Source: Pseudocercospora fijiensis CIRAD86 (Eukaryota; Ascomycota; Dothideomycetes; Mycosphaerellales; Mycosphaerellaceae). Taken from it: a DNA stretch of 64,000 nt. Numbering within the stretch: the stretch's first letter is position 1; every line of letters begins with the position of its first letter. Positions 1-64,000 of this stretch are shown one piece after another. The translations under genes and the position numbers were made by a program. The stretch is from NCBI RefSeq assembly GCF_000340215.1, contig NW_006921543.1, forward strand, positions 558,001-622,000, written 5' to 3'. The notes below the pieces were generated by a model. It made no database searches. It was given only the letters and a program-made list of their open reading frames with translations, and was not told the origin of the DNA.

Positions 1-2
1 CA

Positions 3-329
3 TACGAGACTTACAATCAACATGGTGATTCGAGGAATATGTACAACGACTCTGTGGCATTGGCATTGCACGACCCGGAGACAGAGGTGGGTGTGACTCC
101 CGGTGCTGCGAAGAGACTGCAGAAAGGCGCGTACTTCTACCCAATCATCCAGAGAACAGCAGTCAGGCCGAAGCGACCTGTCATGGCCCGCAGGGCATTT
201 GAGGAAGAGCAGAAGATTGACCAGATTAACGTCATGATCGGTGAACCAAGTGAGGGCGTACAGGCAGCACAGATGGAGAAACGAGCAGAGTGTGACCCAG
301 CGTTACGGACGGCGGAAGTTGCAGGATGA
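3..329 (+). CDS. 3' end of Paf1-like RNA polymerase II elongation factor (partial)
   Basis: The frame is open from base 3, so the 5' part lies outside the window and the ATG at 39 is internal. The visible 108 residues include YETYNQ, SVALALHDPE and KGAYFYPIIQRTAVRPKRP, which recall the conserved C-terminal half of fungal Paf1. Paf1 is the scaffold of the Paf1 complex, which travels with RNA polymerase II and supports H2B ubiquitination and H3K4/K36 methylation in the nucleus. An acidic, Glu-rich stretch follows, as expected in that family. The stop is at 327-329. The identification is from remembered motif pattern only; another nuclear protein is possible. Confidence 0.6.
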   Translation, partial: YETYNQHGDSRNMYNDSVALALHDPETEVGVTPGAAKRLQKGAYFYPIIQRTAVRPKRPVMARRAFEEEQKIDQINVMIGEPSEGVQAAQMEKRAECDPALRTAEVAG

Positions 330-1305
330 AGAACGTACGAGGGTGGAATCATGGAATAATTGCCGAGCATTCAAGTCAGTCATGCGTCTATGGGCGAGGC
401 AAGCTTTGAACTAGAGATGGGTACGGCCAAGCGAGCGCCACTCAATGAGCGTCGGGGCAAGACTCTATCTGCGCGTTTGTAGCTCTTCCATAGCTTGAGA
501 GCAGGCCTCGTTTGAAAGGAGATACTGACAGGCGCTAGGCGCACGCCAAGAGACTGAAAAAAGGGTCAGCCGGCCGCGAGACGGCAGGTAGGAGGGAAGA
601 GAAAGGGGAAAGTGGCAGAGCTTGTGGCAGGATGAGAACAGACCTAGATATCAGACGGGAATCCATCCTTCACAAGCACGAGCCAGTCTTGGCGGCCCGG
701 CTTCGGCCTCAGGCATCAGGTGAGATGCGGCCGAAGCGCGTTATCATTTATGTGAAGTTGTGAACTTCTTCCACCTCCGACTGTCAGCGTGACTTAGACA
801 AGCCTGACCACGGAGGTGTGAAGAGGCACTCACGGCCGGTACTGCTTCGTTCGTTGTATCACACCTAGAGCTTGCGAGGCGGAGTTCGCATGAAGAGCCG
901 CTTGGTCGAGCTACGCTACGATACTGCGATAGGCGGCAGACGGCACTTTGTGCAGCTCTGCGCTGCTCTGCTCTTCTCCGCACCCAATTGCAGGCGGATG
1001 TGCAGCATGGAAGTACAGCCAATTGAATGATTGCATTCGACTAAGCTTCACGAGACACACGTGAACACGAGCAGCGCGACCAGAGAACGACGACGACACT
1101 CTTCGTGCATCCTGGTAGTTCTAAAGAAAGCAGCGCCGCGCCGCCGCAGAAACACGTCTTCCCGCGCAGAAACACCAACAACTCCAAGCGATTAGCAGTA
1201 GCTCGGTAGCAGCAGCACCACCACCACCCCCAGCACCACCACCGCCGCCGCCAGCAGAACCACTAACACCGCGCATCTGGTCCGACTCGGCTCCCAGACC
1301 GCAAG
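330..1305. other. Intergenic region with 5'UTR microsatellite
   Basis: This lies between the Paf1-like stop and the next ATG on the same strand. Small reading frames on both strands start at non-ATG codons or lack any recognisable feature. The last 110 bases before 1306 are a low-complexity CAG/CAC/CCG run, probably 5'UTR of the next gene. Confidence 0.6.
1198..1266. repeat. Imperfect trinucleotide repeat (CAG/CAC/CCG)
   Basis: The stretch mixes GCAGCAGCACCACCACC with CACCACCACCGCCGCCGCC just before the ATG at 1306. It is compositionally biased, probably transcribed 5' leader, and not part of a reading frame I can support. Confidence 0.7.
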
Positions 1306-3141
1306 ATGCCTTGTTTCAAAGGCCTTGCGGTCAGCATCCACACCCCCGATGGCCCCATTGCAGAGCACTCCATCCAGAGGCAGACGCGCGCCAACCGCAT
1401 ATCTGCCTACATACCCGTCCCGCCAGCAAAAGTCCCTCCCGGCGGCGGCAAGCCTGAGCAGTCTACCTTTGCCATATCCATCACCCTTCTGACGCCAGGA
1501 CTGAACGTGCCATACTCCACACCCAAACCCACCCCAGACGACCCATACCCACGACCGAGAATAGTCGGTGGCCTTCCCGGCTATGGCAATGAGCGAGGAA
1601 AGTACCAGCCTTCCGTCCCACCATACATTCCGCGGACAGCCAATCCCAACGAGACTATTGCGGCCTACATTTACTTTGACGGCCGAGTAAAAGAGGAAGT
1701 TGCGACGCTCCTGAGGAGGGGCGAAGAGACGTGGGTGAACTCGCGTTGGGTCAGTGTGCCTGAGTCAGAAGGTGGTGGTCTGGCAGAACGCGAATTCTTG
1801 TTCAGAGAAGTCGGCCTGGAGCGATGGCTGAACGGGCTCGATCTTCAAGGCAGCAACAAGGAAAAGGAGGAGCGAATCGCGCGGCGCCAGCGACGACTGG
1901 AGAAGAAGCGCCGGAAACACAAGGAGCAGAGCATGGACGATAGCGACAACGATGCTGGGAAAGAGTCCAAGACTCCTGCGCGAAATGGCGTGCTCCGATA
2001 TGGTGGAGAGGACGGCTCTCCAGTGGAAGATCTACCTGCTGAGGACGCCTTGTTCTCCTCCGACTCGGATTCGGAGGATGAGCCGCCGCAACCAGAAGCC
2101 GCAGGACAGATCAAGGTGGCTCTCTTTCGAGTTCTGGCAAGCGGCGAGATCAAGAGAGGAGAATACTCGCCACAATTTGACGCGCACGACGACGATATGG
2201 AAGGTGGCGGTGATGGCGGCGACGATGATGTTGACCATACCACGAGCTTCGCCAAACCCAAGACACTTGACCCAAAAACTATCAGCACGCAGACAGTGAC
2301 TGGTCTGGATCCACCAGAATCGCCGTACGCCGTCTTCACATTCTTCTACCGAGGCGAGAAGCAGCTTAAGAAGATGGGCATCGTGAATGACCCCGAAAAG
2401 CAGAAAGCCCAGCAGAGCAGTCGAAGAAAGTCTTCTGGACCAGACTTCTCCAAATTCGGTCCATTGAAGTCTGAAGGCACTGTTGGCTTCTCTGGCTATC
2501 GGGATCCTGCCAATGGAAAGCGCAAATCAAATGCGAAGGACAACGATGTGGACGCCATGGACAGCGATGCCGACGACGAAGACGAGCAAAGACTTCCTGA
2601 TGATCCCGACGATGAGGGCGATATAAAGCAAGAGAACGGCAACACCCACCTGTCTCCAGAAGACGCGAAGCGTACCAATGAGGTCGCTGAGGGTGTGCAG
2701 AAGATTAAGGTAGGCGACACCGCAGATCGTTTGACGTGATATGCTAATTCCTCCTTCCAGCTCAAGAGACAGCACTCCGCGGAGCCACTCAGCGAGAGCA
2801 GTGCCACCCGTAAATCGCCACATCTGAAGAACGAGGAGTCGCCGACCGCTGGTACTCCTCAGTCTGTCAATTCTGTGGCGGCCAATGCAGGCACGCCACC
2901 TGAAGGCCTTACGCCTTTGCCTGTAGAAATCAGTGATGCTGTTGCTAGCCCCTTCAAGCGCCAGCGAGCGAGTCTGCCGGGTGTCAGCGGCAGCCTCTTT
3001 ACCAGCGAAGCGGGCTTCTTGCCTTCGTCGTCCTTATCGAACCCAGCGATCAAGCCGGACGATAGCCAACGAGCTGCCAGTACACCCGACATTAAAGCCA
3101 CAACAGCAGCGAAGCAGGAAGACTCTGATGAAGAGTTGTAA
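1306..3141 (+). CDS. DUF7918-type conserved fungal protein, probably nuclear
   Basis: There are two exons, 1306-2709 and 2761-3141, giving 594 aa. The 51-bp intron has donor GTAGGC, branch TGCTAAT and acceptor TTCCAG; without it the frame stops at 2739. The N-terminal 170 residues begin MPCFKGLAVSIHTPDGPIAE and include an IAAYIYFDGR strand. With the later PYAVFTFFYRGEKQLKKMGI segment near residue 340, this is the layout of the fungal DUF7918 fold. The rest is disordered and charged: a Lys/Arg-rich segment near 190-210 (RRQRRLEKKRRKHKEQ) and several Asp/Glu tracts. This suggests a nuclear, possibly chromatin-associated protein, but the molecular role is unknown. The start follows a GC-rich leader and fits the conserved N-terminus. 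Confidence 0.8.
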
Positions 3142-4419
3142 CTGCGGTGCCTCATCTCATTGCCAGAGACACGTCTGCCAACACTTGTTGATCGGTGGTT
3201 AATACTCTGCTTTGGTAGCCATCCGAACGATAGCGTCTTCGCGGCGAACATAGTCGCCATGTCGAGACCGCAGCCGGCGATTATCATCGCCCTCAAGCAT
3301 ACTTTCTCGAAGCAAAGCAGCAAATTCATTCTCGATCAAGACATTTTCCGCGGATGTGAATGGCACTATCGGCGTATGCCTTGAGGACGAAAATTGAATT
3401 AGCTCTCACCGGCTCACACGCGCTTGTATCGCCCTCATCTTTTTGTGTCATGTTGCATGTTAGCGTTGGGCAGGCGGAAGATCTGACAAGGGGACAAGGG
3501 AGAGGTCGTGAAGAATCAGGATAATGGGCGAAGTCGCCATAGATCGCGTGCTTGTGCTATACATGGAAAGATGCGAAGGCATAAGAGGCAGCTTCTTGTA
3601 TGCGCAGAGAGCTTGGTGCAGATGCCGCTCTCCACTGTTTGTATGTACTACTCACTCCGAAGAGGCGCCTGCTGATGTGCAGATGAATTAAATGGAAAAT
3701 GTCGCATCGACAGCTCCTTTACGAGCAGCTGTTCCACGCTCGTACAGCGGTTGCTCTGGCATCTGCTTGGTCGCAAGGAAGCTTGAAGACTAGGAGCATT
3801 CACAGCACTGCGAGATGTAGCCGCAATGGCACGCGCACCCGCTGAACCGTCGCAGATATCATGCTTGAGCATGACCATTCTTGCGTCCGGTTGGAAGGAG
3901 ACGATAGATCGCCTTGTTTGGTGCCACGGCCCACATAAACACAATGATGCCGGGCCCGACCAAACGAAGCATCCTAGACCCCCGACCTCTGACCTCCATC
4001 ACTAGCTGTTTATCCTTCTTTCTTCCTGAATCCTCTTCATCTTCGCAATTTCCGATCGGGACGGAGAAGCCATCATGCCGCGGGGCCTTCCACTTACTCA
4101 CGCACAGCGTGAACTCGCCGCTTTTCGATTAAGAGGTCGGGCGACTGCTATCGCCACCGACGCAGGCATCGTCAGTGTTGCCCTACAAATTGTTGAAAAA
4201 GGCTCATTGACAGCAGGCCGGCGATCATGATAGTGAGATCGCACACACAACCAGGCTGCTCGATGCCCACTCTTCACCCACCAGATTGTCACTGTCGCTG
4301 AATCGGACTCTACCGTAACAAGAAAGCATAAGGGTTTTCGTATCGAGACGAGCTAATTTCGAACAGTTCCTCAACCAAGAAACGCCATCAACGATGCAAT
4401 CCGAGTCCGGTATTCGATC
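3142..4419. other. Convergent intergenic region
   Basis: This holds the 3' ends of the DUF7918-like gene (+) and the RING gene (-). Only short overlapping frames occur, without domains or signal sequences. I see no RNA gene. Confidence 0.55.
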
Positions 4420-5259
4420 TCACAACACCATGTCCCCCGTCCACGACAATGTGCATATCGCCGTAGTCAGGCGATAGACAGCCCTGAGCCGGATTCTCAC
4501 AATCCCACACGAAAAGAAAAATATCATCACAACCTGCACAGCTGCCAACCCAAACTTTCCATCCCGAGATCCATCCACAGCGTCATCTGCGTCCTGAACA
4601 TGGCCTGCAATCTCCGCTCTAACACCACGAGTGTAGAACCAGAGAGCTGCAGCTGTCCCAAGGAGCTTGGCGAGTGGTTCATGAGGTTCTGCACCGAGGT
4701 ACAAACTTTCAAGAATGAGTGCAACCTCAAGGATGAGCTCTAGGAGAGCGCCATAGGCATAGAATTTCATGAAAAATCGACTGGTGTTCACGAGTGACTT
4801 GAGGATGTAGAAGAGCGGGCCTCGAGTGTAGAGTTGGGTTCGACAGAGGGGGCAGTGGCTCAGGCGCTGTAGCATGATGTGGAGACAATCGTGGCAGAAA
4901 GAGTGGCCGCATGGAAGGTGACGGGGATCTGTTGATAGTCAGTCGGTCAGGTCTCTCACATGGGCGTGGTACGAACTCTCGAAGGCGTCGCGACAGATTC
5001 CGCACAGTTCATCCTGATCGAGGCTCGTCGACGGTGGCAAAGATGAGAGCAAAGCCGCCTTCGTCGGAAGTTTTCGTTGTTTGGAGAGGAAATTTGGATG
5101 GCGTAGAGCTGCGAGTAGCAGGAGGACCGAGAATGCTGTCGCTGCTGGAGCTGTTGCGCACACGGAGAATAGGATGAGATGCTCGACATAGTAGAGGACA
5201 AGCGAAGGTTCGAGTCGACCGCGGAGGTAGTCAATGAGAGCCTCCCAGAGTTCGTTCAT
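4420..5259 (-). CDS. RING-finger transmembrane protein B (probable E3 ligase)
   Basis: Exons are 5259-4977 and 4928-4420 on the minus strand, giving 263 aa. The 48-bp intron (donor GTTCGT, CTGAC branch, acceptor CAACAG) is inferred because it joins the two halves of one RING finger. Residues 18-52 are a long hydrophobic stretch, probably one or two membrane helices. The RING has CGIC at 86-89, then C101-G-H103, C106, C109 and CPLC at 120-123, a C3HC4 zinc ligand set. Further hydrophobic segments follow (ALLELILEVALILESLYLG and AAVQVVMIFFFSCGIV), so the RING sits between membrane segments. Its likely role is ubiquitin transfer at an internal membrane; the substrate is unknown. It is the tandem paralogue of the gene at 5600-6453. 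Confidence 0.75.
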
Positions 5260-5599
5260 GTTGGGGACTGCTTAGTGATGGTAGCGTTGGTTGGAGGAGC
5301 AGAGGTGCGTGTGCTAGGACGACTCTTGTGAGAAGCTCGGTCATGCTGGATGGCGCAAGGAGACAGTTGGCGTGCTTATCAATTCGCGATAGCTAAATTT
5401 TCTGCCTGAAACGCCTAGCTCGCAACTGACACTGCTGTAAGTGAATGAGCTGAGACTGTCTCGCCTTGAGGCAAGACAGGCCTTCGAAGTCTGACTGGCC
5501 TTTGAGATGACCAAGACTGCTGCGCTCCACGTTTCAACATCCATCGAAGCCATACTTTCTGAGCCATTATTCACATCCTTCGCTAACCGGGCTCATGCC
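5260..5599. other. Spacer between the two RING genes
   Basis: About 340 bp upstream of RING gene B and downstream of RING gene A, presumably the promoter of B. A 77-aa minus-strand frame here is not supported by composition or homology. Confidence 0.5.
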
Positions 5600-6453
5600 T
5601 CAGTGTCCACTTCCTGCATAGTACTGCCTCCATATGCTCAGTGTCGTTGATGTAAATAACTTTTGAATGTAGTAAAACATTATGGAAATCATCACGAAGT
5701 CCATGACTACCCTGATGGTGATTTCCGAGAGCAAGGTTATATCGTTCCACGCCTGCAGGTCATCTTCCATTTGCTTGAACCTCTGGGCCGCGGCGGATGT
5801 CATGTGACCTTCGAAAAAAACGCTGGCGTAGAAAATGAGCAGGCACTGCTTCAGGCTTGCGATGCCCAGTAGCCACAGCAACAGACATACAACGCCCACG
5901 ACCCGACTGGCGTGGTGCAAGATGGTCCAGAAAGACTCGTTTGCCCTCAATAACGACAACAGGGCAAGGGACAGCGCGGTGCGAGCGACAATTTGCTGCC
6001 CGCAGCGAGGGCATGCGGTGGCGTGCTCCAGAAGTGACTGGAGGCAGTTTCTGCACAGAATATGACTGCAAGGCAGTTGCGCTATGTGGATGTCAGTCAT
6101 GCCATAAATCACTGACACCCGGGCAAACCTTGACTGTTGTCGCTGCAGTTAACGCATGTCTTGTCGCTGTGAACGGTTGCGGGAGCGAGAACGTGTGTAA
6201 GAAGGGTGCGGAATTCCGTAGACCGGCTGCTCTTCAGGAGTGCGCTCTTGCTTGGAAGCTCGGGCTCCGTGACCATCACGTTGTAGAATTGGGAAGCTGC
6301 GTGGACGACGAAGCCCGCGTACCAAGCCTTGACCGAGATGAATCTCGAAGTGAGCAGAAGCACCAAGCTCACGTATTTGCATATCAGCGCAGGGAGCGTG
6401 GGTGGTCTCCTTCCGGCGCCGCTTTCTCCAGTGGGTGCAGCGGGCGGCGCCAT
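5600..6453 (-). CDS. RING-finger transmembrane protein A (probable E3 ligase)
   Basis: Exons are 6453-6129 and 6081-5600, giving 268 aa. The 47-bp intron has donor GTTTGC, CTGAC branch and acceptor CACATAG, and interrupts the RING exactly as the intron of its neighbour does. The RING is CVNC at 100-103, C113-S-H115, C118, C121 and CPRC at 132-135. Hydrophobic segments lie near 22-36 (ICKYVSLVLLL) and after the RING (VVGVVCLLLWLLGIASL, VVMDFVMISIMFYYI). An in-frame TGA just upstream supports the ATG at 6453. The same layout as the 4420-5259 gene, on the same strand, indicates a tandem duplication followed by strong divergence. The function is inferred from the domain only. Confidence 0.75.
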
Positions 6454-6657
6454 CTTTCAGGCTTTGCGCAAGAGGCAGGACGGGCGAACTGAAGGAGTGG
6501 TACGTCAGGTGCTCAGGCACTGGTCAGAGGGTGTAGTGTCGCGGAGAAGATCGGCCGGTCGTGCGATGTTACATGGCCAGTGAAGGGCTCAACGAAGCGG
6601 AGCGGAGCGTTGTGGAAGACGTTGTGGCGCCGTCAGCGCCTCTTTCCTTACGCGCTG

Positions 6658-7110
6658 TTAGTGACGCACTCTGGCAAGAACCTCACGTCGCTTCTTCACG
6701 AGCTCTAAACTGCTCCTTCAAACGTCCACAGCGAATTTCCAGTCATTGTCCCTCCTGCTCGACGTCTTCTATATCGACATTCACCGCAGCTCACCAGGTT
6801 CTTGCAGGTAGCAGACGCCCATGAGTAGTAGCACCGTCAGGAGACAAGCGGCGTTTCTCTCCATTGCCCAAGGAATCGCAGCTTGAAGTGTCAAAAGTGC
6901 GTGTTCAAGGCGAGGGAAGTGCTGAACGGGGGTGGCCAGTTCGGCATAGTCCGTGCGCAACTCCGCCTCGAGTGAGTGAATCTTGATAAAATCCACCTGT
7001 GACGCCGTTGTTTATCCTCGTCGCCTTGAGCACGGTATTGATCAGGCTCCATGTCCAGGCAAGGCAGACACATGGCACCTAATCCTATAGCTTTTGCATA
7101 TGCTACCCAT
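6658..7110 (-). CDS. Possible small three-exon membrane protein
   Basis: Proposed exons are 7110-7072, 6996-6795 and 6704-6658, giving 95 aa. The introns of 75 and 90 bp keep frame and have GT/AG ends; the second donor is a good GTGAGC. The product would carry an amphipathic segment (VDFIKIHSLEAEL), one hydrophobic helix (NAACLLTVLLLMGVCYL) and a basic tail (VKKRREVLARVRH), like a tail-anchored protein. No family is recognised and the first exon is very short. The model rests only on splice signals and hydrophobicity. Confidence 0.25.
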
Positions 7111-7163
7111 CGTGCGCCGCGTTTGGCCTTGGTGTAAGTTGTGCAGAGCAATATAATTCCTCC

Positions 7164-7679
7164 TCACTTCTGCTTGGAAGCTTGCCACTTCTGCATCTCT
7201 TCATCGGTCCACACAGCTTTCATCCTCTCCGGAAAGTCATCGGGCAATCCTGTGTCGCCCTTCGCCTGTCCCTTCAACATGAGCTTCACCGTCCCAGCTT
7301 TAGTCTTGTCCAGCAGCCCAAGCCCAGCACCTGTCCGCTTGTCCATCAACCACCGCTCTGCCCCAATAGAAACATCGTAATCTTCTCTTATCGAGTTTCC
7401 CATCACGTTGCATGGGAAGCTTGGCACGTATAACACGTTCCGTAGGGTGATCTTGGAGTTCTTCGGACCTTTGTTCCGTTTTGCTGCCTCCCCATAGAGC
7501 TTTCTCACTTCGAGCTCGACAGAACCAATGCCCTCGACCACTGCGCTACCATTGTCGCTAATGATCTCGGAGGTGATGGGCGAGAAGCTGGTGAACCAGT
7601 CGCGGTGGTTGGCAATATGCACGTTCGATTCGAAGGACCAGACCCAGTCGATGTTGTAGGCCGAATCTGTAGGTGGCAT
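7164..7679 (-). CDS. Domesticated Ty1/copia (TNT-like) protease-fold protein
   Basis: A single exon of 171 aa from the ATG at 7679. The segment WVWSFESNVHIANHRDWF, then SPITSEI, VEGIGSVELEV and LRNVLYVPSFPCNVMG, follow the order of the retroviral-like aspartic protease region of copia Pol (beta-barrel of the TNT1-94 type). The catalytic D-S/T-G triad expected near the start is replaced by S-F-E-S-N, so proteolysis is not expected. The frame is intact, has none of the RIP decay seen in the transposons of this window, and has no RT or integrase around it. That points to a host-adopted gene fragment. A short Lys-rich tail follows. The biological role is unknown. Confidence 0.65.
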   Translation of the reverse strand: MPPTDSAYNIDWVWSFESNVHIANHRDWFTSFSPITSEIISDNGSAVVEGIGSVELEVRKLYGEAAKRNKGPKNSKITLRNVLYVPSFPCNVMGNSIREDYDVSIGAERWLMDKRTGAGLGLLDKTKAGTVKLMLKGQAKGDTGLPDDFPERMKAVWTDEEMQKWQASKQK

Positions 7680-8151
7680 TGTGCTTGCAGTGCCGTGAAT
7701 ACTCGCTGAGCCTACTCGCTGCTCCTCCTCGTGACGACTGCCTACAACTCACTTTCAGAGAAGCTCTCAAGTTTCATGCAGCTCATGATGGCCAAGACGG
7801 GGAAGCACGGGAGGCGCTTGAGAAACTCAAATCAGATTCATTCCTCAACTATCAACTTTCACCTCTTTTGAATGCAATAGAGTCCGTCACGGCATCATCA
7901 GCTGCTCATTGCATTCGAGCGAAACCTAGTGCAAGAGGTGCCCCAGGTAGCCAGTACACCAGATGAGAGAGTACCCGAAAGACTTGCACATTGCCGGCAA
8001 ATACTTCATCCAGAAAACGCGCTACAGCATTTGCTGAGGGATAAGACTCTTGCCCTTCTGACTGACCTTCGCACGGCTTTTACCATATAGTTGGCCTTCT
8101 GACAATAGTGATCTAGTATCCTGATACACTCTTGCACCTCCAACAGCAAGA
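7680..8151. other. Divergent promoter region
   Basis: This lies between the TNT-like gene (-) and the dehydroquinase (+). A 97-codon plus-strand frame from 7673 begins with GTG and has no recognised motif, so I do not call it. Confidence 0.5.
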
Positions 8152-8610
8152 ATGGGCAAAGCCATACTGCTTATCAACGGACCAAACCTGAATCTTTTGG
8201 GCACGCGAGAGCCACACATTTACGGCAGTACCACATTGGCAGATGTACAGTCAGCAGCAGTCAAGCAGGCAGAAGATCTCGGTATCACACTTCACGACTT
8301 CCAGTCAAATCACGAGGGAGCCATCATCGACCGCATACACGAGGCACGAGGCAATGTCGATTTCGTAGTCATCAATCCTGGAGCTTTGACGCACACCTCA
8401 GTCGCCCTGAGAGATGCGCTGCTCGGCTGCGATTTGCCATTCGTGGAGATTCACGTCACAAACGTCCATGCTCGTGAGCCTTTTCGACATCACAGCTACT
8501 TGAGCGACAAGGCTGTGGCGGTCATCTGCGGATTGGGTGTGTACGGCTATCGAGCAGCAATTGAATTTGCTTCTCAGCAGATCGAAAAGAAAGCTGCTTT
8601 GAAGCCCTGA
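8152..8610 (+). CDS. Type II 3-dehydroquinate dehydratase (catabolic)
   Basis: A single exon of 152 aa, the normal length of the small type II enzyme. It interconverts 3-dehydroquinate and 3-dehydroshikimate. Visible motifs are [13 protein letters not shown] (10-21), the catalytic Tyr24 in HIYGS, QSNHEG (51-56), [17 protein letters not shown] around Asn75 and His81, and [21 protein letters not shown] with His101 and Arg108. All active-site residues are present. In ascomycetes anabolic dehydroquinase is part of the AROM pentafunctional protein. A free type II enzyme therefore usually serves quinate catabolism (the qutE/qa-2 type). A ring-cleavage dioxygenase lies 375 bp downstream on the same strand. 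Confidence 0.95.
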
Positions 8611-8985
8611 TCGTCATTACGGAAATCGGCTTCTTCAATTATGAGCAACGGGATTCACTGAGATCATTAGCTTCGTAATGACGTCTGTCTTGGATTCTCT
8701 GCTGATGTCGGACCGGTTTCAGTTATTGTATGCAGGCCAGGCTGGTGAAAACAACAGCAACAACACGATCAGCCGAGAGAAGCTCCCGCGCGGCAGTTGC
8801 GGGAACCCAATTTCGAGTTTCAAAGCATGGCGGGGTCCATTCCGTGACCAACGACGTCCAATGTTTTAACAAAAGACAGCTCGTGAGACGGCAAGCCTGC
8901 GCTGCTATCCAGTTGTTCAGGTCCATACACAAAATAACTTGTTTTGGACTTCTTCATCTTCCAATCCCTCTTTCAACATTCCGCC
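8611..8985. other. Intergenic, promoter of the dioxygenase gene
   Basis: 375 bp between two plus-strand catabolic genes. No conserved site is recognised with confidence. Confidence 0.5.
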
Positions 8986-10097
8986 ATGGATGCTTCACAA
9001 GTGGACGTCCCTCCTCTCAAGGATCTCACCATTGACAACATCACAGACAATGTCAAGCTAATCAACTCGAGATGCCCAAATCCACGATTGAAATACATAC
9101 TAGAACGAATAGTACAACACCTCCACGACTTCGCAAGAGAAACTCGTCTCAGTCATGAAGAATGGATGACAGGTCTACTCTTTCTCACATCAGTTGGCCA
9201 GATCTGCACCGATGTCAGACAGGTTCGTGAAGATAGAATTCAAATTACGTCAAACAGTTCATGCTAACCTGCACCAGGAGTTTATCCTCCTCTCCGACAT
9301 CCTCGGCCTCTCCCTCCTCGTCGACTCAATCGATCACCCCAAACCCCCCTCCAGCACCGAAGGCACAGTCCTCGGTCCTTTCCACTCGCACGAAGCCGAG
9401 ACGCAACCAAATGGCTCCATCATAGCCCATGACCCCGACGGCGAACCCTGTCTCGTCGTATGCACAATAAAAGACACCGCGGGCAAGCCGATCGAAGGCG
9501 TAAAGATCGATATTTGGGAAACAGACTCCAAAGGCTTCTACGATGTACAATACCCGGGTCGTGAAGGACCCGATCAAAGAGCAGTGATGCATTCTGACAA
9601 GGATGGGGTATTTTGGTTCAACGCCATCACGCCTGTGCCTTACCCGATTTCTCATGATGGACCTGTGGGGAAATTGTTGGTGCAGTTGAAGAGGCATTGT
9701 TACAGGCCTAGTCATATGCATTTCATGTTTGAGAAGGAGGGTTATGATCATTTGATAACGTGAGTTGTTGGGGATTTGGCAAAGTCGTGATGTTGTTGTA
9801 TTCTCATGCTGATTATATTTCTGCAGAGCTCTTTACCTACGCGGCGACCCTTACGAGACGTCCGATGCGGTCTTTGGTGTGAAAGAGAGTTTGCTCATTG
9901 ATTTGAAGACGGTCTCGGAAGAGCATGTGAAGGAATATGGTGTGAAGGCTGGGACGAGTTTGATCACGTACGATTTCGTGCTTGTGACGGATGAGGAGTC
10001 GAGAAAACTACGAGAAAAGAATGCGATGGATGCTATGAAGGAGCTTGGCATCAAGGCAAAGCTTTGGAATGGATTGCCTGTGCCGGACGTAGACTGA
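8986..10097 (+). CDS. Intradiol ring-cleavage dioxygenase (hydroxyquinol/catechol 1,2-type)
   Basis: Exons are 8986-9222, 9278-9759 and 9827-10097, giving 329 aa. The introns of 55 and 67 bp have GT/AG ends, with CTAAC at the first branch point. The N-terminal 100 residues match the intradiol dioxygenase N domain, and the core has GTVLGPFHS, GKPIEGVKIDIWETDSKGFYD and CYRPSHMHFMF. Likely Fe(III) ligands are Tyr167, Tyr201, His225 and His227; the 24-residue Tyr-His spacing and the HxH agree with catechol 1,2-dioxygenases. The enzyme opens a catechol-type ring between the hydroxyls, feeding the 3-oxoadipate route. Hydroxyquinol is a plausible substrate given the fungal context, but substrate choice cannot be read from the sequence. 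It is probably co-regulated with the dehydroquinase. Confidence 0.9.
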
Positions 10098-10379
10098 GTA
10101 CGTACAGTACAGTAAGTGACTCCAGACTTCTCATGGAGCGAGATCAAAAAGCGTGTTGGTTCGTCTATCGGTGTTACTAGGTCCGAACAATGAATGTCAC
10201 TTGAGATGCTATAGCCAAAAGATTGCGCTGCTATCTTACCAGGTGCGTCGCCGGATCCGGAAAGACAAAGCGCTCGACTGCAGCGCTCGCTCTGTTCGAC
10301 AAAGAGTACACCCTTCGCATTTTTGCACTACAGCCAGGCTGTTCATTCTCTGTAATCTTCTTAATCACTATTCGAAACC

Positions 10380-11474
10380 ATGGCAAAGTTATGCAAACAC
10401 AAATGCAAGGACAAAAGGAACTGTAGCCACCCGGTCTGCTGTAAGCAACATCTGGGCTTGACGCCTGCGAGCACCGGTCCGGCTCCAGGTCCTACAAGCA
10501 CTCCGGCAACGGCATCTCGACGGCGACGAAAAGCTCCGGCATCTGAAGCGTATGTAGGGCCGCTACGATTCCTTTACGAGTGGCCCGGCGCCGAGGAAGT
10601 AATCAACACCAATGAGCTGCTCGAGCTGGTAATTACATTCCTTGCGCCGCATGAAATCATTCGCTGTAGACAGGTCGATCGGCACTGGCAAGCCGTCATT
10701 GACAATGCCGAGTCCAAGGAGATGCGTACGGCGTTGTTCTTGGAAGCAGAACCATATAATGGCAAAACAGTCAGAGCAGACCCAGAAGATGCACGCGAGG
10801 GTAAACTGCTTTTGACCGACGTGTTTCCCAACACAGCTCTCTTCCAAGGCGTGTACAAGAACAAGGACAGCAAAAATTTAGAGAAGCTCAGATTCAAGTA
10901 CAGTCCAGATACATTCTCAGAAGACGAACCAATGCTAGATATGTTCCTCACTCAGCCACCAGTCCGGACCATGCAAGGATCCTGGCAATTCTACAAATTC
11001 TCACATCCCAATGGTCCGCGTGAAGCTCGCTTGGACAAATACAGTAACAACACGAACCGGTGGTATCGGGAAGACGGACGATGGCCTTTCAGAAACGATC
11101 GTGGTCTGCGCTATCGAGATGTTGTAAATTATCTCAACGCATTCGCTACTAAGGGACTTGGTGAAGGGTATGGGACAGATCTCTGGAGAACTTTCCTCTT
11201 CAGTCGACCAGAGACGGGGATTGTGGTTCCGAGAGTGCCAGGCTGGATCAAGCGTCGAACCGAGACGTGGGAGGACGATGATGCGTGGAGGAAGTTTCAG
11301 AAGAGGCATAAACGGGACTGGACGGCGGCAGAGCGAGCGAGGCAAGGGCTGCCACCGCCGTCGCGCAAGAGGAAACGAAAGACAGAGGAAGAAGACGAGG
11401 TGGAGGAGGTGGAGGAGGAGCAGCAAGTGGTCGCTGAAGACGTTGAAGAGGACGACTTCAACGAGGGAGATTGA
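10380..11474 (+). CDS. F-box protein with N-terminal Cys/His knuckle
   Basis: A single exon of 364 aa, with ATG at 10380 in a good context (ACCATGG). Residues 5-24 (CKHKCKDKRNCSHPVCCKQH) place five Cys and three His in a pattern like a small zinc knuckle. It resembles the C-terminal motif remembered from Mer3/HFM1 helicases. A basic low-complexity linker follows, then an F-box-like helix pair near 76-115 (NELLELVITFLAPHEIIRCRQVDRHW). F-box proteins link substrates to Skp1-Cullin E3 ligases. The C-terminus has RKRKRK followed by a long Glu/Asp tail, suggesting a nuclear protein. The substrate is unknown. F-box genes of this layout are multicopy in Dothideomycetes. Confidence 0.75.
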   Translation: MAKLCKHKCKDKRNCSHPVCCKQHLGLTPASTGPAPGPTSTPATASRRRRKAPASEAYVGPLRFLYEWPGAEEVINTNELLELVITFLAPHEIIRCRQVDRHWQAVIDNAESKEMRTALFLEAEPYNGKTVRADPEDAREGKLLLTDVFPNTALFQGVYKNKDSKNLEKLRFKYSPDTFSEDEPMLDMFLTQPPVRTMQGSWQFYKFSHPNGPREARLDKYSNNTNRWYREDGRWPFRNDRGLRYRDVVNYLNAFATKGLGEGYGTDLWRTFLFSRPETGIVVPRVPGWIKRRTETWEDDDAWRKFQKRHKRDWTAAERARQGLPPPSRKRKRKTEEEDEVEEVEEEQQVVAEDVEEDDFNEGD

Positions 11475-12668
11475 AGCGCCATGGTCTCCTCACATTAGCA
11501 TGTGCTCCGGCCGTATCGAAATTGTAGAACTAACACATGCAACCAAGTGGTTTGCTTGTCCCATTTAATTGTCTAGGCGGGTAAGCATGGCTTGAAGGTT
11601 TGCTCATGAGCAGCAAACGAGTGAGGCGCCTTGTTATCACGCACATTTCCGTTGAATCGCGCTTTCCAGCTCGCTGTATTCCATTAGTCCCGGGATTGAT
11701 CTCGTCCTACCTTCTCCGCCATCGACTTCGGGAATTCCGTCATACGTCCATAGGCTTCGAAACGAGAGATGAGTTCGGACTCCGGAGCTAACGACAAGGC
11801 TGCAATGATTATGCATGATGCTCGTATCATATGCGCTTGTGTCGGTCATTGATCAGAGTGCTTTCCCATACGGTATACCACGGAAAATCGCAGAAAATCG
11901 TGACCTTCATTCGTCGAGGACCTCCCGGCTACGACATTTTTCATCGAAGTACGATTGATTTGATGACAGCCCGAGCAAAATATAAACATGAAAGAACTAA
12001 GCTTCGGCGCTTGACATGGGTCGGCATGTTGGTATCTCGTTCATGCAAGTTGCAAGCACACGTGCGAATCGGCTCTGGTTCCGTACTGCCAGAACTGCAG
12101 CATCGCATTCGCACCGCTCTCCAAGGCTATTGGAAAGGAGGAAGACCATTCCATGTGTCTTGTCATAATGACCAGCCTGCTTTGGTATGCCCAGTCCTGC
12201 TTTGCGGGGTTTGGTGACCTGGGCGTGGTCGTCAGCAACCCTGTTTCGAAGGTGACATTGTGTGTACCTCACGGCTAAGCGCCGAGGGATCGTGAGGCGC
12301 TGAAGGAGCTGGCTATGAAGAACGAAGTCGTGGTAGTCGCGTGTGGTCGAGCCCCGCTTGCCGTTTGCAGGCCGCTTGTCACAGGACGCTCGCTATACGG
12401 AAGAGACATCCGTGCTCTTTGGATCACAAGCAAGTCTTCACGAGCTAAACGCATGAGTGAACACGCAAGCAAGCGGAATCGACCGCTTCACTCACGCGCA
12501 GGGGCTTATTCCATGAAAACTTACCAACTGCGCCATTCTTAAAAGAGCATTTTCAACCTTGCAGGTACTTGGACACAACCATCCGCACCTCCAGCTGCCA
12601 CCAAACTTAACCACATTCGACCCTCGAAATCCCAATACTGTACACATCAAGATAGGCGTACCGCGACC
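11475..12668. other. Intergenic region of 1.2 kb
   Basis: Several frames of 60-130 codons exist on both strands, but none has a domain, intron signals or a good start. It probably holds the F-box 3'UTR and the SDR promoter. I see no RNA gene. Confidence 0.5.
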
Positions 12669-13865
12669 ATGAGTAGCGCTAGACTCTCGACCCTTGGCCT
12701 GCGGATTACGCTCCGGTCCAGTAAGACGGCTGGCACTGCACCATCGCGGCTCTTGAATCGTCGAGCACCGCAATGGCCAATCACTTCCGCATATCTTCTC
12801 TCAGCCACAGAGAAGTCTTACTCAACTAACCCTCGACCAATCAACGCGCCGTCGTCCTTTACCAACCAGCGCAAAGACTCGAAGATTGCCTTGTCTAAGG
12901 CACCAAATTCGCCTGCGCCACCTGGATTCGATGTCACAGGAAGAGTGTATGCTGTTACCGGCGGGGGTAGAGGCCTCGGACTGACTATCGCCTCTTACCT
13001 TGCGAAACTAGGCGCGCACGTATACTGTCTTGATGTACTCCACATCCCTGCGGCTGAGTTCTTCGAGACGAAGGAGCTGGTCGATAATTCTGCCGGCTGC
13101 GGTAGCCTGAATTACCATCATCTGGATGTCCGCGATGCTCAGGAGCAGGAAAAGGTCTTCGCCGAGATTGCGGACCAGCATCAACGCTTCGATGGTCTTG
13201 TAGCTGCAGCGGCAATCCAGCACATCTGTCGGGCTTTGGAGTATCCGCCGGAGAAGATCACTGAGGTAGGTATGTGAGAACATGTGCTGATCGCGACTAA
13301 CGCGCTTCTCAGATGCTGGAAGTCAACGTCAAGGGAGTCCACCTTACCGCTACAGCTGCCGCCAAGCAGATGATTAAGTATGACTGCCCAGGCTCGATCG
13401 TACTCGTAGCATCCATGAGCGGCTTCATCTCGAACAAGGGCCTCTCGTGCAGCGTCTACAATGCATCCAAGGCCGCTGTCATCTCCCTCGGGCGCAGCTT
13501 TGCCGACCAGTGGTCTAAGGCTGTCGGTGGCAAGCCAATTCGGGTGAACAGCTTGTGTCCAGGGAATATCATGACTCCGGTATGGACCCTTGGATGGAAA
13601 GGTCGAACTATTGCTGACCCTGCGAATAGATGGTTCAAAAGAATATCGAGGATGAGCCGCATCTCAAGAAGCTCTGGGAGGAAAGCAATATGTTGGGCCG
13701 CATCTCCCAGCCAGAAGAGTTCACTGGTGCGGTTTTGTTCATGCTCTCTGATGCGTCCTCTTTCATGACCGGCGCCTCTCTCTTGGTCGATGGTAAGCCT
13801 TGCAGAAGCCCTTGCCGATTTCTCGCTGCTAACGCAATCGTGCAGCCGGCTACACCGCGTGGTAA
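12669..13865 (+). CDS. Short-chain dehydrogenase/reductase, probably mitochondrial
   Basis: Exons are 12669-13265, 13313-13579, 13630-13792 and 13846-13865, giving 348 aa. The three introns (47, 50, 53 bp) have GT/AG ends and CTAAC/CTGAC branches. The first 85 residues are Arg/Ser-rich without acidic residues near the start (RLSTLGLRITLRSS), like a mitochondrial presequence. The Rossmann motif TGGGRGLG is at 97-104, the active site is Ser235 with YNASK (Tyr248, Lys252), and NVKG holds the structural Asn203. The end is VDAGYTAW, typical of the polyol-dehydrogenase-like classical SDR group (D-arabinitol or sorbose reductase-like). The cofactor is likely NAD(H), given Asp122 after the second strand. 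The substrate is not decidable. Confidence 0.9.
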
Positions 13866-14188
13866 ACAGACTCCTCCACGATCTGCAAATCTTTCATTTT
13901 GTGAGAGCGCGGTATGTGTATGGCCCTGTGTCTTCTTCGACTTCTTTCTACGCATTTTCAGGCGCAATCCCGACACGGCTGGGTATATGAGGATTGGATT
14001 CGAGCATCACGGCGCTGACAGGAAGATGGAGCAGTGAGGTCTCCTGTCGAAAGGACTGAGAGTCATGATTCGTTGAAACATTTATAGTTTGGCGCTTTCT
14101 ACTTTGGAAGCTAGCGCCAAGATGATTGTCTTGGTCCGAGGTCTTCATTCCCATCACACTTTTCGCTTTTCATCCTTCTCCACCGACG
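13866..14188. other. Convergent intergenic region
   Basis: 323 bp between the SDR gene (+) and the secreted protein gene (-). Nothing further is recognised. Confidence 0.5.
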
Positions 14189-14950
14189 TCAACGATCACG
14201 CAGCGTGCGGTAGAGGACAGAATCAACCAAGAGATCCGGAACAGGCAAATTTAGCAGGTCCACCGCCGAGAATGTGTAGTTCGAGCATGCGTATCCTGCA
14301 TCTCGGGCCGGATCGCCTTGGTGGAAGCTCATGCTATTGTTCATGTTCGGGATATAGGTGACATCGTAGTCGAACTCCTGAGTCTGGCCATCAATAAGAT
14401 CTCCGGTTGGCTTACACTGTGCCTTCACGGTGATCTTGCAGTCTCCAGGGACGGCCTGGGGTGCGAGCGCTGAGGAATTGCGCACCGTGCAACCATAGTG
14501 GAAGGAGTACAGATTGCCGAATGGGTACTGTGCTGGTGGACCGGGGGCAACACCGTCCGAGTATCCAAAGGTAACGATTCCTGATTTCCCAGCGCCGACA
14601 CTGGCGTCGTTCGGCTTGGAGAATGGCTCGACGTGTGGCAGCGGTGATGGCCCGCCTGCAACAACAGTGAAGCCTTGCCATTTGGCAGACTTGTAGATCC
14701 CTACAGGCTGGCCAGCCTGGATTTCATCGAACTGGGAAATGTCAGTGGGTTGTAGCGAAGACATCTGGGGATGCGGTCTTACTGTGGCATTGAGCGGCGA
14801 GCATTGGACTGGACCGGTGCTGGAGATCTCGCCTCCGCAGACATCGCATTGCCACTGAGGGATGTTGAATTCCTGGCAGTAACTCTGAGCTTCTGCAGTC
14901 GACAGTACGCCGATGCTCAGCAGAGCGAGAAGGTTCTTGAGGTCTTTCAT
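14189..14950 (-). CDS. Secreted cysteine-containing protein (8 Cys)
   Basis: The 762-bp frame is open throughout. A 51-bp stretch (14782-14732) has donor GTAAGA, branch ACTGAC and acceptor TCCCAG, so it is most likely an in-frame intron. Exons are then 14950-14783 and 14731-14189, giving 236 aa. The N-terminus (LLALLSIGVLSTAEAQ) is a clear signal peptide, probably cut after AEA near residue 21. The mature protein has eight cysteines, four of them in the first 40 residues (YC, QCDVC, VQC), and several N-x-S/T sites. No GPI signal or membrane helix is seen at the C-terminus. No enzyme family is recognised; it may be an apoplastic or cell-wall protein. Confidence 0.7.
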   Translation of the reverse strand: MKDLKNLLALLSIGVLSTAEAQSYCQEFNIPQWQCDVCGGEISSTGPVQCSPLNATVRPHPQMSSLQPTDISQFDEIQAGQPVGIYKSAKWQGFTVVAGGPSPLPHVEPFSKPNDASVGAGKSGIVTFGYSDGVAPGPPAQYPFGNLYSFHYGCTVRNSSALAPQAVPGDCKITVKAQCKPTGDLIDGQTQEFDYDVTYIPNMNNSMSFHQGDPARDAGYACSNYTFSAVDLLNLPVPDLLVDSVLYRTLRDR

Positions 14951-15783
14951 GATGAGTGCGTTCTGTGCTCCGTTGACCCTCTAAGCAGCTGCGAACGAAA
15001 GACATATTATAGAGGCATTGATGCCTCGGAGCGCTCGGTATTCTATCACTTACTGATTTTGCTTTGCTAGTTACAACTATAGCAGTGTGCCTGCATCCAA
15101 AACTACCAGAAGAGGCATATAGTTTCTTCTAGCTGGAGATCGACACTTTTGGTTGTACCCGCCAGCAAAGCCTTAAATTCGAACCCGAGAGACATGCCGA
15201 GGCTGCTCAGATTTACACAGATGCCTTCTCAGCGATCACCTGCCGGAAAATGATTCTGTGTTCACTGCCATGGCCTAGGTTTGGCGATGCAAAGCTGTGC
15301 ATGCACCTTCTGCAGGACTCTTCCAGGTTGAGGTCGGGAAGCCAAAGACCTATTCTCGACGTGACTCTGGAGCACGACAGGTCATTTGCTGGACAGTATT
15401 AGTCTCACATTGATATTGCAAAACATGTGCTTTGTCCTGCTTCCGTGGGCAACGATATCGAAGCTGCGTAATGAAGGCAAGTTACATGTAAGCTTCTCAT
15501 ATTCGATGGTTCACACGACTCCCACGTGGACAGTCGCAAGTTGCAAACGAGCCATGTGCGGATGCGGGTCGCCGAGTATCACGAACGGAGGCCTGCATTC
15601 GGCGCAAACGAGACCCCAAGCACAACGAGATGTGTTGAAAATGACAAGTCAAAGAGGCCCGTCAACTTGTATACATCTTTCTCAGCATATCGCCTGCCTT
15701 GCTTCCTTCCTTTGCGATCTCCGAAAGCAAATTCCCACCGCGGTTCCTCTGACTTTGTCATTTAACTTCCTCTGGTGAACAAG
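14951..15783. other. Divergent intergenic region of 0.8 kb
   Basis: This lies between the secreted-protein gene (-) and the hypothetical gene (+) and presumably holds both promoters. Overlapping frames on both strands are short and unsupported. Confidence 0.5.
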
Positions 15784-16674
15784 ATGGCATTCAGAGTCTC
15801 CTCCAAGAAGCCAGCCATGCGATTCCAAAACGCTGCCCGACAACAGCGGAGTCTGCCCAGCGTACATCACCACAAGACTAGTGGTAAAGTCAAGAACCAC
15901 AAGCCAAAGGCGGACAAAGGAGTTCTGTATCTCCGGCAAGGAGAGGGCGGTATCTTTACTCTTCCAGTAAAATGCGAGTCGGAGGAAGGTCAGATTTTCA
16001 ACACGACCAAGATTGGCACGACTGGCTGCATCACATGCGTAGGCGTCTACATACCGATCGACGAAAATCGCTGCTTCGCCGCTCACCTTGATGGCCGCCT
16101 CGAGTTACCCGACAGGATGACGGAAATGAAGATGTTCCAGGTGCCAAACAATTTTGAAGTCTCATGCAGGAACGCGGTTCGATGGTGCCTGGACCGAACA
16201 TTTGAAGGCATGCAAGGAGATGTTGAGACAATCCGTACAAGGCAAGATCTGAAAGACAGAGCAATCGTGATCTGTCCATGGCAAACAGTCGGAGGTCAGA
16301 AAGCAACGGGTCACCATTTCATCAAAGCGCTCTGCGAGTATTTCCTTCTGGACGAGACCAAGGTCGTGAATAAGCAACTATGTCATGGCTTCGTCGTCGA
16401 CCACACGGATCACTCGACGCAAAGCGTACAGTTTCTGGGATGGAATCGTCCCGGTCCAAGCGAGAGCGATTTCGACAACATGGTCGAGATCGCGAGCAAA
16501 ATTACCAAGTCCACATTCCATGAGAACTGGCGCAAAGTCTTCCGTGTGACGTGGGAGTACGTTATGCCAGATACTCTGGGATGGATGCTGGGTATACAGC
16601 AAGACGGATCGGACGGAGTGCCTTGGCAAATCACTGGATACGAAGGCGGAAAGTGGACGAGAGGCGTACCATAA
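15784..16674 (+). CDS. Conserved hypothetical protein with CheD-like Cys...His pattern
   Basis: A single exon of 296 aa. The in-frame GTG at 15775 is ignored in favour of the ATG at 15784. The N-terminal 45 residues are basic (SSKKPAMRF, KVKNHKPKADKG). Residues 80-110 read TGCITCVGVYIPIDENRCFA then AHLDGRLELPD. Cys85 and His101 are 16 residues apart around a V-G-V-Y-x-P strand and an A-H, which resembles the CheD glutamine deamidase active site. A second conserved-looking block, AIVICPWQTVGGQKATGHHF, follows. No orthologous family is named with confidence; catalysis is inference only. Confidence 0.65.
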   Translation: MAFRVSSKKPAMRFQNAARQQRSLPSVHHHKTSGKVKNHKPKADKGVLYLRQGEGGIFTLPVKCESEEGQIFNTTKIGTTGCITCVGVYIPIDENRCFAAHLDGRLELPDRMTEMKMFQVPNNFEVSCRNAVRWCLDRTFEGMQGDVETIRTRQDLKDRAIVICPWQTVGGQKATGHHFIKALCEYFLLDETKVVNKQLCHGFVVDHTDHSTQSVQFLGWNRPGPSESDFDNMVEIASKITKSTFHENWRKVFRVTWEYVMPDTLGWMLGIQQDGSDGVPWQITGYEGGKWTRGVP

Positions 16675-17151
16675 CCACGGCAATACGCGGCTCGACAGAC
16701 ATGGCCGTCATGGCGTCAGGTCAGTACGGACTGTGACTCCTCATTACCATCGCTCTGCTTATTCGAATAAGAACAGCATGGCAATCTAAGACCAGGTCTT
16801 TACAGTTGGAGTGTATCGACTACTCGCCTGTACGCCAGCTCCCTAAACTTTCCGTCATACTGCAACACTTGCAGACCGACCTGCACGGCATTGAAGCGAA
16901 AATTCCGTCGAAGTGGCTGTAGCTGGCCACTTCGAGTAGCTTAGCCTCATTTTAGGCTTGGCGTCACCATGATTGGACAGCTTGACACGACACGAGACCC
17001 TATCGCAGCCGGCCGACATCGCCTTCAAAGGCCGAATCAAACTACTGCTATCGACAAGCTTGATGTATTGTAGTACATCCACCACAGCAGGAATATTCCT
17101 CCATCTGCTTTGTCCGCGTTGCTCACTTCCAGAACTGCAGAGTCTGTCAAG
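16675..17151. other. Intergenic DNA before the transposon block
   Basis: Normal dinucleotide composition with CpA and TpG present. Only short unsupported frames are seen. Confidence 0.5.
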
Positions 17152-17334
17152 ATGGAAGCTCAAGTCTGCACCCCAGATGCCGCTTAAGATGCACTTAATG
17201 CTGCAATTAAGGCTATTCTAGCCGAAGAAATCGATGCAACGTTCAAATCCAGCAGCATTGGTACTTTAGAGTCGTATTTCAAGCCCCTAGATCCCCTAGT
17301 GCTAACTCTACAGACCTTATAAACCTCTAGTAGT
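17152..17334 (+). pseudogene. Gene fragment at the RIP border, cut by a hAT end
   Basis: From the ATG at 17152 the frame reads MEAQVCTPDAA, one TAA, then DALNAAIKAILAEEIDATFK and on to ESYFKPLDP, before it meets the degenerate hAT end near 17311. The single stop is a TAA that could be a CAA changed by RIP (DAAQDAL). The composition looks coding, but no family is recognised. It may be the remnant of a host gene truncated by the transposon, with RIP leaking into its last 150 bp. Confidence 0.3.
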
Positions 17335-17820
17335 TCGGTTTAGAACTAGAAAAGTAGATATAGTTTAGTTCTAAAGTAGGGAAACTAGTTCCTAGTTCCG
17401 GTTCGGTTTCTCGGAACTATATAGAAAACTAGTTCGAACTAGGAAATTTGCCGGTTCCTCTATATATACTACTCTTAATAACTACTAGCTATACCTACTA
17501 GCTATATAGACTAGTCTACTATCTACTACTATATCGCAGTTACTCTAGTAATAGCCTATAGCTATTACCTAGCTATAGTTACTATACTAAATAATAAAAG
17601 CTTACCTACGTAACGTTATCTATCTAGCAACTTACAAATCTTATCTAAGACGTCGTACTCTTCTAACGTCCTATTCTTCGTAATATACTTCCCTACTAAG
17701 CCCTTCTATATTAAGAATTACTATCTAAGACTACGACTATAGCTCCTATAAAGCGTAAGAGACTTAATAATAGTAGTAAAGAAAGCGACTTACTAGTACT
17801 TACTAGCTCTAGTAAGAAGT
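17311..17820 (+). mobile_element. Degenerate hAT 5' end related to E1-E3
   Basis: The piece starts near CAGACC and shows CTAGTAGTTCGGTTT, then the subterminal words CTAGTTCCGGTTCGGTTT and AGTTCGAACTAG. Near 17597 it shares AAAAGCTTACCTACGTAACG with the 5' segment of E1-E3. The rest is missing: at about 17829 another element end begins. It is an old, diverged relative, interrupted or deleted. Confidence 0.55.
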
Positions 17821-17828
17821 AGAAAGCG

Positions 17829-18940
17829 TAGACCTCCTAGTAGTTCGGTTCGGTTTAGTTTAGTTCTAAAAGCCGGAACCGGAACTAGCCGTACGGTTCT
17901 AATACTAAGGAACTAGTTTTAGTTATAGTTCGAACTATAAAATCTACTAGTTTAGGAGATATAGAGAATAGTAGGAATTACGATAGAGAACACTACTTCT
18001 ATACGTTTATATAGACTCGTAGAGTCTTCTTTACTTAAGATCTTAAATACTAACTATATAGGGCTACTATTGTTTCTTTCTATTAAGACCTAGCCTTTCG
18101 AAACCCCTTCTCTTATACCTAAACAAAGATACTAAAGTACGATAGAACCTGTCTTAAGACTTTAATATCCTTGTCCTCTAGAGTAATACGCTTTACGTAG
18201 ATAGCGTAGAGGTTTATAGCTATAAAAAAGTTAGTAGATGTATATAGTATAGGGATGTAGGAAAGTACCTAAAAGGACTATAACTAGGAAGGCCTTAGTA
18301 GCCTCTTAAAGTGCCTTAGGTATGCCCTTCTATAGGCGAAGGTCTACTACTATATCCTAAGTAAGCTCGCGAACGAGACGAGAAAAAGGAGCTTTTAGAA
18401 TAGGAAGGTCTACTGTATATTAGTACCTTCGGATCTAACGTAGAGCGGTAGCTAGGAAACTATTAGTAGATAGTATTAGGTCTATCGGCTACGTATACCG
18501 GCTATAGGGTTCCCTAAAGGATAGAATAAAGCGGTCCCCGAGATCTATACTTTCGAGGCGTTAAGCTTCGTTAGCAAGATTAGAGATAGGGTATATATAT
18601 AAAGAGATAGGCGATAGAGGGAAAGAGAAGTTAAAGGCTTTATCTTCGTCCTCCTTGTTATCGTTAAAGGTTTTAGCTTAAGCGAGTTGTCCGATATACT
18701 AGTAGGCGAAGGAGTCTCGAGTACTAGATTAGTCGACTAGGTTAATAGAATCGAATGCTTATAAGTTAATTATAGTTACTTGTCGTCGACTAGCTCTTTC
18801 GGATAATTCTACTACTATAGCTACCGCTAGGGTCTTTTCGCTACTATTCGAGGGAGACTTATTAGTAGTATTAATAAGTTTACCTTAAGTCGAATTAATC
18901 TTACGTCGAGGCACTTTAGCCTATAGTATAGCTTTCTTAG
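17829..18940 (-). mobile_element. Second degenerate hAT end with an H3-B-type gene
   Basis: TAGACCTCCTAGTAGTTCGG at 17829-17848 matches the H3-B-side terminal repeat of the E elements, followed by GGTTTAGTTTAGTT-type subterminal repeats. An H3-like gene on the minus strand follows, as in E2. The inner boundary is not visible; the element has lost its transposase or is overlain by other remnants. Confidence 0.5.
18150..18920 (-). pseudogene. RIP-inactivated histone H3-like gene (H3-B type)
   Basis: Read on the minus strand from 18452 downward, the frame gives TALR-stop-IRRY, then APFSRLVRELT, then EATKAFLVIVLL. After a 49-bp intron (18268-18220: donor GTACTT, branch TACTAAC, acceptor TATAG) it resumes AINLYAIYVKRITLEDKDIK. 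This is the whole H3 fold from the alpha-N helix to the alpha-3 helix, and splicing restores the normal seven-residue loop. Upstream, a second intron-like segment with a CCGGC minisatellite separates it from a basic tail (KVPRRKINSTQGK near 18915). Both intron positions equal those of H3-B in E1. The stops are RIP-type. Confidence 0.7.
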
Positions 18941-19213
18941 TATCGACCGCGGAGTAATTAATAGGGACCGTAGGAAGAGTTTGTAAAGCTTAAGCGGACG
19001 ACGAGGCTTATATAAATATAAGTACTAATACTTTGCTTAGACCTACTTTAGGCTATTACGGTCTCGAAGGTCTACTGCCTAATAAAGGTTATAGATTTCC
19101 TTAGAAGAAAGCAGATTCTCTGTTCCTATTAGTAAAGTGCTTATACGAGATTGTACTAGCGCTATCTATAAATCTAGATAGAGAGGAAGCTAAGTATAAA
19201 GGATAAAAATAGT

Positions 19214-19450
19214 ATGTTTTTTCTTTCTTTCCGGCTATTAAGAACCGATATTCTAGATCCTGCTTTATCTAACCTTACTAGCAGAGATTACCGTATTATA
19301 GTATACCTACAAAACCCGAGTCTCTACAAAGTCGCTAAAAGGGATCGACTTTATAAGAATAAGCACGAGTTATATAAAGAAAGAAAGAAAGTAGTAAAGG
19401 GTAAAAAATTTGCGTTTTATCGAGATAGAAGGTACGAACCGCTCCGCTAA
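19214..19450 (+). pseudogene. Fragment possibly from a DUF3435/FluG-like recombinase-type protein
   Basis: An open frame of 78 codons reads DPALSNLTSRDYRIIVYLQN and later KRDRLYKNKHELYKERKKVV, and seems to continue past RIP stops to ICDFPDKDINIYVP. Such Arg/Lys-rich helices after a D-P-x-L segment are seen in the C-terminal part of fungal DUF3435 proteins, some of which are Starship-type tyrosine recombinases. The catalytic region is not visible. The assignment is weak and from remembered pattern only. Confidence 0.25.
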
Positions 19451-21075
19451 CGGATCTGCGATTTTCCGGATAAGGATATAAATATATACGTCCCGATCTC
19501 TAATACTTAAGGAAGTAAAAAGCTATCGTAGCCTTCTTAACAATTCTACTAAAATAATAACGAAAAGATCTATTATTACGCTTTACCCTTTAGGTATAAG
19601 TATATTAACTGAGACAAGGGTACAGATCGCGCCGCTATAGCGGCTAGGTTTGTAAGGCCGCTTAACTACTTCTATAGTTATTAATAGGCTATATATAGAC
19701 CGCTAAGAGGTCTAATTTAGAGCTAATTTAAAGCCTTATAATTGTATAGTATAGGCCTATAAATAAGGAAGCTAAACTAGACCTTATATAGCGGCTATTT
19801 CTACTTCTTATTTATCGACCTATTCTACCTCTTGCTTGCGTTACGTATCGCGCTTGTTTTAACCTTACTATCGCTAATTCTACGCTCTTTATAATAGCCA
19901 AGCTATCGTACGCTAAATACCTATCTCCTAAGGATATTAAGTTATTACTTAGTAAGCTAGAAGTAGAGCGGCCGGTACGTACTATAGACCGTATTATAAC
20001 TAAGTAGATTATAACCGAGTAGATTATAACTAAGTAGATTGTTACTATAGTTTAAGAGCCTGTTTCTACTAAATCTATATAATCGAAGGCGCCTATTCTT
20101 CTACCCTATAGGTAGTAAGAACGGTATTTATCGAGTAGAAGGCTTCGAATACGACGAATACCGCTATTTCGTATCGAATATATAGTATTATAAAGATCGA
20201 CCTAGGAAGTTATTAGTAGACTACGATAATAACCGCCTATATCGACGATTAAGCCTTAAATATCGTATTTATAAGCGCTATATAGACTATAACCGCGTAG
20301 ACCGTAAACAGCGCGCTTCTAAGGCTTCTAAGGCTTCTAAGGGTATAGTCGTTACTAAGCCTAGTAGAAAACGTATCGCGCGAACGAAGCCCTTAGACGA
20401 CTACCGTACGAAGTTATCTATTATTAAGGTCTACGAGAAGCGGCCTAAGGCCTATTTAGGCGAGTTTCTCGATAACTACGTACCGAAGGCTCTACCTACT
20501 AATTTAACGGTTATTAGGCCGCTCTACGTCGAGCTAGAATCGCTAAAGGAAGGTTATTCGTATAGTCTCGAGTTTGTAGATAGATTAGCGACTAACGACG
20601 GTATAAAGGCCGTTTAGAAGGACCTACTAGATTCTCGAGGTAGTTAGTATTATAGAGTAAGCTCTTAGCACTAAATACTAACTATTCTAGTAGGCCTATA
20701 AACTATCGCTTAGCTAGTTAGCGATATAAGACGACCTAAATAGTAGCAAGTATAGCACGACGCTAGAGCCGTTATTATTACTTAAGACCGTATTAGTAGC
20801 GTTAACCGCGAAGCCCTAGAAGTCTTCTCTACCTGCCGTATAGCCCCGCCTATCGCATGCCTCGATTTAACTTTCTCGAAAGTCGGCCTTCTATTTTCTA
20901 ACAACTATAACTATAGATATAGACTAGCAATATTAGCGTATAATAGCTAATTTAAAAGAGCAGAAGAAGCCGAATATTTCTACTACTATAAGGAAGCATG
21001 CTATATTCTGTTAAGCGTATAAAGTTAAGCAAGCTATAGAATAGCAAAGCTAGAACTAAGTAGTAGCAGTATAAA
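19451..21075 (+). other. Unassigned RIP-degraded coding remnant
   Basis: Plus-strand frames give protein-like text with mostly TAG/TAA stops, for example RVEGFEYDEYRYFVSN and RKLLVDYDNNRLYRRLSLKY near 20.1-20.3 kb. A run of SKA repeats lies at about 20310-20340. I cannot assign it; it may belong to the pogo element that follows or to a third, older element. Confidence 0.35.
19992..20048. repeat. Short tandem repeat, about 18-bp unit
   Basis: Three imperfect copies of ATTATAACTAAGTAGATT occur in tandem. In the plus-strand frame they encode an I-I-T-K/E-Q repeat if the TAGs were CAGs. Confidence 0.6.
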
Positions 21076-22080
21076 GAACAGCAATTACTAATACTATAAT
21101 AAGAACAAACCCTCTGCGATTATATTAATATTCTTACTAAGTTAGCCCTCCCTCCGACCGCCGTAATAATACGCAATTTCGCCTACGAAATCTGTAGTAA
21201 TATACCTAGAAAGAACTAGCCTACTCGCTTTAAATACCGGTAGAGGGAATACCTAGATTTAGCATAAATTAGCAACTTAGATAAGGCTCGTAAGAAGGCG
21301 GATAGCTATCTCTCCTATACTTAGTACTTCGAGAAGTTATAAGCGGCTATTAATAAGTACGATATTAAGCTAAAGAATATTATAAATATAGACGAGAAGG
21401 GCTTTATAATTAGGGTCTTAAGCAAGGCAATAAGATACTTCTTAAAGAACGTAGTTAAGAGTAGATAGCTTATAGGACACCTATAGGATAGTAATAGAGA
21501 GTAGATAACCTATATTGTAGCTATTTCCGCTAACCTTATAAGCCTTCCGCCTATACTAATCTATAAGGCTTAACCTAGCAATCTTTAGGATACCTAGGTA
21601 GAAGATATAGACCTAGACAAGTATATAGCCTTCTTTATAACCTCTCTAATAGGCTAGACTTTAGATAAACTCGGCTTCAAATAGTTAACTAAAGTATACG
21701 ACCGTTTTAAAAAGAAGAAGGCTTGTAATAGTCGCGATTAGAGGCTACTTATAGTTAATAGACACGGCTCTTATTTAACTATAAAGTTTATTAACTAGGC
21801 TCTTAAAAGGAAGATATTAGTAGGCGTATATCCGCCTTATTTAATATACCGGCTATAACTACTAGATATAGCTATATTCGTACCCCTTGCCTCGCAGTAT
21901 TTAACCGCTTTAAACGCCTATCTATATAGGTTATAAGCAATATAAGGTATTATAAAGAGGGCCTTCTTTATACTCTTCTAGCAAGCCTAGATACTAGCAC
22001 TAACACCTTATAATATTAAGTCTGCTTTTAAGAAGACTAGTATTTATCTATTTAATCCGGAAGTAGTCCTATCTAAGCTA
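21076..22080 (+). pseudogene. pogo/Fot-type DDE transposase (RIP-inactivated)
   Basis: The frame gives a CENP-B/pogo-like helix-turn-helix (EQTLCDYINILTKLALPPTA then IIRNFAYEI). It continues with KNIINIDEKGFII (first catalytic Asp), DSNRE, SANLISLPPILIYKA, LLIVNRHGSYLT (second acidic position, now Asn in a V-D/N-x-H-G-S context), VYPPYLIYRLQPLD-type text and YLFNPEVV. The order and spacing are those of Tc1/mariner pogo-Fot1 transposases. Every stop is TAG or TAA, consistent with CAG/CAA/TGG changed by RIP. An end of the element may lie near the CG-rich hairpin at 22459. Confidence 0.75.
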
Positions 22081-22458
22081 CTATTGCCGAAGCTATAAAG
22101 CGATTCAAACCTACTATTAAGGCCTTCTATAGGTTCTAGGCCTTCTACGAGTAGCTTACTTACTATATAAGACTATCGGAAGATAAGTGCGTTAATCTAT
22201 AAGGAGGTAAAGCATAAAGATACTAATAAGATCCTTAGCCTACTTAGCAAAGTTAGTACCTTAGCAGCTAAGAATTTATTGCTTCTTGCTTAAGTTAATA
22301 GTCTTAGATAGGCCCTATATGTTATGCATCTGTGTTATAAAGGTTAATAATTATTCTAAGTCTATCTACGCTTAGAGAAGTATATACTATAGGAGCTTGT
22401 AGTAGGAGCCTAGGGAACTATCTTACCTTCGTAATAGAATCCCCCCGTTACGAAATGT

Positions 22459-22476
22459 CCGCGACTACGCGGACGT
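22459..22476. repeat. CG-rich hairpin, probable element end
   Basis: GTCCGCG-ACTA-CGCGGAC forms a 7-bp perfect stem just after a run of six C at 22441. It sits between the pogo remnant and the next, opposite-strand coding remnant. It may be part of a terminal inverted repeat, but I did not find the partner end. Confidence 0.4.
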
Positions 22477-22619
22477 AGACTTAGTATTATACATTATGCA
22501 TTATAAAAGAAAACTCACACTTTTAATATCCTATTTCCTCGAGCTAGGTAGCTATAGCGCGAGAGTATAGGAAGCACTACTATTCGCTAATTATAGGGTC
22601 TCTAGGGTGCTTATTGTTA

Positions 22620-23941
22620 GGTTCCTACTTCTAAAGAGGGCGCAATTCTAGAAAGCGAATACCTTTCTTCTTATTAGTAGGATATAGACTATTAAAAGCT
22701 ACTAAGATAAATTTTCCGAGCGCCTTATAAGGGGCCTTATCGCCGCTTGCCCGTACTAATCTATAGAGCGTAGCTAGCAGTTTAAAGAGATCGCCTTTAT
22801 CTTGCTTTAAGAACTATAGTAGCGGCAGGTCTTTTATCGCCTTAATCGCATTCGTAGCGGAGTTAGGCTCTTTAGATATACGCTAGACGGCGTCGATAGT
22901 TAATAATAGACTTAGGGTTAGTTTGTCTTCGTAATCGTAGTTAATCGTACTATCTTCTTCCTAGAAATTAGCGAGTATACTTATAAATTCTATAATGTCC
23001 TTAATATCGTTAAGGTTGAATTTTCCTTCCTAAGCGGTATTTTCCTAGTCGAATTAGTTGCTATAAGTTATAAGCTCTTATTAGTTTTCCTTTAGTAGCT
23101 AGCCGAACGCGGTACTAAACGTCTTATATAATTTAATGCATTTTTCGTACTACTCTTTACCGTCGGCGTCTAATTTAGCGAGTTCTTCCTTATCTAGGAT
23201 TTAATTGTAACCGCTATCCTCGAGCGCGTCGCCGATAGCTCTAGCGAGGAGGCCGACGAATTGCTTAAATTCTTATAGATCGGTATCCTCCTACTAATTC
23301 CCTTATAGCGAGGCTAAAGCCTCTTAGACGGGGAGGTCGTCCTATCCGTAATCTAGTAGCGCCTTAATCGGTAGAGGGCGGCGCTTGTCGTCGTTATTGT
23401 TATCGCTATCTTCGTCGATAGACGTAGCCTTCGGCAGAGTTTCGTAAGTTTCGCTTAGTTCTAAGAAATATAACTATTTTACAGCTATAAGTTTATCGCA
23501 GGAGTTTTCCTTAGGAAACCGGCAAACCTTAGTTATCGTAAACCTAGAGTATCCGCCTATACTAGCCGAGACTATCTATAGCGGCTACTTATACCGCATA
23601 TTACCGCTTCGGTCGTCGAGTTCTTATCTAAAGCATCTAAGTAGCTATTTAACGTCGTCGTCCTCGGAATAGTAGGAAATACTAAAGCGGGGCATAGGCT
23701 AGATGTCCTTATTTCTATCTATTAAGACGACCGTTCTTATCTAGTATCGGAGGATAGCGGCCTTTAGTATTAAGGGTACCGTAGATATAAGGAGTTTACC
23801 TATTAGGTAAATAATTAAGCGGTCGCTTTTTTCCTAAATAACGAGTATTATCTACTTAGGCGCGTAATTTAGCATCTAGTCCGTCTAATCGTAGAAAACG
23901 TTTGTATCTACGTCCCTATCGTCTTTTAATATACTAGCTAT
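22620..23941 (-). pseudogene. Unknown RIP-degraded gene, 3' part, split by the gypsy element
   Basis: The minus strand carries a long frame whose only stops are TAG/TAA. Readable parts include SILKDDRDVDTNVFYD, PRFSISYYSEDDDVK, TKVCRFPKENSCDK, FVGLLARAIGDALEDSGYN, GKFNLNDIKDIIEFISILAN and PYKALGKFILVAFNSLYPTN. The frame continues without a shift across the gypsy element into 56176-56084, reading DKIYKLNKSDPFPNRDFI, if one CTAT copy is removed. No family is recognised. It may be an old transposon gene or a duplicated host gene; RIP implies it was repetitive. Confidence 0.5.
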
Positions 23942-24221
23942 TATTAGCTAGTAACCGGCCCTATACACCTAGGCCGAGTTTTAAGCCTATATAAGAGGCC
24001 CCCTTCTATAGTATAGACAGATTATTAACCTCGTATAGCATATTGTTTACGTTACACTTCTATAATGCCTATATTGTAGGGCCCTAGTTACTAGCCTAAG
24101 CGACTTGTTTGTTATCCTATTATACTAAACATAGCTGCCTATTTTGCTATAGGTTATATTACCCTCGGTTGCCTATACCGTTACTACTAGTAGTAGTAGT
24201 AGTATTAGTTTCCGTCCTTTA
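23942..24221 (+). repeat. 5' LTR of the gypsy element
   Basis: 280 bp starting TATTAGCTAGTAACCGG and ending CCGTCCTTTA, repeated at 55804-56083. The start is a RIP version of TGTTAG. It contains a TAGTAGTAGTAG microsatellite near its end. A RIP-altered primer-binding-like TTAGAGCCGAAGG follows at once at 24222, where TGG would have become TAG. Confidence 0.88.
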
Positions 24222-25035
24222 TTAGAGCCGAAGGTAGGGCTATCTCTTTATATCTAATAGGTTCGGGTATGTCGAAGGTAGTCCTAGGGTACGAATAGCT
24301 ATAATAGGAGCGAGGGCACGATAAGAGCCTATAGTATAGACGATATAGAAGTATCTCGAGGGGCTACTACGACAAGCGAAGAAACCTCTTAACGAGGGTA
24401 TCTCTTTAACCCCGAAAAGCTACAAACCCTTAGGACTGTTATAGCTTAGGGCCTAGTCCGTAACTATAGCTAGCTTCTAAGGACTCGGCTCTAGGTCGAA
24501 GACCTATTTAGTACCGCTTGCTCGAGACAAGCCCCGCCTAAGGAAGAGACAGACTAATTACCTATCAGCCTTGCTTGGTTTGCTAAGACTATTAATAGAT
24601 AGCAAATTCTAGATTGTAGGTCGGATAGCCGGGGAGTCCCCTATTAATCGGGTAGATCCTTTCCTAGGATTCGTAGCCTCGCTCGTATAGTGCTTAGCCT
24701 TCTACTAGGAATAGAAGGCTACCGCCCCCTACCTAGCTAAAGGAGATATTAAGAGCTAGTTTCTAGGATTTAGGTATAAATAGAGATTGTAGTCTCTTCC
24801 TCCGAGCGGCTTTTGTATTTACTAAGTTAAGCTCCTAGAGGTAGTTAGGCGACCCCTAGGAGGCTAAATACTAATAATACCCTAGGGGTAGCATTAGGGG
24901 AAAAACAGCCTAACATACTATTCTCTCGCGTAGCAATATTATAACAAACTAAACAAACCAAAGTATACTAAAAACACCTTTATATAGTATTTATTTTATA
25001 TAGCATTTCATTTTAGCTATTTTATAAACAATCGA
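24222..25035 (+). other. Gypsy leader
   Basis: Non-coding leader between the 5' LTR and gag. It contains a palindrome at 24871-24897 and an AT-rich stretch at about 24940-25030 that keeps some CA dinucleotides. Confidence 0.5.
24871..24897. repeat. Palindrome P1 before gag
   Basis: CTAATAATACCC/GGGGTAGCATTAG forms an imperfect palindrome around CCTAGGG. Related palindromes lie at 47936, 51953, 52402 and 55662, at other ORF borders of the same retrotransposon. Confidence 0.6.
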
Positions 25036-25353
25036 ATAAGCTCTAGCAAAAGCGAGCATTAAGAATTAGCGGAATCCTCTAAATCCGAAAACGTTCCTAA
25101 TCCTATTAACGAGGAAATTAGGCGGCGACTAGTTAATATAAGTAAGCCTCCTACGCCCTCTACGCTAGAGGCGCTCTATAATGTCCTTATAAAGATAATA
25201 GAGAAGTAAACTAAGCTTCTTCGTTAAAACAGGCGTCGCCCGCCTAAACTAGGAAGTAGTACAAACCCTTTATTCGAAGGGTAGAACGCTATAGCGTATA
25301 TAGAGCGTTTTAAGGAAGGCCTAATTAAATATAAGCTCGATAGGGAATCTAAC
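25036..25353 (+). pseudogene. Gypsy gag, 5' part (interrupted by E1)
   Basis: The start codon is probably ATA at 25036 (former ATG), giving M/I-SSSKSEH. The frame runs 106 codons through EELRRRLVNISKPPTP-like text, AYIERFKEGLIKYKLDRESN and into the 8-bp target site at 25346-25353. It continues in the same frame at 45203 after the hAT element. Confidence 0.75.
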
Positions 25354-26002
25354 TAGACCCCGCAGTAGTTCGGTTTCCGAACTACTAAACGTATATAGTT
25401 TGGTTTCTTAGCGGCGAACTAGCTCCCTAGTTCTAGTTTGGTTTTTTCGAACTATATAGATTCCTAGTTTAAACTAGAGACTGTATTGGTTTTACTATAA
25501 GGACACTCTTATTCGACTGCCGGCTACGATTGCCGGCTATAATAGTAACTCTGTTACATTTACTACGCTCTTTTGCCGTTGCTAAGGCGTAGTTGCCGTT
25601 ACTAGGGCGTAGTTGCCGTTACTAGGGCGTAGTTTTGCTATAAGGACACTCTTATTCGACTGCCGGCTACGATTGCCGGCTATAATAGTTACTAGGTTGT
25701 ATTTACTACGCTTTATTACCGTTGCTAGGGCGTAGTTGCCGTTGCTAGGGCGTAGTTGCCGTTGCTAGGGCGTAGTTACTATTGCCGGGGCGTAGTTGCC
25801 GTAGTTGCGAAAGCTTACCTATATAACGTTACGTAGGCGGCAACAATTAGGGCTTCGCGATATTCTTACACTTTTAACTTCTTCCTCTATACCTATACCG
25901 ACAACAACTACTATACGCTACGCCCCCGCCCCTTTTCCTTATAATAGCAAGAGAGAAGCGCGCCGCGCGCTAAACAGAAGATAGAACTAAAGACCGCGAG
26001 TT
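25354..26002 (+). repeat. hAT 5' subterminal segment with 20-bp tandem repeats
   Basis: After the terminal repeat there are two copies of a roughly 140-bp block (from 25495 and 25634). Each contains tandem copies of about 20 bp reading GCCGTTGCTAGGGCGTAGTT and a CCGGCTACGATTGCCGGC palindrome. A CG-rich GCGCGCCGCGCGC lies near 25958. The segment recurs inverted at 35275-35923 and at 56177-56825. Subterminal repeats of this kind are typical transposase-binding sites in hAT elements; that role is inferred. Confidence 0.65.
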
Positions 26003-26430
26003 TAGACCCCGTAGTAGTTCGGGTTGGTTTGGTTTGGTTTGCTAAGCCGAAACTCTAGTTTAGTTTGGGTTGGTTTGCTAAGCAACTATATAAGTAGCTA
26101 GTTCGAACCATATAATTTATCGGTTTTTAAGAAGTGTATAAATGTATACGTAGCTTCAAACAAGCCCTTTGTAAGACTTAGCAGTATAGCCGGTAGCGTA
26201 GCCGGCATTTTTAGTCCTTAGTACTTATAGAATTTTCGAATCCTACTTAGGCTACGTAGTTGTATAAAGGTACTTATATAACCTCAAATCTATAGACAAT
26301 CAGCTAAGGGCACTAACTAATCAAAAGCACACACATATATAAGGCATTATAGTTCAGTTCGGAAACTGCACTCCTTAGGTATAAATTTCATCCTTTCGTT
26401 TACGGTTTAATTCCCTAACTGCTTAGCAGA

Positions 26431-26970
26431 ATATCTTTATCTAGATCTAGGCAGAACTCATCGATTTCCCTAGAAGTCCTCCTCCTTAAGAAGTTTATGC
26501 ACTTTCCTACCGAACTATTCGATAATATTAAGTACTAGGATAGCTCCTCCCTCGGTATCGGTATAGTATATAAAAGAGCTATAAGGCAGCTCTATAGAAC
26601 GTTCTACTAGTTACTCGCTATACTAAGGCCGAATGCTAGTTCGTTCCTTAGAACTCTTAGTTATTTAGGAGATATAAAGGGTAGGGCAGGTAGTAACTTC
26701 GTATTGTATAAGGAGGTAGAGGCTGCTATAGAAGAGGCCTTTAATCTATAGAAGATAGTAAAAGATATAGAGGCAGCTATAGGTCTAGGTACCTAGTTGA
26801 ATTTCTAGTAGGTAGAGTATAAGGATATTTAGAGGGAGTATTAGGTAGAGTTGCGAAGGCAGGTATATAATATGCTCTAGAAAACAGGTATAGTGCCTAT
26901 AACTATAACTATTAGGCTCTTCAACCTTCCTTATTTTTCCCTGTTTTCTTTTTATAAAAATCTAAACTAA
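26431..26970 (+). pseudogene. Cargo gene C2 of E2, unknown 179-aa protein
   Basis: The same 540-bp gene as at 44223-44762 with an ATA start at 26431. The upstream 150 bp keep many CA dinucleotides, unlike most of the element. Confidence 0.6.
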
Positions 26971-27015
26971 TACAAATCAACCGGAATGTCTATCTTCTTT
27001 TAGTTCTTTAAAAAA

Positions 27016-27076
27016 CCTAGCAGCGTAGCTAGTAGCGTAGCCGGCAGCGTAGCCGGCAGCGTAGCCGGCCTTTTTA
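27016..27076. repeat. GCCGGC minisatellite arrays of the hAT elements (example)
   Basis: Tandem 12-mers of the type GTAGCCGGCAGC. Similar arrays of 1-5 units occur in E2 at about 26190, 27641, 28235, 29530, 30536, 31940, 32946, 34377 and 34936. They recur at the mirror sites in E1 (for example 38196-38247, 43502-43545, 44121-44178) and in E3 (57100, 57675, 59034, 60073, 61490, 61560). They are absent from the gypsy parts. Where gene structure is clear they lie in introns or spacers. Confidence 0.8.
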
Positions 27077-27294
27077 CTCCTTAGTACTAACGGGATTTTA
27101 GGAGACTTCTATTCCGTACGGCTAATAAAGTATACTATACTATATATATATACTTAGAGAGTATTCAGAGCGCGGTATATAGCGCCGTATAATAGCGGCT
27201 TATTTCGTATATAGAAAAGCTTGTAGACGATACTACGAACATCCTTCCTACTAGTATATCTATCCTATCTAGCACTATCTCGAATGTAGACATT

Positions 27295-27967
27295 CTAGCC
27301 TTTTAGGATCTAATCGAGTGCTTTGAAATCCTTATCTATAATCGTTATACGCTTCGCGTAGATAGCTATAAGGTTGACCGCTAAAATAGTATTAGTATAG
27401 TCCGAAAAGAGGTAGAAGAGAAATATACATTCGAAGATACGAACTAGGTAGGCTTCTATAGCCTCTTAAAGGGCGCCTATCGCGGAGGCTTAGAAGCGAA
27501 GGTCTATTCTATAATCCTAGGCAATTTCGCGAATAAGTCGTTAGAAAGGAGTTTTACGGATTAGGAGCTTAGAACTCTTCTAATACTACCGAATCTTACG
27601 GAGGGCTACGGCTAAAGAAGGATTAGTAAAAAGACAGTAAGAATACCGGCTACGCTGCCGGCTACGCTACCGGCTACGCTACCGGCTATAAATAGGACTT
27701 ACTTCCTAGGCGCTATCGACGCTTCGTACGATTACTACTAGTAGTAGAAGCGCTAGTTGTCGTCTTACGTAGAGCCTTGCCCGCCGTTGTCTTACGCGGA
27801 GCCTTACTCGCGACGCCCTTTCTAGTACCGGAGCTAGCGGTAGTAGTAGCAGCTATCTTACGTTAATGTACTATACTCGTTCCTTTATTTCCGATCTTAT
27901 TACGACCCGCAGAAGTAGTAGGTCCCTTCTTACGAGGCGTCGTAACTTAGTTAAGTAGATTCGCTAT
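27295..27967 (-). pseudogene. Histone H3-like gene H3-B of E2
   Basis: The inverted twin of 43226-43898, starting at 27967 and ending at 27295, with the same two introns and the minisatellite at about 27640-27690. Confidence 0.85.
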
Positions 27968-28494
27968 TATAAAAGTCGTCGAATTGAGGAAAAAAGTGCG
28001 TTACGAAGGTATACGAAGGCGCGCGCGGAGCGAGGGTGTTACGGAGGTAGTAGATATAGAGCGTAGAGGTATAGGTATCGATACGAAGGTTAAATATAGC
28101 GAGAGAGGTAGTATCGCGGTATCGCTAGGCAATAGAGTAAGCTTCGCGTAAGCCTATATTATAGTAACGTTAGAGTAAGGAAAGAAGGTAGGTACGGCTA
28201 AAAAAGGCAGGTACGGCAGACTTTAAAATATAGCCGGCATATATAGCCGGTATAGTAATAGGCGAAAGCCTCCTTTTAATAAATAGCCGGCGTAATAATA
28301 GTATCCTACTATAGTATAGATATTCTTTAGTAATGCCTTTACTAGCTATAGTAATCTTATAAGTAACCTAGGCCTATTGCTAGTAAATATAAGAAATATT
28401 AGGTAGGCTATACTAAACAAGCTAGTTATTTAGTAGAAAAAGGCCTACTACCGTCTCTATATGCCGGCTACGGGTACCGACTATCGCTCTAAAT

Positions 28495-29215
28495 TCAACT
28501 CCGCCCTATCTCGGAGGCTAAGGTACCGAGCGGAAACCCTATAGCTTATATTTACTCGGTTGTCGCGGAGCGCTTATAGGTAAGGTATTAGAAAAGAGTA
28601 TAAAAAGTACGAGAAGAGTATCCTAGGATATAGGTCGTAAGTGAATAAGAGTAGTACGCCTAGTTATTTATATAGTACGTTACTCTATACGACTAAGAGC
28701 CTATATTATCTTATACTTCGCTTATAAGACCTCGACTCTACTAGTATACTATCGATCTCCTCCTCGGTCGCTAATACGCTATCTTAATTCTTCTTCGAGT
28801 TGCCGGACTTAGTGCGCATCTATAGCTATGTAATAGCGCTACGTATTATAGAGAATCAACTCCGCCGTATCTCGAAGGCTAAGGTACCGAGCGGAAACCC
28901 GATAGCTTATATTTACTCGGTTGTCGCGGAGCGCTTATAGGTAAGGTATTAGAAAAGAGTATAAAAAGTACGAGAAGAGCATCCTAGGATATAGGTCGTA
29001 AGTAAATAAGAGTAGTATACCTAGTTATTTATATAGTACGTTACTCTATACGACTAAGAGCCTATATTATCTTATACTTCGCTTATAAGACCTCGACTCT
29101 ACTAGTATACTATCGATCTCCTCCTCGGTCGCTAATACGCTATCTTAATTCTTCTTCGAGTTGCCGGACTTAGTGCGTATCTATAGCTATGCAATAGCGC
29201 TACGCATTATAGAGA
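28495..29215 (-). repeat. Tandem duplication in E2 (about 360 bp x 2)
   Basis: Two adjacent copies of a block running from AACTCCGCC to ATTATAGAGAAT, differing at only a few sites. It is shared with E1, so the duplication predates the self-insertion. Confidence 0.8.
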
Positions 29216-29583
29216 ATTTCTCGTTAAAGTTTCTCTCTCGTAGGCTTACTATCTACCTCGTAGTATAGAGGATCAAAGTGCTAATACTAAAGAATCTCCT
29301 TATAGTTAGGATACTAGGGCTCCTTAGGACCTTTATGTTTTAGATCTAAATAGAGACGTATTATAAACGTTCTATCGCCCTTTCGCTTACTACCCGCTAG
29401 GTCGCGATATACGAAGAAACTAATCTAAATATAGCTCGTCTCTATAATAGCCGGGTAAATATAGAGCGCTAGGTTTCTACTTCGTACCTTAGATTTAGGG
29501 ACGGCGCGGAGATAAAATTAGAAATATAGCCGGTACCTATAGCCGGTAAAACGATGCGAAAATGGGCCTCCTCCTAGGTTAAT

Positions 29584-30391
29584 CTAACGACTAAATACAA
29601 TTTCTAACTAATCCGCTATAAACCGACGCCGAATTTTAGCTAGAAGCTATATATCTTTATTTTAAAGAGTAACCCGCTTCGTATAGATAGCAAGGAGGTT
29701 TAAAAGCTTAAGCTCGGTTACGAGAAATGCCTCCGTAGCTTCCTAAAAAGTACTAATCGCCTTAGCCGTAAATCGTATACTAGACCGAAAATCTAATATA
29801 ATTTCTCGGACGAGTCGCTAGAAGGGAGTCTTAGGGATTAAAAGCTCGGTCCCTCTTTTATTTTAGAAAAGCCGGATCTAGCGAAGGGTAATAGTACCTA
29901 GTTTAAAGCGCCGCTTCTTTGTCGTCGAGTCCTGCCTTGTTCCCTTTCTTTTAATAGAAAGATAACTTTTCTTCGCGATAGTCTTTGTCCGCCTACTCTT
30001 TTTAGCCTTCTCCTATCTACCTATAGCCTTCTTATTTTTCGGTACTATTTTCCGAGGAACCCCCTTCCTTTATATATACTATAGAGAGCCTTACTCTTCC
30101 GATATCTCGTTCTCGCTATAGTCTCCCTATGCTTAGCTTACTTTACCCTTGCCCTTTAGCCTCTAAAGATATTTATCTACGCGTTTAGGCGACGAGGGTA
30201 TATCGGTAGGACCTAGAAATTAATAAGTATATAATCGTAAGGAGACATTAATGCTTCTTACCTTCTAGAACAAATAGTCTTCTATTAAATCGCCTTATTA
30301 GGTTATCGTTAGATTCGAATAAAGGATAGTAGCTTAAGGAAGGGGAGGTAGCCGGCTTAGGAAGGCCCGAAGAGCCGAATCCTTAAGGTAT
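29584..30391 (-). pseudogene. Histone H3-like gene H3-A of E2
   Basis: The inverted twin of 40802-41609 with the same intron and the same RIP-type stops. It begins at 30391 (ATA) and ends at 29584. Confidence 0.83.
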
Positions 30392-30572
30392 ATTTATCTT
30401 TAAGAATATAGGGAAAGGGAAGAAGGAGAAGAAGAGCGAATAGAGAATTAGAAATAGTCCGCAGGTAAGCGGGGTCGGTTGCTATAGCAACTAGTCTATT
30501 TAGGTCCTAGGAATTCGAAACACATTTCGGATATATACCGGCTATATATGCCGGCTATATTACCTTATACGT

Positions 30573-33500
30573 AAACGCTTCGTCTCCTTAAAGCTGCTCT
30601 AAGCCTATATACGTTTCCGCTTCTCGACCCGGTATCGCCTTCTACCTCCGCCCTCCTCCTCTTTGTTATCGCTAATTAGGGTTTCGCTTAGACTAAATTT
30701 CGTATTCTCTTCGCGCTCCTAGGTTTCTTCGATCTTAAGGTTTTCTAATTCCTCGATTAACTCCTTTAGTATAATCTTTAGTAACCTACCTTAGCGATTC
30801 TAGTAGAGGAGATAGTATCGGAATACTATAATAGATTCGAAGGTAGTAGGCGAGTATATTCGATTAAAGCGGCCCTAGTAACGAGCGATACTAAAAGACC
30901 TCTTATAGCCTATACCTACGCTCGGGATAGCGAGGACGTCCCGAGCGACCGACGCTATCGTTAGAAACTTAGGCTCTAACCGCTACTATATAGCGAGAAT
31001 ATCGTCTCCGAATTCGTCTAGAAGACCGGTAAGATCTAGAGATTATTAGCCCTCTTTCCGAGCCTACGGGTTTATACTTACTCGCGCGCCGATAGAGATC
31101 GAACTCTTCTTTATTTACTTTAGTAGTTGCTTCCTCTTCTGCCTCTACTTCCTACCTACGAAATAGGTATAATGTCGGAGCCTTCTAAACCTTCTTTTTC
31201 TTTATAGGAGCTGTATTTAAACTAGTTTCTTTCCGACGCTCGTAAAACATCTTTTCTAGAATAGTCTAGTAATGCTTCGGCTATACCTCGTCCGCCTTCT
31301 ATTCCGGCCTCTACTAGTATATATCCTTTTCTACCGGGTTAAGTAAGTACGCAACGCTATAGATATCCCCGAACGAGTTAAAGGTAATACTGTAATATTT
31401 ATATAACTTAGTATAGGAGGTATCTATAGCTTTCGTTATAGCTACTTTCTAGGGAACGCTCTTCCTAGCTAGCTTAGCTACGGTTTCCTCGAGCTCGTTA
31501 AAGAGCTAGTTATAGTACGTAAAGATAAGGTAGATCGTCGGTCCTCGGATTCTTCTAATCGTAGTAGTAACCTTCGCGTAATGCTTACTAATATCGACGA
31601 GATACTCTACTTAGCGCTATTCGGCGGCGGTAAGGCCGAGCTACTTAATACCCTCGGAACTCTAATAGATCTCGAGAGCGGTACGTAAAGTATATCCCCT
31701 CGTAACTATATAGAAAGTCGAATCGAACCGGGTCTTAACGTCTTAGGTAAAACGGAGTAGGCGCTAAGGAGGCCGCTTTTACTATCGCTTATTCTATACG
31801 ATATTCTAGGTATCGGTTTTAGGGCGCTCGATTAGGTTCTTTTAAATAGCCTCGAATCGGTTATATCTCTATAAGCTCGAGTTCGTATATATTACTAGAC
31901 GACGAAGCTAGAGAAAAAGAGTTAGAACTATACTAGGTTGCCGGCTATAGGTGCCGGCTACGGATAAAAGTTATACCTTATATAAAACGAGAGCGAGGCT
32001 CTCTACCTTATCCCGTCTTATTGCTATAATAAGTTTCTCGACTTTCGACTTTGCTTTATCCTTATTTAGGATCTTCTATTAGTCGTCGTTTAATAGTACA
32101 ATTTTAAGCGTCTTAAAGAGGGCTCGGATCGCGATTTAAACTATATAAGCGAGGTAGGGAAACTTCTATAGGGATGCAACTAGCAACGACGTCGGCTCCG
32201 ATTCAATAGGGCTAGGGCTATTAATAGGCTCCTCTTTATCGTTATTATCGTACGTATTATCGTACGTATCCGGAATCGTAGCGAGCTTAATATTCGGAAG
32301 ATTAAGCTAGATTGTAGACCTTATAATCTCCTCTACGTACTCGACCCTATTAATATAATTAGTAATTTTAAAGACATATACGAGTAAATTGTATATATAA
32401 CGCCTTATACAATATTCGATTATTACTAGCGTTATCCGCAGTAATCGAGATTAGTTTCGTTATTACGCTAACCCTATCTATTACCGTATAGATAAGCTTC
32501 GCTATATCCTTACTAGTATAGGAACCTAGAATTTCAGGGAATCCGATTATAAGTTCCTAGAGTTTCTAATCCGAATTAATAAAGTATAGTATAATCGAGA
32601 GGAAAGAGGCTCTTATAGTCCGGCTTAACTAGCTATCGATAGTAATAGCTACTCGGCGAGTATTACGGAGGATCTCCCGAATGTCGTCTAACGTAGCCTC
32701 TTTATTCTTTTCGAATATAATACGCTAGGTTATCGCGCCGAGAAATAGGGGAGGGTAGTTTATAAGATATAGGTATATCTTCTATATAGACTTCCTTTCG
32801 TAGAAGTCTTCCGGAAGACCGTTTATAGCTAGCATTTCGTTTACTAGTTGCTTAAAGTCTTCGGGGGAGAAATCGGTAGCCTTTAATCCTAGAGCTTCCT
32901 TAAGCGTAGCCTATAATAATTAGCTAGATCTCTACGGTTGATTTAGGTAGCCGGAATCTATAGCCGGCAGCTATAGCCGGCAGCTATAGCCGGCAGCTAT
33001 AGCCGGTATTTTAGAAGATATACCTCTTTCTAGAACGCTATATCTATATTAACTCTCCTCTCTCCTTAAGATTCCCGATACTATTTAGAATAGAGATAGT
33101 TCGTAGGCGATAAGTTCCTATCCCCTAGTTTCGGGTATTTTAAGATTAAACCGTAGAAGTTATAGACAATTACTAGTTAACCTTTAAGTCGAGAAGTCGT
33201 ATAACGGTACAATGCCCCCTCTATAAAGAACTTCTAGAATATGTCCGTTCGCTCCTTACTCCCCTATCGCATCGAGTACTTCCGGAGTTTACACTCCTTC
33301 GAACGTAAGTATAAAGGGAACTATATCTTATAGACCTATTAATTGAACTGCTCTATATACTCGGGTTTCTAAAGATACGCCTAGCTAGCCTTTTCGAAGA
33401 TTTCCGGGTTAATACTCGATATTCTTATATCTCCGAACAACCTTCTACTTAGACTCCGTAAAGGTAAGGACTAGGTAGTAGTACCCTATAATGAATTCTT

Positions 33501-35274
33501 ACTACTAGGATTCGGAGAGGATAAATCTAGCCCTAATCGTAGTCTAGGACTCGATAGGCTCGAAGGTAAGTATACGACCTCCTCTCGACGTTATCGCAAT
33601 CTCGCTCGTATACTAGACTATTTCGACTATCGTCTCGTTATTACCCTTCCTAGTATAGCGCCTAGTATATATACAATGTCGGTCGGCATATTTTAAGGTT
33701 TCGTACGGTAAGGTAAGGACTTAGGAGTAGTAGATATATACTAGTAGCTATAGAGAAACACCCTTTCTTTTATAGCATCGTATCGTTAAGAATAGCTAGG
33801 TAGTAAATAGCTAGCTACCTTTTTTTTTTGTTTCCTAGCTACCTAATTACTAGATTTTTTTTCCTAGCTACCCTAGCTAGCCTAACTACTAGAATTTCTT
33901 TCCTAGCTACCCTAACTACCTAAATTTTGCCTTCTATACGGCGGCTCTTTCCTACTAACGGAACCGAGCTACTATACCTAACGAATCTAAGCTCGTTTTT
34001 AGTCTTAATCTATCCTCTTTCGGTATAAGACACTCGATAAGCAAATGCTTAGGCCGAGTCTAACTACGAAACCTAAGACTAACTAATAGCTCTATTAACT
34101 AATCCTAATCCTCGAACTCCTTCCGCTTCTTAGTAAAGACCTTAAAGAGCGCTCGAGCTTCTTCGGGTACCTACGGAGTAGTCGAGATAAAGCCGTATCG
34201 CTAAAATAGATAATCCTTCGGAGGCTTATATAGAGATTTAGAGAATTCTAACGCTAACCTATCCTACTAGTAGCTTAGATTCCGGATATAAGCCCTCTCT
34301 GCCTTAGTAAAGATTTTATATAGTAGTAGCACTCTGCCTTCGAGAAACGCTTTCTATTTAACTGTTAGTATCTACCGGCTACGAACGCCGGCTATATATA
34401 CCGAGTATAGAATAATTACCTATACCCCTTCTTCCTATAGTAACACTTCTACCGTCCCTAGATACCTAGCCCCGATCGTATTAATCGCAAGCTACTTTGC
34501 CTTTATAGACGTAAAGGCTTCGCTCTAATACTAATAAAGAAACTTCTACTCTATATCGAGGATATAAAGACGACTAGTCTCGATTCTAATCCTTACTAGC
34601 TTTTCGTAGTAGCTTTAACTATAATTTTCTAAATTAATAGGACTTATACCTTAGCCCTTTACTAGTATCTCGTCTCTTTAACTATACTCGATCTACTCCT
34701 AGCGCTTATCGTCTATAGCGTTAAGCCCTAAGACTATACCTATTACTAGATCGACGTATAGTATCTCCTCGCTTTTTTTAGTTCCTTTATTCGTAGTATT
34801 AAGCTCTATCGCGGTATCCTAAACTCTAGTATTATTGTTCTCGGCTATCTAAACATCTCCGTTACTATCGGTCGTATCGATAGAGGTAGCGACTATAGGT
34901 CTAAATGCTATTAGTTAACGTATTAAAGAAAAATATACCGGCTATAGCTACCGGCTACGGCTGCCGGCTATAGCTACTAGCTACGGCCGCTAGCTAGATT
35001 AACTTACGCTATTAGAACTTTACGCTCGAAAACTAGCCGTAATTCTTTCCTCCTCTTAGCCTTCTCTTAGGTTGTCTTCTTATTCTAACCTTTACTTTTT
35101 TCTATAGGCGCTAGCTATCGATAGAATGCCTTATTCCGCGCCTTTCTTCTCTTATCCTTAGCTCTTTTATCCTTATCTATCTTGTCCTTTCTCTCGCGGT
35201 CTCGTACGGAATTCTTCTTCGTAGAGTACTCCTCTTTAGTCTTACGCTTTTTAGTTAGACGCTTAGGCAAAACA
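30573..35274 (-). pseudogene. hAT transposase of E2 (RIP-inactivated)
   Basis: The inverted copy of the E1 transposase with the same exons, minisatellites and motifs; for example the dimerisation motif lies at about 30.82-30.99 kb. It differs mostly by single CA/TA or TG/TA changes and a few base differences. Confidence 0.83.
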
Positions 35275-35931
35275 AACTCGCGGTCTTTAGTTCTATCTTC
35301 TATTTAGCGCGCGGCGCGCTTCTCTCTTACTATTGTAAGGGAAAGGGGCGGGGGCGTAGCGTATAGTAGTTATTATCGGTATAGGTATAGAGGAAGAAGT
35401 TAAAAGTATAAGAATATCGCGAAGCCCTAATTGTTACCGCCTATGTAACGTTATATAGGTAAGCTTTCGCAACTACGGCAACTACGCCCCGGCAATAGCA
35501 ACTACGCCCTAGTAACGGCAACTACGCCCTAGTAACGGCAACCACGCCCTAGCAACGGTAATAAAGCGTAGTAAATACAACCTAGTAACTATTATAGCCG
35601 GCAATCGTAGCCGGCAGTCGAATAAGAGTGTCCTTATAGCAAAACTACGCCCTAGCAACGGTAACTACGCCCTAGCAACGGCAACTACGCCCTAGTAACG
35701 GCAAAAGAGCGTAGTAAATGTAACAGAGTTACTATTATAGCCGGCAATCGTAGCCGGCAGTCGAATAAGAGTGTCCTTATAGTAAAACTAATACAGTCTC
35801 TAGTTCAAACTAGGAATCTATATAGTTCGAAAAAACCAAACCGGAACTAGGGAGCTAGTTCGCCGCTAAGAAACCAAACTATATACGTTTAGTGGTTCGG
35901 AAACCGAACTACTACGGGGTCTACGCGAGTT

Positions 35932-38900
35932 TGTTTTGCCTAAGCGTCTAACTAAAAAGCGTAAGACTAAAGAGGAGTACTCTACGAAGAAGAATTCCGT
36001 ACGAGACCGCGAGAGAAAGGATAAGATAGATAAGGATAAAAGAGCTAAAGATAAGAGAAGAAAGGCGCGGAATAAGGTATTCTATCGATAGCTAGCGCCT
36101 ATAGAAAAAAGTAAAGGTTAGAATAAGAAGATAACCTAAGAGAAGGCTAAAAAGAGGAAAGAATTACGGCTAGTTTTCGAGCGTAAAGTTCTAGTAGCGT
36201 AAGTTAATCTAGCTAGCGGCCGTAGCTAGTAGCTATAGCCGGCAGCCGTAGCCGGCAGCTATAGCCGGTATATTTTTCTTTAATACGTTAACTAATAGCA
36301 TTTAGACCTATAGCCGCTACCTCTATCGATACGACCGATAGTAACGGAGATATTTAGATAGCCGAGAATAACAATACTAGAGTTTAGGATACCGCGATAG
36401 AGCTTAATACTACGAATAAAGGAACTAAAAAAAGCGAGGAGATACTATACGTCGATCTAGTAATAGGTATAGTCTTAGGGCCTAACGCTATAGACGATAA
36501 GCGCTAGGAGTAGATCGAGTATAGTTAAAGAGACGAGATACTAGTAAAGGGCTAAGGTATAAGTCCTATTAATCTAGAAAATTATAGTTCAAGCTACTAC
36601 GTTGAGCTAGTACAGGCACTAGAATCGAGACTAGTCGTCTTATATCCTCGATATAGAGTAGAAGTTTCTTTATTAGTATTAGAGCGAAGCCTTTACGTCT
36701 ATAAAGGTAAAGTAGCTTGCGATTAATGCGATCGGGGCTAGGTATCTAGGGACGGCAGAAGTGTTACTATAGGAGGAAGGGGTATAGGTAATTATTCTAT
36801 ACTCGGTATATATAGCCGGCGTTCGTAGCCGGTAGATACTAATAGTTAAATAGAAAGCGTTTCTTAAAGGTAGAGTGCTACTGCTATATAAAATCTTTAC
36901 TAAGGTAGAGAGGGCTTATATCTAGAATCTAAGCTACTAGTAGGATAGGTTAGCGTTAGAATTCTCTAAATCTCTATATAAGCCTCCGAAGGATTACCTA
37001 TTTTAGCGATACGGCTTTATCTCGACTACTCCGTAGGTACCCGAAGAAGCTCGAGCGCTCTTTAAGGTCTTTACTAAGAAGCGGAAGGAGTTCGAGGATT
37101 AGGATTAGTTAATAGAGCTATTAGTTAGTCTTAGATTTCGTAGTTAGACTCGGCCTAAGTATTTGCTTATCGAGTATCTTATACCGAAAGAGGATAGATT
37201 AAGACTAAAAACGAGCTTAGATTCGTTAGGTATAGTAGCTCGGTTCCGTTAGTAGGAGAGAGCCGCCGTATAGAAGGCAAAATTCAGGTAGTTAGGGTAG
37301 CTAGGAAAGAAATTCTAGTAGTTAGGCTAGCTAGGGTAGCTAGGAAAAAAAATCTAGTAGTTAGGTAGCTAGGAAACAAAAAAAAAGGTAGCTAGCTATT
37401 TACTACCTAGCTATTCCTAACGATACGATACTATAAAAGAAAGGGTATTTCTCTATAGCTACTAGTATATATCTACTACTCCTAAGTCCTTACCTTACCG
37501 TACGAAACCTTAAAACATACCGACCGATATTGTATATATACTAGGCGCTATACTAGGAAGGGTAATAACGAGACGATAGTCGAAATAGTCTAGTATACGA
37601 GCGAGATTACGACAACGTCGAGAGGAGGTTGTATACTTACCTTCGAGCCTATCGAGTCCTAGACTACGATTAGGGCTAGATTTATCCTCTCCGAATCCTA
37701 GTAGTAGGAATTTATTATAGGGTACTACTACCTAGTCCTTACCTTTATAGAGTCTAAGTAGAAGGTTATTCGGAGATATAAGAATATCGAGTATTAATCC
37801 GGAAATCTTCGAAAAGGCTAGCTAGGCGTATCTTTAGAAACCCGAGTATATAGAGCAGTTTAATTAATAGGTCTATAAGATATAGTTCCCTTTATACTTA
37901 CGTTCGAAGGAGTATAAACTCCGGAAGTACTCGATACGATAGGGGAGTAAGGAGCGAACGGACATATTCTAGAAGTTCTTTATAGAGGAGGCATTATACC
38001 GTTATACGACTTCTCGACTTAAAGGTTAACTAGTAATTGTCTATAACTTCTACGGTTTAATCTTAAAATACCCGAAACTAGGGGATAGGAACTTATCGCC
38101 TACGAACTATCTCTATTCTAAATAGTATCGGGAATCTTAAAGAGAGAGGAGAGTTAATATAGATATAGCGTTCTAGAAAGAGGTATATCTTCTAAAATAC
38201 CGGCTATAGCTGCCGGCTATAGCTACCGGCTATAGATTCCGGCTACCTAAATCAACCGTAGAGATCTAGCTAATTATTATAGGCTACGCTTAAGGAAGCT
38301 CTAGGATTAAAGGCTACCGATTTCTCTCCCGAAGACTTTAAGTAACTAGTAAACGAAATGCTAGCTATAAACGGTCTTCCGGAAGACTTCTACGAAAGGG
38401 AGTCTATATAGAAGATATACCTATATCTTATAAACTACCCTCCCCTATTTCTCGGCGCGATAACCTAGCGTATTATATTCGAAAAGAACAAAGAGGCTGT
38501 ATTAGACGACATTCGGGAGATCCTCCGTAATACTCGCCGAGTAGCTATTACTATCGATAGCTAGTTAAGCCGGACTATAAGAGCCTCCTTCCTCTCGATT
38601 ATACTATACTTTATTAATTCGGATTAGAAACTCTAGGAACTTATAATCGGATTCCCTAAAATTCTAGGTTCCTATACTAGTAAGGATATAGCGAAGCTTA
38701 TCTATACGGTAATAGATAGGGTTAGCGTAATAACGAAACTAATCTCGATTACTACGGACAACGCTAATAATAATCGAATATTGTATAAGGCGTTATATAT
38801 ACAATTCACTCGTATATATCTTTAAAATTACTAATTATATCGATAGGGTCGAGTACGTAGAGGAGATTATAAGGTCTATAATCTAGCTTAATCTTCCGAA

Positions 38901-40633
38901 TGTTAAGCTCGCTACGATTCCGGATACGTACGATAATACGTACGATAATAACGATAAAGAGGAGCCTATTAATAGCCCTAGCCCTATTAAATCGGAGCCG
39001 ACGTCGTTGCTAGTTATATCCCTATAGAAGTTTCCCTACCTCGCTTATATAGTTTAAATCGCGATCCGAGCCCTCTTCAAAACGCTTAAAATTGTACTAT
39101 TAAACGACGACTAATAGAAGATCCTAAATAAGGATAAAGCAAAGTCGAAAGTCGAGAAACTTATTATAGTAATAAGACGGGATAAGGTAGAGAGCCTCGC
39201 TCTCGTTTTATATAAGGTATAACTTTTGTCCGTAGCCGGCACCTATAGCCGGCAACCTAGTATAGTTCTAACTCTTTTTCTCTAGCTTCGTCGTCTAGTA
39301 ATATATACGAACTCGAGCTTATAGAGATATAACCGATTCGAGGCTATTTAAAAGAACCTAATCGAGCGCCCTAAAACCGATACCTAGAATATCGTATAGA
39401 ATAAGCGATAGCAAAAGCGGCCTCCTTAGCGCCTACTCCGTTTTACCTAAGACGTTAAGACCCGGTTCGATTCGACTTTCTATATAGTTACGAGGGGATA
39501 TACTTTATATACCGCTCTCGAGATCTATTAGAGTTCCGAGGGTATTAAGTAGCTCGGCCTTACCGCTACCGAATAGCGCTAAGCAGAGTATCTCGTCGAT
39601 ATTAGTAAGCATTACGCGAAGGTTACTACTACGATTAGAAGAACCCGAGGACCGACGATCTACCTTATCTTTACGTACTATAACTAGCTCTTTAACGAGC
39701 TCGAGGAAACCGTAGCTAAGCTAGCTAAGAAGAGCGTTCCCTAGAAAATAGCTATAACGAAAGCTATAGACACCTCCTATACTAAGTTGTATAAATATTA
39801 TAGTACTACCTTTAACTCGTTCGGGGATATCTATAGCGTTACGTACTTACTTAACCCGGTAGAAAAGGATATATACTAGTAGAGGCCGGAATAGAAGGCG
39901 GACGAGGTATAGCCGAAGCATTACTAGACTATTCTAGAAAAGATATTCTACGAGCGTCGGAAAGAAACTAGTCTAAATATAGCTCCTATAAAGAAAAAGA
40001 AAGTTTAGAAGGCTCCGATATTATACCTATTTCGTAGGTAGGAAGTAGAGGCAGAAGAGGAAGCAACTACTAAAGTAAATAAAAAAGAGTTCGATCTCTA
40101 TCGGCGCGCGAGTAAGTATAAACCCGTAGGCTCGGAAAGAGGGCTAATAATCTCTAGATCTTACCGGTCTTCTAGACGAATTCGGAGACGATATTCTCGC
40201 TATATAGCAGCGGTTAGAGCCTAAGTTTCTAACGATAGCGTCGGTCGCTCGGGACGTCCTCGCTATCCCGAGCGTAGGTATAGGCTATAAGAGGTCTTTT
40301 AGTATCGCTCGTTACTAGGGCCGCTTTAATCGAATATACTCGCCTACTACCTTCGAATCTATTATAGTATTCCGATACTATCTCCTCTACTAGAATCGCT
40401 AAGGTAGGTTACTAAAGATTATACTAAAGGAGTTGATCGAGGAATTAGAAAACCTTAAGATCGAAGAAACCTAGGAGCGCGAAGAGAATGCGAAATTTAG
40501 TCTAAGCGAAACCCTAATTAGCGATAACGAAGAGGAGGAGGGCGGAAGTAGAAGGCGATACCAGGTCGAGAAGCGGAAACGTATATAGGCTTAGAGCAGC
40601 TTTAAGGAGACGAAGCGTTTACGTATAAGGTAA
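35932..40633 (+). pseudogene. hAT transposase of E1 (RIP-inactivated)
   Basis: The first exon is very basic (LPKRLTKKRKTKEEY, ERKDKIDKDKRAKDKRRK). The RNase-H-like core lies at 38.3-38.8 kb: DIREILRNTRRVAITIDS then L-S-R-T-I-R-A-S-F, then KLISITTDNANNNRILYKAL, with conserved Asp in both blocks. The C-terminal hAT dimerisation motif at 40.2-40.4 kb reads KFLTIASVARDVLAIPSVGI then FNRIYSPTTFESIIVFRYY. An acidic then basic tail ends at TAA 40631-40633. Introns are likely; one near 38.16-38.27 kb holds a GCCGGC minisatellite. Over 50 stops are of RIP type. The ancestral product probably exceeded 1000 residues. Confidence 0.85.
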
Positions 40634-40801
40634 TATAGCCGGCATATATAGCCGATATATATCCGAAATGTGTTTCGAATTCCTAGGACCTAAATAGACT
40701 AGTTGCTATAGCAACCGACCCCGCTTACCTGCGGACTATTTCTAATTCTCTATTCGCTCTTCTTCTCCTTCTTCCCTTTCCCTATATTCTTAAAGATAAA
40801 T

Positions 40802-41609
40802 ATACCTTAAGGATTCGGCTCTTCGGGCCTTCCTAAGCCGGCTACCTCCCCTTCCTTAAGCTACTATCCTTTATTCGAATCTAACGATAACCTAATAAGG
40901 CGGTTTAATAGAAGACTATTTATTCTAGAAGGTAAGAAGCATTAATGTCTCCTTACGATTATATGCTTATTAATTTCTAGGTCCTACCGATATACCCTCG
41001 TCGCCTAAACGCGTAGATAAATATCTTTAAAGGCTAAAGGGCAAGGGTAAAGTAAGCTAAGTATAGGGAGACCGTAGCGAGAACGAGATATCGGAAGAGT
41101 AAGGCTCTCCGTAGTATATACGAAGGAAGGGGGTTCCTCGGAAAATAGTACCGAAAAATAAGAAGGCTATAGATAGATAGGAGAAGGCTAAAAAGAGTAG
41201 GCGGATAAAGACTATCGCGAAGAAAAGTTATCTTTCTATTAAAAGAAAGGGAACAAGGTAGGACTCGACGATAAAGAAGCGGCGCTTTAAACTAGGTACT
41301 ATTACCCTTCGCTAGATCCGGCTTTTCTAAAACAAAAGAGGGACCGAGCTTTTAATCCCTAAGACTCCCTTCTAGCGACTCGTCCGAGAAATTACATTAG
41401 ATTTTCGGTCTAGTATACGATTTACGGCTAAGGCGATTAGTACTCTTTAGGAAGCTACGGAGGCATTTCTCGTAACCGAGCTTAAGCTTTTAAACCTCCT
41501 TACTATCTATACGAAGCGGGTTACTCTTTAAAATAAAGATATATAGCTTCTAGCTAAAATTCGGCGTCGGTTTATAGCGGATTAGTTAGAAATTGTATTT
41601 AGTCGTTAG
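40802..41609 (+). pseudogene. Histone H3-like gene H3-A of E1, with long N-terminal extension
   Basis: The start is ATA at 40802 (ATG in the E3 copy). Exon 1 runs to 40931; a 49-bp intron (GTAAGA...TTTCTAG) ends at 40980; exon 2 runs to about 41609, for some 250 aa. The extension includes PSSPKRVDKYL and RRKGVPRKIVPKNKKA, a Lys/Arg-rich tail. The H3 fold follows from RRFKLGTITLR: TELLIPKTPF-x-RLVREITLDF, ISTL-x-EATEAFLV, LLTIYTKRVTL and KDI-x-LLAKIRRRF. Loop 1 has canonical H3 length, unlike typical centromeric H3; the alpha-N region is two residues longer. A role in nucleosomes is inferred from the fold. It is now dead, with about ten RIP stops. Confidence 0.85.
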
Positions 41610-41639
41610 ATTAACCTAGGAGGAGGCCCATTTTCGCAT

Positions 41640-42720
41640 CGTTTTACCGGCTATAGGTACCGGCTATATTTCTAATTTTATCTCCGCGCCGTCCCTAAAT
41701 CTAAGGTACGAAGTAGAAACCTAGCGCTCTATATTTACCCGGCTATTATAGAGACGAGCTATATTTAGATTAGTTTCTTCGTATATCGCGACCTAGCGGG
41801 TAGTAAGCGAAAGGGCGATAGAACGTTTATAATACGTCTCTATTTAGATCTAAAACATAAAGGTCCTAAGGAGCCCTAGTATCCTAACTATAAGGAGATT
41901 CTTTAGTATTAGCACTTTGATCCTCTATACTACGAGGTAGATAGTAAGCCTACGAGAGAGAAACTTTAACGAGAAATTCTCTATAATGCGTAGCGCTATT
42001 ATATAGCTATAGATACGTACTAAGTCCGGCAACTCGAAGAAGAATTAAGATAGCGTATTAGCGACCGAGGAGGAGATCGATAGTATACTAGTAGAGTCGA
42101 GGTCTTATAAGCGAAGTATAAGATAATATAGGCTCTTAGTCGTATAGAGTAACGTACTATATAAATAACTAGGCGTACTACTCTTATTCACTTACGACCT
42201 ATATCCTAGGATGCTCTTCTCGTACTTTTTATACTCTTTTCGAATACCTTACCTATAAGCGCTCCGCGACAACCGAGTAAATATAAGCTATCGGGTTTCC
42301 GCTCGGTACCTTAGCCTTCGAGATACGGCGGAGTTGATTCTCTATAATACGTAGCGCTATTATATAGCTATAGATACGTACTAAGTCCGGCAACTCGAAG
42401 AAGAATTAAGATAGCGTATTAGCGACCGAGGAGGAGATCGATAGTATACTAGTAGAGTCGAGGTCTTATAAGCGAAGTATAAGATAATATAGGCTCTTAG
42501 TCGTATAGAGTAACGTACTATATAAATAACTAGGCGTACTACTCTTATTCACTTACGACCTATATCCTAGGATACTCTTCTCGTACTTTTTATACTCTTT
42601 TCTAATACCTTACCTATAAGCGCTCCGCGACAACCGAGTGAATATAAGCTATAGGGTTTCCGCTCGGTACCTTAGCCTCCGAGATAGGGCGGAGTTGAAT
42701 TTAGAGCGATAGTCGGTACC
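41640..42720 (+). other. Unknown cargo region of E1 with a 360-bp tandem duplication
   Basis: The first part looks coding on the plus strand (KGDRTFIIRLYLDLKHKGPK, ILQYQHFDPLYYEVDSKPTR). From about 41972 a roughly 360-bp block is repeated at once at about 42340, each copy starting AATTCTCTATAAT/GATTCTCTATAAT and ending in GGCGGAGTTGA. The same tandem pair is in E2 at about 28495-29215. In E3 the equivalent interval is different sequence, so this is variable cargo. No family is recognised. Confidence 0.5.
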
Positions 42721-43225
42721 CGTAGCCGGTATATAGAGACGGTAGTAGGCCTTTTTCTGCTAAATAACTAGCTTGTTTAGTATAGCCTACCTAATATTTC
42801 TTATATTTACTAGCAATAGGCCTAGGTTACTTATAAGATTACTATAGCTAGTAAAGGCATTACTAAAGAATATCTATACTATAGTAGGATACTATTATTA
42901 CGCCGGCTATTTATTAAAAGGAGGCTTTCGCCTATTACTATACCGGCTATATATACCGGCTATATTTCAAAGTCTGCCGTACCTGCCTTTTTTAGCCGTA
43001 CCTGCCTTCTTTCTTTACTCTAACGTTACTATAATATAGGCTTGCGCGAAGCTTACTCTATTGCCTAGCGATACCGCGACACTACCTCTCTCGCTATATT
43101 TAACCTTCGTATCGATACCTATACCTCTACGCTCTATATCTACTATCTCCGCAATACCCTCGCTCCGCGCGCGCCTTCGTATACCTTCGCAACGTACTTT
43201 TTTCCTCAATTCGACGACTTTTATA

Positions 43226-43898
43226 ATAGCGAATCTACTTAACTAAGTTACGACGCCTCGTAAGAAGGGACCTACTACTTCTACGGGTCGTAATAAGATC
43301 GGAAATAAAGGAACGAGTATAGTACATTAACGCAAGATAGCTACTACTACTACCGCTAGCTCCGGTACTAGAAAGGGCGTCGCGAGTAAGGCTCCGCGTA
43401 AGACAACGGCGGGCAAGGCTCTACGTAAGACGATAACTAGCGCTTCTACTACTAGTAGCAATCGTACGAAGCGTCGATAGCGCCTAGGAAGTAAGTCCTA
43501 TTTATAGCCGGCAGCGTAGCCGGTAGCGTAGCCGGTAGCGTAGCCGGCATTCTTACTGTCTTTTTACTAATCCTTCTTTAGCCGTAACCCTCCGTAAGAT
43601 TCGGTAGTATTAGAAGAGTTCTAAGCTCCTAATCCGCAAAACTCCTTTCTAACGACTTATTCGCGAAATTGCCTAGGATTATAGAATAGACCTTCGCTTC
43701 TAAGCCTCCGCGATAGGCGCCCTTTAAGAGGCTATAGAAGCCTACCTAGTTCGTATCTTCGAATATATATTTCTCTTCTACCTCTTTTCGGACTATACTA
43801 ATACTATTTTAGCGGTTAACCTTATAGCTATCTACGCGAAGCGTATAACGATTATAGATAAGGATTTCAAAGCACTCGATTAGATCCTAAAAGGCTAG
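43226..43898 (+). pseudogene. Histone H3-like gene H3-B of E1 (two introns)
   Basis: The start is ATA at 43226. Exons are 43226-43490, 43582-43764 and 43813-43898, giving 177 aa. The tail reads TTPRKKGPTTSTGRNK, later KAPRKTTAGKALRK, like an H3 N-terminus. Intron 1 (43491-43581: GTAAGT, TTACTAAT, TTTAG) contains a GCCGGC minisatellite. Splicing restores RLG-TVTLRKIR, the H3 core entry. The fold has KSSKLLIRKTPF, LIREIA-x-DYRIDLRF, SAIGAL-x-EAIEAYLVRIFE; intron 2 (branch ACTAATAC, TTTTAG) has lost its donor G to RIP. It resumes NLIAIYAKRITIIDKD. Spliced loop lengths are canonical H3. Confidence 0.87.
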
Positions 43899-44222
43899 AA
43901 TGTCTATATTCGAGATAGTACTAGATAGGATAGATATACTAGTAGGAAGGATGTTCGTAGTATCGTCTGCAAGCTTTTCTATATACGAAATAAGCCGCTG
44001 TTATACGGCGCTATATACCGCGCTCTAAATACTCTCTAAGTATATATATATAGTATAGTATGCTTTATTAGCCGTACGGAATAGAAGTCTCCTAAAATCC
44101 CGTTAGTACTAAGGAGTAAAAAGGCCGGCTACGCTGCCGGCTACGCTGCCGGCTACGCTGCTAGCTACGCTGCTAGGTTTTTCAAAGAACTAAAAGAAGA
44201 TAGACATTCCGGTTAATTTGTA

Positions 44223-44762
44223 TTAGTTTAGATTTTTATAAAAAGAAAACAGGGAAAAATAAGGAAGGTTGAAGAGCCTAATAGTTATAGTTATAGGCAC
44301 TATCCCTGTTTTCTAGAGCATATTATACACCTGCCTTTGCAACTCTACCTAATACTCCCTCTAAATATCCTTATACTCTACCTACTAGAAATTTAACTAG
44401 GTACCTAGACCTGTAGCTGCCTCTATATCTTTTACTATCTTCTATAGGTTAAAGGCCTCTTCTATAGCAGCTTCTACCTCTTTATACAATACGAAGTTAC
44501 TACCTACCCTACCCTTTATATCTCCTAAATAACTAAGAGTTCTAAGGAACGAACTAGCATTCGGCCTTAGTATAGCGAGTAACTAGTAGAACTTTCTATA
44601 GAGCTGCCTTATAGCTCTTTTATATACTATACCGATACCGAGGGAGGAGCTATCCTAGTACTTAATATTGTCGAATAGTTCGGTAGGAAAGTATATAAAC
44701 TTCTTAAGGAGGAGGACTTCTAGGGAAATCGATAAGTTCTGCCTAGATCTAGATAAAGACAT
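44223..44762 (-). pseudogene. Cargo gene C2 of E1, unknown 179-aa protein
   Basis: The ATG is intact at 44762 (ATA in the E2 copy) and the TAA is at 44225-44223, 540 bp with no intron. Text includes LSRSRQNSSISLEVLLLKKF, LPTELFD-like and IGIVYKRAIRQLYRTF, then RPNASSFLRTLSYLGDIKGR and NFVLYKEVEAAIEEAFNL, ending hydrophobic (LFNLPYFSLFSFYK). About nine internal stops are all TAG. It is helical by composition; no family is recognised. It is convergent with H3-B and closest to the 3' terminal repeat. Confidence 0.6.
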
Positions 44763-45202
44763 TCTACTAAGCAGTTAGGGAATTGAACCGTAAACGAAAG
44801 GATAAAATTCATACCTAAGGAGTGCAGTTTCCGAACTAAACTATAATGCCTTGTATATATATATATATACTTTTGATTAGTTAGTGCCCTTAGCTAATTG
44901 TCTATAGATTTGAGGTTATATAAGTACCTTTATATAACTACGTAGCCTAAGTAGGATTCGAAAATTCTATAAGTACTAAGGACTAAAAATACCGGCCACG
45001 CTGCCGGCTATACTGCTAAGTCTTATAAAGGGCTTGCTTAAAGCTACGTATACATTCGTACACTTCTTAAAAACCGATAAATTATATAGTTCGAACTAGC
45101 TACTTATATAGTTGCTTAGCAAACCAACCCAAACCAAACTAGAGTTTCGGCTTAGCAAACCAAACCAAACCAACCCGAACTACTACGGGGTCTAAATCTA
45201 AC

Positions 45203-47935
45203 TAGTACAAGATCCGGTCCCTTACGAGGACTACTACTACTAAGCTTTACCGAACCCTTAGAATCCTAGTTAGCTACCTAGAAAAGGACGACAAGTCTAA
45301 TACTAACTAGGAGACCTTTAAGCTAGCCTTTTTAAGGGAGTATCGGAAGCGCGATAGCCGCTATATTAAAGGCAGTCGCGTATAGCTCGAGGCCCTCTAC
45401 TTAGTAAGGCGTACTAAGGATAACGACCTAAAGGGGTATATCCGTAAATTTGTCGAGTTAGCGGACGGTATCGAATAGAGTAACCTCGAAAACTCTTAGA
45501 GGACGAGGCTACTCCTCTAGGGGTTGCTATAGCCTATAGCTTAACGTATCTTCCGTCGCTATAAGCTTAGCGAGGCCGATCCTAAGAGTTTTAGGAAATA
45601 CAAAGAGGTCCTAGTATGTATTAAGAGCGATATTAATAGCTCCGCCGATATAAGGAAGTTTATCTACGGCGAGGATAGGAATAACCTAGCGTAGGTTAGG
45701 AAAGAAGCTATAGGAAGTAGGGGACCTAAATTCCTTCCCAAATCGCAAAGTAGTCCTAAGACCGTAACTCCTACTATTACTAAGCACTCTCAAGACGTTG
45801 CGGACTTAGCTAAATCCCTATTCCGACTTAACCTAAATGCGAAGGCATTATAGCGAGTTAGGGAAGTTATCGATACTACTATACTAGGCGATATACCGCT
45901 AGTCTACTAGGTTTTAGATCCTAACTATCCTAAAGCCCCTTTAGTAGATGTCTACGCTATACGGAAGATCTATTCTAACTTAGATAGCAAGTACTAGATA
46001 TATAGTAGTTTTAAATATATCTAATCGTCTTGCCCTATCTAGAAAGAGCTTCTTAATAGAAAGCTTGTTATATAAGTAAATAGTCGGTTCTACTATATAG
46101 ACACCGGCGACAAGATTAACTTCGAATAGGATCGAAGAGCCCCGAAGCTACCTTAACTAAAAGCCCTTCTAGAAAGGAAGTATAGCGGCAAGATCGAGTT
46201 TAAGGAGACTAGGAACAGTACCCTCGCCGCTATCGCTAAACGGGAAACTTAGAAGGTTAGGGCTAAATAGGTTAAGGAGCGAAGTAGTAATAGTACTACT
46301 AAGCCCGTTAAAGTTAACTTTGTTTCTTAGGACCCAGACGCAGTTACTAATGTTTACGCGGTTACTAAGAATAGTATAGATGTCTACGCTGCTATAAGGT
46401 CCTAAACCTAGTCCTAGAACAAGGGTAAGAGCCCGCAAAATCCTACTTGCCCTAGTACGGCAGCCCCTACTAAGGTACTAAAGAATAAGGCGGCCGATAA
46501 GGCTAAGCAATAGCGAGAGTCAACCGCTAAAACTAAGACTCTCTAGACAGCTATAGACCGTGCTACCCGAGCTAGCACTACGCCTATAGAGAGCCTAGTT
46601 ATTCCGGAGACTCTAGAGGTCGAAATAGAAGATAATACTACCGACATTAGTAGTACCCTAGGTCTAACTAACCTACTAGCCTATAAGCGGAAGTTAGCCG
46701 ATCTAAAGAGCTTTCGCTTTAATAGGTACATAAACAAGTATAGTGCTAGTCTAGCTAACTCCTTAGATACTAAGGCAAACGCTCTCTTCTAGGCTTTATA
46801 GTTCCTAGACCTTAAGTCTAATATGTCTATAGGGGAGCTACTAGTATACGGTTTGCCTACTAACCTGTTCTAGAGTCGAATCCCTAACGATGCTACCTTT
46901 ATAAAGGATCTCGCTACCTTTTAAAGGAAATAGGGGCGAGAGGACTATATCGATATCTCTTCCCTATAGTTCCTTCCTAAATTTTTAGGTACCTACGAGT
47001 CCGTAGAAGGCGAATCGGTAACCTACGAGACTATCGATAATACTAACGAAGAGGGGGATAAGGAGATAGGCCGAGGGGATAGTAATAATGCTAACTCTGC
47101 TTTAGTTTTAGTTTCTATTAAGGCTATCCGATTTACTAGCTAATAAATCGGTCGGGTAGGCCCTCCTCGACCTAAGGAACTTTACTCTATCCCTAATAAT
47201 ATAGACCTTTCTGTAGTTACCCGTTCCTTCGCTATCGTTTCCGCTATCTATATTTAAGTTACTATTAGAAGCTATAGTTAGCAGTTGCTAGCAATGCTTA
47301 ATAATAGTTCGAAGTTACTTATTATAAGTAAGCTTTAGGCTAAGTAGCTTAGGCTGCTAATAAATAGAGACATCTCCCTCGGTATATAGGGAGTAAATAG
47401 GGAGGTTGCGCTAGTAGGTGCCTACTATAATGTTATAGTAGACGCCTTCGGCATATGCTTTTCCTTTACCTTCTAGATTGCCGCCGACCTAAACACGCTA
47501 ATTATCCTAGGTCGGCTATAGTCTCGTATAACCCGGGGTATCTAGCGTAACTGCGACGATAGCTCCTAGGAAGGAACTATCGCTAACTAGAAAAGTAACC
47601 GAGTCGTATTTACTAGTTATATCGGAAACACTAGCTACAAGTCCTACGAGGATATCCTTGCTGCTTCTAAACGGTCTTCGGAAAACGCTACGGCGCGGTT
47701 GTAAGACCGGCAATCTGCGCTATAAGTTAGTATAGCTTAAATAGGTTATATCTAGAAGTGCGCCGCTCCGTACGTTAAGGCAAGTTTCTAGGTTCTATAC
47801 TAAAGAGACGAGTATACGAGGCGATAGCGAGTATAATACGACGACTACCTAGTATACGAGTTAAGGTAATAATACTGTCGTATATATCGTCGCTAGAGGC
47901 GGGTCTACCCGAACTAACTAATTAGAGCGCGAGTC
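45203..47935 (+). pseudogene. Gypsy gag-protease, 3' part
   Basis: Reading resumes exactly in frame at 45203. The capsid-like part reads ETFKLAFLREYRKRDSRYIK then DNDLKGYIRKFVELADGIE, typical of a fungal Ty3 capsid. A long Lys/Thr-rich linker follows, then text at 47.45-47.65 kb with FCFTFQIAADLNTLIILGRL-like strands and GNTSYKSYEDILAASKR, fitting the end of a retropepsin domain. Stops are RIP-type. The end is put at palindrome P2. The capsid call is by layout and charge; the protease is supported by its position just before RT. Confidence 0.65.
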
Positions 47936-47959
47936 TAATACTACCCCCGGGGTGTTATT
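47936..47959. repeat. Palindrome P2 between gag-protease and pol
   Basis: TAATACTACCCCC/GGGGTGTTATT. It keeps a TG in an area nearly free of TG. Confidence 0.6.
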
Positions 47960-50900
47960 CTAAATCTAACGTTTTCGCCGGTATTACAAATTAGTACTAC
48001 TAGCTATATACCTATCGACTTAGGGAGACTTCTAAAGAGGTCTACGCGCTGTTTTGTTGCGCTAATCTCTAAGCCTAGCGACAAAGAGAGAGAGCTTAGG
48101 TTCTATAAGCGATTAGTATATATACCCTATATAAGAGGGTAGCTAATAAGATTAAGCCCGTTAAAGGTAGCGTGCATATAACTAATAGGTCTAATCCTAG
48201 CGGAAATCCTAACTAGCGACAAAAGTGCCTTAATTAGGAGGCGACACTACTACCTAGGGATAGTCCGTACGACTAGAAATATATTACTAAGAAGTTCTCT
48301 ACTATTCCTAGGGGTTTAAGACTAATAGAGGAGAGGCTTACAAAGATTAAACCTAGTATAGAACTTTCGGATCGTAAGCTTAACCCGCTATACGAGCTTC
48401 TATACAACCGCGAAGCCGTATTAGTATATAACTTCACTTACCTAGGTAGAATAAACCCGGAGGTTGCCCCTCTATAGAGGATCCGAACGATCGAGTATAA
48501 GCCTTAGGCCTACCTAGGTTTTAAGCTAAACCTAAGCCTACGAGGTATAGTTAAAGATATAATACGACAGCGTATAAAGGCCGGTACACTAGAGCCTTCC
48601 TATGCCTCGTACCGGAATCTATACTTCCTAGTTTAAAAGAAGATAGCTCCTAGGGAGCTAAAGAAGTACCGGCTAATTAATACTACGCAGAAGTTTAATA
48701 TAGTTACAATTAGAGATGCTAACCTTCCCCCGGAGACTAATAGGTTCTTAGAAGCCTTTGCTAATTGTATTATAGCCTTACTAGTTAACGTGTTCTCGGG
48801 CTACGACTAGATCCCTCTCTACCCCGATAGCCGAGACCTTACTAGCTTCGAAACGCCTCTTAGGCTATACCGATAGACTACCCTTCCTTAAGGAGCGACT
48901 AACTTAGTTGCCTAGTTTGTTCGTATTATAAACTAAGTCCTCGCGGCCTATATCTCCTATATAGCAATACCTTTCCTCGACGATATCGGCATTAAGGGCC
49001 CTAAAACTAGGTACGACAATAAAGAAGTAGAGCCTAGCGTCCGTAGGTTCTTTCTCGAATATATCTAGAACCTCGATAGTATCCTTTACGACCTAGAGCG
49101 AGCTAACCTAACGGTCTATAGGGAAAAGCTTTAGCTCCTATACAAACGAATAAACATTGTTAGGTTTGTAACCGATAAAAACGGCCGCTATCCTAATAAT
49201 GTACGGGTCCTAAAGATAGTGTCCTAGCCGGATCCTACCTATTAGAAGGATGTCCGAACCTAGCTTAGAGTAGTCTCCTACTTCCGTATCTAGGTCGAGA
49301 ACTTTGTATTAGTATATAAGCCCTTATACGCCTTGCTTAAGAAGGATACTAAGTTCGAATAGACTTCCGTTTACTAAGTAGCTAAGGATAAGGTAACTAA
49401 GGCGCTCGTTAGCGTACCTATACTTACGTCTATTAACTACTTAGAGGGTATAGGCTTACTAATTGTTGCTATCGACTCGAGCGGGGAAGGCTATAGCGAG
49501 ATACTAATGCAGTATAATCGTAAAGAGCTATCTTTACGTTACCCTATCCGGTATAACTTAGGGCTATAGAAACTAATCGAGGCCCGATATAACGCCGGCA
49601 AGCGAGAGTGCCTTAGAGTCTATAAGGCTCTAAAGAAGTTCCAACTATAGCTCTTTAGTATATTCTTTCGCCTAGAGATCGATACTTAGACGCTAGTCTA
49701 TTAGCTTAACCGTATAGCCTCCGACCTACCTAACTCTACGACAGCTCGGTAGGTTGCCTAGATCTATCTATTTAATTTCGACGTCTTCTACGTTCCTAGG
49801 AAGAAGTATACTAGACCGGATAGCCTTTCTAGGAGGCCTACTATAGAAGAGGATATCGCCGAAATAATAGAAGAAGAGGATGTCGACGCGGTTATTAACC
49901 GTACCTTCTTTACGGCCTTCTATATTAATGCTATGCCGGCAATTACTAGATCCGATAACTAATCTAGTAACTAACCTAACGAACCTAGCGAGTAGCCTAA
50001 GAGGTAGGCTAACGAGGACCCTACTACTAACGGCGACTAGGCTAAAGATAGAGCGGATAAATTAGATAGGGATAATATCCTTAATAGGGTCTACTCCGAC
50101 GACTCCTATTATATCGCCTACTTCCTAACCTATACGAAGAAAGTACCTAGTCTATTAAAGAGTTAATACCGTCGGGTTATTCGCTATTCTCGACGCTTCC
50201 TTATTAAAGATCGTATCCTTTAGCGATAAGCAATAATTAATACACCCCTCTAGCGTGTTACTAATAATCCTATAGCAAGACAAGAAATTCTTCGTTTAGT
50301 TTACGACGATCTTAGCTACTAGGTAGTAGAGGGCACCTTCGACGTCCTTCGTCGACGATACTAGTAGGATAGCGTATAGGCTAATGTCTCTCGCTACTAT
50401 AAGAGCTGTCCTAAGTGCAATTTTAGGAATAGCTACCGTCGACTAGGCGAGCTGCGTATCCCTACTACCTAGTTAGTTAGGGAACGATAGTACGGTAATA
50501 GGGTTTATCTAAGCCGGAACAATAGCCTCTATATTATTCGAGAAGGTCTTTCTCGGTAGCTCGAAGCCTATTATTACCGCAAGGGCTATAGTGCTATTAC
50601 CGCCTATAATATAGCTACCTTCCTATTTAAGGACCTATTCTATCGATAGGGCACGCCCTACGAAGTTATCTTAGATAATACTACGACTAATATAGCTAAA
50701 GAAGTATAGGCGCTGCTTCTTTTATATAGGGCGAAGAACGTTCGTATCTCTCCGTACTATCCGCAAGCTAATAGTATCGTTAAGCGTAGCTATCGGTCTT
50801 TAATTAATGCCTTGTCTAAATTAACTAATAGTAGTAATAGATTAGTCGCGATCTCTACTCGTGTCCTAGCCGTTCTCTAGGCCGACTAAACGACCGTTAT

Positions 50901-51690
50901 CGATACTACTAGGCTTATACTAGTAGAGGTTATAATTAGACGAGACGCTATTCTTCTAATTAAATTGTCGTACCGTATATATAGCGTTTACGACTAGGGA
51001 TCTGTTCGCACTCGAGCGGATCTTCTTACTCTATAGGCTAAGGCTCTTAAGGAAATAACTACTACTTCTTAAGAGGGACTTACTCGACAACGTCGCCTTC
51101 GTAAAGAGGCTAAGCAGTATTTCGATAACTATAATACTATTAATTAGGAGCCTCTAAAGGTTAGCGATATAGTTCTCCTATACCATTCCGAGCTAGAGTA
51201 TAGTTACTTCTATAAGCTAGCCTTTAAATAGAAAGGGCCTTATAGAGTATAGGAGGTCCTTTACGACGGTTCTGCGTATCGTCTTTAGGAACTTAATAGT
51301 GCTACGTTAAAGCACTCGTACCCTCGGGCTAACCTAAAGAAGATCGTCGAATTTAGAGAACCTACCCGCCCTCCGCTAACCGAGGAGGAAGTTAGTACCT
51401 CTATAGACCCTCTACCGACCTTAGATGCCTATCGAGAGGAGGATCCTACCGCGATTATAGATCCTGTTCTACCTAACAACTATGCCTATCCCTAGATACG
51501 TCTTAGTAAGCTATTAGGAATAACTTATAAACAAAGGGAGGGTTATATACGTATTAATTGCATATAGAGCATTTCCGATATTAAATCCGATAGTAAACTA
51601 GACTTCTAGCTATCTAACTCTAACTCCGAGGAGGAACTCGACTAGTCTAGCGACGAAGATCGCCTAGAATTATAGATAGAGACTAAATAA
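47960..51690 (+). pseudogene. Gypsy pol: RT, RNase H, integrase
   Basis: Reverse transcriptase lies at about 48.45-49.05 kb. It reads LEPSYASYRN, KKYRLINTTQKFN, TIRDANLPPETNRF, then FSGYDQIPL-type text and AIPFLDDIGIKGP, with the catalytic DD pair of the F/Y-x-D-D box. RNase H-like text follows at 49.44-49.75 kb (AIDSSGEGYSEILMQ, EARYNAGKRECLRVYKALKK). The integrase has a CPKCNFRNSYR zinc half near 50.41 kb and a core at 50.63-50.80 kb (VILDNTTTN, NVRISPYYPQANSIVKR). The stop at 51688-51690 follows SSDEDRLEL. Dozens of CAG/TGG-type stops disable it. The original product would be about 1240 aa. Confidence 0.85.
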
Positions 51691-51952
51691 TTGCTTGCTC
51701 TTCCTTGCCTCTACTACGTTACTTCCTTACTCTTATTAATCGTTCTCCGCGCTGTTAATGTAGTGCCGCCCTATACCTTTAGTCCTTACTGCCCTACTAT
51801 CTGTTCCTACTAATGCTTATACTCTTATTTGTTATTTGTTTAGCTTATCTTGTTATTGCCTTTTACTCTTGCTTTTACCTTCGATAGATATTGCTATAAC
51901 TTTATTCCTTTGCTCTTGTTTTCTTAGAAAGAACTATACGAGGCATAACTTC

Positions 51953-51980
51953 CTAATAATACCCTAGGGGTAGTATTAGG
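51953..51980. repeat. Palindrome P3 after pol
   Basis: Nearly the same sequence as P1 (CTAATAATACCC/GGGGTAGTATTAG), followed by the same GGAAAA-type stretch. Confidence 0.6.
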
Positions 51981-52401
51981 AAAATAGCCGAACCTAACCC
52001 CTCTATACTTCTAGGACTACTTCCCTCTAGTTTTCTAGACTCTAGTAACTACCTTCAGGTAGCAACGACGACAAGATGCTCTACTAGAGACTGTTCCTGC
52101 CCTAGTTAGCACTAGTTATACAGGATACTAAGAAAGGGAGGTTCCCTACCCCTTTCCCTTCCTACCGCTTAGATAGACATAGCAACCTAGGTCTATATCC
52201 TCTAAGAATAGAGACCTTAGGCTATTAAGCTTAGTATTTAGAAGAAGGAAGAAGGTAAACGCACAGACTACCTTTACGTGCTTGCTGATATAAAAGGTAA
52301 TACTATATCTATAACGGCAGTGCTATAGGCCGATATACTAACGAATTAGCTACGCTAGGCCTAGGCGACTTGCTCCTCGTTGCCGAGCATCTCTAGGAAA
52401 A

Positions 52402-52429
52402 GCTAACGCTACCCCGGGGGTGTTATTAG
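52402..52429. repeat. Palindrome P4 before ORF3
   Basis: AACGCTACCCC/GGGGGTGTTATT, close to P2 in sequence. Confidence 0.6.
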
Positions 52430-52842
52430 TCCCGCTAGCCTTACTACTATAGATTCCTACTAGGGACTCGAACTAACTAGTTATATTTCGAGCGTACGAG
52501 AACCTACGATAGCTAAAGGTTAACAAAGGCGCGTCGTCGCCGCTAGCAATTAGCTAGATCGATTATTAAACTTTAGCCTGCCTTAATAATAAAGAGGTCT
52601 CGTATATAGCTTTACTTTTATATATAGCTGTTATCTGTTTGCTTTACTAGAATATACGGACTACGTTACCTTCGTATACTATTTAAAGCGAGCTTCCTAA
52701 GCTTCTTCTTCTACTCGAATACTAACTAACTCGCTACCGCCTAAGACCCCCCCTTTCTATCTAAGCCCTTTAACTATTATTATTAAGTAACGAACACGTT
52801 TTGCAAACTCGTTTCTAACCTACTTCCGCTTCGGTCGACTAG

Positions 52843-55656
52843 ATATCTTCTAGCGCCTCGAACCCGCTAGGCGCTAGTAGCAGTAGCGCTTCTACTAACC
52901 TAAACCTAGCCGCCCTAGTCCTAATCGAAGCCCTATCTAATAGCGCCTTAGCTACTATAACTAGTCTCAAGTACTGCTTCTAGATCGTTACCGCCCTTTA
53001 AGATCCTTAAGAGAAGATCGAGAACGCTCGTACCCTACTACGCATTATTAATAGAAGCATTAAGAAGGCTACTATCTTAGTAGCGTACGGTATAAACAAT
53101 TTACGCTAGTCTATTAGTAAGCGTATCTTTAAGCGCGACGTTCTTAACGATACAGATATTTAATAAGCCTTTCCTATCGTCTATAGCCTCGAGATAGCTA
53201 GTACCTAGATCCGCTTGCGCTTTAAGACCCTCGATTAGGCCTTCGAATATTAGGGAGGTCCGAGTAGTCTTCCTAAGAGCCTTATTAACTTCGCCTACGG
53301 TAGATAAGAGCGTACTAAGCAGGTTTCTTCGTTCGTTAACAAGTATCTAGTCTGTCGCTAAGGCGCTAAGTACCTTTCTTATACGATAATCTATCGTATA
53401 TCTACCGCTAGTAAGAAGGTAGGCAAGCAGTTACTCAACTTGTCCTTTATACTTAACGACTTTACGATAGCCTATTAGAAGCGGTATAACGATGCGATTA
53501 TCTAGATCGACCTTAACGTATAGACTACTAAGGATCTACTAAAAGAGAAGGGCTATCGTATTAATAGTATAGGCTTTATTGTTAAAGGTTAAGAGGCTCC
53601 TATCGTTAATGTTCTTAAACGTAAGGTTCTTCGCCTAGAGATAGAGGCCGATACGGCTACTAGTCTTGCGCTCGCTATAGAGATATAGGCTAAAGATCGT
53701 CGCTCGACCCGCAACTATAAGGTCTGTTAAGAAGTTTAAGACGAGCGCGCTAAGGCCGAGGCAGCGCGTTAGAAGGCACTATACGCTCGCTAGGCCCTCC
53801 GTAAGGCTAGCAAGAAGTCTAACACGCCTTCTAGTACTAACTATAGTAACTCGGATATTAATATACTAGATACGCCGCTAGAAGACGTCTCCTCCGAAGG
53901 CTCCTTTAGCGAGCGTAGAGATAGAGGCCTCTCGCCGATCCTGTANNNNNNNNNNNNNNNNNNNNNNNNNNNNNNNNNNNNNNNNNNNNNNNNNNNNNNN
54001 NNNNNNNNNNNNNNNNNNNNNNNNNNNNNNNNNNNNNNNNNNNNNCTAAGATCGATATAGTTCCTAAGCTAATACGGGCAAGGCTCTTACTGCCCTATCT
54101 ATCTATTAATAGCTTCGACGACCTTTAGCAAGCTTAGGTAAAGGAACGGTTTTACTATATATGCTAGCTATATTAAGAAGACCGCTAAGGCCTACAGTCT
54201 CTATACTAGTACTAAGACGAATGTTTTAGTCGGTCGCCTACTAAAGATTAGACGCGAGATTGCTAATTAGGATGCCTCTACTACCCTTAAGGATAACTAT
54301 GCTAACTAGTTTCCTAGACGTCCTACTACTACCCCGACCTCCTTAGGACTCTACGTATTTAACCCTACTAGTACTACCACTCGCGATCTAACTCCGACTA
54401 ATCGTTAGAGCAAGTTAGTTGCTAGTACTCTCGGCTAAGGTACCTCCTTCGACCGCTTTTATTAGACTAGCAATGCTATCTTGCCTCGAGTCTTCGGATA
54501 GATATAATCGCCTTATAGAGCGCACCTTTCTCTTATCGTTAACCTAATATAGGAGGAGTTCCGTACACACTTCTAGCATATGCGGAAGCTACCTAAATCC
54601 AAGTAGGAAGGCCGTAATACCCTTCAAATCTACAGCGTAAGCAACTAAATCGTCCGTTAGTATCCTGCCTTATAGCTCCTAGCCGTTGCTATTCGACCTA
54701 ATTATATATACGAGCTTATCTCCGTCCCTAAGCCTACTAAGTACTTTAGGGTAGGTAAAGGCGGTTATAAGAACTACCCTACTAAGGAGACTTCTCGTCT
54801 TAGACAAGATATAGCTAAGCTCGTAGCTAGTAAGGGTGCTAGCTATCTGCGTATTAAGGTTTCTCTTATATCTAAGGACAAGACTGCCTACTTAACTGTC
54901 GTCGAGGGCATATACGAACTAGAGGTCTTCTAGAACTAGGTTAAGAAGCTTAATAGCCGTAGCCTAGTTCTACTAAACAAGATTAGCAAGCTTACTAATA
55001 AGTATCTTACTATCGACGACCTCGACTATATATTCGATAGTTAGCCTAATAAAGGCGAGGTAGCTTAGTAGATCCTTAACTCTCTAAAGGAGTGCGAAGT
55101 CTCTATTTAGATACTATACCTCCTATATAGTAATCTAAAGCCTAAGAGCGACCGTATATTAATCGATCCTAGCTACTCTCGCGTTATTAACGGCACTAAG
55201 GTTAAGGGCTACGATAACTTAACCGTCTCTAAGGTTGCTAAGGCACACCGCAATCTAACCGCCCTTCTAGGTTCGAACACCTTCGTACTATTCGCCTTCC
55301 CTACGGCTATCTTAGTCGAAGGCCTTAGTCGCATTTCCGATACCCTAGTCGGTAGAATTCCTTAGTTAAGTTACGTTGTTTAGAGCGAAGTTAAACAAAT
55401 CCTCTAGTTTAGTAAGGAGGAGCTTAAGGAATATCTACGCGAGTAGGAGAGCGCTATATAGGACAAGGCTACTAACCTCCTAGTTAATTAGGCTTACTAC
55501 GAGGCCGAGTACTTCGGTACTAATAGCTTTAACGCCTACGGAGGAGTTCTCGACAACCGACTAGCTAATAAGGTTATTGCTAGTAAGGATTACGGTATAT
55601 TAAAGTAGCAGTAGGTAGATTAGTTGCCTAAGGAAGTTGTTCTTATATATTTATAG
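52843..55656 (+). pseudogene. Gypsy ORF3, unknown protein downstream of pol
   Basis: The start is probably ATA at 52843 (former ATG), giving SSSASNPLGASSSSASTN and a Ser-rich N-terminus like that of gag. The text is protein-like throughout: ILVAYGINNLR, a Lys/Arg/Ala-rich part near 53.7 kb, and after the gap KGASYLRIKVSLISKDKTAY, NSRSLVLLNKISKLTNKYLT, SNTFVLFAFPTAILVEGLSR and YEAEYFGTNSFNAYGGVLDN. Stops are only TAG/TAA. The length is about 935 codons including 100 N, across which the frame is uncertain. The position is that of an env-like or accessory ORF, but I see no signal peptide or membrane anchor. The family is unknown. Confidence 0.6.
53946..54045. other. Assembly gap (100 N)
   Basis: Exactly 100 N inside ORF3 of the gypsy element; the true length is unknown. 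Confidence 1.
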
Positions 55657-55661
55657 AATCT

Positions 55662-55690
55662 AGGAATAATGCTATCCTAGGGGTATTATT
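55662..55690. repeat. Palindrome P5 after ORF3
   Basis: AATAATGCTATCC/TAGGGGTATTATT, about 5 bp after the ORF3 stop at 55654-55656. Confidence 0.55.
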
Positions 55691-55789
55691 GCGGAGTTTC
55701 TAAAAAATAGCCTTAGCTAAGATGCCTAAGGCTATATAACTGTTTGTTTGTTTTAATCGCGCAATGTAAAGCGTATCTAGTTAGATACG

Positions 55790-55803
55790 AAGAAAGGGAG
55801 GGA
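55790..55803 (+). promoter_or_regulatory. Polypurine tract before the 3' LTR
   Basis: AAGAAAGGGAGGGA abuts the LTR start TATTAG, the expected plus-strand priming site of an LTR retrotransposon. It identifies the downstream repeat as the 3' LTR and fixes the element's orientation. Confidence 0.75.
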
Positions 55804-56083
55804 TATTAGCTAGTAACCGGCCCTATATACCTAGGCTGAGTTTTAAGCCTATATAAGAGGCCCCCTTCTACAGCATAGATAGATTATTAACCTTATATAG
55901 TACATTGTTTACGTTACACTTCTATAATGCCTATATTGCAGGGCCCTAGTTACTAGCCTAAGCGACTTGTTTGTTATCCTATTATGCTAAACATAGCTGC
56001 CTATTTTGCTATAGATTATGTTACCCTCGGTTGCCTATACCGTTACTACTAGTAGTAGTAGTAGTATTAGTTTCCGTCCTTTA
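55804..56083 (+). repeat. 3' LTR of the gypsy element
   Basis: 280 bp, the same length and ends as the 5' LTR. It differs mainly at CA/TA and TG/TA sites, so the LTR pair diverged mostly by RIP. Ordinary LTR dating would overestimate its age. Confidence 0.88.
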
Positions 56084-56176
56084 CTATAAAGTCTCGATTA
56101 GGAAAGGGGTCGGATTTATTAAGTTTATAGATCTTATCCTAGGCTTCTATAAGCATATCGGAAACCTAGAAGTAAA
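56084..56176 (-). pseudogene. 5' piece of the unknown gene split by the gypsy element
   Basis: The 93 bp between the 3' LTR and hAT copy E3 encode, on the minus strand, the sequence joining in frame to 23941 and below. It ends upstream where E3 was inserted (8 bp flank GAAGTAAA), so the gene was hit twice. Confidence 0.5.
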
Positions 56177-56825
56177 TAGACCCCGAAGTAGTTTAGGTTA
56201 CGAACTATAAAACGTATATAGTTTAGTTTCTTAGCGGCAAACTAGCTCCCTAGTTCCGGGTTAGTTTTTCTAAACTATATAGATTCCTAGTTCGAACTAG
56301 AGACTATATCGGTTTTATTACAAATATACTCTTATCCGACTGCTAGCTACTATTGCTAGCTATAGTAGTAACTAGGTTATATTTAGGTCGCTCGCGGATG
56401 CCCTAACTATAGTAATAGGTCGCAATAGCGAGAGACTATACTAGCCCTATTATAAGCATACTCCTACCCGACTGCCGGCTGCTATTACCGGCTGTTGTAG
56501 TAACTAGATTATATTTACCCCGCCCGCGATTGCCTTAATAATAGCGATTGCCGTTACTAGGTCGTAGTTACCGTTACTAGGGCGTAGTTGCTATTACTAG
56601 GGCGTAGTTGCCGTAGTTACAAAAGCTTACCTAGATAACTTTACGTAGGCGGCAACAATTAGGGCTTCGCGATATTGTTATACCTTTTATCTTCTTCCTC
56701 TTCTATATCTATAATAACTATCGACGCTACGCCCCCTCCCCCCCTTCCCCCTTCGCCCCCTCCTTCTTAAAATAGTAAGATAGAAGCGCGCCGCGCGCTA
56801 AATAGAAGATAGTAAAGAACGCGAG

Positions 56826-59800
56826 TTTGTTTTACCTAAGCATCTAAAAAAAAGCGTAAGACTAAAGAGGAGTACTCTATAAATAAAAATTCTATACGAG
56901 ATCGCGAGAGGAAGGACAATATAGACGAGGATAAAAGAGCTAAGAATAAGAGAAGGAAGGCGCGTAACGAGGCATTCTATCGATAGCTAGCGCCTATTAA
57001 AAAGAGCGAAGGTTAGAAGTAGAAGATAAGCTAAGAGAAGGCTTAGAGGAGGAAAGAATTGCGGCTAGTTTTCGAGGAGCAATTTCTACTAGCGTAAGTT
57101 AATATAGCCGGTAGCTATAGCCGGCATATATAGCCGGTAGCGTAGCCGGCATCCTTTCTCGAAATTAGTAACTAATACTATTTAGACCTATTCCTACTAC
57201 CTCTATCGATACGATCGATAATAACGGAGATATTTAGATAGCCGAGAGCAGTAATGCTAGACTTTAGAATGCTACGTAAGAGCTTGTTACTACGAATAAC
57301 GGGACTAAAAAAAGTAAGGAGATACTATACGTCGATCTGTTTATAGGCGTAGTCTTAGGGCCTAACGCTATAGACGATAAGGGCTAGGAGTAGATTAAGT
57401 ATAGCGAAAGAGACGAGGCGCTAGTAAAGGTCTAAGGCATAACTCCTATTAATCTAGATAATTATCGTTAAAGCTACTACGAAAAGCTTGCAAAGATTAG
57501 AATTAAGGCTAGTCGTCTTTATATCCTCGATATAGAGTAGAGATTTCTTTATAAGTATTAGAGGAACGCCTTTACGAGTATAAAGGAAAAATATCTTACG
57601 ATTAATAATATAGAGGCTAGATATCTAAGGGCGGCGAAGGTTTTACTCGAGGTAGAGGACGTAAAAGTAAGTGTTTTATAGCCGGTAGCTATAGCCGGCA
57701 TTCGTAGCTAGTAGATACTAATAGTCGAATAGAAAGCGATTTCCGAGGGAAGAGTACCGTTACTATATAAAATCTTTACTCCGGTAGAGAGGGCTTGCAT
57801 CCGGAATCTAAGCTGCTAGTAGGATAGTTTCCCGTTAGATTTCTCTCGACCTCTATATAAGGTTCCTAGTAATTACCTACTTTAGCAATATAGCTTTATC
57901 TCGACTACTCCGTAGTCGCCTAGCGAAGCTCGTTCGCTCTTTAAGGTCTTTACTAAGAAGCGGAGGGAGTTCGAGAAGCAGGATTAGTTAAAGGAGGTAT
58001 TAGTTAGATATAGGTTTCGTAGTTAGACTTAGCCCGAGTATTTGCTTATCGAGTGTCTTACGCTAAAGGAGGAAGGATTAAGACTAAAAACAAGCTCGAT
58101 TGCTATAGTAGCTCTATTCCGTTAGTAGGAGAGAACCGTCGTATAAAAGGGAAAAATTCGGGTAGCTAGGGTAGCTAGGAAAAAAATTAGGTAGTTAGGG
58201 TAGCTAGGGTAGCTAGGAAACAAAAAAAAGGTAGCTATATACTTACTACCTAGCTGTTCCTAACGATAAGATACTATAAAAGAAAGGGTGTTTCCCTATA
58301 ACTACTAGTATATATCTACTACTCTTAACCTCTCTATATAAAACTTTGAAATATACCGAACGATATTATATATATACTAGGCGCTATACTAGGAAGAGTA
58401 ACTACGAGACGATAGGCGAGATAGTCTAGTATACGAACTAGATCGCAACGACGTCGAGACGAGGCTATATACTTACCTTCGAGCCTATTAAGTACTAGAC
58501 GACGATTAAGGCTACATTTGTCCTCTTTGCAACCTAGTAGAGGATTTCGTTATAGGGCACTACCGTCCGGTCCTTACCTTTATAGAGTCTAAGAAGAAGG
58601 TTATTCGGAGAGATACGAATATTAAGTATTAACCTAGATATCTTCGAAAAGGCTAGCTAGGCGTATCTTTAGAAACCCGAGTATACCGAGCAGTTTAATT
58701 AATAGGTCTATAAGATATAGTTCCCTTTTTACTTACGTTTAAGGGAGTATAAACTACGGAAGTACTCGATACGATAGGGTAGTAAGGATCGAACGGACAT
58801 ATTCTAGAAATTTTTTGCGAAGGGGGCATTATACCGTAGTACGAGTTCGTATCTAAAAGGTTAGCTAGTAATTGTCTATAAATTCTATAGTTCGATCTTA
58901 AAACACCCGAAGCTAGGGGATAGGAATTTATCGCCTACTAGCTATCTCCGTTCTAAACGGTATCGGGAATCTTAAGGGGAGGTAAGGGTTAAGGTAGATA
59001 CGGCGTTCGAGAAAGAGGTACGTCTTCTAAATATACCGGCCGTAGCTACCGGCTATAGCTACCGGCTATAGCTACCGGCTATAGCTAGAGGGTCCTTAAC
59101 TTAACCCTATAAATACTACTAATTTTTATAGGCTACGTAGAAGGAAGCTTAAGTATTAAAGGCTTCCGATTTCTCCCTCGAAGATTTTAAGCAACTAGTA
59201 AACGAAATGTTAGCTATAAACAGTCTCCCGGAAGACTTCTTCGAAAGGGATTCTATATAGAAGACATACCTATGTCTTATAAGGTACCTCCCTACATTTC
59301 TAGGCGCGACTGCGTAGCGTACTACATTCGAGAAGAATAAAGAGGCTACGTTAGACGATATTCGGGAGATTCTCCGTAATACTCGCCGAGTAGCTACTAC
59401 TATCGATAGCTAGTTAAGCCGGACTATAAGGGCCTCCTTCCTCTCTATTATACTATACCCTATTAATTCGGATTAGAAACTCTAGGAAATGCTAATCGGA
59501 TTCCTAGAAATTCTAGGTTCCTATACCGGTTAGGATATAGCGAAGCTTATCTATGCGGCAATAGATAGGGTTAGCGTAACTACGAAACCAATCTCGATTG
59601 CTATAGATAACGCTAGCAATAATCGAATATTATATAGAGCGTTATATATACTATCTATTTGTATTTGTCTTCGAAATAACTAATAGTACCGATAGGGTCG
59701 ACTATATAGACGAGATTATAAGGTCTATAATCTAGCTTAATTTGCCTAATATTAAGCTTACTACGATTTCGGATACGTACGACCTAGAAGATAATAAGGA

Positions 59801-61490
59801 CCCTTAGATAAGAAACCCTAACGGCCCTATAGAATAGGAGCCGATATTAGCGGTTGCATCCCTACGGAAGTTTCCCTACCTCGCTTATATAGTTTATATC
59901 GCGATCCGAGCCCTCTTTAAGACGCTTAAAATTGCACTATCGAACGACGACTAATAGAAGGTCCTAGATAAGGGTAAAGCAAAGTCGAGAGTCGAGAAAC
60001 TCGTTGCGGCAATAAAATAGGATAAGGTAGAGAGCCTCGCTCTCGTTTTATATAAGGCATAACCTTTATCCGTAGCCGGCACCTATAGCCGGCACCTATA
60101 GCCGGCAATCTAGGATAGTATTAACCCTCTTTTTCTAGCTTCGTCGTCTAGCAATCTATACGAACTCGAGCTTATAGAGATATAACCGATTCGAGGCTAT
60201 TTAAAAGACCCTTATCGAGCGCCCTAAAGTCGATACTTAGAATATCGTATAGAATAAGCGATAGTAAAAGCGGCCTCTTTAGCGCCTACTCCGTTTTACC
60301 TAAGATATTAAGACCCGATTCGATTCGACTTTCTATATACTTACGAGGGGATATACTTTACGTACCGCTCTCGAGCTCTATTAGAATACTAAGAGTATTA
60401 AGTAGCTCGCGCTTATACCTGCCGAATAGCGCTAAGCAGAGTATCTTATAGATATTAGCAAACATTACGCAAAGGTTACTACTACGATTAGAAGAACCCG
60501 AGGACCGACGATCTACCTTGTCTTTACGTACTATAACTAGCTCTTTAATAAGCTTAAAGAACTCGCGGCTAAGCTAGCTAAGAAGAGCGTCCCTTAGAAA
60601 GTAGCTATAACGAAAGCTATAGAGGCTTCCTATACTAAGCTAGACAAATATTATAGTACTACCTTCGAGTCGTTCGGGGAGCTCTACGGCGTTACGTACT
60701 TACTAAACCTAGTTAAAAAGGATATATACTAGTAGAAGGAGGAATAGAAGGATAATAAGATATAGCCTAAGCGATATTAGGAGGTTCTAGAAAAGATATT
60801 TAGTAAGCGTCGGAAAGAAACTAGTCTAAATGTAGGTCGTATTAGGAAAAGGAAGGCTAAGAAGGCTCCGACATCCTACCTGTTTCGTAGGTAGGAAGTA
60901 GAGGCAGAAGAGCAAGTTAGTTCTATACTAAATAAAGAAGAGTTCGATCTCTATCGGAGCGTAAGTAAGTGCTAAACTTATAGGCTCGGAAAGAGGGCTA
61001 ATAATCTCTAGATCTTACCGGTCTTTAAGACGAATTCGGAGACGATATTCTCGCTATATAGTAGCGGTTAGAGCCTAAGTTTCTAACGATAGCTTCGATC
61101 GCTCGGGACGTCCTCGCTATTCCGAGCGTAGGTATAGGCTATAAGAGATCTTTTAGTATCGCTCGTTACTAAGGCCGGTTTAATCGAATATACTCGCCTA
61201 CTACCTTCGAATCTATTATAGTATTCCGATACTACCTCCTCTACTAGAGTCGCTAAGGCAAGATACTATATATCTTATTAAAGGAGCTTATCGACTAATT
61301 AGAAAAGCTTGAGATCGAAGAAACTTAGGAGCGCGAAGAGAATACGAAATTTAGTTTAAGCGAGACCCTTATTAGTAATAACGAAGAGGAAGAGGGCGGA
61401 GGTAGAAGGCGACTATAGGTCGAGAAGCGGAAGCGTATATAGGCTAAGGGCGACTTAAAGCAGGCGAAGCGTTTACGTAGAAGGTAATAT
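56826..61490 (+). pseudogene. hAT transposase of E3 (RIP-inactivated)
   Basis: The same exon layout as in E1, with the same core (TLDDIREILRNTRRVATTID, later SIAIDNASNNRILYRAL-type text near 59.6 kb). The C-terminal motif near 61.08 kb reads LTIASIARDVLAIPSVGIG. A donor GTAAGT at 57667 opens a minisatellite-bearing intron. It is RIP-inactivated. Confidence 0.82.
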
Positions 61491-61738
61491 AGCCGGCAGG
61501 TATAGCCGGCAAATAGCTATATTTACTAGAGTTTCTATATATAACCGACCTATATAGTCGGCATATATAGCCGGCGTATATAGCCGGCGTATATAGCCGG
61601 TATACGTTCCTAATATGTTTTAAATTCTTAAATAGAGTAGTTGCTATAGTAACCTACCCCGCTCGCCTACTACTATTTCTAAGTCTCTATTCGCTCTTCC
61701 TCTCCTTCTTCCCTTTCCCTATATTCTAAAATACAAAT

Positions 61739-62524
61739 ATGCCTTACGGATTCGGCTCTTCGGGCCTTACTAAGTCGGCCGCCTCCTCTCCCTATAGCGA
61801 CTATACTAATTACGAATCTAACGAGGGCCTACTAAACCGGTTTAATAGAAGACTATTTAGTTCGAAAGTTAAGAGGTACTTAATATCTTTTTACGATTAA
61901 AGGCTTAGAGATTTTCTAGGTACTACCGGTATACCCTTGTTGCCCGAACGCGTATAAAGATACCTTAAGAACTTAGAAAAGGGCAAGGGTAAAGGACGCT
62001 AAGTACGGGAAGACTATAGCGAGAACGAGATATCGGAAAAGGAGGACTATTCGTAGTATATATAAAGGAAGGGGGTTCCTCGTAAAATAGTATCGAAAAA
62101 CAAGGCGGCTTCGGCTAAAGTAGGAAAAAAAAGTAGGCGGACGAAGACTATCGCGAAGAAGAATTATTCTTCTATAAGGAAAAAGGGCAAACGCCGGCGC
62201 TTTAAACCGGGTACTATTACCCTTCGCGAGATCCGGAAATTCTAAGAAAAAAAGGGGACTAAGCTTCTAATCCTTAAGGCTCCTTTCTAGCGACTCGTCC
62301 GAGAAATTATATTAGATTTTAAGTCCGGTATGCGATTTACGGCTAAGGCGATTAGTATTCTTTAGGAAGCTACGGAGGCATTTCTTATAACCGAGTTAGA
62401 GCTTTCTAACCTTCTTACTATCTATACGAAGCGGGTTACTCTTTAACAAAAAGATATACAGCTTCTAGCTAAGATTCGGCGTCGATTTATAGCGGAATAA
62501 TTAGGATTTGTATTTAGTAACTAG
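61739..62524 (+). pseudogene. Histone H3-like gene H3-A of E3
   Basis: The ATG at 61739 survives (MPYGFGSSGL), confirming the start inferred for E1 and E2. The fold is the clearest of all copies: RRFKPGTITLREIRKF, TKLLILKAPF-x-RLVREIILDFK, AKAISIL-x-EATEAFLITELE, LLTIYTKRVTL and KDIQLLAKIRRRFIAE. The end is taken at TAG 62522-62524. The RPGT-T-L-REIR entry and the KRVTL-KDIQL exit are textbook H3. A few stops remain, all compatible with CAG/CAA. Confidence 0.87.
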
Positions 62525-63069
62525 ACTAATCGCTTACCCGGCGAACGGCCTCTCTCGGGGCGTAAGCCCTTCGATGCCTTTTCCTTCTCCTTCTCTATTA
62601 ACGCTCCCTAATTCTCTATTAATCGCATTGCTAAAGAATATCTATACTACGGCAGGCTTCCCTAGATAGGCCGGCTTTTTAGTAGGAGGAGGCTTCTTTC
62701 TATATCCTTTTACCGGCTATATATGCTAGCTATACCTCTTATTTTAACTCCGCGCCCTGCCTAGATCTAGGCTACGAAGTAGAAACCTAGTATATATAGT
62801 ATTATAGAGGTAGAGGAAGCCTTAATATATTAAGTAGAAGAGCTAGAGAGAGAACTTAGTTAAAAGTTCTTTCGTCGTCGAGCTAGTACTATACTCGTTG
62901 CCCCTTAGCGAGCTATATCCTTTAGATAGGCGGCTATAGATGTCGCCTCGCGACTAGAGTCGCCTAGATAGTATATTATAGTCTATTTCTAAATTCTCTA
63001 GTAGGAACGCCGAGAATCTAGTATTCTAAAAGTATATATTCTAGACATTTCCTATCTATTTTATCTTCT
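62525..63069 (+). other. Variable cargo region of E3
   Basis: Differs from E1/E2. At 62795-62990 the plus strand reads IEVEEALIY then VEELEREL, KFFRRRASTILVAP, AAIDVASRLESP, so a further RIP-degraded coding remnant is likely. No family is recognised. Confidence 0.4.
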
Positions 63070-63235
63070 AGCTAGTTAGTCTAGTAGTATAGTTCTTAGC
63101 TACAAAAGACATAGTTGCTAGGTACGCTATTAGAGTCCCCGCTCCTCGAGCTATACTACCCTAGGTCCTAAGAACTCTAAGGCGCTATAATCGATAGGGT
63201 CTAAGAGGTCGTAGGTTTAATTCCTATACTAGTTA
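63070..63235 (+). tRNA. RIP-degraded tRNA-like gene with a long intron-like insert
   Basis: The 5' strand AGCTAGT (63070-63076) pairs over seven positions with ACTAGTT (63228-63234), with one G-T wobble expected from RIP. An A box TAGTCTAGTAG starts at 63077 and a B box GGTTTAATTCC at 63214. The T stem is GTAGG/CCTAT with a 7-base loop. The anticodon stem TCTTAG (63094-63099) pairs with CTAAGA (63201-63206), but the loop is split by about 95 bp. A T-run (TTTCTTTTTTT) follows as a Pol III terminator. The anticodon is not readable. It may be a tRNA gene with an unusually long intron, or a tRNA-derived SINE piece. Confidence 0.5.
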
Positions 63236-63751
63236 TTTCTTTTTTTATAATTTTTAACTATCTGCTAATAGTATTGCTAAGTAGAATTTACTAGATTCTC
63301 GCTATAAAGCGAGTCGCCGTTTTACTATACGGCGGATAGGTATTTCTATTTCTAGGCGAGAAAGCCGGTTCGGAATTTAATCGAACTACTAAAAAATACC
63401 TATATTATAGTAGGCTACCTTTATTACGCCGACTATTTACTAAAAGGAGGCTTTCGCCGTTTTCCTATACCGGCTATAAGTGCCGGCTATATTTTAAAGT
63501 TTGCCGTTCCTACCTCTTTTAGCCGTACCTACCTTCTTTGCTTGCTATAACGTTACTCTACTACGGGCTTACGCGAAGCTTACTTAGTTGCTTAGCGATA
63601 CCGCGTTACTACCCCTCTCGCCGTATATAATCTTCGTTTCGATACTTATACTTCTACGCTCTATATCTACTACCTCTACTATATCTCCGCTCCGCGCGCG
63701 CCTTTCTATACCTTCGTAACGCATCTTTTTACTAATTCGACGACTTTTATA

Positions 63752-64000
63752 ATAGCGAATCTACTCGACTAAATTTAGAAGGGTCGTAAGAAGGGACCTA
63801 CCGCTACTTAGGGTCGTAATATAACTAGACCTAGTAGAAAGAGTACTATATATTTACGTAAGATAGCCGCTACCGCTACCGGTCGCGCTAGTTAAAAGCA
63901 AACTATAGGTAAGGCTCCGCGTAAGACGACGGCGGGCAAGACTCCGCGTAAGACGACGACGAGTGCTTCTACTACTAGTAGTAATAATCGTAGTAAGCGT
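63752..64000 (+). pseudogene. Histone H3-like gene H3-B of E3 (cut by the window end)
   Basis: The start is ATA at 63752. The tail reads KGRKKGPTAT, RPSRKSTIYLRKIAATATGR, GKAPRKTTAGKTPRKTTT, with K-A-P-R-K units like the H3 tail. The sequence stops before the first intron and the fold. Confidence 0.75.

Follow-up and report, generated by a model that had tools for sequence, protein, structure and literature searches.

Known fungal transposons with H3 cargo

DNA transposons of the hAT type that carry histone H3-like sequences have already been published, and the elements described here are a rediscovery. Dhillon et al. 2019 (PMC6710886), whose paper deals with five relatives besides Pseudocercospora fijiensis, reported 784 H3-like copies in 471 hAT elements of P. 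fijiensis, which occupy 3 Mb, or 4.1% of the genome. As characterized there, the family has a full length of 9.5-9.9 kb, 20-bp terminal inverted repeats (TIRs), 8-bp target-site duplications (TSDs) and one or two H3 copies. Within the full-length subset, every element has two, the second of which includes a 16-residue insertion, and the host H3 gene is on scaffold 6. The origin proposed there is that a spliced transcript of host H3 was captured, and the 16-residue insertion is explained as a mutation.

A second hAT element with an H3-like gene (H3L) was reported in Pyrenophora tritici-repentis by Manning et al. 2013 (PMC3538342), where a possible effect on chromatin was posed as a question. 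Like the elements analyzed here, it has TIRs and an H3-like gene with an altered tail, which is classed as neither typical H3 nor CenH3; a hAT dimerisation domain is described for it, to which a sub-cut-off region corresponds here. In contrast, it is 5.6 kb long, has one H3L and a central ORF, and is represented by mostly intact copies and by ESTs. The two hAT sequences have no similarity according to PMC6710886. The sequence-only reading of the present locus had stated that it knew of no described DNA transposon with H3 cargo, a view that these two papers contradict.

Two further systems are more distant. Repeat R25 of Stagonospora nodorum (Hane and Oliver 2010, PMC3017866) is likewise mutated by repeat-induced point mutation (RIP) and weakly similar to both DNA transposons and histone H3. 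However, it was re-classified as a (presumably) endogenous gene region, and an element structure is not described in the available text of that paper. Fungal DNA transposons with TET/JBP dioxygenases (PMC12730594) also carry cargo related to chromatin or DNA marks, but their cargo and its function differ.

The three elements analyzed here, E1, E2 and E3, appear to belong to the P. fijiensis family of PMC6710886, matched on its described features. E1 and E2 have in common with that family their length, termini, TSD, paired H3 sequences, 16-residue insertion, RIP, and an intact host H3 gene on scaffold 6. The copy numbers are 784 H3-like copies there and 772 first-look candidates here. The assembly of 73.9 Mb is likewise close to the roughly 73 Mb implied by the published 3 Mb being 4.1%. 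The hAT dimerisation domain was not found according to PMC6710886, whereas a region corresponding to it is visible here below the curated cut-off in all eight copies tried. In the available text of that paper we found no mention of the nesting of E1 in E2 or of the shorter subtype that E3 represents. The published account takes the insertion for a mutation and the captured sequence for a spliced transcript, whereas the second H3 gene here, H3-B, contains two intron-like stretches. Relative to the open-access literature, these stretches are what is new, and the splicing predicted from them would correct the published retrocopy explanation for H3-B.

Three hAT-type elements in one window

The window, a stretch of 64,000 nucleotides of the P. 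fijiensis genome, contains three hAT-type elements. Each has 20-bp terminal repeats, an exact 8-bp TSD, and, in order, a transposase region, the first H3 gene (H3-A) and H3-B. E1 (26003-35923, minus strand) is complete at 9,921 bp, with terminal repeats at 26003 and 35904-35923. E1 is inserted within E2, which is therefore split into two pieces on the plus strand. The left piece (25354-26002) begins with the left terminal repeat at 25354 and contains 143-bp tandem repeats; the main piece (35932-45194) ends with the right terminal repeat (45175-45194). E2 thus spans 25354-45194 including E1, and is 9,912 bp long without it. E3 (plus strand) occupies 56177-64000 of the window and has its right end at 64775, beyond the window; its 8.6 kb make it shorter than E1 and E2.

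The scars of insertion are distinct. The TSD of E1, CGCGAGTT, is exact over 8 bp at 25995-26002 and 35924-35931. That of E2, AATCTAAC, is exact over 8 bp immediately upstream of the left piece (25346-25353) and downstream of the main piece (45195-45202), and E3 is flanked by the 8-bp TSD GAAGTAAA. All three elements thus have the TSD length of the hAT superfamily. The 20-bp terminus TAGACCCCGTAGTAGTTCGG occurs on the plus strand at 25354 (one mismatch), 26003 and 56177 (three mismatches), and on the minus strand at 35904 and 45175; the termini of E3 differ from it by three and one mismatches. Six matches lie within the window, one of them at 17829, and none were obtained in shuffled sequence.

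E1 and E2 are 97.5% identical across 9.3 kb, and the left terminal part of E1 (35274-35923) is an inverted copy of the E2 left piece. E3 is approximately 84% identical to E2 over E2 positions 35923-40654, the transposase part. The sequence-only reading had placed two H3 genes downstream of a hAT transposase, inside matching terminal repeats and 8-bp TSDs, and had counted three copies. The arrangement was confirmed by the Pfam Histone matches, the TAGACCCCGTAGTAGTTCGG ends and the exact TSDs of all three elements. The count of three also holds, but E1 is nested in a split E2, and the H3-B core of E3, which begins at 64120, is past the window edge.

For the transposase, a three-frame Pfam scan of the whole of E2 gave no hAT model at E<=1. 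Its central region, translated through stops and used as query for homologues, gave no matches at E<=0.001 among 702 candidates. The hAT C-terminal dimerisation region (PF05699) is visible in the E2 transposase at 40190-40309 (plus strand; E=0.0058, under the curated cut-off). When 117-residue pieces were searched, it was seen at the equivalent position in each of the 8 copies tried, with E-values from 2.8e-4 to 6.2e-3, all under the Pfam curated cut-off; in a 3-kb scan the values were 0.077 (E2) and 0.093 (E3). Assignment to hAT is based on this sub-cut-off region together with the termini and the TSD length. A match of E3 to glycyl-tRNA synthetase (E=0.0029) is under the cut-off of that model and was regarded as chance.

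RIP and copies across the genome

E1, E2 and E3 have all been mutated by RIP. The index TpA/ApT is 1.84-1.88 in the elements versus 0.57 in the gene-rich first 16 kb of the window, and (CpA+TpG)/(ApC+GpT) is 0.19-0.22 versus 1.33. The GC content is about 0.40 versus 0.53 in the same regions.

The genome assembly searched comprises 73.9 Mb in 30 contigs. A first look gave 772 histone candidates, of which 150 were scored; all 150 were above the cut-off, and 148 contain stops. The two exceptions are host genes, namely an intact H3 exon on contig 6 and CENP-A on contig 5. Because every scored match other than these two holds stops, the element copies seen are inactive, and H3 protein cannot be made from them today.

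H3-A and H3-B repeatedly occur together. An exact GT donor at the second intron-like stretch is present at 94 H3-B sites; at least 57 of these have a same-strand H3-A 1.8-2.6 kb upstream, a lower bound because 150 of the 772 candidates were scored, and in no case does a scored H3-A lie within 4 kb downstream.

The H3-A gene

A histone-profile search, which the sequence-only reading had proposed as a check, found the histone fold. When E2 was scanned in three frames, reading through stops, Histone was the sole Pfam family at E<=1 (E=8.5e-37), with two stretches in one frame. The top stretch, 41196-41564, belongs to H3-A. By Pfam and reading frames, H3-A of E2 occupies 41124-41585 (plus strand), with its core from 41280; it contains stops, and its start side is putative. 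The corresponding region of E1 is 29593-30093 (minus strand), which is 97.6% identical by blastn to E2 41100-41600. In E3, H3-A is located at 62066-62497 (plus strand), where it reads RRFKPGTITLREIR..., YTKRVTL and KDIQLL, as the sequence-only reading had it. The PDB matches listed for it (60 of 176) were all to named H3 types.

Where host H3 carries its intron 2 (G44), H3-A is uninterrupted, and it may still have arisen as a processed copy of a host H3 transcript. An out-of-frame ARTRYRK upstream of H3-A in E2 and E3 was rejected as an H3 amino terminus; an ATG precedes none of its 30 matches, among which one copy is counted twice (L003 and L031).

The H3-B gene and its intron-like stretches

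In E2, H3-B reads as three exons on the plus strand. The tail exon (43256-43490, putative at its start side) was assigned by reading and donor position and reads ...SKAPRKTTAGKALRKT..., which is of APRK type; in the right frame it has no Pfam histone match, and PAF (E=1.1) is its sole hit. Candidate intron 1 (43491-43581, 91 nt) contains GTAAGT, ACTAAT and TTTAG, and can also be written GTAAGT...ACTAATCCTTCTTTAG. Exon 2 (43582-43764) is the first part of the H3 core and by itself matches Pfam Histone at E=2.6e-20. Candidate intron 2 (43765-43812, 48 nt) is the published 16-residue insertion, and its donor in E2 is AT. Exon 3 (43813-43890) reads VNLIAIYAKRITIIDKDF... and corresponds to the end of the core; it was assigned by reading, and its 28 residues are too few for a Pfam verdict. 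The H3-B region of E1 (27243-27963, minus strand) is 98.1% identical by blastn to E2 43230-43950 and keeps a GT donor at intron 2 (C12:585411-585435, window 27411-27435).

Tail and core of H3-B do not share a reading frame, and the 91-nt gap between them is not a multiple of three, so they form one protein only if the gap is removed by splicing. The earlier description of H3-B as an APRK tail with a spliced H3 core therefore stands for the tail by reading and for the core by Pfam, while the splicing is predicted. The intron 1 pattern has 281 matches in the genome versus 0 for the reversed pattern. Its length is 67-116 nt in 35 copies measured, and the GTAAGT donor is present in 30 of 32 E2-type and 4 of 5 E3-type copies.

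Candidate intron 2 is at codon 106 in phase 1 and has a branch-like ACTAAT and the acceptor TTTTAG. At up to three mismatches it has 367 sites in the genome, compared with 0 for the control. Exact-context sites have the donor GTATRT (n=94) or ATATRT (n=198), and the donor is AT in 5 of 5 E3-type copies seen. A change from G to A after T is the change made by RIP, so the AT donor is read as a mutated GT. The RIP rule predicted G as the original first base, and the 94 GT-donor sites have it. These 94 and 198 counts are unselected, whereas copies L034-L063 were picked by the exact GTATAT pattern, which biases donor counts in that set. The 48-nt stretch is a multiple of three and has no in-frame stop in the copies read, so its frame alone would permit coding. 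If translated, the insert would break helix alpha-2 of the established H3 structure.

The position and phase of intron 2 appear to coincide with those of an intron in some other H3 genes. Among 13 H3 relatives, seven have an insertion at codon 106 that starts with G and rejoins at DTNL, as would fit a retained phase-1 intron; four diverge straight after that G, and two lack this pattern. These relatives were drawn mostly from the top of the best 120 of 791 matches to H3-B, and those with an insertion may rank high because the query included the insert. There are 31 intron sites in H3 genes across 24 fungal genomes (Yun and Nishida, PMC3029354). Rough arithmetic from the counts in that paper gives a chance of about 8% that one intron would hit some known H3 site.

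In host H3, by comparison, the introns are confined to two places, near R8 and within G44 (phase 1), and the exon is uninterrupted across codon 106. Intron 1 of H3-B is offset by 3 nt from host intron 2, so any common origin with the host introns would be hypothetical. By its splice signals and the frames of its exons, H3-B resembles a gene with introns.

H3-type cores and divergent tails

Both element genes encode a core of H3 type, as indicated by the Pfam Histone and PDB matches. Among the PDB matches listed for the two cores (60 of 176 and 60 of 175) are H3 types throughout and no CENP-A. H3-A and H3-B have a loop 1 of H3 length and keep RF (PF in H3-B of E3), whereas CENP-A of the host and of Pseudopithomyces has a longer loop 1 and RW. 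H3-type core residues are mostly retained; H3-B has an AIGALQEA-like reading, as in fungal H3, and one copy of H3-A (L019) reads AIGAL. The tail ARTKQTARKS was not found in frame in the readings of H3-A or H3-B, both of which have tails that are putative at the start side.

A Tyr in place of the conserved H3 His in both genes was set aside as a shared derived change, because CAT to TAT is a change made by RIP. A tree with host H3 and CENP-A had also been proposed for this locus. In one of 37 sequences (LG+G4), H3-A (support 100) and H3-B (99) group together (84) apart from host H3, a grouping inflated by RIP and long branches, and for this reason our view of their origin is not based on the tree.

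A weak signal of coding constraint

RIP makes no transversions, and only transversions fixed between E2-type and E3-type copies were counted. The comparison used 28 versus 5 copies for H3-A and 32 versus 5 for H3-B, and alignment columns were required to have at least 80% of one class per group. L003 (identical to L031), H3-A matches shorter than 300 bases and H3-B matches shorter than 450 bases (L061 and nine loci with only the H3-B start) were left out.

By codon position (1/2/3), the transversions are 4/1/5 in the H3-A core, 5/5/6 in H3-B exon 2 and 2/1/8 in exon 3. In the tails, they are 3/3/4 for H3-A and 7/10/3 for the whole tail of H3-B, whose APRK part has 0/1/2. For the H3-A core and H3-B exons 2 and 3 combined, 19 of 37 are at third positions (one-sided p=0.018), and adding the APRK part makes it 21 of 40 (p=0.010). 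When every tail is included alongside the cores, the fraction is 26 of 67 (p=0.20), which gives no signal of constraint. Singly, neither the H3-A core (5 of 10, p=0.21) nor exon 2 (6 of 16, p=0.45) has a third-position excess, and exon 3 is the sole part that does (8 of 11, p=0.009). These values hint at protein-level constraint on the H3 genes, in a weak signal carried largely by exon 3.

The two H3-B introns have one transversion in 138 sites versus 27 in 256 for the H3-B exons (Fisher p=1.1e-4). Introns are thus conserved above exons between the subfamilies, contrary to the expectation for a neutral intron. Intron 2 diverges like intron 1 and unlike the flanking exons.

Possible origins and roles of the H3 genes

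Taken jointly, these observations are best explained by the RIP-killed hAT-type family reported from P. fijiensis in 2019, with a transposase, an H3-A lacking core introns and a two-intron H3-B, and we consider this explanation probable. The element moved by a transposase that left the 8-bp target duplications seen as scars. It carried both H3 genes as the recurring pair seen in the genome, and its copies were inactivated through RIP. The splice signals and the frames of the exons make expression of H3-B through a spliced mRNA most likely, and its source would be an intron-containing H3 gene rather than a processed host transcript. In the living element H3 proteins were probably made, and they could perhaps have entered nucleosomes as H3 variants with altered tails.

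The published alternative is passive transduplication, in which a spliced host H3 transcript or retrocopy was captured once and duplicated inside the element, remained functionless, and acquired the 16-residue insert as a coding mutation. H3-A fits this history in having no intron across the host G44 position, and the fungal-like AIGALQEA of H3-B and AIGAL of the L019 copy of H3-A are in keeping with it. The length of the insertion divides by three, with no in-frame stop in the copies read, and PMC6710886 reports exon-exon junctions without introns. However, the core of H3-B follows in the frame of its tail only once GTAAGT...TTTAG is removed. Splice-type signals (donor, branch-like and acceptor) are also present in the insertion, whose donor varies precisely where RIP would act and which diverges like intron 1 and not like exons. 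We consider passive transduplication unlikely on this evidence. For H3-B, a retrocopy of the host H3 transcript is unlikely in particular, because a processed host copy would be free of introns, whereas H3-B has two intron-like stretches, the second of them at a position where host H3 has no intron. A chance or artefactual origin, either as histone-like translations of AT-rich DNA or as an assembly duplication, might be suggested by the AT-richness of RIP-mutated DNA and by the near identity of E1 and E2 in opposite orientations. Yet the Pfam E-value of 8.5e-37, the 148 stop-containing copies above the cut-off among the 150 scored, and the separate exact TSDs of E1 and E2 make such an origin exceedingly improbable.

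Element-encoded H3 variants might instead have had a job. Lacking the ARTKQTARKS tail, they could have replaced host H3 at the element's own copies and thereby weakened H3K9-based silencing, or they could have marked targets. The H3 genes recur as a pair, and do so in each element of the full-length subset according to PMC6710886; that tail was not seen in frame in either gene; and the largely kept core residues and the slight third-position bias point in the same direction. The constraint statistic is weak, however, and absent in the tails, all sequences are blurred by RIP, and the tails are putative at the start side; we regard such a job as doubtful. A broader proposal is a hAT lineage in which both H3 genes were retained as working components and, before RIP, stood under selection for their protein sequence. 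One of the two would contain introns and have a source other than the host's processed H3 transcript, and together they would form a histone system encoded by the transposon, whose non-standard tails possibly countered H3K9-based silencing. This, too, we hold only tentatively and think rather improbable. A role for element H3 as a chromatin tool is therefore a possibility with little direct support.

If H3-B does have introns that are absent from host H3, then a retrocopied housekeeping gene of the host is not the source of this cargo, and the H3 genes may be older components of the element that had a function. Whether H3 genes are passengers or tools of fungal DNA transposons is a question that could then be answered with intact relatives.

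Repeated sequences within the hAT-type elements

The motif TAGCCGGCAGC is found at many sites within the three RIP-mutated hAT-type elements, lying between 36236 and 45010 in E2 and in the equivalent parts of E1 and E3. The window contains 40 matches with at most one mismatch, versus 1.4 expected. The motif also occurs in predicted intron 1 of H3-B, one of two H3-type histone genes downstream of the transposase, where its number differs from copy to copy. Between the E2 and E3 subfamilies of genomic copies, both predicted H3-B introns (43491-43581 and 43765-43812 in E2) are far more conserved than the flanking exons. A 361-bp direct duplication, whose halves share 97-98% identity, separates H3-B from the other histone gene, H3-A, in E1 (28495-29217) and E2 (41976-42698).

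Sequences surrounding the elements

Two copies of a 283-bp direct repeat that are 95% identical are located 1.1 kb to the left of E2 (23942-24224) and 0.1 kb to the left of E3 (55804-56086). Farther left of E2, a terminal-repeat-like sequence at 17829 on the plus strand has two mismatches to the hAT element terminal repeat, and a short stretch at 17328-17442 has 78-79% similarity to the terminal region of the element. A related element probably left these behind long ago.

A RIPped retrotransposon, probably of the LTR type, is present between E2 and E3 (48658-50433, plus strand). In a domain-model scan, two of its matches passed their cut-offs, one to reverse transcriptase (E=3.4e-9) and the other to RT_RNaseH (E=4.9e-6), and two fell short of theirs, one to a second RNase H model and the other to an integrase zinc-binding domain. 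These domain matches share one frame.
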